A program made the position numbers and the translations under genes. 64,000 nt of DNA from Mesostigma viride. Lineage: Eukaryota > Streptophyta > Mesostigmatophyceae > Mesostigmatales > Mesostigmataceae. The notes under the pieces were generated by a model that was not told where the DNA came from, did no database searches, and saw only the letters and a list, made by a program, of their open reading frames with translations. Location: NCBI GenBank assembly GCA_009746045.1, contig RPFO01000165.1:956546-1020545 (forward strand). Reading direction: 5' to 3'. Each line of letters starts with the position of its first letter. Within the stretch, counting starts at the first letter, position 1. Positions 1 to 64,000 of the stretch are shown piece after piece.

Positions 1-159
<159 letters not shown>

Positions 160-634
160 TCCCACGCGAACCGTGTACTTGATACGGCTAAAAAATTGTA
201 GACGTTCCCGAACCTGGAAAGAGTTGACGACAATCCAGCTGCCTGGGCTTCTGACGCCAGCCCGCGCCAAAGTGTGTTGCCATAAAGTGTTGGCATCAGG
301 GAGATATCGATTAAGCGCGTAACAAATGCACTTGGACAGCGGCTGGGGGCTTTATGTGATGCGGAAATTCCCCTGACCTCAAGCGGGGTCTCATGGACTT
401 CAAGTAAGAAATTAAAATATGGAATAGTCGGGTCGTGGGGGGCAGCTGGCGCAGTAGTATTATTATGTACATGCATTGCGGTGATTGCTAGCATTAGTTA
501 ACTTCCCATATTGGCCAGGGGCACTGCTAGGAGCGGCTGCACGAGCGCTTCTTTTTAGACGGAAACACCTTGATGGCGTGGTCCCGAAGGAAACGTGTGT
601 GGGAGTCAATAAGGGCTGTAGCTGTCCGAGGTTC

Positions 635-700
635 GAGGGTGTATGTGGCGCTAGCGGCTTAGCTGAGCCTCAGCTAGCCGCTAGCGCCACATACACCCTC
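635..700. repeat. Near-perfect 66-bp palindrome
   Basis: Arms of about 25 bp (635-659 and 676-700) are exact reverse complements, and the 16-bp centre is itself almost self-complementary. The sequence would form a long hairpin or cruciform. No inverted-repeat transposon ends or target duplications were seen around it. It lies just left of the decayed LTR-like sequence at 755-1240. Confidence 0.85.
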
Positions 701-754
701 GATACTCCAAAGTTTGGAGTAACGTGAGGTAGGGTTCTTGGCATATGAATGCAA

Positions 755-1240
755 AGGGCCTGCACAGGCTTAGCCTGGACCATCACGTGACTAAGGTCCA
801 CGGAGGCTGAGGACGCAACGGTCCTGTGGATAAGTAGATACGAGTAAACCAGTCTCAGGCTCTGCAAGAATGCGCATCCGCACAGGGCTCAGTGGGATAG
901 GGCCTGGTAATACCTAGGCACAGGATGTCAGAGATCCTTACCGCTGCCTGCAGCAAGGATGCAAGGTAGCGGTAGGCAGAGCTCTGGCAAGGTAGCGGTG
1001 CACTGTGCTGGGCCGATGGGAGATGCCTTAGGGCACATTGGAAACGAGGTAACATAAAGCTATGGCCTGAGGCAGGTCAAGGCAGTTCCTTACGCACGAA
1101 CCGTGGTTGCCACAGAGAGTGGGCAAGCCTACGAGGGTCGTGGCCTGGTGTGAGGACAAAAAGGTTGCGGCCAAGCAACCTAGGTCATAACATTGGCCGA
1201 AGGACCAGAAGCTCACAGCTGCCTGGCCAAGTTTGCTAAA
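755..1240 (+). mobile_element. Degenerate LTR/leader fragment of the copia family seen at 58.2-58.7 kb
   Basis: Collinear similarity to 58222-58690. Both start with CCTGCACAGGCTTAGCCTG, then share a CACGTGACT...GGTCCAC block, an ACGCACGAACCG-like block, a GTCGTGGC(C/T)TGGTG block, an AAAAGGTTGC block and a GACCAG(A/G)AGCTCAC block. The later copy sits just upstream of the accessory and gag ORFs of a plus-strand copia element, so this is most likely a solo LTR or LTR/leader remnant. Exact ends cannot be set because the second LTR of the intact copy lies beyond the window. Confidence 0.55.
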
Positions 1241-1526
1241 TCTGGATACTTCCTGACCCGCCCTATTGTCCGCTGGGGACGATATCCTGCTCTGGTGGCC
1301 CTCTGGGGGCCGCGTGTTACCACCACCTCGCTTTTCCTTATCGGGCATTCTGGGCCCTCGTACCGTACCAGCACCTTACACAGTATACCTTACACAGTAC
1401 CCCCCCCAACACAGGCAAGCAAGAGAGAAAAGAGGAAGCCACAACTAATGCTTCTAATTGTACTGATATATTATCTGCCGAACTACTGTAGCTGAGCTGT
1501 TGGCAGTATCACTATATAACTGGTAC

Positions 1527-1916
1527 CTAGTAGTGGTGGTGGTGCTTATGCCCGAGAGGCTGGGCCCAGGTGAAGCTGCTCCAGTGCACGCAACACATCA
1601 TGTGCAGGTAACTGAGTGACACTACTAGTCTGGTGCAACCCTTCTGGGAGGGGCATATATTATCCAGGCTAATAAACTGATCTGCCTCAGCTAGTGTACT
1701 AAATCCCTGCCATCTAGCTAAAGAAGCTGGGTGTAAGACCTTATCCTTAATATGATTACTACATGCTGCCCAGCTATAGAAAATGCCTGGTTGGCCTGTG
1801 GCCCCGTCGTGTGCTACTGCATTGTATAGGTATTGGGATCTACCTCCATGATTAATACGTCTATATCCTCCTTCATTATTACGTCCGTGTTGCGGGAGGT
1901 TCCCATGAACTACAGA
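1527..1916 (-). pseudogene. Remnant ORF with RNase H1 hybrid-binding-like domain
   Basis: Open for 129 codons on the minus strand without an ATG. Its middle (about 1860-1640) reads like the N-terminal RNA-DNA hybrid-binding domain of RNase H1 and caulimovirus translational activators: AVAHDGATGQPGIFYSW, then a Cys, then a basic stretch, then GFSTLAEADQFI. The same pattern is present in the ORF at 36758-37183 inside the chromovirus (ALAHDGGTGKVGIFYSW ... GFGTAWEADLFI). The C-terminal third appears frameshifted. Known for the family: the domain binds RNA/DNA hybrids. Inferred: this is a relic of a similar element. No gag or pol is recognisable beside it. Confidence 0.6.
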
Positions 1917-1919
1917 TTA

Positions 1920-3361
1920 GGTACTAAGCAATATGGGAAGGCAAGCATGACACGCAAGAAGGAAAAGGAAAGGAGGAAAGCTCACCCAGGATACCTCTAC
2001 GTGCAGGTGACGTGCTCACAGCGAGGGAGAAACACGAGGCAGAAATAGTACGTTCACAAACATTACGCGAATGTTGAGGTCCAGCCACCGGCAACACAAT
2101 TGGCAACTGCCAGCCGGTGACTACCCTCGAACCCTAAGCGGCGTTGCCCTCTGGGGGTCCGCTCACGGCTCACGAAGGTTGGCCTCTGGGGCAACCTGGG
2201 TACCAACAGTCACGAACATTAATGCGAAATACGACAGAAAACAGAAACCCCGTTTCTACGCGTGTGGGTAAGACAGGAAGGGCAAGAAGGAAATCAGGGA
2301 ATCTCTAACTTCTTACCCCGTTCATGGACGTCTAGCGTCCTTGAACGCCCAACGATGGGTTAGGCGGTCTGGGAGGGCGCCCCGGCTGCGGCTATAGCTG
2401 TCCTGAGCGTTCCCGGACTCTGGCAACCGCCTTTGCTGGGCGGGATGAAACCGGTCGGCTCTGGGCCTTACAGTAGCTAAGCTATACACGGCTCTGGGCC
2501 GCCATGTTAAACCACCCTAACCTAACCTCCCATAACCAGTGTAACGTGCCCGTCCGGGACGTGCGAAAGATCCTATTTTAGGGTAGGTTATCACGAAAAT
2601 CTGGTTAACCGCGACCACTCCATGGGAGTGGAATTAACGGCCGAACAGATGCGGGTTTCGCACTGTTACGGCTCACGATGATTAATATGCAACCTACATT
2701 TAGGATAGAGCTACCAAATGCAGTTGGAAAATGCCCCGGGCTCGGACAGGTGACAACACACACCGGCACTTTACTCCAAACCAAGAGGACGAGACTCTCG
2801 TCCTCAGACCAATTTCACCTAGCTAGGCCTGCCACCAAGCTGGCAAGTGGTGCCGACATGGCGCCGACCTTCCAGAGAATTCCGAAGCATGCAGTCCACA
2901 CAAGATCCTCGGGTCGACATGATTCGACCCTCGCCAGGCTACAGAATCCACGCATGAGTACAAGATCTCAACCAGCTGCAAAGTACGCAGCGCGGCGCGA
3001 CTGCACCGGCCCCTAGAAGATCTCATACATCAACCTAGGCCCAAAATAACTAGTCCGAATCACAAAAAATGTCATAATTCCATACAAAAGTCCTGACCAA
3101 GGGACAGTTCCCAAATGAATTAAGTCCCGAAATGAGTCCCAAAATCCTACGGACTATGACAACAAGCCAAAATCCATAATTTATTTCATTGTTGCGCCCG
3201 CTCTAAAGGCTGGGCCCGCAACAGCTTGGCGCGCTCAGTACCTATCCCAGTTTCGCGCCAAAACCCACCAAGTGACCTTAGGAAAAAATTTGGCGCCAAA
3301 ACCGCGCCCCTGACCCCCCCCGTCTCAAACGAGCACTACGTCCTCAAATGAGGACATTATT
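1920..3361. other. No gene recognised
   Basis: Only short ORFs without family features were seen on either strand. The sequence is mixed-composition DNA with no clear repeat that I could match elsewhere in the window. 1241-1526 is likewise empty apart from short simple runs. Confidence 0.5.
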
Positions 3362-3685
3362 TTGGTTTTTGGACATCAGTGTTGGCATTGGCGACCGTAC
3401 CGTTGGGGGCGTGCTGACATCCATCAGTACCCGGTGGTAGCGTTGCGTTGGCGTCCAATAGCCGAGCGAGGTAGTTGCGTCCAGGGGCCGGCGCCGTTCG
3501 CCAGGTTCACCAGCGCAGCAAAGAAGTCCTTGCGATCTTGTTCAGGGTGGCCGGAGTGTGGTGCGTAACCCACGCCCACCGTCAGGGCGTAGGTCGACCT
3601 AGTGGCCCTCCACCGAATGGAAGGTGGCCACGAGGAGGCGAGCGTTGACCAGCTGGGGTTCACCCATGTGGCGTACGGCGAGCGG
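3362..3685 (-). pseudogene. LINE endonuclease (APE-type) fragment
   Basis: On the minus strand an ORF carries VGYAPHSGHPEQDRKDFFAA, the typical LINE endonuclease beta-strand and helix (YAP..G......FF..L), and in a neighbouring frame a DANAT...GTDG...NGTVANAN stretch. The latter corresponds to the GDFNA and N.NG region. At least two frameshifts are needed to connect them with the upstream LVNARLLVATFHSVEG piece. Family role: nicking target DNA to prime reverse transcription. The fragment is cut on the right by the TTAA-tailed LINE end at about 3690 and no RT follows on the left, so it is a broken piece. Confidence 0.6.
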
Positions 3686-3787
3686 GGATGGAATGGATTA
3701 ATTAATTAATTAATTAATTAATAGACACGTGACTGCATCACGTGAGCATAAGTCCTCAGTGGGAGGGGAACATGGGATGGAATGGAT

Positions 3788-4256
3788 TTAAAAAATAAAT
3801 TAAATTAAATTATAACATGCCTGTGTTGGGAGGTCATGTAGCACATATTCCATGATGGATGGGGTGGGGGAAGCCGCGTAATCGAACTATCCTAACTCTA
3901 AGCTATCTAGTCTAGAAAATCCTAACTACACTACTCATCAAAACGCCGCCTCCGCTTGGGGGGAGGGGGCTTGCCCACACGGTCGGGCGTGTGCGCCTTG
4001 ACAATCCTCTTCCACCGCGTCTTGTCCTGCATGGCAGTCCAAAGACGGGAGAGAGAGTGGATGCGGTGCTCAAACTGGGCTGGGACCACTAGGTCGTCCA
4101 GCAACATCTGGACGTAGGTCGTGACAGGTTTCCCTACCCTTTTGGGAATGCCCTCGGGGCCAGGCCAGGTCAGAATGTGTCGCCCTGGCTGGCCAAGCCG
4201 CTGAGGGCCGGCCAGACCAAGGGCGGTGTCGACCTGGCTGGTGCGGGCAAGGTGTC
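3788..4256 (-). mobile_element. LINE A insertion nested in LINE B, with 10-bp target duplication
   Basis: Flanked by the direct repeat TGGAATGGAT at 3778-3787 and 4257-4266. Removing the insertion and one repeat restores a sequence matching the uninterrupted copy at about 4660-4692 (LINE C), so insertion is shown by a filled/empty site comparison. The element has an (AATTT)-type A/T-rich tail at about 3788-3815 and a coding end at 3931. It is heavily 5'-truncated, as is usual for target-primed reverse transcription. Confidence 0.85.
3931..4256 (-). pseudogene. C-terminal end of LINE A reverse transcriptase protein
   Basis: About 108 open codons on the minus strand to a stop at 3931-3933. The start reads HLARTSQVDT...PGRHILTW and matches the corresponding part of LINE D (HLARTDQVDT...PGRYVLTW, about 9330-9240), so the two belong to related families. 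The rest, with LLDDLVVPAQFEHRIHSLSR, an MQDKTRWKRIV motif and a basic KPPPPKRRRR end, resembles the usual tail of APE-type LINE proteins downstream of RT. LINE B and LINE D have a different C-terminus from that point on. Confidence 0.75.
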
Positions 4257-4504
4257 TGGAATGGATGGTGTAAGCTATCTAGGTCCTAGTTACAGGGTTG
4301 TGGGCACCGCGGCCCAAATCGCTATGAATGCCATACGCGGTCACACGCGGAGCCCCCACAGACTTGGGGGTGGTCTCCTTCATCACTAGTTGCCATCTAC
4401 CCTTGCGTACCATCTGCCTCCATATTACAGACAAACCAGGAGGCTGCCCGGGTGTGAGCCCGTCACGTCTAGTGTAGCACATCTAGTGTAGCACATCTAG
4501 TGTA

Positions 4505-4694
4505 GCCCAGCTCAAAATAATTAATTAATTAATTAATTAATTAATTAATTAATTAATTAATTAATTAATTAATTAATTAATTAATTAATTAATTAATTAA
4601 TTAATTAATAGACACGTGACTGCGTCACGTGAGCATAAGTCCTCAGTGGGAGGGGAACATGGGATGGAATGGATGGTGTGAGCTATCTAGGTCC
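4505..4694 (-). mobile_element. LINE C: 3' UTR fragment with ~100-bp (TTAA)n tail
   Basis: Minus-strand copy of the LINE B 3' UTR only: the block from AGGTCCTA leftwards, the CACGTGACTGCGTCACGTG palindrome, then a TTAA-repeat tail at about 4510-4607. It lacks LINE A and so gives the empty-site reference for that insertion. A further partial copy of the palindrome block lies at 30570-30612. Confidence 0.75.
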
Positions 4695-4871
4695 TAAAAA
4701 ACGAACTCAATGTGAGAAAACGAGCCACGAGCCACGAGGTAGCCATGGCTGACGGCGGAGCTCATAACTTTCACGTTTGAGCACCGAATTTAGCCGTGAA
4801 TATCACAATCGACGCGTCTTTCTACGACGCACATGCTGATATAATTTTCCGACGCTATTACGCAATATACG

Positions 4872-6256
4872 ATGAGCAAACGCCCATCGACGCAACGCAG
4901 CCTGACGGCTGCGCTCGGCAATGAAAATACGTCTGCAGCTCCGGCTGCAGCTTCGCCATCAGGGCCGGAAGGCGGTGGTGACCCTAGTCGCGCACTGGTT
5001 GTCGCCCAGCACCCTCCCGGGCTTCCTGCCTCGCCCTCAGCCTCGCCCGAGCCAAAACGCAGCCGCCCAACCGAACCAAGCTGGTCTGAGCGCGACTTTG
5101 ACGTTGACGGGTTATTTTCCACCTTCGACGGTGCCAGACCCGGCTTTTTCGACATGCCACCCATCAAGATACTGGAGCTCGTGTTTTATGGGTCATACGC
5201 CTCCATTCTCGACCTGTGCCAGCGCCTTCACAGCCATTACCGCCTCCGCCCTGGACCTGACGGCCGGTTTACTCACCGACCTGAGAACCTGGCCCGCTGG
5301 TCTCGCCCCCGTCTTCAGCTCGCCGCCCTCTTTTCCATCCTTGACCGCTCTGTCACGGACCTCTGGACCCCCTCCCCCTTGACCGAATCCACCTTCCTCC
5401 TCCACCTCCAAGAAACCATCTCACAGCACGTGACGCCCCTAGCTGCAGATGTGGCAGCTGTGGGTCGCACGCTGGCTGCTGAGCTCCCCACCATCCCCAC
5501 CGCCACCGCCACCCTCCTCGCCTCCACCCCCCCCCCTCCGCCTCCACCGACTCCATCACCGCCCAGCTCCGCGACATTGACCAACGTCTTAAGGATAATG
5601 CCATCGCTATCGAGGTCCTGCAGAACACCGCGGGCCTCACCGCCCAGGCGGTGAAGGACATTGCCGCCAAGCCAACCTCTGCTGGCCTGGCCGGCGATGC
5701 TCCTCCCATCACGACCTGGGCGGACATGCTTAAGCAGCACACCACCTCCACCACCTCCGCCGTCGCAGCCCAGCTCCAGCGGCAGACGCTTGACCTCCGC
5801 GAGGAGGCCGAGCTTGCCAAGCGCAGCCTTAACGTCATTGTCAAGAACCTCGACATGGAGGAAGGTGAGAATTCCGAGAAGCTTGCACGTGCGTTTGAGA
5901 GAGAAATTCTTAGTCGCATGGGCCTTACTGGTGAGATCGACCTGGTCGCCCACCGCCTTCCCCGCGCGCGGGGTAAGGCAGGGCCGCCCCCGCTCCTTCT
6001 CACCTTTAAGACCCCGGCGGACAAGATTTCTTTTCTCCGACGCCGCAAGCGGCTCGAGAAGACTCTCTTCACCCTTGACGACGACTTGACCCTGGCGCAG
6101 CAACAACGGCGACGGGAGCTATGGCCCACCTACCTCCAGCTCCGGAAGACCAAGGCGGGGCAGCCGGTGTACTGGAAGGGGGCGGCCATCTACGTCGGCC
6201 ACAAGCCCTGGCAGGCGACCCCCGCGGCCCCAACGACTCCAGACGCCCCAGCTTAG
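4872..6256 (+). CDS. LINE ORF1-type protein, frameshifted at a C tract
   Basis: Two overlapping plus-strand ORFs, from ATG 4872 and up to stop 6256, read as one protein of about 460 residues if one base is added or lost in the C run at about 5526-5536. The N-terminal part is rich in Ala, Pro and Ser. The middle (about 5560-5860) is helical. The C-terminal part has the order seen in L1-type ORF1 proteins: NVIVKNLDMEEGEN, then HRLPRARGKAGPPPLLLTF, then RRRKRLEKTLFTLDDDLT, then WPTYLQLRKTKAGQPVYWKG. Family role: RNA-binding and chaperone part of the retrotransposition particle. No ORF2 follows on this strand, so it may be an ORF1-only derivative or a truncated copy. Confidence 0.7.
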
Positions 6257-6683
6257 GGGAATACAGCAGTAGTAGTGTAGAATAGATAGACCGTGGCCAT
6301 GTACATGTACGCCTCCTAGAGGCACTATCCTAGCTAAGCCACACGCTTTATTTAATCATGTACATGTGTGCCTATGATGTGCCACACTCCAGATGATGCC
6401 TAGCTTTATTTAGCTATGTTGTGCCCATGCAGGGAGTAACTCTCTGCTGAGACGCCATGCCCTAGCCTTTTTGTATAGCTCTGCTGATCTTCCCCCCCAT
6501 GACAGGCTCCCCCTTCGCTGGGCATAGCTTGAAGATCATGGGGATGCAAGTGCCCTGGTGCACCTAGAGCAAGGGTCCTTTACATCCCCACCCTTGCAGG
6601 AAGTAGCTTAGGATGTATGATAGGCCATATGCCCCCTCTCAAGGGCTATGTGCTACATATACTCCCAACGGAGTTATGTTACA
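6257..6683. other. 3' flank of the ORF1 gene, no gene
   Basis: Non-coding sequence with repeated CATGTACATGT and GCCTAGCTTTATTTAGCTATG-like words. It is probably the 3' UTR of the ORF1 unit. It ends where the ATTCA-repeat tail of LINE D begins. Confidence 0.4.
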
Positions 6684-6914
6684 ATTCAATTCAATTCAAT
6701 TCAATCTAGGTCCTAGTTACAGGGTTGTGGGCACCGCGGCCCGAATCGCTATGAATGCCATACGCGGTCACACGCGGAGCCCCCACAGACTTGGGGGTGG
6801 TCTCCTTCATCACTAGTTGCCATCTATCCTTGCGTACCATCTGCCTCCATATTACAGACAAACCAGGAGGCTGCCCGGGGGTGAGCCCGTCACGTCTACA
6901 GTAGTGTAGCACAT

Positions 6915-9163
6915 TCTGATCAGACACTCCGCAAAGGTGAAAACCTTTGCGTTCAGTGCCGGGCCGCGGAAAACGCGGAAAACGCGATCTGCAAATGAAT
7001 CCGACCGGAATCGAACTGGGGACCTCTCGCACCAATTTTGCTGACTATAGGACGGACGTCTCCGGTTACCATGGCATCGCCAACTTACACCTACAGTCAT
7101 CCGCAAAAGTTCTCCTGTCCGGGGAGTGATGCAAGCCTTTCGGATTTGGTACTAGATAAATCACTCGAGATCTGTGTGTAGGAGTACTACACACGTGTCT
7201 GCACGCGAGACTTGTTCAGTCTCGCACCGTGAGACGGGCTGAACACGGCTGAATCCTTCTTTAGAAGGGGGCGTAGCCGGTACTATCGAAATCAGCCAAG
7301 CGTATATTCTGATCAGACACTCCGCAAAGGTGAAAACCTTTGCGTTCAGTGCCGGGCCGCGGAAAACGCGGAAAACGCGATCTGCAAATGAATCCGACCG
7401 GAATCGAACTGGGGACCTCTCGCACCAATTTTGCTGACTATAGGACGGACGTCTCCGGTTACCATGGCATCGCCAACTTACACCTACAGTCATCCGCAAA
7501 AGTTCTCCTGTCCGGGGAGTGATGCAAGCCTTTCGGATTTGGTACTAGATAAATCACTCGAGATCTGTGTGTAGGAGTACTACACACGTGTCTGCACGCG
7601 AGACTTGTTCAGTCTCGCACCGTGAGACGGGCTGAACACGGCTGAATCCTTCTTTAGAAGGGGGCGTAGCCGGTACTATCGAAATCAGCCAAGCGTATAT
7701 TCTGATCAGACACTCCGCAAAGGTGAAAACCTTTGCGTTCAGTGCCGGGCCGCGGAAAACGCGGAAAACGCGATCTGCAAATGAATCCGACCGGAATCGA
7801 ACTGGGGACCTCTCGCACCAATTTTGCTGACTATAGGACGGACGTCTCCGGTTACCATGGCATCGCCAACTTACACCTACAGTCATCCGCAAAAGTTCTC
7901 CTGTCCGGGGAGTGATGCAAGCCTTTCGGATTTGGTACTAGATAAATCACTCGAGATCTGTGTGTAGGAGTACTACACACGTGTCTGCACGCGAGACTTG
8001 TTCAGTCTCGCACCGTGAGACGGGCTGAACACGGCTGAATCCTTCTTTAGAAGGGGGCGTAGCCGGTACTATCGAAATCAGCCAAGCGTATATTCTGATC
8101 AGACACTCCGCAAAGGTGAAAACCTTTGCGTTCAGTGCCGGGCCGCGGAAAACGCGGAAAACGCGATCTGCAAATGAATCCGACCGGAATCGAACTGGGG
8201 ACCTCTCGCACCAATTTTGCTGACTATAGGACGGACGTCTCCGGTTACCATGGCATCGCCAACTTACACCTACAGTCATCCGCAAAAGTTCTCCTGTCCG
8301 GGGAGTGATGCAAGCCTTTCGGATTTGGTACTAGATAAATCACTCGAGATCTGTGTGTAGGAGTACTACACACGTGTCTGCACGCGAGACTTGTTCAGTC
8401 TCGCACCGTGAGACGGGCTGAACACGGCTGAATCCTTCTTTAGAAGGGGCGTAGCCGGTACTATCGAAATCAGCCAAGCGTATATTCTGATCAGACACTC
8501 CGCAAAGGTGAAAACCTTTGCGTTCAGTGCCGGGCCGCGGAAAACGCGGAAAACGCGATCTGCAAATGAATCCGACCGGAATCGAACTGGGGACCTCTCG
8601 CACCAATTTTGCTGACTATAGGACGGACGTCTCCGGTTACCATGGCATCGCCAACTTACACCTACAGTCATCCGCAAAAGTTCTCCTGTCCGGGGAGTGA
8701 TGCAAGCCTTTCGGATTTGGTACTAGATAAATCACTCGAGATCTGTGTGTAGGAGTACTACACACGTGTCTGCACGCGAGACTTGTTCAGTCTCGCACCG
8801 TGAGACGGGCTGAACACGGCTGAATCCTTCTTTAGAAGGGGGCGTAGCCGGTACTATCGAAATCAGCCAAGCGTATATTCTGATCAGACACTCCGCAAAG
8901 GTGAAAACCTTTGCGTTCAGTGCCGGGCCGCGGAAAACGCGGAAAACGCGATCTGCAAATGAATCCGACCGGAATCGAACTGGGGACCTCTCGCACCAAT
9001 TTTGCTGACTATAGGACGGACGTCTCCGGTTACCATGGCATCGCCAACTTACACCTACAGTCATCCGCAAAAGTTCTCCTGTCCGGGGAGTGATGCAAGC
9101 CTTTCGGATTTGGTACTAGATAAATCACTCGAGATCTGTGTGTAGGAGTACTACACACGTGTC
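6915..9163 (-). repeat. Array of 393-bp tRNA-like units inserted with a 17-bp target duplication
   Basis: Five full units begin at 6914, 7307, 7700, 8093 and 8485, and a last partial one at 8878 (period 393, one unit 392). The copies look almost identical. The whole array is flanked by ACAGTAGTGTAGCACAT at 6898-6914 and 9164-9180, so it entered LINE D as one piece. On the minus strand each unit has a tRNA-like B box (AGTTCGATTCC), preceded by an anticodon-stem-like region and an A-box-like TAGGTGTAAGTTGG. Hairpins GCAAAGGTGAAAACCTTTGC and GTGTGTAGGAGTACTACACAC recur in each unit. The 60- and 112-codon ORFs repeated in it are by-products. Best reading: a SINE-like sequence in multimeric form. 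Confidence 0.85.
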
Positions 9164-9180
9164 ACAGTAGTGTAGCACAT

Positions 9181-10550
9181 GTCCATGCCGAGTCTATCAC
9201 GAAAAGTCCACGGGTGGCGGCCCTGCCGCGCGCGGCCTGGGGCACGCCAGGTGAGGACATATCGCCCAGGCTGGGCGGGCTTGGTGCCAGCTAGTCTATC
9301 TGATGTATCTACCTGATCTGTGCGGGCCAGGTGCCCGGCTAGGCCCAGGCGCCTGTGCCTAATAATGTGGGAAACATAGGGCAAATCAGCGTACGAATCC
9401 TCATTACTAATGTGCAAACCAAAGGGGATGTTAAGGGCCTTGCGCAGCATCTTGGTGACGTTGCCGTCGAGTCGTTGCTCCAGCTCCTGCGTCAGTGCCC
9501 ACGTCTCGGCGCCGTAGGTCAGGATCGTCAGAATGACGACCTTGAAGAGGTCACGCTTGACGATCCGGGGTAGGGCGGGGTTGCTCCACCAGCGGCGGTG
9601 GTCATGGAGTTGCGCCCACGCCATGCCGTGTCGTCAGGTCGTCCTCGCATTCGGGAAGCCAACTGCCGAGCAGCTTGAAGCGGCCTGAAGTAGGGTAATT
9701 GATCTCGGTGTCGTCTAAGAGGCGGAGTGTGGGTGGGGGCCCTGCCATGCCGAGGGCCAGGGCCTCCGTTTTGGGGCTGATTTCTAGACCAACCGCCCGA
9801 GCCTCGAGCGCCAGGCAGTCCAGCCAAAGTTGGGCAGACTCCGGCTTCTCGATGAGCGTGATGTCGTCGGCATAATTGAGGTCAGCTAGTAAGTTCTGCT
9901 TGTTAGTCCGGCGGCTCCCCTTCTCCAAGCTCGTTTGTGATCGCTAGGCCAGGGGCACGGCCTGCAATGCTAGCAAAGCGAGCACGTGCCTGGCGCATAA
10001 CATAATCCACTACAGTAATAAACAGGTACGGCGACAGGACGCAACCCTGCCAGACGCCGGTCTGCAGTGGGCATGGCGGGGTAAAGCCGTGTCGAGTGTG
10101 CACCGAAGTGGTCGACCCCTCATACAGCGTGCGGATGACGGTAATCAGGGGAGTGGGGACGCGAGCGCGAGCAAGTACAGCCCATAGAGCGTCCCAGAGG
10201 ACAGAATCAAAAGCCTTGATGAATTAAGTCGACGAAGATCAGGATGGCGGGAACCTCATCAGGTTGCAGGAGAGCGATTTCCTTGAAGAGGCGACGCGCG
10301 ACGAAGATCAAGGAGACAACCAGCGCAGGCCAGAAATCGGGAAGATGGCCATGACGGTGTTGCGCCCAGGACGAAAGCGCATTTGACTTTCCCCTAGGTG
10401 ACGGTCGAGAGCAGAACGAAGGCGGTTGAGGATCATGCGCATGAACAACTTGAGTGCGGCGCTCGGGATGCGGACTCCTCGGTAGTTGGCGGGGTCGTCA
10501 GGGGAACCTTTGTTTTTGTATACAGCATAATACGGAAGCTGTGCTGCCAC
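9181..10550 (-). pseudogene. Reverse transcriptase of LINE D, multiply frameshifted
   Basis: Minus-strand ORF pieces in order: VYKNKGSPDDPANYRGVRI (10510-10450), FRPGRNTV (about 10375), IFVDL followed by AFDSV (10240-10200), QTGVWQGCVLSPYLF (about 10060-10015), YADDITLI (catalytic box, about 9870), a linker, then AETWALTQELEQRL and HLARTDQVDT. These are RT blocks 1-7 and the thumb of an APE-type LINE. The pieces lie in different frames, so the copy is inactive. Reaction in the family: target-primed reverse transcription in the nucleus. Confidence 0.88.
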
Positions 10551-12500
10551 TCAGGTCTAATATCCCAGCTCTAATATCACGTTCTAAAACACACACACAC
10601 GAGTTAGAATATTTATCAGCTTCCATATCAGCTCCAGACTGTCTCTCTAGGGTGGCAGTGCACAGTCCCTGCCCCCAAAATCCAGACCACTAGAGCGTAC
10701 AGTGGAACAAAAACGCCACAGACCTCCCTTGTCATGCCCATGCAGATCGCAAGGCACACGCTGCATGCACCCAGATCGCCACATGGCTGCCACTTGTGCA
10801 ATAGAGGACATCATTGGCTGTCTCGTAGGATTTTCACGTCAAGTACAACTATTCCTGGACGCATGGCATTCCAAACCCCATAACCAGAGCTCCTCATGTG
10901 GCTGCAAAACCTTACTATATACAGTGCTATAAGTGATACAACGCTTCCAGGCATCACACCGATGGGAAACGTTCTCAGGAGGCTGCGGGCACAGCCCCTG
11001 TTTCTCCTTGTTACTGGTACAACGGACGCACCCCTAATGCATACACTAGCCAGGGGCAGCATCCAGCCTGACAAGCAAAACACACTATCCTACGAATCCC
11101 CTCTCTAGAGGATGATATAAGAGGGTGGGCACGTGCATGCCCTGCCGCCCAGCGAACGCGTGCTGAGGGACTTATGGCTGGGCTACCCGTGCCAAAAACG
11201 ACGACTATCCTACCTCGTAGCTGTCTCTCCCTGCTGCCCACCTAGGTCAGACAGGTAGCACAGCGAAACGTGATCCAACCGAAAACTACCTAACTGCCTG
11301 CCACCCCGGACTTGGCAAACGGCACCGACTAGGAACTGCCGGCTAGATGCCATTCTCTCCTTCTCGACTTCACACCCGCAGAGAAATTCACATGGCGATT
11401 GGCGACTTAGCAATACACGCGAGGAAACCTCACTTTCCCTCCACAGGGCTGCCTAGCCCTGAAACTTTCATAATTATGTACATTAAACTGGCATAGACAG
11501 CCCACACCAGGCCAGCAGCAACACCACGGCCTAGCTCAAGGACCCCCGCTAGGCCCTACTCATGTACAGACTGCCCGAAGAAACATCCCTGCTGGGATGG
11601 GCTGATACACAGGGGAGCCAGAAGGTTCCCGCTCAAGGACACCCACCCTGGCAACTCAGGCGCGAGGCCCCACCAATGTCCCCAGGTGCCCTTTTCGGGG
11701 CCAAACTACTCCAACGAAGGGCCGACCAATCACATTTCCACGTGACGGCTGCCGGCCCGGAACACGCCCAACTCTCAGCGCCCTGTGTGACACAGACCAG
11801 GTCACTACAAGGACTGCCCTCCATGGTCACCATAATGGGGACGGGTGGACGTGGTGCTGGGATGATGTGACCGATGGCCCCTTGCTGTCCTTTAGTACTC
11901 CCCCTGCTCTCCTCTGCCGACGTGGGGCTTGGTGCATAACTGCACGTCTTCCCATGCTGTCCGGCTGTTGGGTATGACAAAACCAGAAGTCTTGGATGAG
12001 CAGCGGCTGCTGCCCCGCAAAGGCTCGCACGTGCAAGAACCCGCCTGTAGTTTGCAAGCAGGCTGCGGCCACTGGCCACGTCGGCACAGCATCGCCAATG
12101 CCCCCAAACACCTGTACAGGCCCTAGTCCTGTGCTGCAGGGAAGGGTCTTATCAGCTCCCAGAAGATTAGGCGTACCGGACGGAACGCAATGGCCAAACC
12201 CTTCCACCATCACTCGCTTGCTGGCCCACTGCCAGTAATGCGCCACCTGGGCACACAAAGAGGTTCTACTGGGCACGATACAAGCAGGTTCCTCGACCCG
12301 GCTCCACCTGGGTGCTGCAAGCCCCACCGCAACCGAGTCACCTGAACCACGTCGAGGTCAAGGTCATAAGGGGAAACCCCCCGTGCTTCCACACCAACAG
12401 CAAACAGCTGTTTCGGGTACAGAAACCACGGCTTGGCATGTGCCCTGCCAAACCCCCATCGCAAACCCCTCACTGGATGCCAGGCGCCACCATGGACGGT
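10551..12500. other. No gene recognised
   Basis: Several ORFs of 70-170 codons on both strands lack recognisable motifs and overlap each other in several frames. Moderate GC and many short direct words suggest old repeat DNA or an intergenic region upstream of the minus-strand host gene's 3' end. Confidence 0.4.
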
Positions 12501-12712
12501 CAGTACGCGGCAGATGCCAGGCCACACTCCCTTGCCTCACTGGCTGCACAGTCAGTACATGGCGGATGCCAGGCCTCACTCCCTTGCCACACTGGCTGCC
12601 CAATCAGTACGTGGCGGATGCCAGGCCTCACTCCCTGGCCTCACTGGCTGCACAGTCAGTACGTGGCGGATGCCAGGCCTCACTCCCTTGCCTCACTGGC
12701 TGCCCAATCAGT
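12501..12712. repeat. Four tandem copies of a 52-bp unit
   Basis: The words CAGTACGCGG, CAGTACATGG, CAGTACGTGG and CAGTACGTGG begin at 12501, 12553, 12605 and 12657, and a fifth start lies at 12709. The exact 52-bp spacing means the repeat shifts frame each time, so the ORFs of 79-141 codons seen in all frames here are repeat by-products. Confidence 0.9.
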
Positions 12713-12835
12713 ACGTGAACATGGCAGGTCCACGTGAGACCGCCTGAACGGAGCATGGACCGCCTGACTGCCGTGCGCTCTCGCCCCCCCCCCCAATCCC
12801 CTAACACAGCCTCCCATGCTCCCATGCTGTTTGCT

Positions 12836-14733
12836 TTAATCAACACCCGCGGTCTCTGCCTGCTGCCGCTTGTGCGTGCTCGTGCCGGACTTGTCCTTGG
12901 GCTGCACCGGAAGCGAGCACAGGCCCACGGCACCCCCCAGCTCAGTCCCACCCCTCAGCTCCAGGGGGTCGAAGGCCTCCGGGTTGACCACCTCGTCCAG
13001 GATAGTGTCCAGCATCGGGCTGATGTTGCTGGTGGCCGAGTCCATGAACAGATGGACCAGGCTGGTGGCGCTGCCCACGGCAACTGGAATAAGGGGAGGG
13101 AGGGGAGGGGCACACCCAGGAAGAGATTGAACAAAGTGGCAAAGAGCTTTGTTAGTGTAAATAATTGGAAGGGGTGGGGGGTGGGGGGTGGCGGAGAATG
13201 AACACAAAGAGGAAACAAGTGGGCTCTAGCGAGGCAAAGATTTTTTGATAGCTTTTCTCGTTTCATATTTTTAATCAACTTCTCAAATTTATTAAATGTT
13301 CCCTCAAATTCTTTCGGCTCCACAAGACTGGACGCAACCTAAAGCTAATCACCCACATTAATGTATGAATTAGGGTCATAACACCCAATAGGCGATGATA
13401 ACCGCAACTCCATGTGACGCTGTTGGCAAGAAACCGGTCCACGCAAGGAAACTGGGCCTCGGAGATCAACCCCAAAATTAAATTTGACTAGTGCAATCGA
13501 CAGATCCCTGCAAGGGAATTCCAAATCTGCCCTCGGGTAGTTGAAAGTCCTTTTCCGACCAGGTGATAGACTTACTACGAGACTGGCAAAAATGGCTCTA
13601 TCGTCATTCTCTTACGCCACGTAAGCCAAAGTCGAGTATGGCAAGTACGAGGTAGGGTGGTCTGATCTCAAGTGTAAGTAGCGCAATCAATAGATCTCGG
13701 TGAGGGCGGTCAGGATCTGCCATGAGAAAGCCGAACCTTGGTCCAGAATGGAAGATAGGGGGCAAAATCGGTCGGAATCCGATACATTTTGGGCAAAAAA
13801 TTAATTAATTCGCCAGAAGGTACCTTTCTGCTACCGTGAACCGGTTTCTTGCCTCATGATAGCGTCATGAGCTCGCGATAGCGTCATGTGTTCCTTGGAT
13901 GCCCAACTGCGCTGTACCAACCAGATGTGCTGTACCAACCACATGACTGATAACAAGGAACTTTAAGAAAGGGGATGAAGTACGCATTTCTGAGTGTTCT
14001 CTACAGCCCAGCTCCCCCCCCCCCCCCAAAATATGTGCAAATAGAATTTCTTGGCGCGAAGCCCACAACCCACAGCCCTCGCCTACGTTTTAAGTGTAAT
14101 AGGTGACACACAGAACAGTACCTTGAGCAGCTGCCAATTGGTTGACGACGTTCCTATTAACACCGAATTCGTAGCCCAGAAGAAACTGCGACACCAGCGC
14201 CGTGAAGACGGCCACCTGCAGCACGGCGACATTGGCCACAGGACCCCCCCCCCCTTAGCGCAAACTTCACAGCCTAGCTGATTGCGCGGTAGTTCCAGGC
14301 GGGAAGACATGCGGCGAAACCAATGTATGCATCAAAAACTTACCATACAGCACCTTCCCACAAAATTCTCAAAGATAATCGCATATGCCCGCGCCCTGGC
14401 CAAGCTCTCCACGACGACGGATATCGGGGTGGGCCTCCCAGCATGCAACAGCCGACTTGGGTAAGAGGCGCTGGCAGACGGCAACCCCTCCGCAAAATAA
14501 CTCAAACTGCAAAGGCGGGGGATCTGGCTCGAACCCTTATAGTAAGGGGTGACTAACTCGTTCGCGTCAGTGACGCGTTCGCTGGGCGAAGGGGCGCGTT
14601 CTTCCCAAGGCATGCGCACCGCAGGATCCGGGCGGTAAGGCGCTGGGAAAAGGTGCGCCGTGGTTGGGATGAGGCGACCACAAAGGAGCGCATCCGCGCG
14701 CACACGCATCGGCACAATAAAAAACGTCGCCAT
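12836..14733 (-). CDS. Probable spliced host gene, function unknown (exons 14733-14344, 14253-14122, 13083-12836)
   Basis: Terminal exon 13083-12836: acceptor TTATTCCAG, then VAVGSATSLVHLFMDSATSN, a DTILDEVVNPEAFDPLELR stretch and stop. Middle exon 14253-14122 encodes a hydrophobic segment (NVAVLQVAVFTALVSQFLLG), then YEFGVNRNVVNQLAAAQ, and ends at CAAG|GTACTG. Both sides of this 1038-bp intron are in phase 1, which supports the joint. The upstream exon ends at ATG|GTAAGT (donor at 14343), giving a 90-bp intron, but its phase misses the middle exon by one base next to a run of 11 G. That may be a sequence error or a different acceptor. The first ATG in frame is at 14733 and further introns are possible. 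A single membrane span is plausible. I do not recognise the family. Confidence 0.5.
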
Positions 14734-15398
14734 GTTTGCTCTTGATTCGTTTCAATTTTGCGAAATTGTCTTTCGTTGCGGCGAAGGAACAGAAGCTAGT
14801 ATATGAGAGAACATCCCCAAGAACGTGGCTTAAAAGTGGACAGCCGTAAAAGCTGGGCGGCTGGCGTAGTCGGTACGCGTGGCACATCGTCATGGCAACA
14901 GCTGTTGGTGCGCGGTGCGGTAACGGCATAACATGCCTAGTCAGCAACGCTTTTGCGCTGGCGTAGCAAGCGTTGCGCCCGTGGAAAGATCTGCCGAGCG
15001 GAGGGTCACTAGTCAGTACTCAGTACTCAGCTGTCACTAGTCAGTCATGATGAGGGGTTTTGGAATTGGCACCCGGTGCTGGCCAGCACCCGCACCCCGA
15101 TGACGATCATGACGATCATGACGGTCCTGAGAACGGGCTGGGCTGCGCCGACCAGGCGCTGTACCCGTGTGCGGGCCGCGCCGGCCAGACTGAGATGCGA
15201 CCGTGCGCTCATGGGCGCGTAAATCAAACTGCACGTAAAGAGCTCTCGAGAATCCGGCACCAGTGATTCGTTGCTAGTGGCGCTAGGCCACTTGTGGCGT
15301 TTTGAACTACAAAAACTTCCGTTGACTCGGCCAATGTGTGGCTTTAAGCCAATTAAAATTGGGCTTGGCACGGCCACGTGTGGCGGGCTGGCTTTCCA
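14734..15398. other. No gene recognised; probable upstream region of the minus-strand host gene
   Basis: Contains short direct repeats (CAGTACTCAGTACTCAG, and ACGATCATG twice near 15100) and no convincing ORF. Around 15260-15400 the short words GGCCA...TGTGGC recur (also at 17880-18110), which suggests an unidentified dispersed repeat. Confidence 0.3.
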
Positions 15399-15413
15399 AC
15401 CATTCATTGGAAG

Positions 15414-17071
15414 CAGAGATGTCGTATGCTAAACAAGTGATATCCGCTTTTATGGGAGTTAACACACACCCTGGCTGCATGCTTGCACGTGAAACGCTAG
15501 CCTCTCTTTCCACCCATGCTAGTGGCACCTCGTGGCAACTGGGGGCGGGCATACTGGGCAGCACCCTTATTTCGTACAAAGGACTCCCATGGTACTGGCA
15601 GCGCATATGGACAGGTTACAATAAGCTCAAGCCGGGTCGCCTAGTCTTTCCTACTACTAGGGAGGAGGTGGCACGGCAGCCACTCTTTTTTAATGACTTA
15701 ATCACAGACGCTACTAACAAGCCCCTCGGCACTCTCCACGGACACAACCCGTATGATGGCCTTCTGCGCGCGTCACCGCCGATTGTCAGGGTGCTGGACC
15801 TCTACCTGGGGCACGGCGCTGCGTATCGACGGCTCAGCTACGACGAGGTCAGCACTTGGGTCTCCCACATGCCCTCCCTGCAAGCGTGGCAAACTCTTAT
15901 AAGTGCGATACCAGCTGCGTGGCATGCATTGATGACTGCCCCACGCAAGCCAATTATAACCGGCGACTGGGTTAGCTTCTACGCCGACGGAGTCACGCCT
16001 GCGTGCAAGGGTTTAGTCGTGACGGTTCTGCCACATGAGGGGCTCCAACTACAGCTGCTGGACGCTATTTCTGGCCACAATGGGTGTCTGTATCAACTAT
16101 CCACCTTATATGCGTACACGCCAGCTTCCCAGTGTCACCGCATACGCGTAGTCCCATGGTCTGTGCCAAGATCTTGCATGATCCAGCCGGACCCATTATC
16201 CCCGGTTGAGAGCATTACATGGCTACACGTGGGCAACACACGGCTCGATCTACTACATCTGGACCCGGTTGAATTTGGATGGGTCTTAACCAAGGGGGAC
16301 ATCAGAACCAGCAAATGTATCTTTGAGTACACCGCAGATTGGGGTTATGATATCTTGTTGCATACGTACCATCAGCCCCATCCGGGCCGAGCCCGCTGGG
16401 GAATACATTGGCCGGGCTACACTTGGGTTAAGATGATTACCCTGGCGGTAGACCACCCTCTCGTGGACCGCAGGGCCACTGATGTACAACACCTTTTGAT
16501 GCATAGGGCGATAGGGGTCTGTGCTACGCTCCACGAGCGTTTTGGTCATGATGCATCATGCCTGTGCACGCACCCTAGTGAAACCATTGAGCACAGGTTT
16601 CTTTATTGTAATCTCCCTGGGGTTTGGACGTGGCTCATTAACATCTGGGCCGCATGGACGGCATCGCCACCCACTCTCCCAATCAGCGTGCGTACCATCA
16701 TTTTCGGTATTGCTGGCACACCAGGGACCGAGCTTTCAGTTTCCCAAGCAGAATGGATATGGCTACGCACTACTATGCTATACGCGATATGGACCATACG
16801 CAACGAGACCGTCTTTAAGGTCCGCGAGGAGTATACCCGCGGCGGCGTAGTCCGGCGCTTTATATACCTATGGAATGCGGCTATGCGCCGCTACTGGCTG
16901 TTAGCTCAGGAACAACACAGGGTGTGGGACCCAGGGCCCAATAACGACAAGCCCAGCCCGCTCCAGCTTTTTCATGATCTACTGGGCCGTAATCAGGTAT
17001 TCACCAGTATGCCTCATGGCGACATTACTCAGGTCCAATGGCTTCCCTGGTCTAATAACGCGCCCTATTAG
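15414..17071 (+). pseudogene. C-terminal half of a LINE polyprotein with zinc-binding RT-associated domain
   Basis: About 550 uninterrupted codons to stop TAG 17069-17071. No RT catalytic motif is left, because the copy begins downstream of it. The recognisable part lies at about 16500-16660: CATLHERFGHDASCLC, then ETIEHRFLYCNLPGVWTWLI. The C-C-H-C spacing with the following Trp-rich helix is that of the zinc-binding domain found after RT in many LINE proteins. The region before it is not recognisable by eye. An intact frame over 550 codons suggests a young insertion. Confidence 0.75.
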
Positions 17072-17193
17072 CCTTTCACCTGTCACCGCCACACGTGTGT
17101 GTGCCCACCTTCATTAGGATTCGCTGATACTCATTTCCCCTCTCACCTCTTTGGTCCATAATTGGCTAATAAAATATACCCATTTCCCCGAAA
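15414..17193 (+). mobile_element. LINE E: 5'-truncated insertion with 16-bp target duplication
   Basis: Direct repeats AACCATTCATTGGAAG at 15398-15413 and 17194-17209 flank the element, which ends in GCTAATAAAATATACCC...CCGAAAA. The AATAAA signal lies about 20 nt before the end. The ORF that spans the left junction (from 15338) therefore starts in flanking DNA, and only codons after 15414 belong to the LINE. Short 3' pieces of the same family lie at 17316-17483, about 18170 and 20586-20850. Confidence 0.88.
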
Positions 17194-17315
17194 AACCATT
17201 CATTGGAAGTAGAACGGCGGGGTCAGCGCGGCGCGGCGCCGTACTGGCTGAGTATACAGGGCGGGTCTCTGCCTGCCGGCCGCCCGTGTAGATTAATCCT
17301 CAGTTCGACGCATTT

Positions 17316-17483
17316 TTTTTCGGGGAAATGGGTATATTTTATTAAATTATGGACCAAAGAGGTGAGAGGGGAAATGAGTATCAGCGAATCCTAATTAAGG
17401 TGGGCACACACCCGTGTGGCGGTGACAGGTGAAAGGCTAATAGGGCGCGTTATTAGACCAGGGAAGCCATTGGACCTGAGTAA
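17316..17483 (-). mobile_element. LINE E second copy, inverted, 168 bp, with its own target duplication
   Basis: Reverse complement of the last 160 bp of LINE E, starting with a T run (its A tail, 17312-17320) and ending inside the coding end. It is flanked by CAGTTCGACGCATTTT at 17301-17316 and 17484-17499. The two LINE E copies are therefore tail-to-tail and form a 120-bp-spaced inverted repeat (about 17036-17193 against 17317-17480). Confidence 0.85.
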
Positions 17484-17499
17484 CAGTTCGACGCATTTT

Positions 17500-18436
17500 G
17501 CCGCACTTGCTCGCTTGTGTTCGTACTTTTGCGTACTTTTTCGTACTTTTTTATATCGTTGTCGCAACGATTCGGTCCCCATTCTCGACGATGGATTCGA
17601 GGATACTGTCGTCTCTAAGACACTGCTCCGAAGACGATGATTTTGATTGGACAAGACTGTGGTTGATTCTTGTAATACAATTCTACCTAGCTCACTGCAC
17701 ACTGCACCGGTCTAGCTCACTACGGTAGTCACTGCTCAGCCTGTCCAGCGGCCAGCGGGCCACTTGGCGCTACTAACATGCACTAAGCGGTATGCACTGT
17801 TGCACTTTTCTAAAGGGAGATTCGTGGCGGAACGCCGGCCGGAAGTTCGGCTGACACTGCCAATTGTGGCGTAACCTGTACTAGAGTGAACTTCAGGCAC
17901 GGCCACTCTGTGGCGAAACGAAACTAGAAAGTAGAACAGCACGGCCAATTTGTGGCTTCTTGGGGGCCTTGTCAAATAGGGTGGCAACGCTATTTAGCAG
18001 GGATTACCTACTGGCTATATTTGGAATAAACGTACACCTATTTACCTGGAAATAGGGTGGCAACGCCACATTTTGCCAAAAAAAGTGCCACACCGCCACA
18101 TTTGGCGGTGTATCGCCACTAATCGAAACACTGTCCGGCACCAGTACTGTACACCCCCCTTTTGATGTTTCGGGGAAATGGGCCGTTTATTTTATCAGCC
18201 GATTACAAGTTTTGCGGGCTTCGCCCGCGACATTGGAGCTCGTTCTTTTTGTGGCCGGTCCCCGGCCAGGGAGCCCCGGCTACTCGTAGTAGGGATTGCG
18301 TGACACCACGTACCGCCGCCGAGGGCCGGGTGGCGCTAGCCTCGCCAAGGAGCGCGCGCTAGCTTTAGGGTTTCGACCACAAGATTCATGGAGGGTGGCA
18401 AAAGGGTGAAGAAAAAAAACCCGAAAAAATGCAGGG
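17500..18436. other. No gene; contains small LINE E-like 3' piece near 18170
   Basis: CGGGGAAATGGG at about 18172 followed by TTTATTTTATC resembles the inverted 3' end of LINE E. Words of the type GGCCA..TTGTGGC recur between 17820 and 18120. No coding region was found. Confidence 0.4.
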
Positions 18437-18500
18437 CCCCGGACGATCCGAACCCGGAACCTCACGATTAGACTCGTGATGAAGTGTGCCTTGGCGCCTG
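18437..18500 (-). other. tRNA-like remnant (B-box half)
   Basis: The minus strand reads TCACGAGTCTAATCGTGA (an anticodon-arm-like hairpin) followed by GGTTCCGGGTTCGGATCGTCC, whose central part is close to a T arm and B box. No convincing D arm or acceptor stem is present, so I do not call a tRNA gene. It may be the head of a tRNA-derived SINE. Confidence 0.3.
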
Positions 18501-18536
18501 CATGAAGTCTACGCAACCAGTCCTCGTCGAAGTTGC

Positions 18537-20003
18537 ACAATATGTATATTTCTACAAAGGGACAACTTGCGCAACCGCGCAGTGGACGGAGCTCGCGAAC
18601 TACGTCTTGCGGAGTTCAACTACAGTCATTCCCGCGTTAAGTTGCGATCGCCCCCTAAGACTTGGCGCCGCAACTTAACGCGGGAACGCAACTTAACGGT
18701 AGAATTAGGCTAGCAGCCCACCACCTCCTCCTCTGACGGACTTCTATACGGCATTCGACAGCTCTCGTCAAGCCCGATCCAGCTGCAGCGTCAAAGCCGG
18801 CCAAAGTCCATTTTCCAGGCCAGATATTTTGGACAAAGGCGGGCTGCAAAACACGCGGTGCCTGCGTTTTATACTACAAATGTGTGTTTTAACCCTCTGA
18901 CTTCGGCTCTCTTTTTGGCAGGTTACTTAATTCAGTGCCAGCCGGCTCCACGTTTGATTGTGACAAAACATGGGAACAGTCGTGAGGGAACTGAGCTTCA
19001 GTTACTGTCAACGGCCTGCATGTAAACAATGATAATAACAGCATGGAGGCCACAGTCAAAGTGCAGGCAGCGAGACTGCCTGTGGCCTCAACGACCTGGC
19101 TTGTCTTTGCTCTTCAGTGGTGCATTCGGCATGATGGTGGTAATTTCCGGCAAGATGTCTCAATTACCGTAACAGACCCTACATGGTCGTGGATTCTTAT
19201 GTACCGCAGCCCGCAGACTGCAAAACTGAATTTGTAAGGTTTCATTCGCGCTTTTCACCAAAGCCAGCAGGCGGGTAAATTTGCGCGCCAGTGGGGCTTG
19301 CGTATTTTGCCGCCTGAAATCCCGTAGCGGGTCCGGACTTGGCAAAAAATGGCCTCCTGCGCGGCCAAAAATGGCCTGACACCTACAAATTGAGTCATTA
19401 CCGCGTTAAGTTGCGATGGCCTCCATGCTTAAGTTGCGGTCGCCCCCCAAACTTCGGCGCCGCAACTTAACGCGGGAACGCAACTTATAACGCGGGAATG
19501 ACTGTAGCTCCAGAGTCCAAATTGACTGCTACCCCTGCACGGGAGCGCGATGCGCGCGGGGATGAGTGACCTCGCCAACCCCGCAGACAGCAGGGGAAAA
19601 TCGCTTACAGGCGGTGGAGCACAGGAAAATCCACGTGTGAGCTTCCTGCGCGTTTGTAACGGGATTTCCCCAACAGAAAGTTTGGTCCAACAGCCCAAAA
19701 GTTTGCGACGGTTATATCTGGAGCTCGCGAACACAGGACATCGCAGAGTTTGGCTCCTGCTGCAATCTGGGCATACGGACCTCTGCCAAATGGCTCATCT
19801 GGATGTAACGCACAAAAACCCTCATAATATGGACGCCGTGGTTTGACCTTTTCGTGATTGGTCGCAACGAAATTTCGCGCAGCTCATTCGTCAAGCGGAT
19901 TGTAAGTCGCGCCGCTGAGTGGCTGGAGCCGAAAGCCGTTCGAAAGAGTGTTAGCTAAAATTGTGCCAAGGCTGCGTTTTACAAGCTTTAGTATATATGT
20001 TGA
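18537..20003. repeat. Tandem duplication, first copy (583 bp plus transposon)
   Basis: Starts at ACAATATGTATATTTCTAC and ends at GTATATATGTTGA. The second copy follows directly at 20004. Without the TA-flanked insertion at 18623-19504 the length is 583 bp, against 582 bp for the second copy. Few differences were seen, so the duplication is fairly recent. Confidence 0.9.
18623..19504. mobile_element. 882-bp TA-flanked inverted-repeat transposon (Tc1/mariner-like MITE)
   Basis: Ends read CAGTCATTCCCGCGTTAAGT... and, reverse-complemented, CAGTCATTCCCGCGTTATAA..., flanked by TA at 18621-18622 and 19505-19506. The second copy of the surrounding tandem duplication has the unoccupied site, a single TA at 20088-20089, which proves insertion with a TA duplication. 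Each end is itself a foldback, with CGTTAAGTTGCG and its complement facing each other within about 60 bp. No transposase ORF is recognisable, so it is non-autonomous. CAGT ends with a TA target are typical of Tc1/mariner elements. Confidence 0.88.
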
Positions 20004-20585
20004 ACAATATGTATATTTCTACAAAGGGACAACTTGCGCAACCGCGCGGTGGACGGAGCTCGCGAACTACGTCTTGCGGAGTTCAACTAGCTCCAGAGTC
20101 CAGATTGACTGCTACCCCTGCACGGGAGCGCGATGCGCGCGGGGATGAGTGACCTCGCCAACCCCGCAGACAGCAGGGGAAAATCGCTTACAGGCGGTGG
20201 AGCACAGGAAAATCCACGTGTGAGCTTCCTGCGCGTTTGTAACGGGATTTCCCCAACAGAAGTTTGGTCCAACAGCCCAAAAGTTTGCGACGGTTATATC
20301 TGGAGCTCGCGAACACAGGACATCGCAGAGTTTGGCTCCTGCTGCAATCTGGGCATACGGACCTCTGCCAAATGGCTCATCTGGATGTAACGCACAAAAA
20401 CCCTCATAATATGGACGCCGTGGTTTGACCTTTTCGTGATTGGTCGCAACGAAATTTCGCGCAGCTCATTCGTCAAGCGGACTGTAAGTCGCGCCGCTGA
20501 GTGGCTGGAGCCGAAAGCCGTTTGAAAGAGTGTTAGCTAAAATTGTGCCAAGGCTGCGTTTTACAAGCTTTAGTATATATGTTGA
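20004..20585. repeat. Tandem duplication, second copy with empty transposon site
   Basis: Matches 18537-20003 without the transposon. Differences seen include one A missing in CAGAAAG/CAGAAG near 20262 and a few substitutions. ORFs of 60-101 codons shared by both copies have no family features. Confidence 0.9.
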
Positions 20586-20850
20586 TGGACCATGCAAAGA
20601 GGTGAGAGGGGAAATGAGTATCAGCGAATCCTAAATGAAGGTGGTCACGCAGTGGTGTGAAGGTGACAGGTGAACTGAAGGGCTAATAGGGCGCGCTTTT
20701 AGGATTCGCTGATACTCAGGCATTTCCCCTCTCACCTCTTTAATTTGGTCCATAATTGGCTAATAAAATATACCCATTTCCCCGAAAGGGCTAATTGAGG
20801 GCGCGTTATATATGTGACCAGGGAAGCCAGTGGCCGGGACCTGAGTCATG
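20586..20850. mobile_element. Rearranged LINE E 3'-end pieces (minus, plus, minus)
   Basis: 20587-20700 is a minus-strand piece of the LINE E 3' end. 20703-20788 is a plus-strand piece ending in the same GCTAATAAAATATACCC...CCGAAA terminus. 20789-20850 is again minus strand. The result is an imperfect palindrome. It begins exactly at the end of the 583-bp tandem duplication. Confidence 0.7.
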
Positions 20851-20989
20851 TCGCCGTGGGGCATTCCCCTTTGATGTTTCAGATTCTCAGGTTATAGCTC
20901 ATGAGACCCTGGATTCGACCTCTACTATTAGTATAATTGTAGTAGAATGTAGTAGAAGTTAGTATAATAGAATCACAGTAGTAAGATTA

Positions 20990-21480
20990 TTTAAGATCGT
21001 GAGCCCTGGATTGGTCGGACCCCTCGCCCCCCGCTGCCCCAACATACGACGACTCCACCCCACCATCCACGTGAAGCATAACCATCCACCCCGGCCTCCG
21101 GGGCAACCAATCAGCTGTCCACTCAACCATAACTGACACTGCTGCACCGACCACCGGCAAGCCCGCCTACGTACCATACCCAAGCCACCCACGCAACCCA
21201 AGCATCCCCAACCCTCACACGAACCTGTGACCTACGCACGAGCTACCTACAACTAGGACTCACAACTACTACATAATCAACCCATAACAATGTCCACCAT
21301 GACCCCCGCCAAAGGGGGGGGGTCCCCCCAATACACACACACACACACACACACTACAATACCCAGGACCACGAGTACCCACCCAATTCATCTCCCACAA
21401 CGGTATCACCCACGAGTCCAGTGCCCCACCCATGTCCACAGCGACACCCCGGAGACTTCACCACGCCCACCGACTGCACG
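20990..21480. repeat. Diverged dispersed repeat, copy 1 (partner at 24080-24600)
   Basis: Shared order with 24080-24600: CAACCAA..A..TGTCCACTCAACC, then CACTGCTGCACCG, then AGCCACC.ACGCAACCCAAGC, then CACGAACCTGTGACC, then ACAACTACTACATAATCAAC, then CCCGCCAAA followed by a G7-8 run. It contains an (AC)n run at 21336-21355. No coding region. Confidence 0.75.
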
Positions 21481-21488
21481 CACGCACA

Positions 21489-21745
21489 CCTAGCTGCACA
21501 CTCCCACGCACCTACCCTCGCACGCACGCATGCACGCAGCCATCAACCCACCCACCAAGGCACGCCTGCACAAACGCACACATGCACAAGTGCAAGCACA
21601 CGCACACATAGCTGCACACTCTCACGCACCCACTCACTCACACACGCCTGCACGCAGCCATCAACCCACCCGCCAAGGCACGCCTGCACAAACGCACTCA
21701 TGCACAACTGCACGCACACCTAGCTGCACGCCTGCACGCAGTCAC
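21489..21745. repeat. Cys/His-word-rich minisatellite, unit about 118 bp
   Basis: TAGCTGCACACTC(C/T)CACGCACC begins at 21491 and 21609, with a third start at 21720. Each unit contains GCAGCCATCAACCCACCC and AAGGCACGCCTGCACAAACG. ORFs here (100-132 codons, His/Thr-rich) follow the repeat and are not genes. Confidence 0.85.
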
Positions 21746-22229
21746 GCAATGCATGGCAGCATGCCCGCCTTCTATATCATTCTTGGAATATCATGTTGCA
21801 TATGGCATTATTATCATGTTTGTAAATTTAACTCCTTGCTTTCTGTATGCTTTCTTTCTTTGGGGGATGACTTGATGCAGATCGTGGAGCATACAAGCTC
21901 GACGAGAAGACGTACACATCAATATTGAGTGAAACCACCGTTGCTGGGCTCTGGCATGCCAGCTGTTATATGGCCATGAGCCATCAGCTAGCAATCCACA
22001 AATAGGATGAGAGCAGTTTTGAGTCGATGTTTTATATTTTGATGGTATTGAAATGATGAGTCACAGAATGCCACAATGAAACATAAGTTCATTACTATCA
22101 AACAGCGTGATGCCATGAATGCCACGCCTAATACCACAAGATGTGCTAATAACGTATTTAATTCATTAATGAATTGTTGGATTTATTGCATGATGGTGTT
22201 ATGCTTGTTAGAATACACATTTAATTCTG

Positions 22230-22620
22230 GCAATGGCATGTCTGAGAAAATGCCCTGAGATTTTAAGCGCCTGAGAAAATGCCCTGAGATTTTAAGCGCC
22301 TGAGAAAATGCCCTGAGATTTTCAGCGCCTGAGAAAATGCCCTGAGATTTTCAGCCTGAGAAAAAAAAATCTCAGTGTCCACGTGAAATCTCAGTTTCCA
22401 CTTAGCCCTGAGATTTCCTGAGATTTCCTGAGAAAAAGCCAATTTTCTCAGGCCAATCTCAGGAAATCTCAGGTCACTTTCTCAGGAAATCTCAGGAAAT
22501 CTCAGGAAATCTCAGGAAAATCTCAGGAAATCTCAGGAAATCTCAGGAAATCTCAGGAAATCTCAGTTTTTTTCTCAGGAAATCTCAGGAAATCTCAGGA
22601 AATCTCAGTTTTCTCAGTAG
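22230..22620. repeat. CTCAGG/CCTGAG foldback minisatellite
   Basis: The left part has four units of about 29 bp with TGAGAAAATGCCCTGAGATT. The centre has CCTGAGATTTCCTGAGATTT, and the right part has about ten units of the reverse-complement word CTCAGGAAAT at 10-bp spacing. Left and right are mutually complementary, so single strands can form a large hairpin with several registers. 21750-22230 to its left is AT-richer DNA without a gene. Confidence 0.9.
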
Positions 22621-22632
22621 CGAGTTCCTAGT

Positions 22633-23160
22633 GTAGGCCGCGGTGCCGCACCTCGGCGCAGGTTTTTTCAGCTGTGCATGGAGAAAAAAACGTGTCTCAA
22701 TGCAGGAACCCCCGTCGGTTCATCATGTCAGCCGAGAAAACTGGAGCGGTGGAGCCACAACTAACGGGAAAGCCGCATTCAATTTCGCCTATGTAGCCCA
22801 CGGGTCACAATTGGCCGACAGGTAGATGCAGCCAGCCCCGGGCGTGTCGCAGACAGTAATCACTACCGTAGGCCGCGGTGCCGCACCTCGGCGCAGGTTT
22901 TTTCAGCTGTGCATGGAGAAAAAAACGTGTCTCAATCCAGGAACCCCCGTCGGATCATCATGTCAGCCGAGAAAACTGGAGCGGTGGAGCCACAACTAAC
23001 GGGAAAGCCGCATTCAATTTCGCCTAGCCCACGGGTCACAATTGGCCGACAGGTAGATGCAGCCAGCCCCGGGCGTGTCGCAGACAGTAATCACTACCGT
23101 AGGCCGCGGTGCCGCACCTCGGCGCAGGTTTTTTCAGCTGTGCATGGAGAAAAAAACGTA
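22633..23160. repeat. Direct repeat of about 233 bp, 2.3 copies
   Basis: Starts GTAGGCCGCGGTGCCGCACC at 22633, 22868 and 23099, with copies nearly identical except for a 4-bp indel (TATG near 22790). The third copy stops after about 60 bp. It contains CAGCTGTGCATGGAGAAAAAA. No gene. Confidence 0.9.
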
Positions 23161-23169
23161 GCGGAATAG

Positions 23170-24600
23170 ATATGGACTATATATAGTATACACAACCACA
23201 CCACCACGAATGCACAACACTCCACAGCCCCCCCCACCCCACCCCACCCCACCCCACCCCGCCCCACTCGTGTATGCAGGTGACAGAACCGCCACGAACC
23301 CGACTACGCCGACTCACGCGGGCGGCCCCGCCCCCAGTTAAGTGCCAGGCAGCAGCCGTGTCCCTGTAGGCAACTAGAGATGGTACCGCATGGTGAGCCG
23401 GGGGTTGCATTGCAGGGAACAGAGGGGTGCACCGCTACAGTATCACACCTGATAGCACGAGCTAGCTGCAGGAAGCATAGATAAGACCTGAGCCAGTGGC
23501 AAAGAAATAACCCTCAGCTGCATTGCCCACGTGCTGCCCATCATGCCATTGTCTGTCCACCTGCCACCCCATCTACTTGTGCCCAACATCCGTGCAACCC
23601 CTCACCAAGCCGTGCATCGCATGCCTCACGCATACAGCAACATTGCAACTCCACCCCACCCCACTAATTGAACAAGGCATGGCGAGGGTTGCAGATGTTA
23701 TAGGCACAGCTGGTCCAATGTTGCTATGCATGCCGTTACTCTTGCCAGTCAGTTGTGTTTCCATGTGCCTCCAACCATCCCGCCACAATGCTAGAACCCT
23801 CCACCCCGCTAACCCCCACTCGCCCCACTCCCCTGCCTGTTCCATACCCACCCCACCCACCAATATACATTACAGACATCCACATGCCGCTATCCCTCCC
23901 CCCCTGACTACGTCCGGACCACTCTCGATCGCCCCCACACTGAGGTCCCCCACAACACCGTAACACCGCCCTCCTCCCCAAACCATACGCTGCCCTCCTC
24001 CCCAAACCATACGCTGACCCACCCGACCATCCACCTTGAGTCCCCCCTAACCAACCTATGTGACTACCACCCTTCAGTATTACATCCACCACCTTCCACA
24101 CCAACTTTGCAAACCACCCACTAAACCACCCTACCGCCCCACAACGAGGTTCCCCTACACCACTGCACCCCCTCCGGAGCAACCAACCAATTGTCCACTC
24201 AACCGGAAGTAACACTGCTGCACCGGTCGGCCACCAACCCGCCCGCCTCCGTACCATAGGCATTAGGCAAGCCACCAACGCAACCCAAGCATCCCCACCA
24301 CTTACACGAACCTGTGACCCACGCACGAGCAAACCACATTGACAACTGCGTCCCACAACTACTACATAATCAACCCCTAACTGATGTCCCCCATGACACC
24401 CGCCAAAACGGGGGGGGGTCCCCTTCCCCCCCCCTCCCCCCCCAAATGAAACATACACACAACAATACCTCGGACCGGTATTGTACATAGTCTAGCGACG
24501 CAACGGCTGTGACCGACCTCACTGACCACGACCACAAGCCACCAACCAGACCCACGCCCCCACCGACCCACCCCCACACGTCCAGGTACATACATCCTGC
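23170..24600. repeat. C-rich low-complexity DNA with second copy of the dispersed repeat (24080-24600)
   Basis: Contains CCCCA runs at 23225-23270, a duplicated CCTCCCCAAACCATACGCTG at 23971-24014, and the second copy of the repeat at 20990-21480. The long Gly-rich minus-strand ORF (24488-23736) mirrors the C-rich composition and is not supported as a gene. Confidence 0.6.
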
Positions 24601-24868
24601 ACCAAGCACTCGAGGAGACTACTGCCGTTCCGCGTTGCGGTTCCCGTCCAGGCGGAGGTCGGGGGCCACGTCGATGTGCATCCGGGAAGTATCCATGCTG
24701 TTTCTGGTAATGTGCTCTCCCGTATATGCCACTCCATCGAGGCTACTTGGCGTGTGATCGATTGCTAGGATACACCTCGTTGTGAATTCACGCGAAGGTA
24801 TCCGATGATGCAACCGTCCATGTCCCAGTGCCCTGATAGTACCACCGATACTAAATATATCCGGTGGG

Positions 24869-27800
24869 GTGGTCGCGGGCGCGCTGGCGAGTCCCCCGGG
24901 GAGGGGCGCCGGCGTTCTCGATCCCCCTCCGCTGGGGGTCTCCCCGGTGGGCACTGCCTCCTCCGTGGCCCCGGCGGGCAGGCCGGGCGCTGGTCGGGTC
25001 GTGGTGCGCGCGCCTGCCGGCCCGGCTGGGGCGACGCCGCAGGCCCCACGTCCTGCCTTTGCTGGCGCCGCTCCCCGCCACTCAGCGCCCGCCGACGGCC
25101 TTCACCGGTGTGCCGTGCTGCTTCCCACGGGGTCCCCGTGTGCTGGTGTGTTCCACAACCGTAACCTCCTCTGCCAGCACCTTCGCGCTGTGCACCCCGA
25201 TCTCGGCGCGGCGGATCTGCAGGCCATGAGCTGTTACCGGTGCCCGGAAGCTCACTGCCAGCGGGTGTACTCCATTCACGGGCGCGCTCAGCACGCGCGC
25301 GCCTGTGTTGCTCAACGGCCCCTCAACCGGCCAGCAGTCCCGGCCCCCTCCCCCCCTCCCGCCTCGGCTCCCACCGGCTCCCAGCCCCCGCCGCCCGACT
25401 ACTCGGCCAGTTGGCGTTGGCTTGACACGGTTCCCTGGGATGCATGCGCCATCAACCCGACGTCTACCCTGACCGACCTCCCCCACCGCGCGCGTAGCCT
25501 TTTCGCGCAATGTGCAATCGTTTCTCTCCGGCGCATGCACGCCGCTCCGGACGACCCGCTGGGCTTTAAACTGCACATGGTGACCCCCCGCCTGCTCCTC
25601 ACCCCTCTCGGGCGTGGTGTGCGCGGCCTCCAGGGTGCGGTTATTGCCCGTTGCCGACGCTTTCTGCAGGGGGACTGGGAGGGGCTGTTTGGCGTGCCGC
25701 CCCCGCGCACGGCCCGGCTGTCGGGGGAGGTCAACTTCGAGCGGGTGGCCGCCGACGTCATCCGCCTCGTCCGCGAGGGGCAGCTCAGCCGGGCCATGAC
25801 CCGCTTGGAAATGGCCAAGCTGGCCCCCGCCAATGCGGCTACCCTGGCGGCCTTGGAGGCTCTTCACCCTGCGGAGCCCGGATTCCAGCTGCCCGTGCCG
25901 GACCCCCTGCCGGCCCCCCTCCGGCTGGACCGCGACTGCTTCCTGGAGGTGATGCGTGCGGTCCCGCGGGCTTCCTCTACCGGGCCGTCGGGCTGGCGCT
26001 ACGAGCACTTGGAGGTCCTGGTGGGGCATGGGGGCGAGGACATTCTCTTTGACACCCTCATTGACCTGGCGGCTGGTCGCGTTCCTCCCGCTGCGCGCGA
26101 GTGGTTAGCGGGCGCTCGCCTCCTCGCTCTGCTCAAGGGTGTCTTGCCCCCCCCGAGGGCAAGGTGCGCCCGATCGCCTGCGGTGAGGTGCTCCGCAAGC
26201 TCGTGGGCAAAGTGATCTGCCGCCAAAAGGCGCCCGAGCTCCGTGCCTTTTTCTGCCCGCCCCTCGCAGCGGGTGAGACCTCGGTGGCGGCCCAGCTGGG
26301 GGTGACGACTCCAGGCGGGGCGGATATCCTCATCCATTCGGTGCAGGCCTACCTCGAGGCCCACCCCACCCACGCTGTCGTCAAGGTCGACTGCCACAAC
26401 GCGTTCAACAGTCTGTCCCGCGCCAGCATGTTTGCGGCCGTCATGGAGTCCTTCGAGGACTTGTACGCTTGGACAGCCGTGTGCTACGGCCAGCCCGGCC
26501 AACTGGTTCACATCATGGAGGACGGCACTCGCGGCGGCCTGCTGTCGCGGTCGGGCACCCAGCAAGGGGACCCCCTGGGACCCCTGTACTTTGCCGCCCC
26601 CCTCCAGGGTTGCCTCCAAGCGGTCCATGCTGCCCACCCGGCGGTCGCTATTCAGGCCTACTTGGATGATATCTACCTTCTGGGCCCTGTGCCGGACACC
26701 ACCGCGGCTCTGCTGGCACTGCAGACCGCGGTGGCCGACATCAACCTCCAGTTGACCCTGGCCAAGTGCGCGGTGTACTCGCCCCAAGGTGATTGCTCCG
26801 GCTTTCCGCCCCAGCTCTTGGGCCGGGACGAGCGCCTCCATGGGTTGGATGTCCTCGGCGTTCCGGTTGGCGACCCCGCGTTTGTCATCGATGCTCTGCG
26901 GGCCGCCCTCGAGGCACGCACTGAGGTACTGCCCTTGATTGCGCGCCTTCATGATTCGCAGACCAAGGGTCTGCTTCTGTGGTTTTGCGCTCACCCTCGC
27001 GTCGTTCACTGGCTCCGGGGCGCTCTTCCGGCTCAGGTCCGGCTGGCCGCCGAGGGCCACGACGAACGCATCCAGTCGGCCTTGGCGCAGCTGGTCCCGG
27101 GCCCCGACCTCCCGCCACATGCTATTCGCATTGCCTCCCTGCCTGCACGGATGGGTGGCTGCGGTCTGACTCGTGCCGCCCGGCTGGCCCCAGCAGCATT
27201 TTTGGGCTCCGTCGCTCAGTCGTGGGCGGAAAGCTGCCGGCTCCTGCCCCTTTTGGCAACGGCAGCGCCTGACCTCCTGGACCCCAGCAGCCCTTTGCCC
27301 TTCGTCACCGCCATCCAGGAGGCCTATGCTGAGATCCAGCAGGCCTGTTCTCCCGTCCGTGCCGCTCAGGCGGTACAGCGCCACCTCCCTCGCGGCACTC
27401 CCTCGGTCGCCTCCGTTCAATCTCCCGCCGCATTCCCTGCTCGCGTCATCGATAAACACCAGAAAACCTACGCGGGTATTCTGCACACGGCTGATTGGAT
27501 TGCTCTTTTCGCGGACCTCAACGCCCAGGGACGTGCGTGGCTGTTCTCGCTTTCCTTGCGGAGTGTGGGCTCGGCGTACCTTCGTGCTCTTCCCATGGCC
27601 CCCCCATTCGCCTTGGCTCCCAGCCACTACTCGGTGGCGCTCCGGCACCAGCTATTTGCCCCGCAGCCTCTTGTTCCGGCCGGGCGGCCTTGTGGTAGCT
27701 GTGGGCAGCCGCTGGATCCCACGGGGACTCACTACCTTGCCTGCATGGGGGGCCAACAGAATCAGAATTGGTATTTGTATTTGCACACTGTCCTCCTGAC

Positions 27801-28311
27801 GGTGGTGCTCGCCATGATTCGGTCGGTTTTCCCCCACGCGAACATCCGGTCCGAGGATGCGGATGGCGCTGCCTTCTATTCCCCCAACCACCGGCCTGAC
27901 ATCGTGGTGCTGGACTTTGAGGGGGGTGGCCGGCATCTGCTTATTGACGTTTCGGTGGCGCGGCCCTTGGCTCTTAGCCACGTGGCTGGGGCCTCCCTCA
28001 CGGCAGGTTACACGGCGGACCGGGCGGAGCGGGCCAAGCTCCTGGCCTACGGCGACGTCGGGCACCATCGTGTGGTGCCCTTTGTCCTGGAGGAGTTTGG
28101 GGCCATGGGGCCCCTGACCTCCGCCTTCTTCAAGGAGTGTTGCCGGCTCCGGGAGGACCGGCTGGACCTGGAGGGCCAGCGGGCCTCATGGTCGGCGCGG
28201 ACCTGGACGTCATATTGGCGTCAGCGCTTGTCGGTGGCGCTGACTCGGGCCATGGCTGACATCATGCTCCGCCGTACGCGGGCTGATTTTGCGGTGCAGC
28301 AGGGCTATTAG
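24869..28311 (+). CDS. R2/NeSL-type LINE polyprotein, one frameshift at a C8 run
   Basis: Two ORFs (frame of 24869, stop at about 26215; frame of 26101, stop 28311) join if one base is added in the C8 run at 26151-26158. N-terminal fingers: a C2H2 finger with C81, C91, H104, H109 and a CCHC finger near C125-C146 (numbered from 24869). RT: NAFNSL, GTQQGDPLGP (about residue 153 of the second ORF) and YLDDIYLLG (about 187). Then a C-C-H-C knuckle in CGSCGQPLDPTGTHYLACMG (about 531) and a PD-(D/E)xK nuclease core, RPDIVVLDF then HLLIDVSV (about 597-617). No in-frame ATG exists between the upstream stop (24806) and the fingers, so the start is unknown or non-ATG. Role: target cleavage and target-primed reverse transcription. 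Confidence 0.88.
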
Positions 28312-28502
28312 GTTCCTCCCGTTAGGAGTTTCCATTGGTCTTATCGTAGTATAGAGATTTGACATGGCTCTGTATAGAGGTTTATAGCTGGGCGTTTGCT
28401 TTGGTTTGAGTGATTTCACTCTGCTGTAAGTAATTATATTATTAAAATATATCCGGCCCTCGGCCACTATAGATTCTCTGCTGCCCATGTGCGGCGTGGG
28501 AC

Positions 28503-28736
<234 letters not shown>

Positions 28737-31700
28737 GTACTGTAGTGAGGCTGGCCATGGCGACGTGCTCCAGGCAAAACTAGACAAAGCTAGCATGCGG
28801 AATGCAGAAATATTGCGCGAATCTTTAAGACAATAAGTTCATGATGTTATTTCTTAGCGGAGTCTGTGCGTGTTGTAATGTTGATGAATTTTTTTATGAG
28901 TATCGCCACGGGGATCCAATCTGGAATTTTCGTCGCGAGGAATAAATTAGATTGCACGCTGGCGGCGGTGATTCTCAGGGTTTATGGGCTTCAATTAGCG
29001 TCAAGGATGCGTTGACATTAATATTAGTAAAGCATCATAGAAATTCCTGGGTTTTGGCAAGATTTCCGTCATTATCGATAAGACACTCTCCAGGCTCGCG
29101 AGATGCGCTTTTCATCTTTCCACGGAAGGTTGTTCTTTCTTGCGCCGCTGGGCGAAGGACAACGTCCGTAATGGTACGATCCTGTGCTCATCGTCACCTT
29201 ATAAATGTTTCGCTTCTTTGTAGGGTTATCAACGCATATTTTTGCCTTCTTTCCGCGCAGATACCGCCAGGTAGCATGCCATTCCGTGATGCGCATCGCC
29301 AATTCCTGGCAGCTTTCAGTGCTTTTCTCTACGTTGCAGCGCTGGGCCGTGTCTAAGCGTGAGCCTTGGCATGTTGGCAAGTTGTCAGGGATGTGTCGAG
29401 TGGTTTCTTGGAAGGAGTGTGCTTAAAGCACTCAGTTCTGTGTGAATATTGACGCAGCCTTTCTTAGCAGCGGCTTCACTGTGCTTAGAGGCTCACAAGC
29501 TTGAGGTTGTTTCTTAGCAAAAAGATGCGCTGGAAAGAAAGGCGTTAATGGGCGTTATGAGGGGCATACTGCATGGGTGGAACTGCGTGTGGGTAGGGTG
29601 GTATGGGTGTTTTATTGGCCTTCTCCCACTGAATTATGGGAGAGCCCTATCATATGCTAGCAAGGCAAAGTAACCATGGTAAGAAGCCCTGATACGCAGC
29701 ATGTACGATAAGTATGCTTGCTCTGTGGACTGTCCGTTGTTCCCCTTGGCTGGGCAATCAGTGGATATGGCTTTCTAGGATGTATTTGCACGGGACAGTT
29801 TGGTTTTGGTATGATGCTCACACCATAAACCTGTAATATGCTTTAGTTAGGAGTGTTGGTTAGGCATGTAGAGCTACCTGCCTTGTTGCTGTGCACACAC
29901 GCATAAGGTTGCCTGTGCCAAGGTAAGGCAAGGGCACATGAGGTGCCCAGCCATTTCCTTGTACGTTGTGATCGAATTGGGCATGGTTTGGAGCCTCTTG
30001 GATGGCGTAGAAAGTGTTAGTGCGCCTACTCACTGTGGCCTTCCTTAGCGTCTGCATAGGTGGCCAACTGCCAACTGTTATAACTTTCACGTTTGTAGTC
30101 AGAATGAGCTCAAACTTTGTGGGATGATGTTTGCCTATGTCTAGTATTTGATTTTATCCCCCACCCAGGGCCAAATAATGTGTTAATTGTTATTGATTTG
30201 TTTTATTTTTTCATGCTAAAAAAAGTACGTCTCTTGGGGGAAAATTTATAAGTAATGGAATAATGATTATTTTGGGGTGCCAATTAGGTGGAAATTTTCC
30301 AAACCTAGGCAACCAAATGAAAATATATTGAAACATGCAAAATGATGCCCCCATTGTCCTAGGCAAAATGTGTCATAAATAGCGTCTTTTGCTATTTTTA
30401 GCTCAATACTGGCGTATAATTGTGTATACCACCCTCAACCAACGGTGGGATGGACCCCCATACATCCCATTTACATGCTAAAATCATCTCTTGGGTACCC
30501 CCAGGTCAGCAGTGCATGATATTCCATTACATGGTTTCAGGGGTGCTGGCATGGGACCCTCACATGGGACACGTGACTGCGTCACGTGAGCATAAGTCCT
30601 CAGTGGGAGGGGAGTTGGAACGCCGAGAATGCGGTGGACAACTCACAATTATGCTGAGAGCGAAGAAAGAGATTGTATTAGGCAAATAATACAACGAACG
30701 CGAAGAGCTCAGAATGGAACTGTGCAAACTCGGTGCTGTGGCACTCCCCAGTGCTATGCCTATATGCCTATGGCAGCGCTCCACTGCAGCGCCTACCAGT
30801 GGACAACTGTACACTGCAATGCCATGCGACCACGTCACTAGCATTAACTACACTCGGCCCGTCAGACCCGGATAACCCGGATCTGGCGGGTCGAGCTAGA
30901 GCCTAGGAACAGTCTGGCACTAACTGCACGTCAGTCCACATGACACCTCAGTACTGTACGACCTGCCGTACAGTGCTGAGGTGTCCCGCTCAGCCGCGGT
31001 AGGCAATACGCGGCGCGCAGGCCGGAAATCCGTGTGTCAGCCTAAGTATCTCATCTAACTCCCATTATGTTTTCCTTTCAGGTTGAAGGCTAGCGACTTC
31101 AAGCCTGATCCTGCCCAGCTAGGAGACTGACTCCAAGCTGACTGAGGTGCTGAGCAACTGACACCCATACTGCAACATCTGGACTGAAAAAGATGGGCCC
31201 CAGAACTCGTGCAATACTTCTGGTGGCATCAAGTTTAGCTCAACAGACCCGAGGAGTTCCTCCTCCTCGCGAGCTCATAAGGGAGATAGCTATGCCTGTC
31301 TGCCTATCCAGGGAGTGCTTCACCAGCAGAGAGATCCACTGTAAAAAAAAATGCCAAGGTAAACCGTTTAAGAGGTTCCATGTTGTTCCATCATCATCGC
31401 CCACTCAGAAGACATAGCACCCAGCCAGGCTAGGGCAACTGAGCTCAGGTCACCTGCAACCTGAGGAGTGACAGTAGCCAGGTTTATTGCACCCTGAACT
31501 GTCCACGTTGCACCTGCACAACGTGTGAGGACCAGCCACCCCTGCCCTGCACAGTGGTGGCTGAAGTCCTCGTGACAAGTGACAGGAATATTGCATCCTG
31601 CACCTGTGCTGATCACATTGTACTAGACAACATGACAGCACCCATGCCTTTACTGCCACTGAACAGTGAGGCCAGGTGGCCCAGGAAGCCCACAGTGAAC

Positions 31701-31798
31701 TGGGGTCCTGGAAACCACCTGTCAAGGGAGATTTGACCCTCCACTTGAATGGGAGGCACCTGAGCCACTGAGCTCAAGGCCTATCCACCAAGGCATAC
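28737..31798. other. No gene recognised; small repeats only
   Basis: Several short ORFs without motifs. 30570-30612 is a copy of the LINE B/C 3' UTR palindrome block (CACGTGACTGCGTCACGTG followed by AGCATAAGTCCTCAGTGGGA). TATAACTTTCACGTTTG near 30080 nearly repeats a word at 4765-4783. Confidence 0.45.
30942..30985. repeat. Hairpin with 19-bp arms
   Basis: GACACCTCAGTACTGTACG and CGTACAGTGCTGAGGTGTC are separated by 6 nt, with one mismatch. The function is unknown. There is no T run after it, so it is not a typical terminator. Confidence 0.8.
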
Positions 31799-32040
31799 AT
31801 GTCGCGTTTGCGTGCCATGCATATCATCCTGGACTGGTCATTACCGCTACTTGGAATGCATCCACTATCAGCAGTAACCATGTGTGAGATATGCCACCTA
31901 GGCCATGCATGCCAACGACGACCAGGGTGCCCGAAGGCCCTGCCCCTTGTCTCGTTCTCAGTCTTACACACATTCTTAACAAAACCAATACCTTGTCGTA
32001 TCCGTCAGTCCATCCTCATGGCAACTGACTGCATGCAACC

Positions 32041-33321
32041 CAGTGAACAGCCATACGGCGTATAATACGCCGTATGGCGCGTATTATACGCCATACGCAA
32101 GATTTCCGTATGAAAATGGGAAAAAAAATACGCACTGCGTATTTTTTGCGTATTTTTTGCGTATTGCGTATTTTTTTCGTATTTTTTGCGTATGAACCGC
32201 GTTCGAAGTACCGTGTAGCTTCTGGCATCATTTCGGACGGCACGTGGAGCCGGAACTAGACTGTATCTAGGCGACCTGGAACTCCGCGACAAATAAACGA
32301 CATGCAGGTGCCAAGCTGGCCGTGCATGTACGACTGTAGGGTCTAGGAGACGAAGGACGAGGAAATTAGGTGACGAAGTTATGTTGTCTGCCAACAAGGG
32401 CGCGCATCTGGCACCTAACATTTAATCGTAGCACAATTGACATCCAGGCACCATGGCTAGCGACGGTGATGGTGTGGGTCTATGGAACACGATGATGACT
32501 GGGCCGACGAGATGCAGGCCGTATTCGAGACTGTCTGGACACACATCGTGAAAGAAAAGACTCTCAACAAGAAAGGGCAGCCGACAGGTAACTACAAGCT
32601 AAGTGACGTGCACACTTTTGGATGCAAAATTCTCGGGTTCTACCACCCGAGCAAGGCTAGCACCCGCCATATCATGGGCGCTACGTACGCGAAGGAGGCA
32701 AGAGTGAGCGAGTGCAAGAGGCCGCCGGAGGCATCACGTCGCAGGCTGCGGGGTATTTGGTGTGACTCGCGATGCACATAAATGCCTTATTTAGCCATGC
32801 AGGCTGCTGCTAGCCAGCCACCGTACCATATGTGTTAATGGTTTAGGGAAGCTGGGTCGGGTTGCTGGCATGCATGGTATCCTGCACGCTAGCCACATTG
32901 TTGGCAGCCCGTATGGATTCTTGCTTCATGTAGATCAATATTGCATGGTGGCCTACCACGAGTAGGCAAGATGTCTGTTTCTGGCACAATGTCTTATTAC
33001 TTTTGGCAAGTTGGCCGACTGACCGTGTGCTATTTACAGACATTATTAATAACAACAGATGTACAATGCTTGTATTTGTAGGCATGCAGCGACGGCAACG
33101 GCAATATTATGTGATGATGTGTTAAATAAAGGCAAGTGGTGTTGCAAGAACACACAAAAAACATGCCTGATTGGTCAGAATGTTGAAGAACCCCCTGAAC
33201 CATGCAAAAAACAGCATTTTCAAGAGTCCCCGTATGATTTGCGTATTATACCCCGTATGGCGTATTATACACCATACCCATGGGCCCCGTATGATTGCGT
33301 ATTGCGTATGGCTGTACACTG
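32041..33321. mobile_element. hAT-like DNA transposon (1281 bp) with 8-bp target duplication
   Basis: Terminal inverted repeats CAGTGAACAGCCATACG (left) and CAGTGTACAGCCATACG (right, reverse complement), flanked by ATGCAACC at 32033-32040 and 33322-33329. The uninterrupted target is seen at 34754-34761 in the neighbouring copy of the small LTR element. Subterminal DNA is packed with GCGTATT and AATACGC words on both sides. An 8-bp duplication and CAG...CTG ends fit the hAT superfamily. No transposase is recognisable. Confidence 0.85.
32482..32781 (+). CDS. Small ORF inside the hAT-like element, unknown
   Basis: ATG at 32482, 99 codons, starting MEHDDDWADEMQAVFETVW and containing VHTFGCKILGFYHPSKASTR. 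The composition is protein-like, in contrast to the surrounding AT-rich repeats. It may be a captured host exon or the start of a lost transposase. No family recognised. Confidence 0.3.
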   Translation: MEHDDDWADEMQAVFETVWTHIVKEKTLNKKGQPTGNYKLSDVHTFGCKILGFYHPSKASTRHIMGATYAKEARVSECKRPPEASRRRLRGIWCDSRCT

Positions 33322-33322
33322 A

Positions 33323-33912
33323 TGCAACCACTCACGGGGGCTGCTCCGGGCTGCTCGAACTATTTCACCCCATGAAGACAACAAACCAGTTGTGAGGGAG
33401 AGAAACGGACGAACAACGACCACCATGGTTCGTTGCTCATCCTTCTATACTGCTCAAAGCTCAAGCCTGGCGGCTGGCGCCACTAGCGCCACTTTAGACA
33501 TCAGCCAATCATAACATTGTCTAATTTCCGACAAGCTAAACTTCAAGCTTTATCTGTCAAGCGAACACAAATATACAAGGGCAAATCTATCGGCTATATG
33601 CCAGGCACCGCCTGGGGCTTCCTTGCATTTGTGTCTGGTGTCCCACGTTGAAATCCTGAAATTGCACATCTGCTCAGTGCCTCGCCGGCTTGCTGTGTAC
33701 CAGCATTCGGCAAACTGCCCTTGTGACGAATGTCAGTGAAATTCAGGTCCGCCCAAAAGTTCCGTCAGCAAATTCAGCGGACTTGGCGCGTGAGTACAAC
33801 TGAGATCCGCGGCGTCAGTACCGGGCCGCGGTATAGCAACCCGCACAAGGCTGCGGACGTCAGAATTACGCTAAAATCTGAATTGCGGACGTGATAGATC
33901 ACGGACGCGACA
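33323..33912. repeat. LTR 1 of the small LTR element
   Basis: 590 bp, TG...CA ends, near-identical to 34755-35344. Visible differences are at the very end (GACGCGACA against GACGTGACA). Confidence 0.8.
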
Positions 33913-34754
33913 GCTGTCGCGTTTGCGTGCCATATCATCCTGGACTGGTCATTACCGCTACTTGGAATGCATCCACTATCAGCAGTAACCATGTGTGAGA
34001 TATGCCACCTCCCCCCCCACTATTTAGCTCACAACAACGTGAGAGCAAAAAGTGAAAGAAAGGCATCTCACACTAAAGAAGGAAGCCCAAAGAGGGCGTC
34101 ATTCCAGGCAGCAGCAAAAAGGAAAAAAAAAATCCAGCTGCTCCAAGATGCTTTTCCAGGATCAGCAACAACCTTAACATGCATGCTTTTAAAGGCTTAG
34201 CAATAACCCCTTCAATGGCTTTTTACCGGGAAAAGCCAAACCTCTTCAGATGCTTTTGAAGGCTAAGCAATAACCTCTTCCTTGTGCTTCCCTGGGTGAA
34301 GCAGGAGGAACATCCAGGCTGGCCGGACTGAACCCATCATGGGTTGTTCGTCCGTTTAAAATGAGAATGAAAGGTGCGGTCCTTTAACGGCACCGCCACC
34401 TTCATGACAGGCAGTCCGGCCCAACCAGCCGATTCTTGAGACCATGCTTTATCATCAAAGCAACCAAAAGACCTTTCAATTCCCATGAGATACATGACGA
34501 ATTACAAAGAGTGTCGAGTTGTAATGTTGTAGTTATAAGAGCAGCTGTGAGGTCCCTTGGTTGACGCCACTGCAGGCCCCTTGTGGCGGCAGTGCGCGTG
34601 TGTTCCCGACCTAGTTCCTACTGGCATGCATGCCAACGACGACCAGGGTGCCCGAAGGCCCTGCCCCTTGTCTCGTTCTCAGTCTTACACACATTCTTAA
34701 CAAAACCAATACATTGTCGTATCCGTCAGTCCATCCTCATGGCAACTGACTGCA

Positions 34755-35344
34755 TGCAACCACTCACGGGGGCTGCTCCGGGCTGCTCGAACTATTTCAC
34801 CCCATGAAGACAACAAACCAGTTGTGAGGGAGAGAAACGGACGAACAACGACCACCATGGTTCGTTGCTCATCCTTCTATACTGCTCAAAGCTCAAGCCT
34901 GGCGGCTGGCGCCACTAGCGCCACTTTAGACATCAGCCAATCATAACATTGTCTAATTTCCGACAAGCTAAACTTCAAGCTTTATCTGTCAAGCGAACAC
35001 AAATATACAAGGGCAAATCTATCGGCTATATGCCAGGCACCGCCTGGGGCTTCCTTGCATTTGTGTCTGGTGTCCCACGTTGAAATCCTGAAATTGCACA
35101 TCTGCTCAGTGCCTCGCCGGCTTGCTGTGTACCAGCATTCGGCAAACTGCCCTTGTGACGAATGTCAGTGAAATTCAGGTCCGCCCAAAAGTTCCGTCAG
35201 CAAATTCAGCGGACTTGGCGCGTGAGTACAACTGAGATCCGCGGCGTCAGTACCGGGCCGCGGTATAGCAACCCGCACAAGGCTGCGGACGTCAGAATTA
35301 CGCTAAAATCTGAATTGCGGACGTGATAGATCACGGACGTGACA
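34755..35344. repeat. LTR 2 of the small LTR element
   Basis: 590-bp copy of 33323-33912. The flanking 5-bp words of the tandem (ACTGA left of LTR 1, TACAA right of LTR 2) do not match, as expected if LTR 1 is internal to a longer tandem. Confidence 0.8.
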
Positions 35345-35574
35345 TACAACCCTAATGGATAAAGAGTGTGAGATACATCCCCTGCCCACCTATGAAGGTG
35401 AGCAGCACGAAATTCCATGGTGTGTGAAAAATCAAAAGACTTTATTGGCATAGGGCACACAGATGCAGAAAAACAAACTCCAACCAACCCCCCTTGCTGG
35501 AAGCACAGCCTGCCCCTTGGACCTGCCCAAGGGGTACTGGGTTACCTAGGCGCCCCTGGTTAACAGGGACCTGC
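35345..35574 (-). mobile_element. 3' end of minus-strand copia element M, separated from its body by the chromovirus
   Basis: The RNase H ORF of element M stops at 55302, immediately beyond the chromovirus. The target repeat CCTGC shows that 35574 and 55298 were once adjacent. On the minus strand this piece carries a purine-rich AGCAAGGGGGG (about 35490-35500) followed by GGTTGGTTGGAG and an AATAAA at 35441-35446, as expected for a polypurine tract and the start of a 3' LTR. The LTR is cut by the small LTR element at 35344. Confidence 0.55.
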
Positions 35575-36190
35575 TGTTACGGCCCTAACCCATGTTTGGG
35601 CGTAACAATTCCTAAAATAAATTAGTTTGGTCAGTCGAAAGTCATTTTGATATTGTTTGAGACTTTCGATAGTTATTATGTTAGATTCGGGGACTTGGCC
35701 GAGTTATTCCATCACCCGGCCCAGGTACCCGTGGCTTTGCTTTCGGTTTGGTGTGTTACTGGTCTGTACCCGGGACTGCCAGGTACCGGGTGCCAGACTG
35801 GCGGATACTATGTACATCTACGGCTGATATTAATTGCAGGCTGCGCTAGAGGTTCGGCCCCCAGCCGACCCGCTGGCATGCACGCCGTCTTGGACAAATG
35901 TCGTAGGTGACAATGGCTTCCCATCTTTGGTTTGGAATAAAATCGACTTGAGTAAAACTCGTCTGCCGAACCAGGGGTCAAATCTGGGCTGCACTAACGC
36001 CCTTCGTGCATTCCATGTATATGCATAATTTATCTAGTTGTGCATTCAGGGCCTAGCTAGTAATTCCGCGTACTGGCTAGAATTCAGGGCTACATTCACG
36101 TAGTCCGGGCGGATAGCAGATTCCGAGTTTATTCAGGTGTAACCCACGCTAGACTAGGGTCTTTCAGAGCCGATGGTGCGGCTCGTAACA
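35575..36190 (+). repeat. 5' LTR of the chromovirus
   Basis: 616 bp. It differs from the 3' LTR at three positions that I could see, all G here and A in the 3' LTR (CGCTGGC, CTGCCGAACC, CCCACGCTAG). Confidence 0.95.
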
Positions 36191-36757
36191 CTGGTAATCG
36201 GAGGATTCGTCTAGGGCCACCCTAGCTCGTACAGAGCGGGCAGGGCCTCGTGATCTGCCTGACGAGAATTCGGTGATCTGCACCAAGACGGCAAGAAACG
36301 ATAACATCGCATCCGCAGCAAATAGGTGGGCACGCAGCCATGGTGGTTGTAGGGCGCGCAGCAGCCATATTGCTCGCTCTGTCCCTCCTCTCTCTGCACG
36401 CGTAGAGCGGTGTTGTGTGCGCCCAGCCCTGTTTTCTTGTCGTTTTCATGTTTGTGCTGTGAGCGCTGGCTCTGGGTACACCGGCCTCGCTCGTTGGTTC
36501 ACGCAGGCCATAACCGTACAGGCTGGCTTGCGAGGGACTCCGCGGGAGTGGCTTACGTGCTGGGGCCCGGTACACGGGCGGGTTGTCACGTAGGTTACTC
36601 CCTTGTGCTGACAGGTTTTCCTGTCTACGTAATGTCGTTGCGTTCTTAGATTATAGGGCCTGTTGGCAACCCTTGTGAGCAGGTGATGGTCACTCACTAG
36701 AGGTACTCAAGGTTCCTTCTTCTCTGCCTATCCCTGCCTGCATGCAATAGACGTGGC
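36191..36757 (+). promoter_or_regulatory. Chromovirus leader with candidate primer-binding site
   Basis: CTGGTAATCGGAGG directly follows the 5' LTR. It starts with TGG and partly resembles initiator-Met-type binding sites (TGGTATCAGAG), so it is a candidate minus-strand primer site. The rest of the leader has only overlapping short ORFs. Confidence 0.4.
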
Positions 36758-37183
36758 ATGTCTAATAATAATAATATTAGGCATACTGGGGCACTTAGGG
36801 GATGGGACAGTGATGGGTCTAGGCAATTATATTACGCATTGGCACATGATGGGGGCACAGGCAAGGTAGGGATTTTTTATAGCTGGGTAGACTGCAGGAA
36901 CAATATAGTAGATAGACATAGGGCTATTTTTAAGGGGTTCGGGACAGCATGGGAAGCAGATCTGTTTATCCAGGCACACATGACACGTCCCGTAGGATTA
37001 CATGTAGAAGCCCCACCGCTAGAGATTAGGCCCAGGGCACGTCCTGCATCTAGGGGGCGTAGGTACGCACATACCAGTGCACTGGCTAGGGTAGAGGACA
37101 CTACAGCTACGCAGCAGGTTACCGTCACCTTTAACCAGCTGACGATTAGCACACACGCTAGCCAGCCGCCCAGCACCCAGTGA
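36758..37183 (+). CDS. Accessory ORF with RNase H1-type hybrid-binding domain, upstream of gag
   Basis: 141 codons from ATG 36758 (MSNNNNIRHTGALRGW) to TGA 37183. Residues about 23-70 show the pattern of the RNase H1 N-terminal and caulimovirus-VI domain: YYALAHDGGTGKVGIFYSW, Cys, a charged helix, then FKGFGTAWEADLFI. The remainder is basic, Pro- and Arg-rich, then Thr/Gln-rich. Known for the domain: binding of RNA/DNA hybrids or dsRNA. It lies 127 nt before gag on the same strand, within the LTRs, so it is part of the element. A protective or RT-assisting role is inference only. A related remnant is at 1527-1916. Confidence 0.7.
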   Translation: MSNNNNIRHTGALRGWDSDGSRQLYYALAHDGGTGKVGIFYSWVDCRNNIVDRHRAIFKGFGTAWEADLFIQAHMTRPVGLHVEAPPLEIRPRARPASRGRRYAHTSALARVEDTTATQQVTVTFNQLTISTHASQPPSTQ

Positions 37184-37310
37184 CGGGGCCATAGTGATTA
37201 GAGGGGCTCATCTATAATATTATAGTATTATATATAATAATAGACAGTAGATGTTGTCTTGACCTTTGTTTTTTGCTTCCTTCTCTTCTTGTGGTTGTGG
37301 TACGGTAACC

Positions 37311-39360
37311 ATGGCGCCTAAAACAAGGGGTAAAGGTAAACCTAAAGGGTCAGAGGTTAGGGAGACGGGTATAGATAGTCCGGCCGTACAGGCACATGAG
37401 GAGATATCACAGCGGAGCCCAGCCTCCCAGCAGGGCAGCTCTGCAGGTCACCCAGGTGTGCTGGCTAGTCCCGCCCGTGAGTCGTACAGACCACAGGCCG
37501 GAATGTTCATAGATAGCGAGCAGCAGCAGCATATGCAGGGAGAATTTTTCAGTAGGTCGGAACGGGTGGAGACCGGCCCGAGGCGGGAGTCTCCCAGGTC
37601 AGATCCAATGAGTGCATCCATCCCACCGGCACAGCCCCCGCAGCAATTGCAGCCGCAGCATGAGCAACCGCCACAGTTGCAACCGCCGCCGCGGCCACAG
37701 TGGCAACCGCAGCCGAATGGTCAGCTTAGCCAGAACGCGGCCTTTTACCATGCGCAACGGGCCCAACGATTAGAGCACCCATGGTCTGTAAACGGACGCG
37801 GACGCGGTCGCGGTAGCCCATCCCGGCCGGAACCCGCGCGTCGTGTATCGTTCAGCAGCGAGCCACAATCCATGGGCACCTCACCGTGGTCGACGGAAGA
37901 GGGGGAGGTCGAACTTCCCCCCGCTACGATGAGGATGCCGAGGAGCGCCCTGAGACGCGCCTGGGTCAGTCCTTCCCAGCGACGGGCCCCGCGCGTCCTA
38001 GCATGGCGCATGGCCCCAACCTGAATCTGAGCCGGTTAGACCTCAACGATCCCGGTTACGAACACCCGACATCCGTTTGGTTGCGGCGAGGCGCTGAGAC
38101 CTCGCGCAGCCAGCCGCGGGCTGCTGGGCCCCCATCGCTGCCGGCGTCCTTTAACCGTCCGCCCTTTTGCGCTAAAGGAGGCCCGCGGGCGGCCACGGTC
38201 AAGGCTCCGCCCATGCCCGATTTCAAAACCGTGCCCAAGTTGCGCGCGGACATGACCCCGCGCGAGATCGATGAGTGGGAACGCATGGTGTTGGCGGTCT
38301 ATTGGGCATGGTGCGAGCATCACGATTGGGAGTTGGCCACTGATGTGCTAATTCCCTATCTAGTAGCGATGTGCATGGATCCGTCCGTTGTCGGCATCCT
38401 CCACTGTGAGAGCGTCGCGTCACGCACCTACCCGCGCACGGTCGAGGAGCTGATGGCCCGCATCCGGCGCAAGTTGGTGCCACCGGACTACAAGCTCCAT
38501 GAGCGCCTGGCCTTTGGCAAGTTCCGTCAGGGCAGCACGCCTTTTCGCGAATTCCTCACCGAGTTTGAGGCGTACACTGCCCGGCTTGACGACATGACCT
38601 GGACCGAGTACAAGGCACGGTTCATCGAGGCGCTGCACCCGGACCTCTTGGATGAGGTGCTCAAGCACTATGCCGAGGTCCCATGGGAGGAGTGGGATGT
38701 GATAAAAATTCAGCAGTACCTGCTTCAAGTCTCGGATGTGATCGCCCGCCGCCGTGCAGCAACTACACGGCGCTTCCCGCTCGCGGCACCCGGCGCGTCC
38801 ACTTCACCACCGCGGACCATGAGGTCGCACAGGAGGACGCGTATGACTACGAGCTGCCAGCGGAGAGCGATTATGACCCTGATTTCCAGGTCAATGCGAT
38901 CGATCCGGCCACTTCCCGCTGCTTTGCGTGCGGCGAGGTTGGCCACCTCAAGCGCGAGTGCCCTCGCCTGCGCGCCCGCAAGGATGAGGAGACGCATGTA
39001 CCCCAGTTCTCTGGCCCCGCCTTCGGCAAACGTCCGGACCCTGCGCAGCGAGGCGATCGGCCCCGTAATGCGGGAGCACGTGCAGCCAAGCTGCAGGATG
39101 CCCGCCGCCAGCCCGCGCAGTATCAAACGCCTCGGGCCTCAGGTCCATCCTTCCAACGGGTGACCCGCGAGGTGAACAAGGTGCTAGCGCAGCAACGAGG
39201 CGCGGCCGATCACGACTCGGACAGTGGGCGGCTGGATGCCCAGGCCATCGCAGGCTATGCGTATGGCGACGACGATGAGGAGGAACCGGTGGAGGAGGGG
39301 GAAGAGCGGACCGGGCGGTCGAACGAGGCGGCCTCCCGGCCATCCGTTCCTCGCGCGTAG
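37311..39360 (+). CDS. gag: Chromovirus Gag, two frameshifts
   Basis: ATG 37311 in a good context (AACCATGGC). The N-terminal third is Gln/Pro-rich and disordered. The capsid-like part is at about 38210-38740 (KTVPKLRADMTPREIDEWER ... FGKFRQGSTPFREFLTEFEA). A CCHC zinc knuckle (CFACGEVGHLKREC) is at about 38920-38965, and there is an acidic tail before TAG 39358-39360. The frame changes at a C6 run near 37916 and again near 38740-38765, so this copy cannot make full Gag. Known role: particle assembly and RNA packaging. Confidence 0.85.
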
Positions 39361-40817
39361 TGTCCCTCCCCTTGGGGGTAGAAGTAGCGGTAGCTCAGGT
39401 AGATAGGGTAGATAGCGTAGTAGGAGTAAATAGTGTAGATAGCAGTAGCTCCGCCGTACAGGCACCGTTAGTTGCGGATACCGGCGCGAGTATGGAGCCA
39501 GTTGGTGAGGCTCCAGCCACGGCTACAATTCCGGCTTCGGGCAGCAACGCGGACGCCCCGCCGACGCATGCAGCCCCGAGGAGTGCGGCCCGCAGCTTGC
39601 TCCTCTTTCGAGGGGGTCTGGCAGTGCCATCAACAGCACTGGACCCCTTCCTCAAGGGCAAGACTGTCATGGACGTGCAGTTCATGGTCGACACGGGCGC
39701 TTCCACGTCATTCATCAATGAGGCACTGGCGCGTCGCGCTGGCTACACTATACGGCCACACGCGACAGTGGTAAATGTGACTTACTCAGATGGTCGCAAG
39801 AACCCCTCGCCAGGTCTAGTCGACATCAAGGCGGTGATTCAGGGCATCCCTGTGGAGCTTACCGCCACTGTCGCGCCGCTGGGCGCAGCCGATATCATTA
39901 TTGGCATTGACTGGATGGACGCTCAGGATGTTGACATCAGCATTAAGCGTCGCGTGGTGTGGTTCCCCGACGGCTCCTTTTGGAGTCCGGTTGGCGAATA
40001 TCAGGCGCAGGGTCCCACTGTGCACAACGTCACGCACGAGCGGGAATTTACCCAACCCCGCCAAGCCTCACAGATCCTCATGAGCATCAAGTCGTTGGAG
40101 GGCAAGCTGCGTCAGGGCAAGGAATACTACATGTATCGCCTCGACCTCGCTGCCGTGGAGCTCATGCTCAATGAGATCGGTGTGGGCTTCACCCCCGAGG
40201 AGACTGAGCGCTACAATGCGGTGTTGGCAGCACGCGCGAAGCTCTTTGATGAGAGTAAGCAAGAGTTTCCCCCGCCGCGCTCGGTGCTCCACCGCATCCA
40301 ATTGCAGGAGGGCTATGGCCCTACGACGTCCCCTATGTACCGCATGGGTCCGGTGGAGCTGGTGGAGCTCAAGAAGATCTTGATGGCGCTTCTGGAGCGG
40401 GGTCTCATCGAGCCCAGCAACAGCCCCTTCTCAGCAGGCGTGCTGTTGGTCCCCAAGCCTGGGGGCAAGTGGCGGCTCGTCACGGACTATCGTAAGCTGA
40501 ACGCTATTACGGTAAAGTCAAAGTACCCTCTCCCCCGCATCGACGATATCTTCAACCGCGTGCAGGGCGCCACATGTTTCACCGTCCTTGATTGCGCAGA
40601 CGGGTTCTGGCAGTTAAGGATTGCGCCGGAGGACTGTCATAAAACGGCGTTCAACACGCCGTTCGGCCACTATCAGTTCCGTGTGGCCGCCATGGGGTTG
40701 TGCAACTCCCCTGCGAGCTTTCAGATGCTCATGAATGACATACTCCGCCCAGTCATGGGAACCGCGCATCTCCCGCAGGTTTCCCGTGACCTCGAGGACC
40801 CCAACCGGGGCGCGAAG
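39361..40817 (+). CDS. pol: Chromovirus Pol, part 1: protease and N-terminal reverse transcriptase
   Basis: The frame lies -1 relative to the end of gag and overlaps its stop, as for translation by -1 frameshifting. Protease: FMVDTGASTSFI (about 39690) with IIIGIDWM (about 39900). RT: GLIEPSNSPF, KWRLVTDYRKLNAIT, CADGFWQL and AFNTPFGHYQFRVAAMGLCN. It breaks at 40817, where the nested copia element begins. The frame continues exactly at 49136 if the element and one CGAAG repeat are removed, so the interruption was the first event to break this part of pol. Confidence 0.93.
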
Positions 40818-41516
40818 AGTTAAAGCGCAATGTGTAGGGATAGATAGATTCCAATGCGCGCGGATAGATTCATCATGAGAATGGTTGGAATGGAGCTTGG
40901 TTAAAAATATAGGCTTACAGCACTCGTGCACATAAGTGCTTAGACACGAGTTTGCCAAGTCAAGGCAACACACGTGAGGCGGGCTCACAAGAGATCTAAC
41001 CAGTTGGCACTGGCCTATTCTTTATATACTTGTGCACTGTGCTTTGCTAGGCCTGAGCAGCCTCGTAGGCCTGCTCAGTATTAACACCCCCGGTACAGTA
41101 TTAACAACCTGTACAGCGTCCAGATCCTATACAGTAGGTCTGCCATACAGGCACAGTGACCACAGAGTACAGTCCACAGTGATTATTGCGTCTGCACCCA
41201 ATAGTCCAGGACTAAGCCTGCGGTACCAACAGACCACAGGTTAAGGTTCCTATTTCCTGCGTACGACGTATTAATCGAATACCGTCGTAGGTTCAGCACC
41301 TAATTCCTGTCAGCCCAGGAATTACTGTCGACCCCATATGCCGTCGGCACATATTCACGCGCGACTTAGAAGAACAGCCGGCTCGCGCTCGCGCGCGACC
41401 GGGAAGTCGGAACGCCATAACTTTCTTGATACTTGTCGGAATGACCTCGTTCCGGTGCCGCTGGAATCGCAGAGATATGCCGAATCAGGATCCCGCCAAA
41501 GCGCTTGGCGTTAACT
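40818..41516 (-). repeat. LTR of element N (3' LTR on the minus strand)
   Basis: 699 bp, apparently identical to 48432-49130. The terminal inverted hexamers AGTTAA and TTAACT differ from the common TG/CA. Confidence 0.92.
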
Positions 41517-42263
41517 CCAATCCTTTCTTTTCTTGAGCTGTAGCAGCTCACACAAGTCTACATACAAACACACACAATGGGTACTGGACATCCTCCCCGA
41601 CTACAAGTCACAACCCACTGGGCATGACAGTCAGCTTGGATTCCTTATTATATGTACATAGCACCCATACTGGTTCAGGAGCACAAACAAATTACAATGA
41701 GTCCCTATCCCTTCCTGGGAGGCTCGCTGTGTTACCCATGTACAAGAGGTTGGCCAACTGTGGCAGCCCATAGGTGTTCAGTGAAGAACTTGAGAAGTAT
41801 GTACAACCTTCAGGACCTTAGGCGAAACCCCACAGATCACCCACAACAGCTCATCAGAAAACATTGCTGACCCCCAGACGGGAGTCGGCGCCGGTCTGCT
41901 GCCCCTTATCGAACCAGACACAACATCTACGCGAAGCACATGCAAAACACAAGCTCCTATACTCATTCCAACCGTGGAAAATCAGGGGACCTGTCGCCAC
42001 CTCACCAGCATGGTGGATGGGTCAGCCAGTCCGTGAAACTCCGCCTTAAGACGGCACCAGGGAATCGAACCCCGCCCACAAACCACAGATCTGGGGAAAC
42101 CTCAGACTGAGATGAAAACCCCAGATAGACATCTCTCCATCAGAGACAATGTCAGACATTCCCACACCAGAGACATGTCTCACCCCTCAAGGTGTGCTCA
42201 GGATTATGTACAATCAAGCTCCCAGCCTGATATCCAGAGACTTAAGCACCCAGCTCTCAGCTT

Positions 42264-43309
42264 TTAGACAGATAGACCAACTTGACAGTCAGCATTCATG
42301 AGCTTCCTCAGTACATTGTACTGGGCCGGGGCCTTGTGTGGCAGCTTGGTCAATGCATCAGCAGGGTTTTCCTCGCCAGGGATATGCTTCAAGTCAACCA
42401 AACTGGCCAACTCCTTTAGCAACAAATAACCCAGATCTCGGCTCCTGGCCAGCTGCTTGTGAACAAACTGGACCATACCCGTGCTGTCTGTTATAGCACT
42501 AACGTCTCCATCTGCAAGGACCAAGGGGTAACTGAAGCCAGCTCCAGCATTAACTCCTTTATGTACAAGCTGGACTGGATCCCCTCACATATGGCCCTAC
42601 ATTCTGCCACATCTGAACTGATACAGACCCTCTTCTGCAGTCTGCTGTACCAGCTGAACAAACTTGCCCTGCTCTGATAGAAAGCAAACAGAGCAGCAGA
42701 TCTCCCCCTGACCTTAGTGACCTGGCGAGCATCCATGGAACTGTCAACAAAGATCTCCAAGGTGTTAGGCTGGGCAAAGTCAATCCCAGACAAAATCAGA
42801 TCAGGGGTACTCTCCACCAACTGGGCTATGACGATCGAGGCTTCTCATCCTTAGCACCTCATCAGGCATTCTGCTGTGCATCATCAATGATAGGGCCCAC
42901 AGGTGGCAGCTAACAAACCACGTCCACATGCCTCTCAACTTGGGACATGTCGTGATAAGCACTAACATCTCTAGTGGCAAGGACCAAGGGATACATATCT
43001 GAAGCAAATCCAGCAAACAACGTAATGTTATTCTTAGGCTAGATTGTCCAGATCCCCTCTCGTAGGTCCTTCAGCCTGCCACATATGCCCTTATCCAGAG
43101 CACAGATCAACCCTCACATACAAACTGTACATGTCAGGCTGAAACTCATTCAGGAACAACCATACTGATAACCATGAAGCAACCATCATTGCAGGGTACA
43201 CATAAGCATCAGATGATAGAGGCACTGAGAAGAAAACCCCACCCAGGCTGAATAAGGCACCACACCGTGGAGCCAACCTTGGGCAACCTCGTGCACAGAT
43301 CCATATCAC
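42264..43309 (-). pseudogene. Copia RNase H and RT remnants of element N
   Basis: Minus-strand pieces: FVDSSMDARQ...YSRLQKRVCISSDVAECRAI (42760-42590), then HIPGEENPADALTKLPHKA (about 42390-42330), the typical copia RNase H ending. They align with element M (MDSSMESRQ...YSRLHRRKAVSSNAAECRAV, and VEDKHNAADALTKVP). Less certain RT pieces lie at 43309-42801. There are many frameshifts. Confidence 0.75.
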
Positions 43310-44679
43310 ATCTGACAGTGTAACACCCCGAGGTCAAACATCAGTACTTAAGGTTTTTCAGTCCCTGAAACATGTCCTCAGACCAGCCAACTCCCATATC
43401 ACCCTGGGAGAAACCAAATCCATGGTTTTACAGCAAAACAGTCATGGACAGAGTAAATCATCCCAAGACCAGCCAACTCCATAATGAGGAGACAACCAAA
43501 CTATATGGTTTCACAGCATCACATCTGGGATCAATCATAACTTCCAGGCCAGCCAACTCCAAACTAGGAGAAACCAAATCCTATGGTTTTATAGCAACAC
43601 ACCTGGGAACCATCACAACTTCCATATGCTGATTGTCATACAGCAATCAATCTGAACATGCACAGGCCAGGGACAGGGTCAACTGGAATCACACATCCAT
43701 CATCAGCAACTCACGTATGCAGATGCTGATCTGTATATACCCTCCACAGTCGGCCTTCAGCATTCAGCAGGTTTCAGATTGCTCTTGAAGCGTCCTCTGC
43801 AGGCTCCATAGTCCCGGACCTTGTAGACTGGAAATTTTCTTCAGGAAGCTTGTGCCAACCCTTCAAACATAATCTGGTTTCTTCTCCATCTGGTAGCCAA
43901 CTTTAAACATGCTGCACTGTTCCAACATTTTCTTTCTTTTTGAGGACATGATAATTCCCCAAAGCAGCATGGTTGCTACAAGAAACCATATATGTAAGCA
44001 ACTGCCAAAACGGGAGACCAATATAAATCTGGCACTCAGCCATGTATGTATCCCCTGGCAACACTCAGGTACTAAGTTACCTCCTGCCACTCTGACAGCC
44101 TGAACTCAACAGGAAAATCTGGATCCACTTGCTTGACAATATTGTTAGCCCCCTCAGGACACTGGTCTGCATCTCTGGAAACTGGAATCTCTGGAACTCT
44201 GGAACTCTTGAATTCTGGAAATCTGGATTTCTGGATTTCTGGTTCATCACCTTCAAGCTCGACAGGTATCACTGGGCAGCTGAAGCTGACAGCATCTCAG
44301 GTTCACTTGCAGACACAGAACTCTGGACCCAGCAACACTCCAACGTACCACATTGGAGAATCCAGGATTAGGAACCCCCTTGCAACAGACCCTGCAGGTC
44401 TTGTACATAGTATGGGGGAACACTATTATGGATAAACTGTAAATACAGGAGTGATATTGCAGAATATACCATGAACACTGCTTGGATGAGGAGCAATGCT
44501 GCCAATGGTTATATTTTCTGGCAACCTGCCAGTGCATATCGGGTATCATCAGTTTTCCATTAACACTGGAAAGTTAGGGTTTATTAACCAACTGTTAATT
44601 TTCCCCTAAGGCATGTTGAGGCCCTTTCCACGTGTGTCCCAACACAAAGCTAGACACCCAGGGGCAACTTGGCTCACCG

Positions 44680-44760
44680 ACCAGCAGTTCTCCTGTATGC
44701 TGACCAAGATCCCATGTCAGAGACCTGAGCATTGGTATCCACTTTAACCCCTCCACCGTC
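44680..44760 (-). pseudogene. Protease active-site remnant of element N
   Basis: The minus strand reads VKVDTNAQVSDM at about 44745-44710, then stops soon after. It matches the protease motifs of elements M (VDTQAQVSII) and P (VDTNSQVSVI) and lies upstream of RT/RNase H in the direction of reading, as in those elements. Confidence 0.6.
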
Positions 44761-47700
44761 TCGCACTCGTGCCTAAGGTGAGTCACCAGTTTCATAGTAC
44801 GCCACAGGTGCCCCCATTCAGCCTAATTATTATTTCTAGACCATGCTGGGAACCAAGCATCCCCATATGAGGGCCCACCTGGGAGTATAGTGGGTGGTCC
44901 CAGTACTAGCCCCCCCTGCTCTATAAATAGCACCCCCCTCAGGGGGGTACGGTGAGTGTGCGCGGTGACCCACTTACAATGCATGATAGACCACTTTTCT
45001 CAATAAGTTGCCCCTGGGGTTGGTTTTGTAGATAGATTTACTAGTTAGGATGGGATACTAGCACTAAAAATTGTAACTGCCCCAGGGGCCCACCAGATGG
45101 AGCTAAAAATAACTGGTGACTCATTTGAGTCACCAGTTTAGGGGGGGCTAGAACAAGCATTCTAGTGCAGTTTTGAACCTGGACATGATAGGTAAGCATG
45201 GAATATTGGCAAACATGCATGTTAACGCATATTTCAACCTGTGTGCCACCAATATTCACCATAACCACTGCCGCATATGCTTGGAGACAGCTGCGCGCGG
45301 GTCGCGAGTATAAACTTCACAACCAATGCATGATGGACCACGTATACCTTGGATTTCACCCTAGTATTTCAGGGGGGACTGTAAGTGTACCCAAGCACTA
45401 CATCCAAGCACTTCCATGTCTTGTTTCACCCAGGGACCCACAAGATAATGCTCAAAATATCTTATGACTATTTTGAGTCACCAGTTTAGGGTACCCTGTC
45501 AGCTTTGACCAGGGTTTTCACCCTGGTCCGGTGGTCAGATACAGTCTTTCAAGAGTGCTACGGATAGAGTGAATCTAGACCTTTCCAACGGTCCTATTTT
45601 TACCCGCGAAAACCTTCCCGCGAGATTTCTACAGGGCGCACAAACTCATGCCGAATTCCAGTCATGAGTAAAACTCGTGGTCGAAAATCGGCACGAGGAC
45701 GGTTTAGGGGTTAACCCCTAAACCGTTAGCAGCCTCAGGACGTAGCACCTGGATGAGCATGCTAGCCATCTTGGCACCATCTTGTGCTTTGCCTAGCCAA
45801 GACCACAACATTAAAATCTCTCAGGGAATCCTCCCAACGCAGTTATAGGCGCACACCCGATCAGGCCTGGTGTTTGGCCGATCAATCCAGGGGTGCAGCC
45901 TGCCTGTCTGCTTGCCCAACCACCGTATATGAAGGTACCCCAGGGGGCTGGCCAGGGTCACCCTGGGGCCTCGATACAGCTGTAGCAAACTGATCCTCTG
46001 CATTACACCTGCAGCTGGCAAAGCTCAGGTACCCAGGTATAACTGACTCCCATCAGCTTACCTGTCCTTGAATGGCTGATCACAGAACAGGCATATTATT
46101 GCTAAGGTGATGTTTCCAAAACCACTCAAAGCATTTATGGCCAACTGGTTTCCACCTGGCTCACCACGCCAAGCCCAGCTGCCTAAACCTTGAAAATCGA
46201 TCAGATGCAAATGCTTGACTTCAGATTGTTGGCACAAATCAAAACATCAAACCGAACACTTGTTAGACCCTTCCCACACTTCAATCCAGAAGAGGTACTT
46301 CCTGGGTCTCGATCACTAATTACACACCAGCACATGGTGGTAACGGCCAACCGCGAGGCCCTTATCCACACCCTTATACAACTGTAATAAGGGTGCCCTT
46401 CCCTGTCATGCACTAGACCAGGGGCATTCTGCACAATGCTGTGAGTTGCCCACCCTCACACATCAATACAGAGATCACATGGGAGCTCAACCTGACCCTG
46501 TGCAAACAGGCCAGTCACCAACAACCGTCAAATTATTGCAGTAATTTGGAAACACATTCAGCATCTGATCCCCCAGTGTGTTCATGCTTCAAGGAATAGC
46601 AACACCATGCTAGACCGAGCCTGGGGCTGTCCCTCACATATCCCTTAACAGGAATGATGTACTCAACACCCGCTCGGGGACACATTCAACATACAAGCGG
46701 TGGAGAAAACGGCATGTTACTTGGCCCTCAAGCCCCTTCACACGCAGAACAGCACAACTGTGCTAGATTCGGCTACTGCATACATGACCCAGAAACAGCA
46801 CGTCTTCAGCGAGACCTCCGGCTATGGGAACCCTTCAGCTCTCGCCTTATACGCCATCTGGCTACCCCCGACCAACAAAACCATCCCTGCCTGCCAGTCG
46901 CTGACTCAGGAAATGCTGACCTTGTAGGAGCTGCCTGCCAGTCACGTACACGCGCGCCAACTAATGATGGACGCACCATCCATTAATTCCTCGCAAACTC
47001 CACGAGTTCTGCAATCACGGCCTCAATGCCATGATTCTCATAGCGCCATACCACATATAGCAGTGGAATGCTGAGAGCAAATATGCAATTAACTGCAACC
47101 GGCAGCCATCATTTGCCATCGCTCTACATACTCTAGATCTGCCGCCTGCGACATACCCGGTCGCTCGCGACATACCCAGTCGCCTGCGGCACACCCAGTC
47201 GCTCGCGACATACCCAGTCGCCTGCGACTCGCGCCAGCATACTCGCGTCTCGCCCGGTCGCCTGTGACATTCTAGTCGCCCCGCGATACTTCGCCTGGCC
47301 ATCCGCTCTTCTTGCTGCCATCTCTCGCCGCAGTCGATGCCCGACGTCCTCGCGTCGCAGCAATGCAATCATCACGTCGCGCAGCACTGCCATTATTAAT
47401 TTCAACAACACCGCCGACCTTGCCGCTTGTCGACATTGTCACCCGCGACTCGGAAAATTAACCAGGAACAACTTCTTCTCGCTGCTCCCCAGATGCCGAC
47501 GCTCTCTCGTCGCAGTCTACACAACTTCACCCTCTAGCTGCCGACACGCCCACACCAGCGCCGTTCACAATCGCTCATCAAGCGGTATAAAGAGAACTCG
47601 ACAGCAATCTGCAGCTTTGCAATATAAATCTGGAAAGATTGACGATGGATAACTCCACACCGCACAAACTGCAACCTTGGAGATGACGCCTCGCGTAGCT

Positions 47701-48431
47701 CCTCGAGCTCGCGACCAGCACAGCTCGCAGCTATGTCGACTACATGCATGCGCGAAAACTCGCCAGCATACTCGACAGTCAACACCAGCCGAGCTTGTCG
47801 TAGCCACCACTGCAGCAACATGCTTGACCGCCACCCATGGCAGCGAAACGCCTTCGCTTGACGACAAATCTCGAACGCTTGAAACTCGTAGCTTCACTCA
47901 GCTGCAAAGCATAGCCATGCCGCAAACCGGAACGCAACCAATGATCTCGACTCGACGATCCATGCCGAACCGCATGCGCAGTTGACTCTTGATAAATCTG
48001 GATAACTCGATCCATTAAAACCCAGCAACCCACAAGGATCACTAAAAGCCGATTCCGCAACATCTTGTCATCAGGAAATGCGAAACAGCCAGGAGCGCTC
48101 GTCAACACGTAGCAGGCCAGCAACGAAACTCATTCGTCGCCAATAACGTGCCCGCAATCTGGATAGCTCAGGAAACCTTCACGCAGCCAATCCAGCTAGT
48201 CCTGGCGTACAAACGCCCACCAACGACCTCCAAGATAAACTTAGCCTCGGTCGTCGTTGGGAACTCAACCATTCCCGGAACGCATCATAAACCGATAATC
48301 AGCTGCTACGCCCTTCTATCCGCTAGTCTCGATTCCGCGAGTATCCGCAGCAGTCCAGCGCAGGATTAAACTCGACGATGAAGCCCAGGCAGTAAACCGC
48401 CTTGATGGAACCGGAACATCGTTGTAATTTG
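44761..48431 (-). other. Interior of element N, no intact gene
   Basis: By position this should hold gag and integrase, but only short ORFs remain and none has a motif I can identify. 47150-47290 contains a short tandem of TCGC..GCGACA.ACCCAGTCGC units (about 24 bp). 41517-42263, between LTR and RNase H, and 43310-44679 are also without clear coding. Confidence 0.5.
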
Positions 48432-49130
48432 AGTTAAAGCGCAATGTGTAGGGATAGATAGATTCCAATGCGCGCGGATAGATTCATCATGAGAATGGTT
48501 GGAATGGAGCTTGGTTAAAAATATAGGCTTACAGCACTCGTGCACATAAGTGCTTAGACACGAGTTTGCCAAGTCAAGGCAACACACGTGAGGCGGGCTC
48601 ACAAGAGATCTAACCAGTTGGCACTGGCCTATTCTTTATATACTTGTGCACTGTGCTTTGCTAGGCCTGAGCAGCCTCGTAGGCCTGCTCAGTATTAACA
48701 CCCCCGGTACAGTATTAACAACCTGTACAGCGTCCAGATCCTATACAGTAGGTCTGCCATACAGGCACAGTGACCACAGAGTACAGTCCACAGTGATTAT
48801 TGCGTCTGCACCCAATAGTCCAGGACTAAGCCTGCGGTACCAACAGACCACAGGTTAAGGTTCCTATTTCCTGCGTACGACGTATTAATCGAATACCGTC
48901 GTAGGTTCAGCACCTAATTCCTGTCAGCCCAGGAATTACTGTCGACCCCATATGCCGTCGGCACATATTCACGCGCGACTTAGAAGAACAGCCGGCTCGC
49001 GCTCGCGCGCGACCGGGAAGTCGGAACGCCATAACTTTCTTGATACTTGTCGGAATGACCTCGTTCCGGTGCCGCTGGAATCGCAGAGATATGCCGAATC
49101 AGGATCCCGCCAAAGCGCTTGGCGTTAACT
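48432..49130 (-). repeat. LTR of element N (5' LTR on the minus strand)
   Basis: 699-bp partner of 40818-41516. It contains AAGAACAGCCGGCTCGCGCT. No TGG-type primer site follows it on the minus strand, so the primer used is unclear. Confidence 0.92.
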
Positions 49131-49135
49131 CGAAG

Positions 49136-51872
49136 CCCCCGTGGTCCTACAAGCGCACTTGTGCGCTCGCATACCTGGATGACATCTTGGTGTACTCCAA
49201 GACCTTTGAGGATCACCTCGAGGACGTCGCCACGGTATTGCGCATCATGGAGGAGGAGAATCTTTCGGTCCGCAAGGCCAAGGTCCGCGCTGGTCGCAGC
49301 GTACCGTTCCTCGGTCATACCCTGTCCGCTGCCGGCGTCGCGACGGACCCCTCCAAGATCGCCTCCATCCAGCAGTGGCCGACCCCGACCAACGTCAAGG
49401 GCGTGCGCAGCTTTTTGGGTGTCGCGTCGTATTACCGACGTTTCATCCCCCGTTTCGCGACGATCGCTGCCCCCATTAACGCCCTCCTCAAGAAGGGTGT
49501 TCCTTTCGTTTGGTCGGAACCGTGCCAACAGGCCTTTGAGGCCCTCAAGCGCAGCCTGACCACGGCCCCCGTGCTCGTTATCTCGGACCCGTCCAAGCCC
49601 TTTGTGGTCGCAACGGACGCGAGCAAGGTTGCAATCGGCGGTGTCCTATTGCAGGACCAGGGTCAGGGGTTGCAGCCGGTCGAGTACATCTCCCGGACTA
49701 TGATCCCTGCCGAGCGCAACTATCCGGTACACCAGCAGGAGCTTCTTGCCGTGGTCTACTGCTGCCATACCTGGCGCCATCATCTTCTCGGGGCCCAGTT
49801 TGACGTTGCCATCAGCGAGCAGGGGGATCTTGATCCCCACCGGCTGATCATCCACACGGATCATCGGCCCCTCACGCATCTGCTCGCCCAACCCAACCTG
49901 GTGCCCCGTCAAGCACGCTGGCTGGAGTACTTGTCCCAGTTCGCCCCCTTTAAGATTCAGTACGTCAAGGGTGCAGAGAACGTGGTCCCAGACGCCCTTT
50001 CCCGGCGGGAGGACTACTGGTTCTATGAAGATCTGGGAGTACTACATACCACTTGCGTCCCAGCTCAGGCGCCCGCCGGCACGTCCTATGGTGACCTTCC
50101 GCGGTCGCCGCAGGCTCGTTATTTGTTTCACACGGGTCGTACCACCATGGACGACCTATCCCCCGACTGGGGTTCGCACGAGGACGTGCGCGCCCCCGGG
50201 GAAGGGGAGGGGTCCCATTCGCGCTTGCCACTCAGCCACGTGGTCCCGGCTCAGGGAATTTTTCACTTGCAGCCCATTGGGTCCCCCACCATTTTCTCGG
50301 AGTACGTATACCAAACCCTCGAGACTGAAGAGGAGGCGGATGCGTACACCGTCACCTCCGTTCTGGAGACGCTGATCAGCCGATTCACCGTCACGGAAGC
50401 AGCAGCCCTGGAGGCGATCAGGTCGCACCCTCAGCAGATGGGCAAGCTCCCGTGCAAGTTCCAGGACGGACGACTCTATGTCATGGTGAGACCTGACTGC
50501 TGGCGCCTGTACGTCCCGGAGATATGTAGAGCGGCTCTGCTCCATGAGCTCCACGACTCCCTCACCGGTGGCCACCAAGGAATCCATCGCCTGCTGCCGC
50601 GGGCCGAAAGAACTTCTACTGGCCAGGTATGCGGGAGTACATCGAGACGTACGTGCGCGAGTGTCCATCATGCCAGATCATGAAGTCCCGCAACACGGGG
50701 TCACAAGCGATCCCCAAGACGCTGCCTGACCCCATGGCGCCTTGGGACTCATTGATGATGGATTTTATTGGCCCCTTCCGGAAGACCAAGCACGGCAACA
50801 GCATGATCTTGGTTTTCTTGGACCGCCTGACGCGCATGTGTCACTTGGCCCCATGCCCGGCCGAGCTCACGGCTGAGGCTTGCGCTAAGTTGTATCTCCA
50901 CCACGTGTTTCGGTACCACGGACTCAGCCGGCAATTCATATCGGACCGTGACAAGTTGTTCACGGCTCGCTTCTGGCAGGAGTTCTTTGAACGACTGGGC
51001 ACCAAGGTGTCATTGGGGACAGCGTACCACAGCTCGTCCTCTCACCTGGTGGAGCGACTGAACCGCACAGTGCAAGAGACCATGCGACACTACACTGACG
51101 CGGTGGGAGGCAATTGGGAGGAGTTTCTGGGCTTGGTGGAATTCTCCTTGAACAACGCCCCCCAGGCGGCCCATGGCCTCACGCCGTTCTTCCTCAACAC
51201 TGGCAGGCACCCGCTTACGCCGACCGACCTTCTCACGAGCCCCGCTTTGGCAGAGAAAACGGTCCGGCGGGACACCCTGGAAGGGGTGGAGAAGCTGTTG
51301 GTTCAGATGCGTCAGGCCCATGACAGCGCGGTCAGGGGCTACCGAGCCGCAGCCGAGCGCTATATGGCGAGGACCGCTAGTCGCCTGGACGCGCGCACCC
51401 CTCGATTGAGGCAGGTGACTGGGTTCTGGTGGAAGGCCCCCGACTAGGACGTTTCTCCGAGAAGGTAGGAGGTGAGCTCAAGACCAAGCTCCGTCCTATG
51501 TTCCTGGGGCCTCACAAGGTCTTGGAGAAGCTGGGCGATGTGATGTTCAAGGTCGACATCCCAAGCTCCTGGAACACTTCCCCCAACTTCCACCGCGATC
51601 AACTCAAGTTGTATCACCAGAACTCCATCCAAGGTCGCCTCAATCCGCCGGCCCCCGTCGAATACAACCCCGAGACCGGTGAACAGGAAGACGAGGTGGC
51701 CGAGATTGTGGACCACCGGGACATCCAGCGCGGGAGAAGCAGACAGCGACAGTACCGAGTACGATGGCGTTTTACCCAGCACGACTATGAGGACTCATGG
51801 CGTACGGAGAACGAGCTAGGCGGATGTGAGCGCCTGCTACGGGAATACAAGAAGAGGTGTGCCCTACACTAG
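49136..51872 (+). CDS. pol: Chromovirus Pol, part 2: RT end, RNase H, integrase, chromodomain
   Basis: RT catalytic box YLDDILVYSKT (about 49170). RNase H with VVATDASKVAIGG and HTDHRPLTHL. Integrase zinc domain (HELHDSLTGGHQGIH ... ECPSCQIM), catalytic D (MMDFIGPF), then D-x35-E (SDRDKLFT to VERLNRT), then GDWVLVEG and a GPY-like LRPMFLGPHKVLEKLG. The C-terminal chromodomain (about 51689-51850) has VAEIVDHRD, YRVRW and an ENELGG helix. Frameshifts occur near 50596-50620 (inside the zinc domain) and near 51395-51415. Chromodomains in this clade direct integration by binding histone marks. Confidence 0.93.
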
Positions 51873-51995
51873 GGCAGTAGATAGTAAGAAAGGTGTTCAT
51901 CATGCAGGGCCGTACAGGTCCAGGTAAGGTACGTAGGCAGCCGCCACGGGCTGCAGGACACGTATGTAGGGGACCAGCTGGGTCCTGCACGAGGT

Positions 51996-54370
51996 ATGTA
52001 CAGGTATGTCCATATTGACAGGGTAGGTGGGTATGTAGACAGCCGTACAGGCTTTCTTACAAGACGCTATGGTCCCGATACTGTTCCCGACTGGGTGCCC
52101 CTCACCTGGCGGTTGCAGATGGAGCCGTCGGGAGACGAGGACTCTTCGTTGTTCGCAGACATGGTGGATATAGGGACGGATGACGATGGGCAGATAGGGC
52201 GGGCTCAGGCGGCTGCTGTGCCGTCTATCAGCCAGCCGCGACCCTCGACGCCTGGTGCCAGCGGCTCCCAGGAGCTGAAGGCACAGGCTCGGCTGCAAGA
52301 GGAGATTCGGCAGCGGGAGACCTCGTCCCGGGAGAATCAGGAATGTTACTATCCGAAGTGGCATGTCCCGGTTATGACTCTGACGAGGTTCTATGGCGTC
52401 GCCGCAAGAGACATGGGCGGGCGGCATCGGACTTCGTTTCTAAACCCTATTGTCCTGACCGCGCCCCCGGTTCCAAGTCAGATCCGGTATCCGAGCTCAA
52501 GCTGTGTATCAGCAGACAGGTGGGATTCCTGATCGAGGTGGATTGGAGGACAACCTCGGTCGAGGGCCAGGTGGTGGCCGTGGCGTGGGAGCAGCATCCG
52601 CCACTCTGTGCTTGCGGCGACTGCCAGGACGTTCTGGAGGCTCTAATCGCGTACCCCCGCCTGGCGCTGCTACTGATCCCTGAACGCGTTCGCAACCGAT
52701 TGCCGGACGCGTTTAGGAGAGTTACCCTACGAGGCGCGCTCTGCACGGGGTGCTGGGAGTGGTCCTTGCGGGAGGCGTGCCGGAGGATCTGGAAGATGGA
52801 TGAGGCGGAGGGAGATGACCCCGAAGGCGAGGGTGACAGGCAGCTGGCTGACGACGAGTCGGATGACGACCTGCCACGGGTCCGCCGTGACGACCCTGAG
52901 GAGGATGGTGTCCCTTGGGCGGCGCAGGTCGGTACACGGCCGCCCCGCCGCCTCATTGTGTACAACCGTGAGGCGGTGATGGCTCGCCCCAGGAGGTTCC
53001 CTACTAAGGGGCGTCCTCGGGGTCGACCAAGTGTGGTGGTGGCCCCGCGGGACAGATCCGGGGAGAGACAAGGTGAGAGCCGCCCTGCCCCGCGTCACGA
53101 GCGTGGCGGACAATCGGCACGTCATGAAACGCCACGCGATTCTATCCGACGGCGCGACGAGCGTGGCGATTGGTGGGAAGCACGTCGGGACTCGGCACAG
53201 GACTTGTACCACGCTCACGGGGCGCGGGAGAGACGCCGGCACACGTCACGGGAATCTCGTCAGCAAGAAGAGCTGCGGGAGTCACGCCGGCGCGAGGCGC
53301 GACAGGCGCCGTTCCACCCCAGGGACAATCACGGTTCCCTGGACCGTGTCGAGCACACCGGTTCAGCTTCGAACTTGACAGGGGCGGCCGCTGGGCCCGG
53401 ACAACCCGGCCGCGCTCGGGAACGCGAACGGTCACCCGTTCGAGGTGCCAACGACCGACCGCTGCGTCAGCAGGGCGCGGCCCTTATCCCCGCGCCCGCA
53501 CCAGAGCAGCCTTTACCGGCCCTTGCTCCCCAGCCTGCACCAGCGCAGCCTCAACCTGTCCTGGCCCGCTCCGCAGAGACGCCGGTACAGGAGATCGCTC
53601 CGCGTCGGGACGTGATACCGGCCCAGGAATGGGTACGGGGCACGTATGCCCGTAATCGGGTCATTGTCCCCTTGCATCCGGTGGCTGGCTTCGTGGTCGA
53701 CATTGACGTGGGATACCCACGCCCGAGCCTTCCCCCGCCATCTGGGTTTTACTACCCCGCGAGCCTGCGCTTCCGTGGGGGCTCCAGCGTGCTTATTCAG
53801 CGAGAAGGCACCTTCGACTCGGTCAGCTTTCTCCTGCACGCACATGTGCCGGCGCCGGTGCCATCTGAGTCCCGCTACGAGCCGGTGATAGTAGGGACTA
53901 CCGCCACGTACGATCTGCACCCGCCGCCTCTGCCGCAATACCGCGCTGAGCACCACTTGCGACGGATTGCGTATCCCAAGCTCATGCCTATCCCGGGAGC
54001 TATCTACATGCGGAAGCAGCTCCCTGAGATTGCGGCAGCTCCGGGGTTCTACTGCGAGAGCGAGAAGGCCCAGAAGGAGCTGTTGCTCATGGCTGCCGGG
54101 TACTTCGCGGAAACTGGGTGCGGGGAGGTCGATGTGGAGCAGGGGTTCATCAGGTTCACCCGGCTCCCCTACATGGCGGCCTTCCTGTCGTACTGGCCGC
54201 CGGATGTGTGGATTGAGAAGTCCACGCTGCGTCAGCAGACGCGCAATGACTACCAGGTGGCGTTCAACGCCGACGTGGTCGCGGCTCCCCTTGGCAAGAT
54301 CCCGGAGATCATGACTGAGCACGGCTACAACGCGTTGCGGCGGCATCGCGCGCAGCAGGGATTCCAGTAA
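51996..54370 (+). CDS. Unknown Arg/Ser/Pro-rich ORF in the env position of the chromovirus
   Basis: Two overlapping frames (51996-52532 and 52343-54370, 675 codons) probably form one protein of about 780 residues with a frameshift near 52340-52400. The N-terminal part has a possible zinc site (CACGDCQDVL and, 45 residues later, LCTGCWEW). The middle (about 52980-53480) is an RS/RE/RH-rich, serine-arginine-like region, followed by a Pro/Ala/Gln stretch. The C-terminal 230 residues look folded (GFYYPASLRFRGGSSVLIQR ... YMAAFLSYWPPDVWIEKSTL). No signal peptide or membrane span, so not an envelope glycoprotein by eye. I do not recognise the family. Confidence 0.65.
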
Positions 54371-54666
54371 TTTTCCGGGAGATTGGCCGGAGAGTGCTGG
54401 GACGAAGGAGTATTTGACAACTATCAAGGTGTTGTCCCTGCGAGGCAACACCGAGAAGAACTGGCTACTGCTCCGCTGGCGAACAGGGATCGGGACATAG
54501 TATTCTCATAGTTGGTGTATTATATGCATGTATGACGATGGGTTCTCGCTGGTACACAGCACCCCGTTGTTATGATTGTGTTTTGGTTTTCTTTTGAATT
54601 TTCCATGTTTGTGTGACGTTGTTTGAGGTGCGCCCCCGGGCGATTGGACGATAGCCATCGTCCCCC

Positions 54667-54681
54667 GGGGAGGGGGAGGAG
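54667..54681 (+). promoter_or_regulatory. Polypurine tract of the chromovirus
   Basis: GGGGAGGGGGAGGAG lies directly before the TG of the 3' LTR and is the expected plus-strand primer site. 54371-54666 is untranslated sequence. Confidence 0.85.
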
Positions 54682-55297
54682 TGTTACGGCCCTAACCCAT
54701 GTTTGGGCGTAACAATTCCTAAAATAAATTAGTTTGGTCAGTCGAAAGTCATTTTGATATTGTTTGAGACTTTCGATAGTTATTATGTTAGATTCGGGGA
54801 CTTGGCCGAGTTATTCCATCACCCGGCCCAGGTACCCGTGGCTTTGCTTTCGGTTTGGTGTGTTACTGGTCTGTACCCGGGACTGCCAGGTACCGGGTGC
54901 CAGACTGGCGGATACTATGTACATCTACGGCTGATATTAATTGCAGGCTGCGCTAGAGGTTCGGCCCCCAGCCGACCCGCTAGCATGCACGCCGTCTTGG
55001 ACAAATGTCGTAGGTGACAATGGCTTCCCATCTTTGGTTTGGAATAAAATCGACTTGAGTAAAACTCGTCTGCCAAACCAGGGGTCAAATCTGGGCTGCA
55101 CTAACGCCCTTCGTGCATTCCATGTATATGCATAATTTATCTAGTTGTGCATTCAGGGCCTAGCTAGTAATTCCGCGTACTGGCTAGAATTCAGGGCTAC
55201 ATTCACGTAGTCCGGGCGGATAGCAGATTCCGAGTTTATTCAGGTGTAACCCACACTAGACTAGGGTCTTTCAGAGCCGATGGTGCGGCTCGTAACA
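54682..55297 (+). repeat. 3' LTR of the chromovirus
   Basis: 616 bp with the same ends as the 5' LTR. The three visible differences are all A in place of G. Confidence 0.95.
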
Positions 55298-55301
55298 CCT
55301 G

Positions 55302-56737
55302 CTAGGCGTCCCCCCGATGGAGCAGGGTTGTCTGCTTGCCATACGGGTTCATCAGGTGGTACAACAGCTGATATTGATCAGCTGCCTGCTGAGGCACTTT
55401 AGTGAGTGCGTCAGCAGCATTGTGCTTGTCCTCCACGTGACGGGTGGACTCCCAGTAGGTGGACTCCTGTTTAAGGACCACCCAGTCAAGATCAGTGTGC
55501 ACAGCATAGGGGTTAGCAAGGAAGCTGAGGACTGACTGACTGTCAGTGAGCACGTGTGCAACCACCCCAGCACTGCTGCCTGCTTGCATCTGCAACCAAA
55601 CCAGCACATGATTCAAGTACCTTGCATGAAGCACTGCTGACACCACTGCCCTGCACTCAGCAGCATTGCTGCTGACAGCCTTGCGTCTATGCAACCGGCT
55701 GTACCATGAAATGAGAGACAAGGGTGCGTCATCATTCTGCACAAAATACAAGCCCGACTCCCTTGCCTGCAACTTGGTGATCTGCCTGGACTCCATGGAA
55801 CTATCCATCATAGCTTGGATGTGAATGGTTTTGTGGAGATCCAAGGAATGCAAGATAAGGGGAGGGCCTTCCTGGAGAGTTTTGGTGATGGCTTTGTGAC
55901 CTACTTGCATCAAGACATCATCATCAACTCTGCTAACCACAGCCAGGTGAGGTGCACACGTTGAGCACAACCACCCCAGCTTGCCTCTAATGGTGGGACA
56001 GGCACCAGGCTTGATTTTTGATTGCAGAACCTCCAAGCAGCTGTGCATGTAATCAGTAGGAGAGTATAGTGCACACACCCACTGGTTGTTATGCTGCATT
56101 GCTGCTGGAGTTGTAACATTGTGCCACAAAATTTTATGGCAGTGGTGCCCAGCTCTACTTGCTTGCCAATCTCAAAGTGCTGTGACACTTGTTGAGTAAA
56201 CTCATCTACAACACGCCTTGGCCCAGCAATCAGCTGATCATCCCCATGCCACACAAAGGTGAGTATGCCATGAGCATGAGGGTGTGGGACCACAAAGAAG
56301 CAAGGGTCTATGTCATCATATCTAGCCCCTAGCTTTTCAAACACAGCCTGAGCTGGCATCCTGAAAATGCGAGGGGCTGATTGCAGCCCTTCAACACCTA
56401 TGTTAGCTTTCAGGTACTGCTGAGGGATATGTTTTGCCCAAACTCTGGGAGTGGAGACTACATACACCTGACCATGCCACACTTGTTGTGCTATCTCAGG
56501 TGAGCCTTTCAAGCCAAGCCCTTTAATGTCTGTAGCCTTTATACATACATAATCATCCCCATCATTGAGATGACCCACAAAGACAGACAGCAAGATTTTT
56601 AAAGAAGTTTGCTGAATGCCTGGCGTGTACAGCTCTGCTTCTGTCAGATCAGTGGTGCCCTTGAACTCTGTCACACAAGGTCTAGCATGAAAAATGACTG
56701 ACCCATCTGCTGCTGGCTGGCTTATGTTTACACACAA
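55302..56737 (-). pseudogene. Reverse transcriptase and RNase H of element M
   Basis: RT: TEAELYTPGIQQTSLKILLS, IKATDIKGLGLKG, GLQSAPRIF, ARYDDIDPCFFV and the catalytic box FVWHGDDQLIAG (about 56250-56220), with HGDD where copia normally has YVDD. Then RGKLGWLCSTCAPHLAVVSR, a typical copia link, and RNase H (IQAMMDSSMESRQ, SNAAECRAV, LTDSQSV, DKHNAADALTK). One frameshift lies between RT and RNase H in the overlap 55910-56129. Confidence 0.85.
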
Positions 56738-56808
56738 ACTTCAGGCGCAAGTGCTTGCACCCTGCAGGCTTTTTGTCAATAGGTGTGACAGGTGGAGTGT
56801 GAGAGGGG

Positions 56809-57426
56809 CTAAGGGGATCTGGCACAGTCTACCCATTCTTCCCTGGCCTTGTTGAAGGCCTCCACCCATTTTAGGAAACCTATGTGTGTGCGACAGTCTT
56901 GCTCTATCTGTTCATAAGAAAGAGGGGACATTTTAGCCACATCATGCTTGCCCAATCCAAAGGATGTGGGATGAAGTTTTTGGTTATGAGCCAAGTCTGC
57001 CACACAAGGTTCTTGCCCTGGGGCATACTTGGGGGTAGCAAATTTTACAGAAGCAATGTTTGTGTGAATAAGTTTTTGAAGAGAAATTTTGAAATGATTC
57101 AGATCAATACCACCCAGGTCCTGGATGGCCAGTCTACTACTGGAGATAATGACACCAGGGTAAGAGAGAAAAGGATCACCCAACAAGGCATTACCTTTAT
57201 AACCTTCCAATACCTGGAAAGGGGTTGGGATACCAAGAATAGTCAACATGACCTGACCTTGTACCTTGAGTGATGACTGCCCTGAGAAATCAGCCACATG
57301 GTGCCAGGGTGAAGGTTCCAAAGGCAAATGGGGCACAGCCAGTGCACTAATAATGCTGACCTGGGCTTGTGTGTCCACTGCAACCACGAATGGACTATTA
57401 TTGTCATTCTGCCCAACCTTCCCCAC
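56809..57426 (-). pseudogene. Retropepsin-like protease of element M, located after integrase
   Basis: Residues 13-26 read FVVAVDTQAQVSII (catalytic Asp 18, at 57373-57375), then DFSGQSSLKVQGQVML, then NALLGDPFLSYPG. This is the retropepsin pattern hydrophobic-DTGA ... flap ... (I/L)LG..FL, with Gln in place of the conserved Gly. About 120 further residues follow (KFATPKYAPGQEP ...) that probably link to RT. Known role in copia: cleavage of the polyprotein. The position between integrase and RT is not the usual one. Whether it is active is unknown. Confidence 0.75.
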
Positions 57427-57494
57427 CTTAGCTGATCCTGCAGCAGTTTGAGCTTTAGCTCTATGGGCTGATTGTAGAATGCGAACAGCTTCTG

Positions 57495-58080
57495 CTAGGC
57501 TGCGTTTGGAATCAGTGCAGCTAGTGGCTGAGCTATGTCCACAAGTGAAGAGGTGATAGGTTGCTGATCACCTGTTTTGCCAATTTGACCCTCTGCTGCA
57601 AGGGGCCAAGCCTGCAGTGACTGCCTGCAATCATCAAGGGTGACCTGGGTGTCACAGTGGTTGTGGCTCTCACACTCACCAGTGGGTGTTCCAAACAACC
57701 ACTCACTGGGCAACGCTGGGATGCCAGGCAATTGTACAGGGCTGTCGGCCAACAGCTCTTCCTCCTCTGCCACGTCTGACACAGTTGGAAAATACAATTT
57801 CATCTTGTGAGGTGAACACCTGTGAATCTTACCCGGCGTGTCATTGTGCACTGTCCTGCCAGTGGTGTTAAACTTTAGGATGGTGGCTGGCCCATGCCAG
57901 GTACCCACCTTGCCTAGTCCCGACTCCTTGTAGAATAGGACCTGATCCCCTTCTCTGAAGGTGGGACGTGGATGCTTTGCATCCTTGACAGCTAACCTGC
58001 TAGCTGTATGTGCTCGCTGTGCGTTGTATAGGGCTAATGCAGTTAGCATTTTGGGCAACCAATATGCTAAGTGGATGCAG
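57495..58080 (-). pseudogene. Integrase C-terminal part of element M
   Basis: Contains ALYNAQRAHTASRLAV, FREGDQVLFYKESGLGKVGT and WHGPATILKFN, an SH3-like integrase end. It aligns with element P (VGLKVRMWKEPSIPGKRGKW ... QDGVVTRVEE). The tail after about 57780 is acidic and unique. The DDE core itself is missing because element P begins there. Confidence 0.65.
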
Positions 58081-58129
58081 TTTGGAAAGACCTTTCCAAC
58101 GCCGTGCTGACCGCCTGAAACAGACAAGG

Positions 58130-58720
58130 GACGAGAAAGATATGAAGTCCCGAAGTCCTAGCCGTCCGTGGCCGACTAGGGTGCAGTCCTCTGGTATAGT
58201 GGACAGGACACGTGGCAGGCCGTGCCTGCACAGGCTTAGCCTGACTATCACGTGACTGTGGTCCACGTAGACCAGAAGGAGCAGCAGCCTGTGACTGGTG
58301 GGGTACTGGAGCTGGCACAGGGCTGCAAAGATACTAGGCCTTGCAGGCTTGTGACAGGTCCTGTACTTCCTAGGTTGCAGAGTCTAGGCAAATCCAGTTC
58401 GTCCTGGTTCTGCACTGATGCCAGTGGACGTTGAGGATTTGCTTGCACGCCTGCACGTGCCTCGTCACGCCGATGGGAACGAGGAACAACACAAAGGATA
58501 TAGCTTGGTCATGGGGGATGACCAGCTATCTTGGCAAGCACGAACCGAGGCTCCCACATTGGACGTTGAAACGCTCACCGTGGTCGTGGCTTGGTGCACG
58601 GGTTAAAAGGTTGCTGCCCTGCAACTTTGGCTCATCCCGTTGTGTGCGTGAAAGACCAGGAGCTCACGCTCTGGCTTTGTTGCTAACTCGTATTATTGCA
58701 TTCCTGTTGCGAGGTTTTCA
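58130..58720 (+). other. 5' LTR/leader region of element P
   Basis: Non-coding DNA collinear with the decayed fragment at 755-1240. It begins where element M ends and lies before the first ORF. The LTR boundary inside this stretch could not be placed. Confidence 0.5.
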
Positions 58721-59877
58721 TGTCGGCCGAAGCTCGGGCAGAAACGCCTGAGTTGTCTTCTCCCAGTCGCCAAGCAGCACCGGAGCCGCCGGCGCGCGAG
58801 AGCTCTTTTTATCCCTATACTCATCGATCCAACGCCTCCACCTTCGTGCAAGCGGCATACGTTGCGCGGGGGCTTGCTGAGGGTGGTTGGGTGGCTGTGT
58901 TCGGAAACGCAGCAGGGCCGTCGGCGAACGACTCGGTGGTGATGAGGATCCGGGCGAAGACGTCGCCAGGTGAAACAGGGAGAGTGTGCACGGAGCGTCT
59001 CGTAGGTATACGAGACGAGATTGCTTCGTTGATTTACAGTCTGGAAGTTGCGTACCAGGGCGGGCACGTGACAATTCAAGCACTCGACTTGGCACAAGAA
59101 ACGCTGAGTCAGCTGGTGGCCATCTGCTTAGGTGGTGCCAGATTGTACAATCACTGGGTGGCGACGAGCTCTTTGGGAGAGGGCACCGACGCGTCGCACA
59201 TAATTCGGGACGCGCAGACGCGCGAGGAAGACAACCCGTGGGATTCCGCCGAGGTCGTTGCTCAGACCTCAGTGTGAGCATTTGGTCAACATATTGATCC
59301 AGGAGTCGCGGGGGCACGCGGACCACTGGGTTATCACCACTTGTCCGCCAGGCATCTGGTCAACCTTGGACACGCCCAGAGTGCATAGGGCGCCAGGGGC
59401 GACGGGGCCAACTGTGACGGTAATCACCGGTTGAGAGGTCACCGACGAGGAGTTCCACGATCAGTTTGTGGACCGACCGACAGGCATATCATCGCCAGGT
59501 CGTCGCAGCAAATCGACGAGGGCGACGGCACGAACGAGGGGTACTCCACTCGGCGTAGGGCAGAGTTGCACATTCCCTTTGAGCCGGAGCACGATTTTGC
59601 TGAGATAGGTCGGGGTTCTCGCAACGACCGACAGGGTGGTGGTAGCAGGTGGGTCAGGAACCTTCAGTGGTATCGCTGGGGCAGCGCGCCCAGAGTGCCG
59701 GTGGAGCAGACAGCAGCCGGGAGGCCGGTGAGCCGTGTGCTTGGTCCTTACAACGCGGAGGAGGTCCGCGCAGTTCCTCGAGTGGGGACACCCGTGGCGC
59801 GCACTGCGCAAGAGCGTGAGGAGGAGGCAGCACCTGAAGAGCAGCCGACGGCCTCTTCAGGCAGTACCAGCGCTTGA
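58721..59877 (+). CDS. Accessory ORF upstream of gag in element P, unknown, frameshifted
   Basis: ATG 58721 (MSAEARAETPELSSPS), open to 59277, then continuing in another frame as EHLVNILIQESRG ... TVTVITG (59277-59433), then EVTDEEFHDQF and a hydrophilic Arg/Glu-rich end (stop 59877). If one protein, about 385 residues. The first part shows alternating strands and a helix (GWVAVFGNA, SVVMRIRAK, IRDEIASLIYSLEVAY, HVTIQALDLAQETL). This order is reminiscent of an RNase H fold, but the first catalytic Asp is absent and I regard this as a guess. It lies about 50 nt before gag. Confidence 0.45.
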
Positions 59878-59930
59878 GCCTGTTCTTCTTTGCCTTTCGC
59901 CTGTGTTGTTTTGTCGTCCCACTGTATATA

Positions 59931-61286
59931 ATGCCTCGTGGCGAACCGGGCGACGGCGACAAGGGCGAGGCGGAGGCACCGGCTGGGGAAAGCCAGGAGC
60001 CTAGGAAGGACAAGGAGCAGCTGGTGGGGGAGGCAATCCCTACCAGCGACGGCGATGGGGGAAAGCGGCCAGGGAGCAAGAGGCGGCACGAGGACTCGGT
60101 GGAGGAGGCGCGTAAGGCGCGGGCGACATGGCCATCTGACGCGATGACGGTGGCAAACGGGCAACCAGCCGTGGAGAAGCGTAAGAGGGACACCTCCGCT
60201 GACGGCAATGGTAAGAGGCTTCATGTGGATGTGCCCTCCCATGCGCCTGCTGGCTCTAGTGGTGCTGTTGTTGTGACACCCGCTGTGGGGGAGCCAGTGA
60301 AGGCGGTGCCAGGGTCGAGGCCTCACATGAGTGCAGTTACTGTCATGAATGGACAAAAGCCTCTTAACCCACCACTAGCACAGGAAGCTTTAGACAAGTG
60401 GCTAGAGGACATGGAGCTGGTTGTACTCTCCGTGGACCCCACTGTCAACCTAGTGCAGGTGTTTCACTCGTCCACGTGCAACAGGGACTCCTCAGAGCGT
60501 GTCGGGGAGAAGACTAGGACGGCTGTCAAGGATAAGCTAACCTGGGCTCAGTTCCTGGATGGGTTGAGGGAAGAGTTCTCTGATAAGGTTCTCAACCTCA
60601 CCAACTATTATAAACACCAGTATGACACCTTTGAGATAGTGGGCCCTGTGGCAGAGGAATGGGCTAGGCTCAACCGTATCAGGGACAAGGGGGCCAAGTA
60701 TGGCTTCCTGGTCACAGATAGGGCCTTGGCAGATTATTTCCTGGACCGTATGGGTTTGAGTGTGGATGGTAGGAACAGTGCCCGCATGTTTCTGAACCAG
60801 ATTGATGGCTCCTTGCGTGCTCTGGAGCTTGTAATCCTCAGCATAAGGAAGCCAGATCCTGCCTGCAAGGCTATCCAGTCCCATGGCAGCAATGCCACCT
60901 CCGCTGTGCAGGGCCAAGGTGATGTCCCCGGGTACCCAGCCCATGATGGGGCAAGGCCTAACAAGCGTAAGCGCTTCAGGCGTCAGAGGCAGGGGGCTCA
61001 GGGTGGCAAGGGTGCAGGTTCCCAAGGAGGGGTTGGGAGCCAGCAAGCTGGTGGTCAGCAGGGTAAGGGTGGCCAAGGGCAAGGCAAGGGCCAAGCTCAA
61101 GGCAACCAGGGCAAGCAGGGTGGGCAGTCTCAGGGAGGCCAGGGAAGCCTGGCAAGGGTGGGGCTGGGTCTGGGAAGAAGGGTGGAGCATGCTTTGTGTG
61201 TGGCAAGGAAGGTCACTGGCGTCGTGAGTGCCCTGACAGGAAGGCCAAGCCTGCTGGGGCAGGGGGCCAGTCTGGGCAGCAGTGAC
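59931..61286 (+). CDS. gag: Gag of element P with CCHC knuckle in a shifted frame
   Basis: ATG 59931 (MPRGEPGDGDKGEAE). Capsid-like part at about 60360-60860 (LAQEALDKWLEDMELVVLSV, TWAQFLDGLREEF, AEEWARLNRIRDKGAKYGFL), then a Lys/Gly/Gln-rich repeat of GGCAAG and CAGGG words. The zinc knuckle CFVCGKEGHWRREC is at 61190-61231 in another frame than the body, so a frameshift lies in the repeat-like stretch at about 61060-61185. Known role: particle core and RNA packaging. Confidence 0.8.
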
Positions 61287-61333
61287 TAGCTACATCATCC
61301 CCTGTAAATAGTCAATCACCCCTTGGGGAAGGT

Positions 61334-62851
61334 GTGCTGGATGTACATAAGGATGGGGGTGTGCCCCTTGTGCAGCACCAAGGGTGTAAAGATGTTGTTC
61401 TTCCACTGGATTGCAATAACAATGCTGCAGCTGAATTCCCTATGCCTCATGCAGGTGGTGGGTCTCCAGCAGGTGCTGGCCTGGAGGGCCAAGGGACCTT
61501 GCTGGAAGGGCCTGGAGCGGTCCAGGGTGCAGGGCCTGGCTTGGGGAGTCAGGATGGCCTGCAGGGAAGCCCTGGAACCTCAGGAGTGGATCATGTGTCC
61601 CCACACACGGTTCAGACGTCTCGCCAGGTCAGTACTGAGAGAGTGCTGAGCTATGCTGAGGCTGGCCATAGATTGCATCACATGTTTGGGCATTCTGGGC
61701 AGGCAGCAATGTTTGCTTGGAAGCTAGGTAGGGAGCCTTTGTGGGAGGCTTGCCAGGCTGCTGCTGAGAACTGTGGTTGCCAGGAGAATGCTGTTCACCC
61801 ACCTCAGTCCCATGCTAGGGAGCCTGCTAGGGAGCGTGGCGACATCCAGATGGATATCCAGCATATCAGGGGCTTGTATATATTGGTGGGGGTGGACAGG
61901 TTCAGTAGATACAGGCTGATAGACGTTCTGCCTGGTATGCAGGAGCACCACTTGTTGTTGGGTATGAAGGCCCTGATCCCAGGCTTTGGGGTGTGCAAGA
62001 GTGTGCAGGCAGACTTGCAGTTTGACTGTTTGCTCAAGCATCAGGACCAGCTGCCTTGTAAGCTGGTAGTAGTCCCCAGGAGAGTCATGGGCAGCAAGGG
62101 GCTGTAGAGAGATCCATACGTGAGTGAAGACAGTGGTGCTAGCAGCAGAGTCAGTGCCACTTGTGGCATCTGCCTTAGAGAGGGCAGCCTGGTGTAAGGG
62201 GATAGAAGAGCAGCTGAACCACAGGGTTAACTATTACTTTGATGGTGTGGCTGTCTCTCCCCTGGCCCTGCAGTATAGCTTATTACCTGAGAACGTGGTG
62301 CAGGCCAGTCTTAGGAAGGCAGATAGGTTGTTTGCCCAGCTGAGACGTAAGGACAAGAACTGGAATGTGCTGAGGCCTCAGGTGGGGCTGAAGGTCAGGA
62401 TGTGGAAGGAACCATCTATTCCAGGCAAGCGGGGGAAGTGGCAGGATGGGGTTGTCACTCGTGTGGAAGAAGCTAACAGATCTTGCCTGGTGGCTTTGGA
62501 AAAGGATCCAAGGCACGTGTACAGGTTGTCCTGGGCTCATGTCAAGGAGAGAAGGCCACATGCAATCTGGCCTGCAGACGGGCCAGGCCCTCCCAGCTGG
62601 GTTGAGGAGCCAGGCCAGAGCCAGGCAGCAGCAGCTAACAATCCTCTGGTGGTGGATGATGGTCTGTCCCTGCTGGAAGATGACGAGCAGGAAGAGGCTG
62701 CTGAAGCAACTGTCACAAGGCCAGAGGGGACGGGGCAGCCACCTAAGGCCCGGGGGCCTCTCATGGCGGACGTCATCCGAGCACTCATGCGCAGCAAACA
62801 TGATCCCAAGGTATCCAAGCTCACGGGGTGGGGGTCGTGCTGGGCAGCTAC
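61334..62851 (+). CDS. Integrase of element P, directly after gag
   Basis: Linker, then zinc-binding GH(R)LHHMFGHSG with downstream Cys pair (EACQAAAENCGCQ), core DIQMDIQHIRG...ILVGVDRFSRYRLIDV and VQADLQFD. The Glu-containing motif QQGAVERSIRE follows at about 62090-62122 in a shifted frame, then a helical region and the C-terminal domain (PQVGLKVRMWKEPSIPGKRG). A basic/acidic tail runs to the protease. No protease motif occurs between the Gag knuckle (61231) and the zinc domain (about 61660). Copia integrases insert the cDNA into host DNA. Confidence 0.8.
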
Positions 62852-63227
62852 AATGGAGGTAGATACCAACTCACAGGTGTCTGTCATCAGGGAAGAGGAT
62901 GCTGTAGGCTTACAGATGTCCCATCCCAGTTGCCTTGCTGTGTCTGATTTCTCAGGAAAGGTGTCCATGAAGATCCTTGGGGAAGTGAGTGTGCCTATCT
63001 TAGGGGTGCCCACCACGTTCTGTGTGGTAGAGGGCTATCAGGGGCCTGCCATTCTGGGTCAGAACTTCTTGTGCATGCCAGGGGTTACTTTGACCTCTGA
63101 TGAGTTGGCACTAGAAGGCAGGGGCAGCCTCCCCCTTGAAAGATATCACTATTCCCAGGGTCTTGCAGTGGCGGTGAAGGCTGTTAAGAGTCAGCAGCTG
63201 AGGGTCCTCAAGGTCAGGAGCCCATAG
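62852..63227 (+). CDS. Retropepsin-like protease of element P, between integrase and RT
   Basis: Same frame as the integrase C-terminal part (62124-63227). Active site MEVDTNSQVSVI (Asp codon 62862-62864), DFSGKVSMKILGEVSV, then GPAILGQNFLCMPG. The triplet is DTN in place of DTG. The downstream strand and flap match element M residue by residue at many places (VSDFSGK/VADFSGQ, ILGVPTTFCVVEGY/ILGIPTPFQVLEGY). The stop is TAG 63225-63227. Confidence 0.78.
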
Positions 63228-64000
63228 CTGAGGACCTGTTGATCATCCCAACCACCTTTGATCCACGGCAGTTAGGGGTAAACAGGTACCAGATAGCTGC
63301 TCACAGTCCTATTCCCTGGCGCCAGCTAGTCGAGATGATGCAAAGCCCCAAGATGGCTAAGGCATGGACTCTTGGCTTTGTTGCTTCTGGGCATGAGTGG
63401 ATAGTTTCCAACTGTGCAGAACCTGTGGATGAGCTGCCAGAAGTTCACCAGCTGCTCAGATTGATGTTTGTCCTCAAGCTCAAGGAGGTAGATGGTGTCC
63501 AGGTGCCACATGTGAGACCAGTTGTAACCGAGTATCATGGCACTGGCCAGTTGTTAGATGAGGAGCTCTATACTCCAGGGATGCTGCATGACACGTGGAG
63601 GATTCTGCTGTGTATATTTCTGTCTTTTCTGGTTAAGGGTGTGCCCTATAGCTCTGTGCTGATTGATTTCAAGAGGGCTTTTCTTAAGGGTGACCAAGAT
63701 CAGGCTAGGCAGACTTGGAGAGATATCCCTCCTTTCTTTGTGACTGTACCTGCTGTATGGAGAGCAGAGATAAAGGCCAGGTACCTGAGAATTCTGAAAG
63801 GGTTGGAAGGTCTCAGGTCCAGTCCCATCATCTGGAGAAAGAGCCTAGAGAAATTCTTGAAGAATACCTGTGGGTTTTCTGTGTCTCCAGTGGATCCCTG
63901 TTTGTTCCAAGGGTCCCACAATGGCCTCCCTGTCTTTGCCTCACTGCATGGTGATGACCTGCATCTCATAGGTCCACCAGACTGGGTTGAGGCTGTTTTG
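63188..64000 (+). CDS. Reverse transcriptase of element P, partial (window edge)
   Basis: Open from 63188 to the window end in the frame -1 to the protease ORF, overlapping it by about 37 nt. Motifs: TEYHGTGQLLDEELYTPGM (similar to TEAELYTPGIQ of element M), VLIDFKRAFLKGD (copia DVKTAFLNG equivalent, about 63655-63695), GLEGLRSSPIIWRKSL, VDPCLF and FASLHGDDLHLIG (catalytic box at 63947-63958). The -1 overlap could be a programmed frameshift or a mutation. RNase H should follow outside the window. Confidence 0.85.

Follow-up and report, generated by a model that had tools for sequence, protein, structure and literature searches.

A Retropepsin-Like Domain Between Integrase and Reverse Transcriptase in Probable Ty1/copia-Type Elements of Mesostigma viride

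LTR Retrotransposon Copies at the Locus

The window, a stretch of 64,000 nucleotides from Mesostigma viride, contains three LTR retrotransposon copies that concern us here, M and N on the minus strand and P on the plus strand (Table 1). All three are broken, with frame breaks in both M and P; no intact whole element was seen, either here or among the relatives found outside the window. A self-comparison placed a second copy of the M LTR repeat at 35575-36191 (99.5% identical). The Gag-like ORF of P had no match in Pfam.

Table 1. Features of elements M, N and P in the window (IN, integrase; PR, retropepsin-like domain; RT, reverse transcriptase).
Element	Feature	Position	Strand	Basis
M	IN C-terminal region	57498..58157	-	Frame-tolerant alignment to P0001, 0/50 shuffles as good
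M	Retropepsin-like domain, DTQAQVS + ALLG	57082..57429	-	Asp codon 57375; gag-asp_proteas E 0.049
M	RT, HGDD box	55913..56740	-	RVT_2 E 0.0018, below cut-off
M	End of RT + RNase-H-like region	55305..56171	-	Similarity to P0007
M	Probable 3' LTR (TGTTACG...CGTAACA)	54682..55298	-	617-bp repeat
N	Element with 701-bp identical LTRs, decayed interior	40817..49131	-	Self-comparison, motif search, shuffle-controlled alignments
N	PR motif VKVDTNAQVSDM	44748-44713	-	All that remains of PR
N	RNase-H-like region	42829-42267	-	Clear, 0/50 shuffles as good
P	Gag-like ORF, 483 aa	59838..61289	+	ORF list; Gag label from position and knuckle
P	Gag zinc knuckle CFVCGKEGHWRREC, CX2CX4HX4C	61190..61231	+	Translation; frame differs from main Gag ORF
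P	TGA stop, then CTAG	61283..61289	+	Sequence; knuckle's frame, pol goes on in same frame
P	IN zinc-binding region + start of catalytic core	61286..62107	+	178/277 identical to P0001; rve E 0.034
P	End of IN core + IN C-terminal region	62124..62645	+	Match to P0001; ORF shared with PR
P	Retropepsin-like domain, DTNSQVS + AILG	62808..63155	+	Asp codon 62862; gag-asp_proteas E 0.041
P	RT, HGDD box	63188..64000	+	RVT_2 E 8.5e-5, below cut-off; cut by window end

The Order of the pol Domains

The coding order of M and P was read directly from their ORFs and was as the first-pass annotation had claimed, with PR after the IN C-terminal region and before RT. In P, a single ORF (62124-63227) encodes the IN C-terminal region, identical to residues 270-514 of the related protein P0001 at 170 of 248 positions, and then PR (VDTNSQVSVI...AILGQNFL); the RT ORF (63188-64000) comes after it. 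In M, the ORF of the IN C-terminal region (58157-57498; 100/106 residues identical to P0003, a Mesostigma viride gene model) is followed by the PR ORF (57567-56812; VDTQAQVSII...ALLGDPFL), RT and an RNase-H-like ORF. The IN core of M was undetectable with P0001 as the query (27/50 shuffles as good). The RNase-H-like region of M matched residues 211-367 of P0007 with 62 of 160 residues identical (38.8%); Pfam returned no RNase H family for M or P0007, and the region is a putative RNase H based on motifs familiar from Copia elements.

Outside the window, P0003 carries the C-terminal end of IN, PR and the N-terminal region of RT in one frame, and in two Prorocentrum lima proteins PR continues into RT. 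PR runs into RT in P0002 and P0005 and into the RT linker in P0004, and P0001 has IN with no recognisable PR ahead of it and continues up to the PR edge. The PR junctions of P0002, P0003 and P0005 lie in open frames. The IN-PR-RT order is conserved in two divergent families of the window and in these relatives. Because P0003 and the two P. lima proteins carry the same order or junctions, we regard it as a feature of a lineage and not of a local rearrangement, and the two window families, together with independent gene models and transcripts, support placing these elements in a lineage of their own in which IN precedes PR.

The RT pieces of P (E 8.5e-5) and M (E 0.0018) matched RVT_2 and not RVT_1, that of P0008 matched RVT_2 at E 3e-7, 0.9 bit short of the Pfam cut-off, and the rve matches had E values of 0.034 (P) and 0.051; all RVT_2, rve and gag-asp_proteas matches of M, P and their relatives fall below Pfam's cut-off. 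IN lies before RT in P, M and P0003. A Ty3/gypsy element is expected to have an RVT_1-type RT and IN after RNase H; in M and P, IN precedes both PR and RT. The protease between Gag and IN that is expected of Ty1/copia was not found in P.

Element N had been claimed to keep the PR motif. The motif VKVDTNAQVSDM is present, but the full PR profile was marginal (3/100 shuffles as good), and the matches to RT (5/50 and 27/50), the IN core (17/50) and the IN C-terminal region (1/50 with the P0001 query, 16/50 with M) were not firm. Across the six frames of the window there are three instances of the pattern D[ST]xxQVS and no more, one each in M, N and P, compared with a mean of 0.07 and a maximum of 2 in 60 shuffled windows; it arose in 2 of 1000 shuffles of the N interior. 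This short motif, N's one contribution, weakly suggests that N may belong with M and P. The broader claim of a distinct lineage is supported in part, by M, P and the outside relatives, with N a possible member.

The Retropepsin-Like Domain

The trimmed PR domains of M and P each matched a single Pfam family, gag-asp_proteas, over nearly the full model (P: E 0.041, 0.021 when trimmed, model positions 11-90 of 92; M: E 0.049, 0.027 when trimmed, 6-91 of 92). This family gave no Pfam match with the whole P ORF, P0003 or P0005, and a weak one with P0004 (E 0.11). The domains of M and P are 39% identical, and their gapless core (36/84 residues) is the best-conserved block between them, compared with 18/84 and 28/106 in the linkers and 62/167 in RT. 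These values (43% in the PR core, 37% in RT) place M and P in different families.

The active-site triplet is DTN in P and P0004 and DTQ in M and P0003, so that Asp-Thr is kept and the Gly of D[ST]G is replaced. The downstream hydrophobic-hydrophobic-Gly is found as AILG in P, P0002, P0004 and P0005 and as ALLG in M and P0003. Profile alignment with the protease of the window's own Ty3 element set VDT on VDT and ILG on IIG, with a P-value of 0.017 versus 0.19 for the reversed profile; the HHalign probability for the protease match was only 2.7%. A two-sequence PR profile searched against the PDB ranked human ASPRV1 first with the Asp in register (E 0.79), and the other PDB searches with PR ranked unrelated proteins first. 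AlphaFold models of the domain (mean pLDDT 35.8 and 47.6) were too poor to judge the fold, and fold searches with the low-confidence model returned nothing significant. Based on these comparisons, PR is a predicted aspartic protease, from which we infer proteolysis.

The Interval Ahead of Integrase

Nothing protease-like had been reported between the P knuckle and the IN zinc domain, and our analyses agreed. The interval to the IN zinc domain (HH motif at 61676) spans 148 residues, one stop included, and D[ST][GNQ] was absent from all three plus frames of 61100-61680. With an M-family PR query, 13 of 100 shuffles did as well as the sequence ahead of P's IN. With a Ty3 PR query, the gag region of P gave a high score (1/100 shuffles as good), the match ending at 60470. 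We rejected this match as a protease, as it contains no D[ST]G and the same query misses the actual PR (30/100 and 27/100 shuffles as good); because the query fails at PR's own place, its gag-region score is uninformative. The three D[ST]G in P 59838-64000 (60635, 61908 and 62129) were read as chance.

The interval was examined in P and in P0001, the one relative of ten that spans it. A DTG protease before IN, named in the first-pass annotation as evidence against its own claim, was not seen in P; P0001 has a lone VDSGSQ within a G/A/S-rich stretch, which is absent from P.

Comparison with Known Elements

Our main reading, to which we assign a probability of about 0.7, is that M and P represent a Ty1/copia-type LTR retrotransposon lineage with pol ordered IN-PR-RT-RH rather than PR-IN-RT-RH. 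The order expected of Ty1/copia (Pseudoviridae) is GAG-PROT-INT-RT-RH. The lineage resembles Ty1/copia in having IN before RT, an RVT_2-type RT, a CX2CX4HX4C Gag knuckle and LTRs, and differs in having PR after IN, a DTN/DTQ site, and an HGDD box where the usual Ty1/copia RT box is YVDD. The IN of P0001, as read, has the zinc motif HX3HX26CXC and D-52-D-31-E spacing, unlike the HX4HX30CX2C and DD35E given for Copia in the available part of PMC3587641.

The same part of that source describes GalEa-like Copia elements, found in red algae, which likewise have a variant PR site (DTGC) but retain the PR-IN-RT-RH order. A precedent for an entire lineage with altered pol order is Gmr1, described in the accessible portion of PMC2774666 as Ty3/gypsy elements with a Copia-like pol order; there IN moved within a Ty3-type element, whereas M and P have a Copia-type RT and the protease on the other side of IN. 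With Ty3/gypsy and retroviral PR-RT-RH, M and P share a PR immediately before RT, and the window's Ty3 element matches the same Pfam protease model, but in M and P the IN precedes PR instead of following RNase H, and RT is Copia-type.

LTR retrotransposon superfamilies are defined by domain order. A large plant survey states that it removed every element with an unexpected domain order as a likely misprediction (PMC6317226), so such a lineage could be missed by design. If our main reading is correct, a Copia-type polyprotein tolerates its protease on either side of IN, the cleavage products differing accordingly, and nature has provided in this lineage a test of the extent to which the active site of a retropepsin may stray from DTG.

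Alternative Explanations and Proposed Processing

It is very improbable that decay has merely produced the appearance of this order, through local rearrangement of broken copies or a chance retropepsin pattern. The broken state of M, N and P, with N mostly unrecognisable, would suit such an origin, but two families at 37-43% identity have the same order, the open-frame junctions in P0002, P0003 and P0005 speak against it (P0003 already contradicts it), and the motif occurs once per element and nowhere else in the window. We also consider it unlikely that PR is a retropepsin-derived or retropepsin-like domain that does not cut, with processing left to the host, to activity in trans or to an unrecognised protease elsewhere in the element. 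Both DTN/DTQ in place of DTG and the sub-threshold Pfam matches would fit a non-cutting domain, yet no other block is as well conserved between the families as the PR core, and foamy virus proteases function with DSQ. As to a protease elsewhere, P has no D[ST]G with protease-like surroundings in a Gag-to-IN frame.

A more serious, if still doubtful, alternative concerns origin: IN (or an IN block) may have moved ahead of a Ty3-type PR-RT-RH, or a Copia protease may have been lost and replaced before RT by a Ty3-like or cellular retropepsin. Such events are compatible with an IN-PR-RT-RH lineage, and are favored by the Pfam model shared with the window's Ty3 element and by the DTxxxVSxI shape of PR, unlike the DSGA of Copia in the part of PMC3587641 available. 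Against a Ty3-type origin, RT is of the RVT_2, or Copia, type, and the whole element is therefore not Ty3. The PR domain is too short and too divergent for a tree on the sequences at hand.

Returning to the IN-PR-RT-RH lineage, we offer a fuller account tentatively, at somewhat under even odds: an old, separate lineage of Pseudoviridae in streptophyte algae, and possibly dinoflagellates, in which the original protease was lost or moved, a Ty3-like or cellular-type retropepsin (DTN/DTQ) lies beside RT, and pol, ordered IN-PR-RT-RH with an HGDD RT, is expressed via UGA-CUAG readthrough after Gag. On our main reading, PR would act as a dimer within the Gag-Pol polyprotein and cleave on both its sides, so that IN would be freed at the N-terminal edge of PR and RT-RH at the C-terminal edge. 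The unit beside RT would then be PR-RT, as in retroviruses and Ty3. The UGA-CUAG stop is perhaps the expression route for pol; in P-type elements only, pol would be made by readthrough of the UGA stop after Gag, and IN, PR and RT would therefore all be present at a low ratio to Gag.

Layout of the Copia-type remnants

The right third of the window was found to contain three Copia-type LTR-retrotransposon remnants, P, M and N, with P and M representing two divergent families. P0007, a protein whose first 179 residues are identical to the window, continues outside it and reaches an RNase-H-like region. The two copies of the 617-bp repeat share 99.5% identity, and the copy at 35575-36191 may be a solo LTR. 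The LTRs of N have the ends GAGTTAA...TTAACTC and GAA flanks on both sides; N is inserted within a Ty3-type element whose reverse transcriptase (RT) lies in two parts (39279-40823 and 48905-50683).

Coordinates of the Copia-type remnants and their parts (IN, integrase; PR, retropepsin-like domain; knuckle, Gag zinc knuckle)
Feature	Position	Strand	Remarks
Element P	59838 to beyond window end	plus	Gag-like ORF first
P knuckle	61190-61231	plus	frame differs from Gag-like ORF
P TGA stop	61283-61285	plus	directly before IN region
P IN zinc and core regions	61286-62107	plus	frame break after
P IN C-terminal region and PR-like domain, single ORF	62124-63227	plus	second break after
P RT	63188-64000	plus	
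Element M	58157-55305	minus	IN C-terminal region, PR-like domain, RT, RNase-H-like region
M probable 3' LTR	54682-55298		617-bp repeat adjoining M; second copy 35575-36191
Element N	49131-40817	minus	identical 701-bp LTRs, interior decayed

Domain order in and outside the window

The first-pass annotation had proposed the order gag-IN-PR-RT, with PR behind IN, in place of the established gag-PR-IN-RT-RNase H. This was borne out in P, in which the IN C-terminal region and PR share one open frame. With 36/84 residues identical in the PR core and 62/167 in RT, M is not a copy of P.

The two productive protein searches identified ten different proteins (P0001-P0010), of which two, P0007 and P0009, represent the window sequence itself and are not independent. 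The interval before IN was covered by one protein, P0001 (M. viride), which continues through IN as far as the PR edge. The IN-PR junction was also covered by one, the Mesostigma viride gene model P0003, whose sequence starts within the IN C-terminal region, spans PR and extends into the RT N-terminal region. Three covered the PR-RT junction, namely P0003 and the Prorocentrum lima proteins P0002 and P0005, which run from inside PR into RT. None of these four proteins, of the ten, contradicted the order IN-PR-RT. The remainder comprised PR with the beginning of the RT linker (P0004, Lingulodinium polyedra), PR alone (P0009) or RT regions (P0006, P0007, P0008 and P0010). P0003 matched M in two blocks (100/106 and 215/232 identical, 93-94%), and P was identical to the M. 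viride model P0010 across 67 residues. These identities make M. viride, a streptophyte alga, the probable source of the window. The Lingulodinium protein was identical to P (62763-63194) at 143/144 residues in the main block, a similarity that may represent contamination or horizontal transfer.

The coding order is conserved between M, P and the outside sequences, on which the case for it rests, with N as a hint. The motif D[ST]xxQVS occurred three times in six frames of the window, once per element (mean in 60 shuffled windows, 0.07). The earlier argument that three copies support a lineage held for M and P but not for N as a full copy, as its firm parts are only this motif and an RNase-H-like region.

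The further claim that, in P, nothing protease-like lies between the Gag knuckle and the IN zinc domain agreed with the control using the M PR query. Before IN in P, the M PR query scored no better than shuffles (13/100 as good), and at P's PR place it was far above them (0/100). With the P PR query, 82/100 shuffles were as good in the M upstream stretch and 0/100 at M's PR. A Ty3 PR query gave one high score in the P gag region, ending at 60470 (1/100 shuffles as good), and there was no D[ST]G at that match. This query cannot decide the matter because it misses PR at its own place in both P and M (30/100 and 27/100).

Identity and proposed function of the PR-like domain

The PR cores of M and P aligned without gaps and formed the best-conserved block between the families, compared with 21-26% for the linkers. 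The trimmed M and P domains each matched one Pfam family, gag-asp_proteas, at a sub-threshold E of 0.02-0.05 and over model positions 6-91 (M) and 11-90 (P) of 92, compared with E 1.4e-11 for the window's own Ty3 protease. There was no Pfam match for the whole P ORF, P0003 or P0005, and P0004 matched at 0.11 only. Profile comparison with the Ty3 protease placed VDT on VDT and ILG on IIG (P 0.017; reversed profile, 0.19), with an HHalign probability of only 2.7%. A two-sequence PR profile searched against PDB had human ASPRV1 as its top, sub-threshold match (E 0.79) with the Asp in register; in other PDB searches unrelated entries came first, and neither AlphaFold model was good enough for use. 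The active site is DTN or DTQ. Since foamy virus proteases are functional with DSQ, the third residue alone is no proof of inactivity.

In P, the Gag frame reaches UGA followed by CUAG (TGA CTAG, 61283-61289), with pol onward in the same frame. This context favours readthrough, and P0001 begins just after the point equivalent to P's stop; the RNA after the UGA folded no better than shuffles. The UGA may be either a natural stop or a lesion of this broken copy. Readthrough, if it occurs, would yield a Gag-IN-PR-RT-RNase H product, in which PR would presumably dimerise and cut on both its sides, freeing IN N-terminally and RT-RNase H C-terminally. Retroviruses similarly have PR beside RT as a PR-RT unit.

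Classification

The RT was Copia-type by an RVT_2 match, below the cut-off. Its catalytic box is HGDD in M (56740-55913), P, P0006, P0007 and P0008, whereas the Copia box is usually YVDD. These elements resemble Ty1/copia in having IN before an RVT_2-type RT and differ in PR position, a defining feature, when this was tested. We call them a putative variant lineage near or within Ty1/copia, not a plain member. In the parts of the literature covered, 5410 plant Copia elements have the order GAG-PROT-INT-RT-RH in a survey that discarded elements with an unexpected order (PMC6317226), the usual Copia features are described (PMC3587641), Gmr1 is a precedent for a changed pol order (PMC2774666), and the Troyka paper describes no such order (PMC12440569). 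A thin check of domain-order strings and titles found no paper on it.

Other features of the window

Self-comparison revealed a tandem array at 6913-9163 (unit ~393 bp, >99.8% identical) and short-period arrays at 1-158 and 28494-28736 that match one another in opposite orientation. Two long overlapping ORFs at 24809-28311 encode what we take to be a non-LTR reverse transcriptase with a YLDD box.
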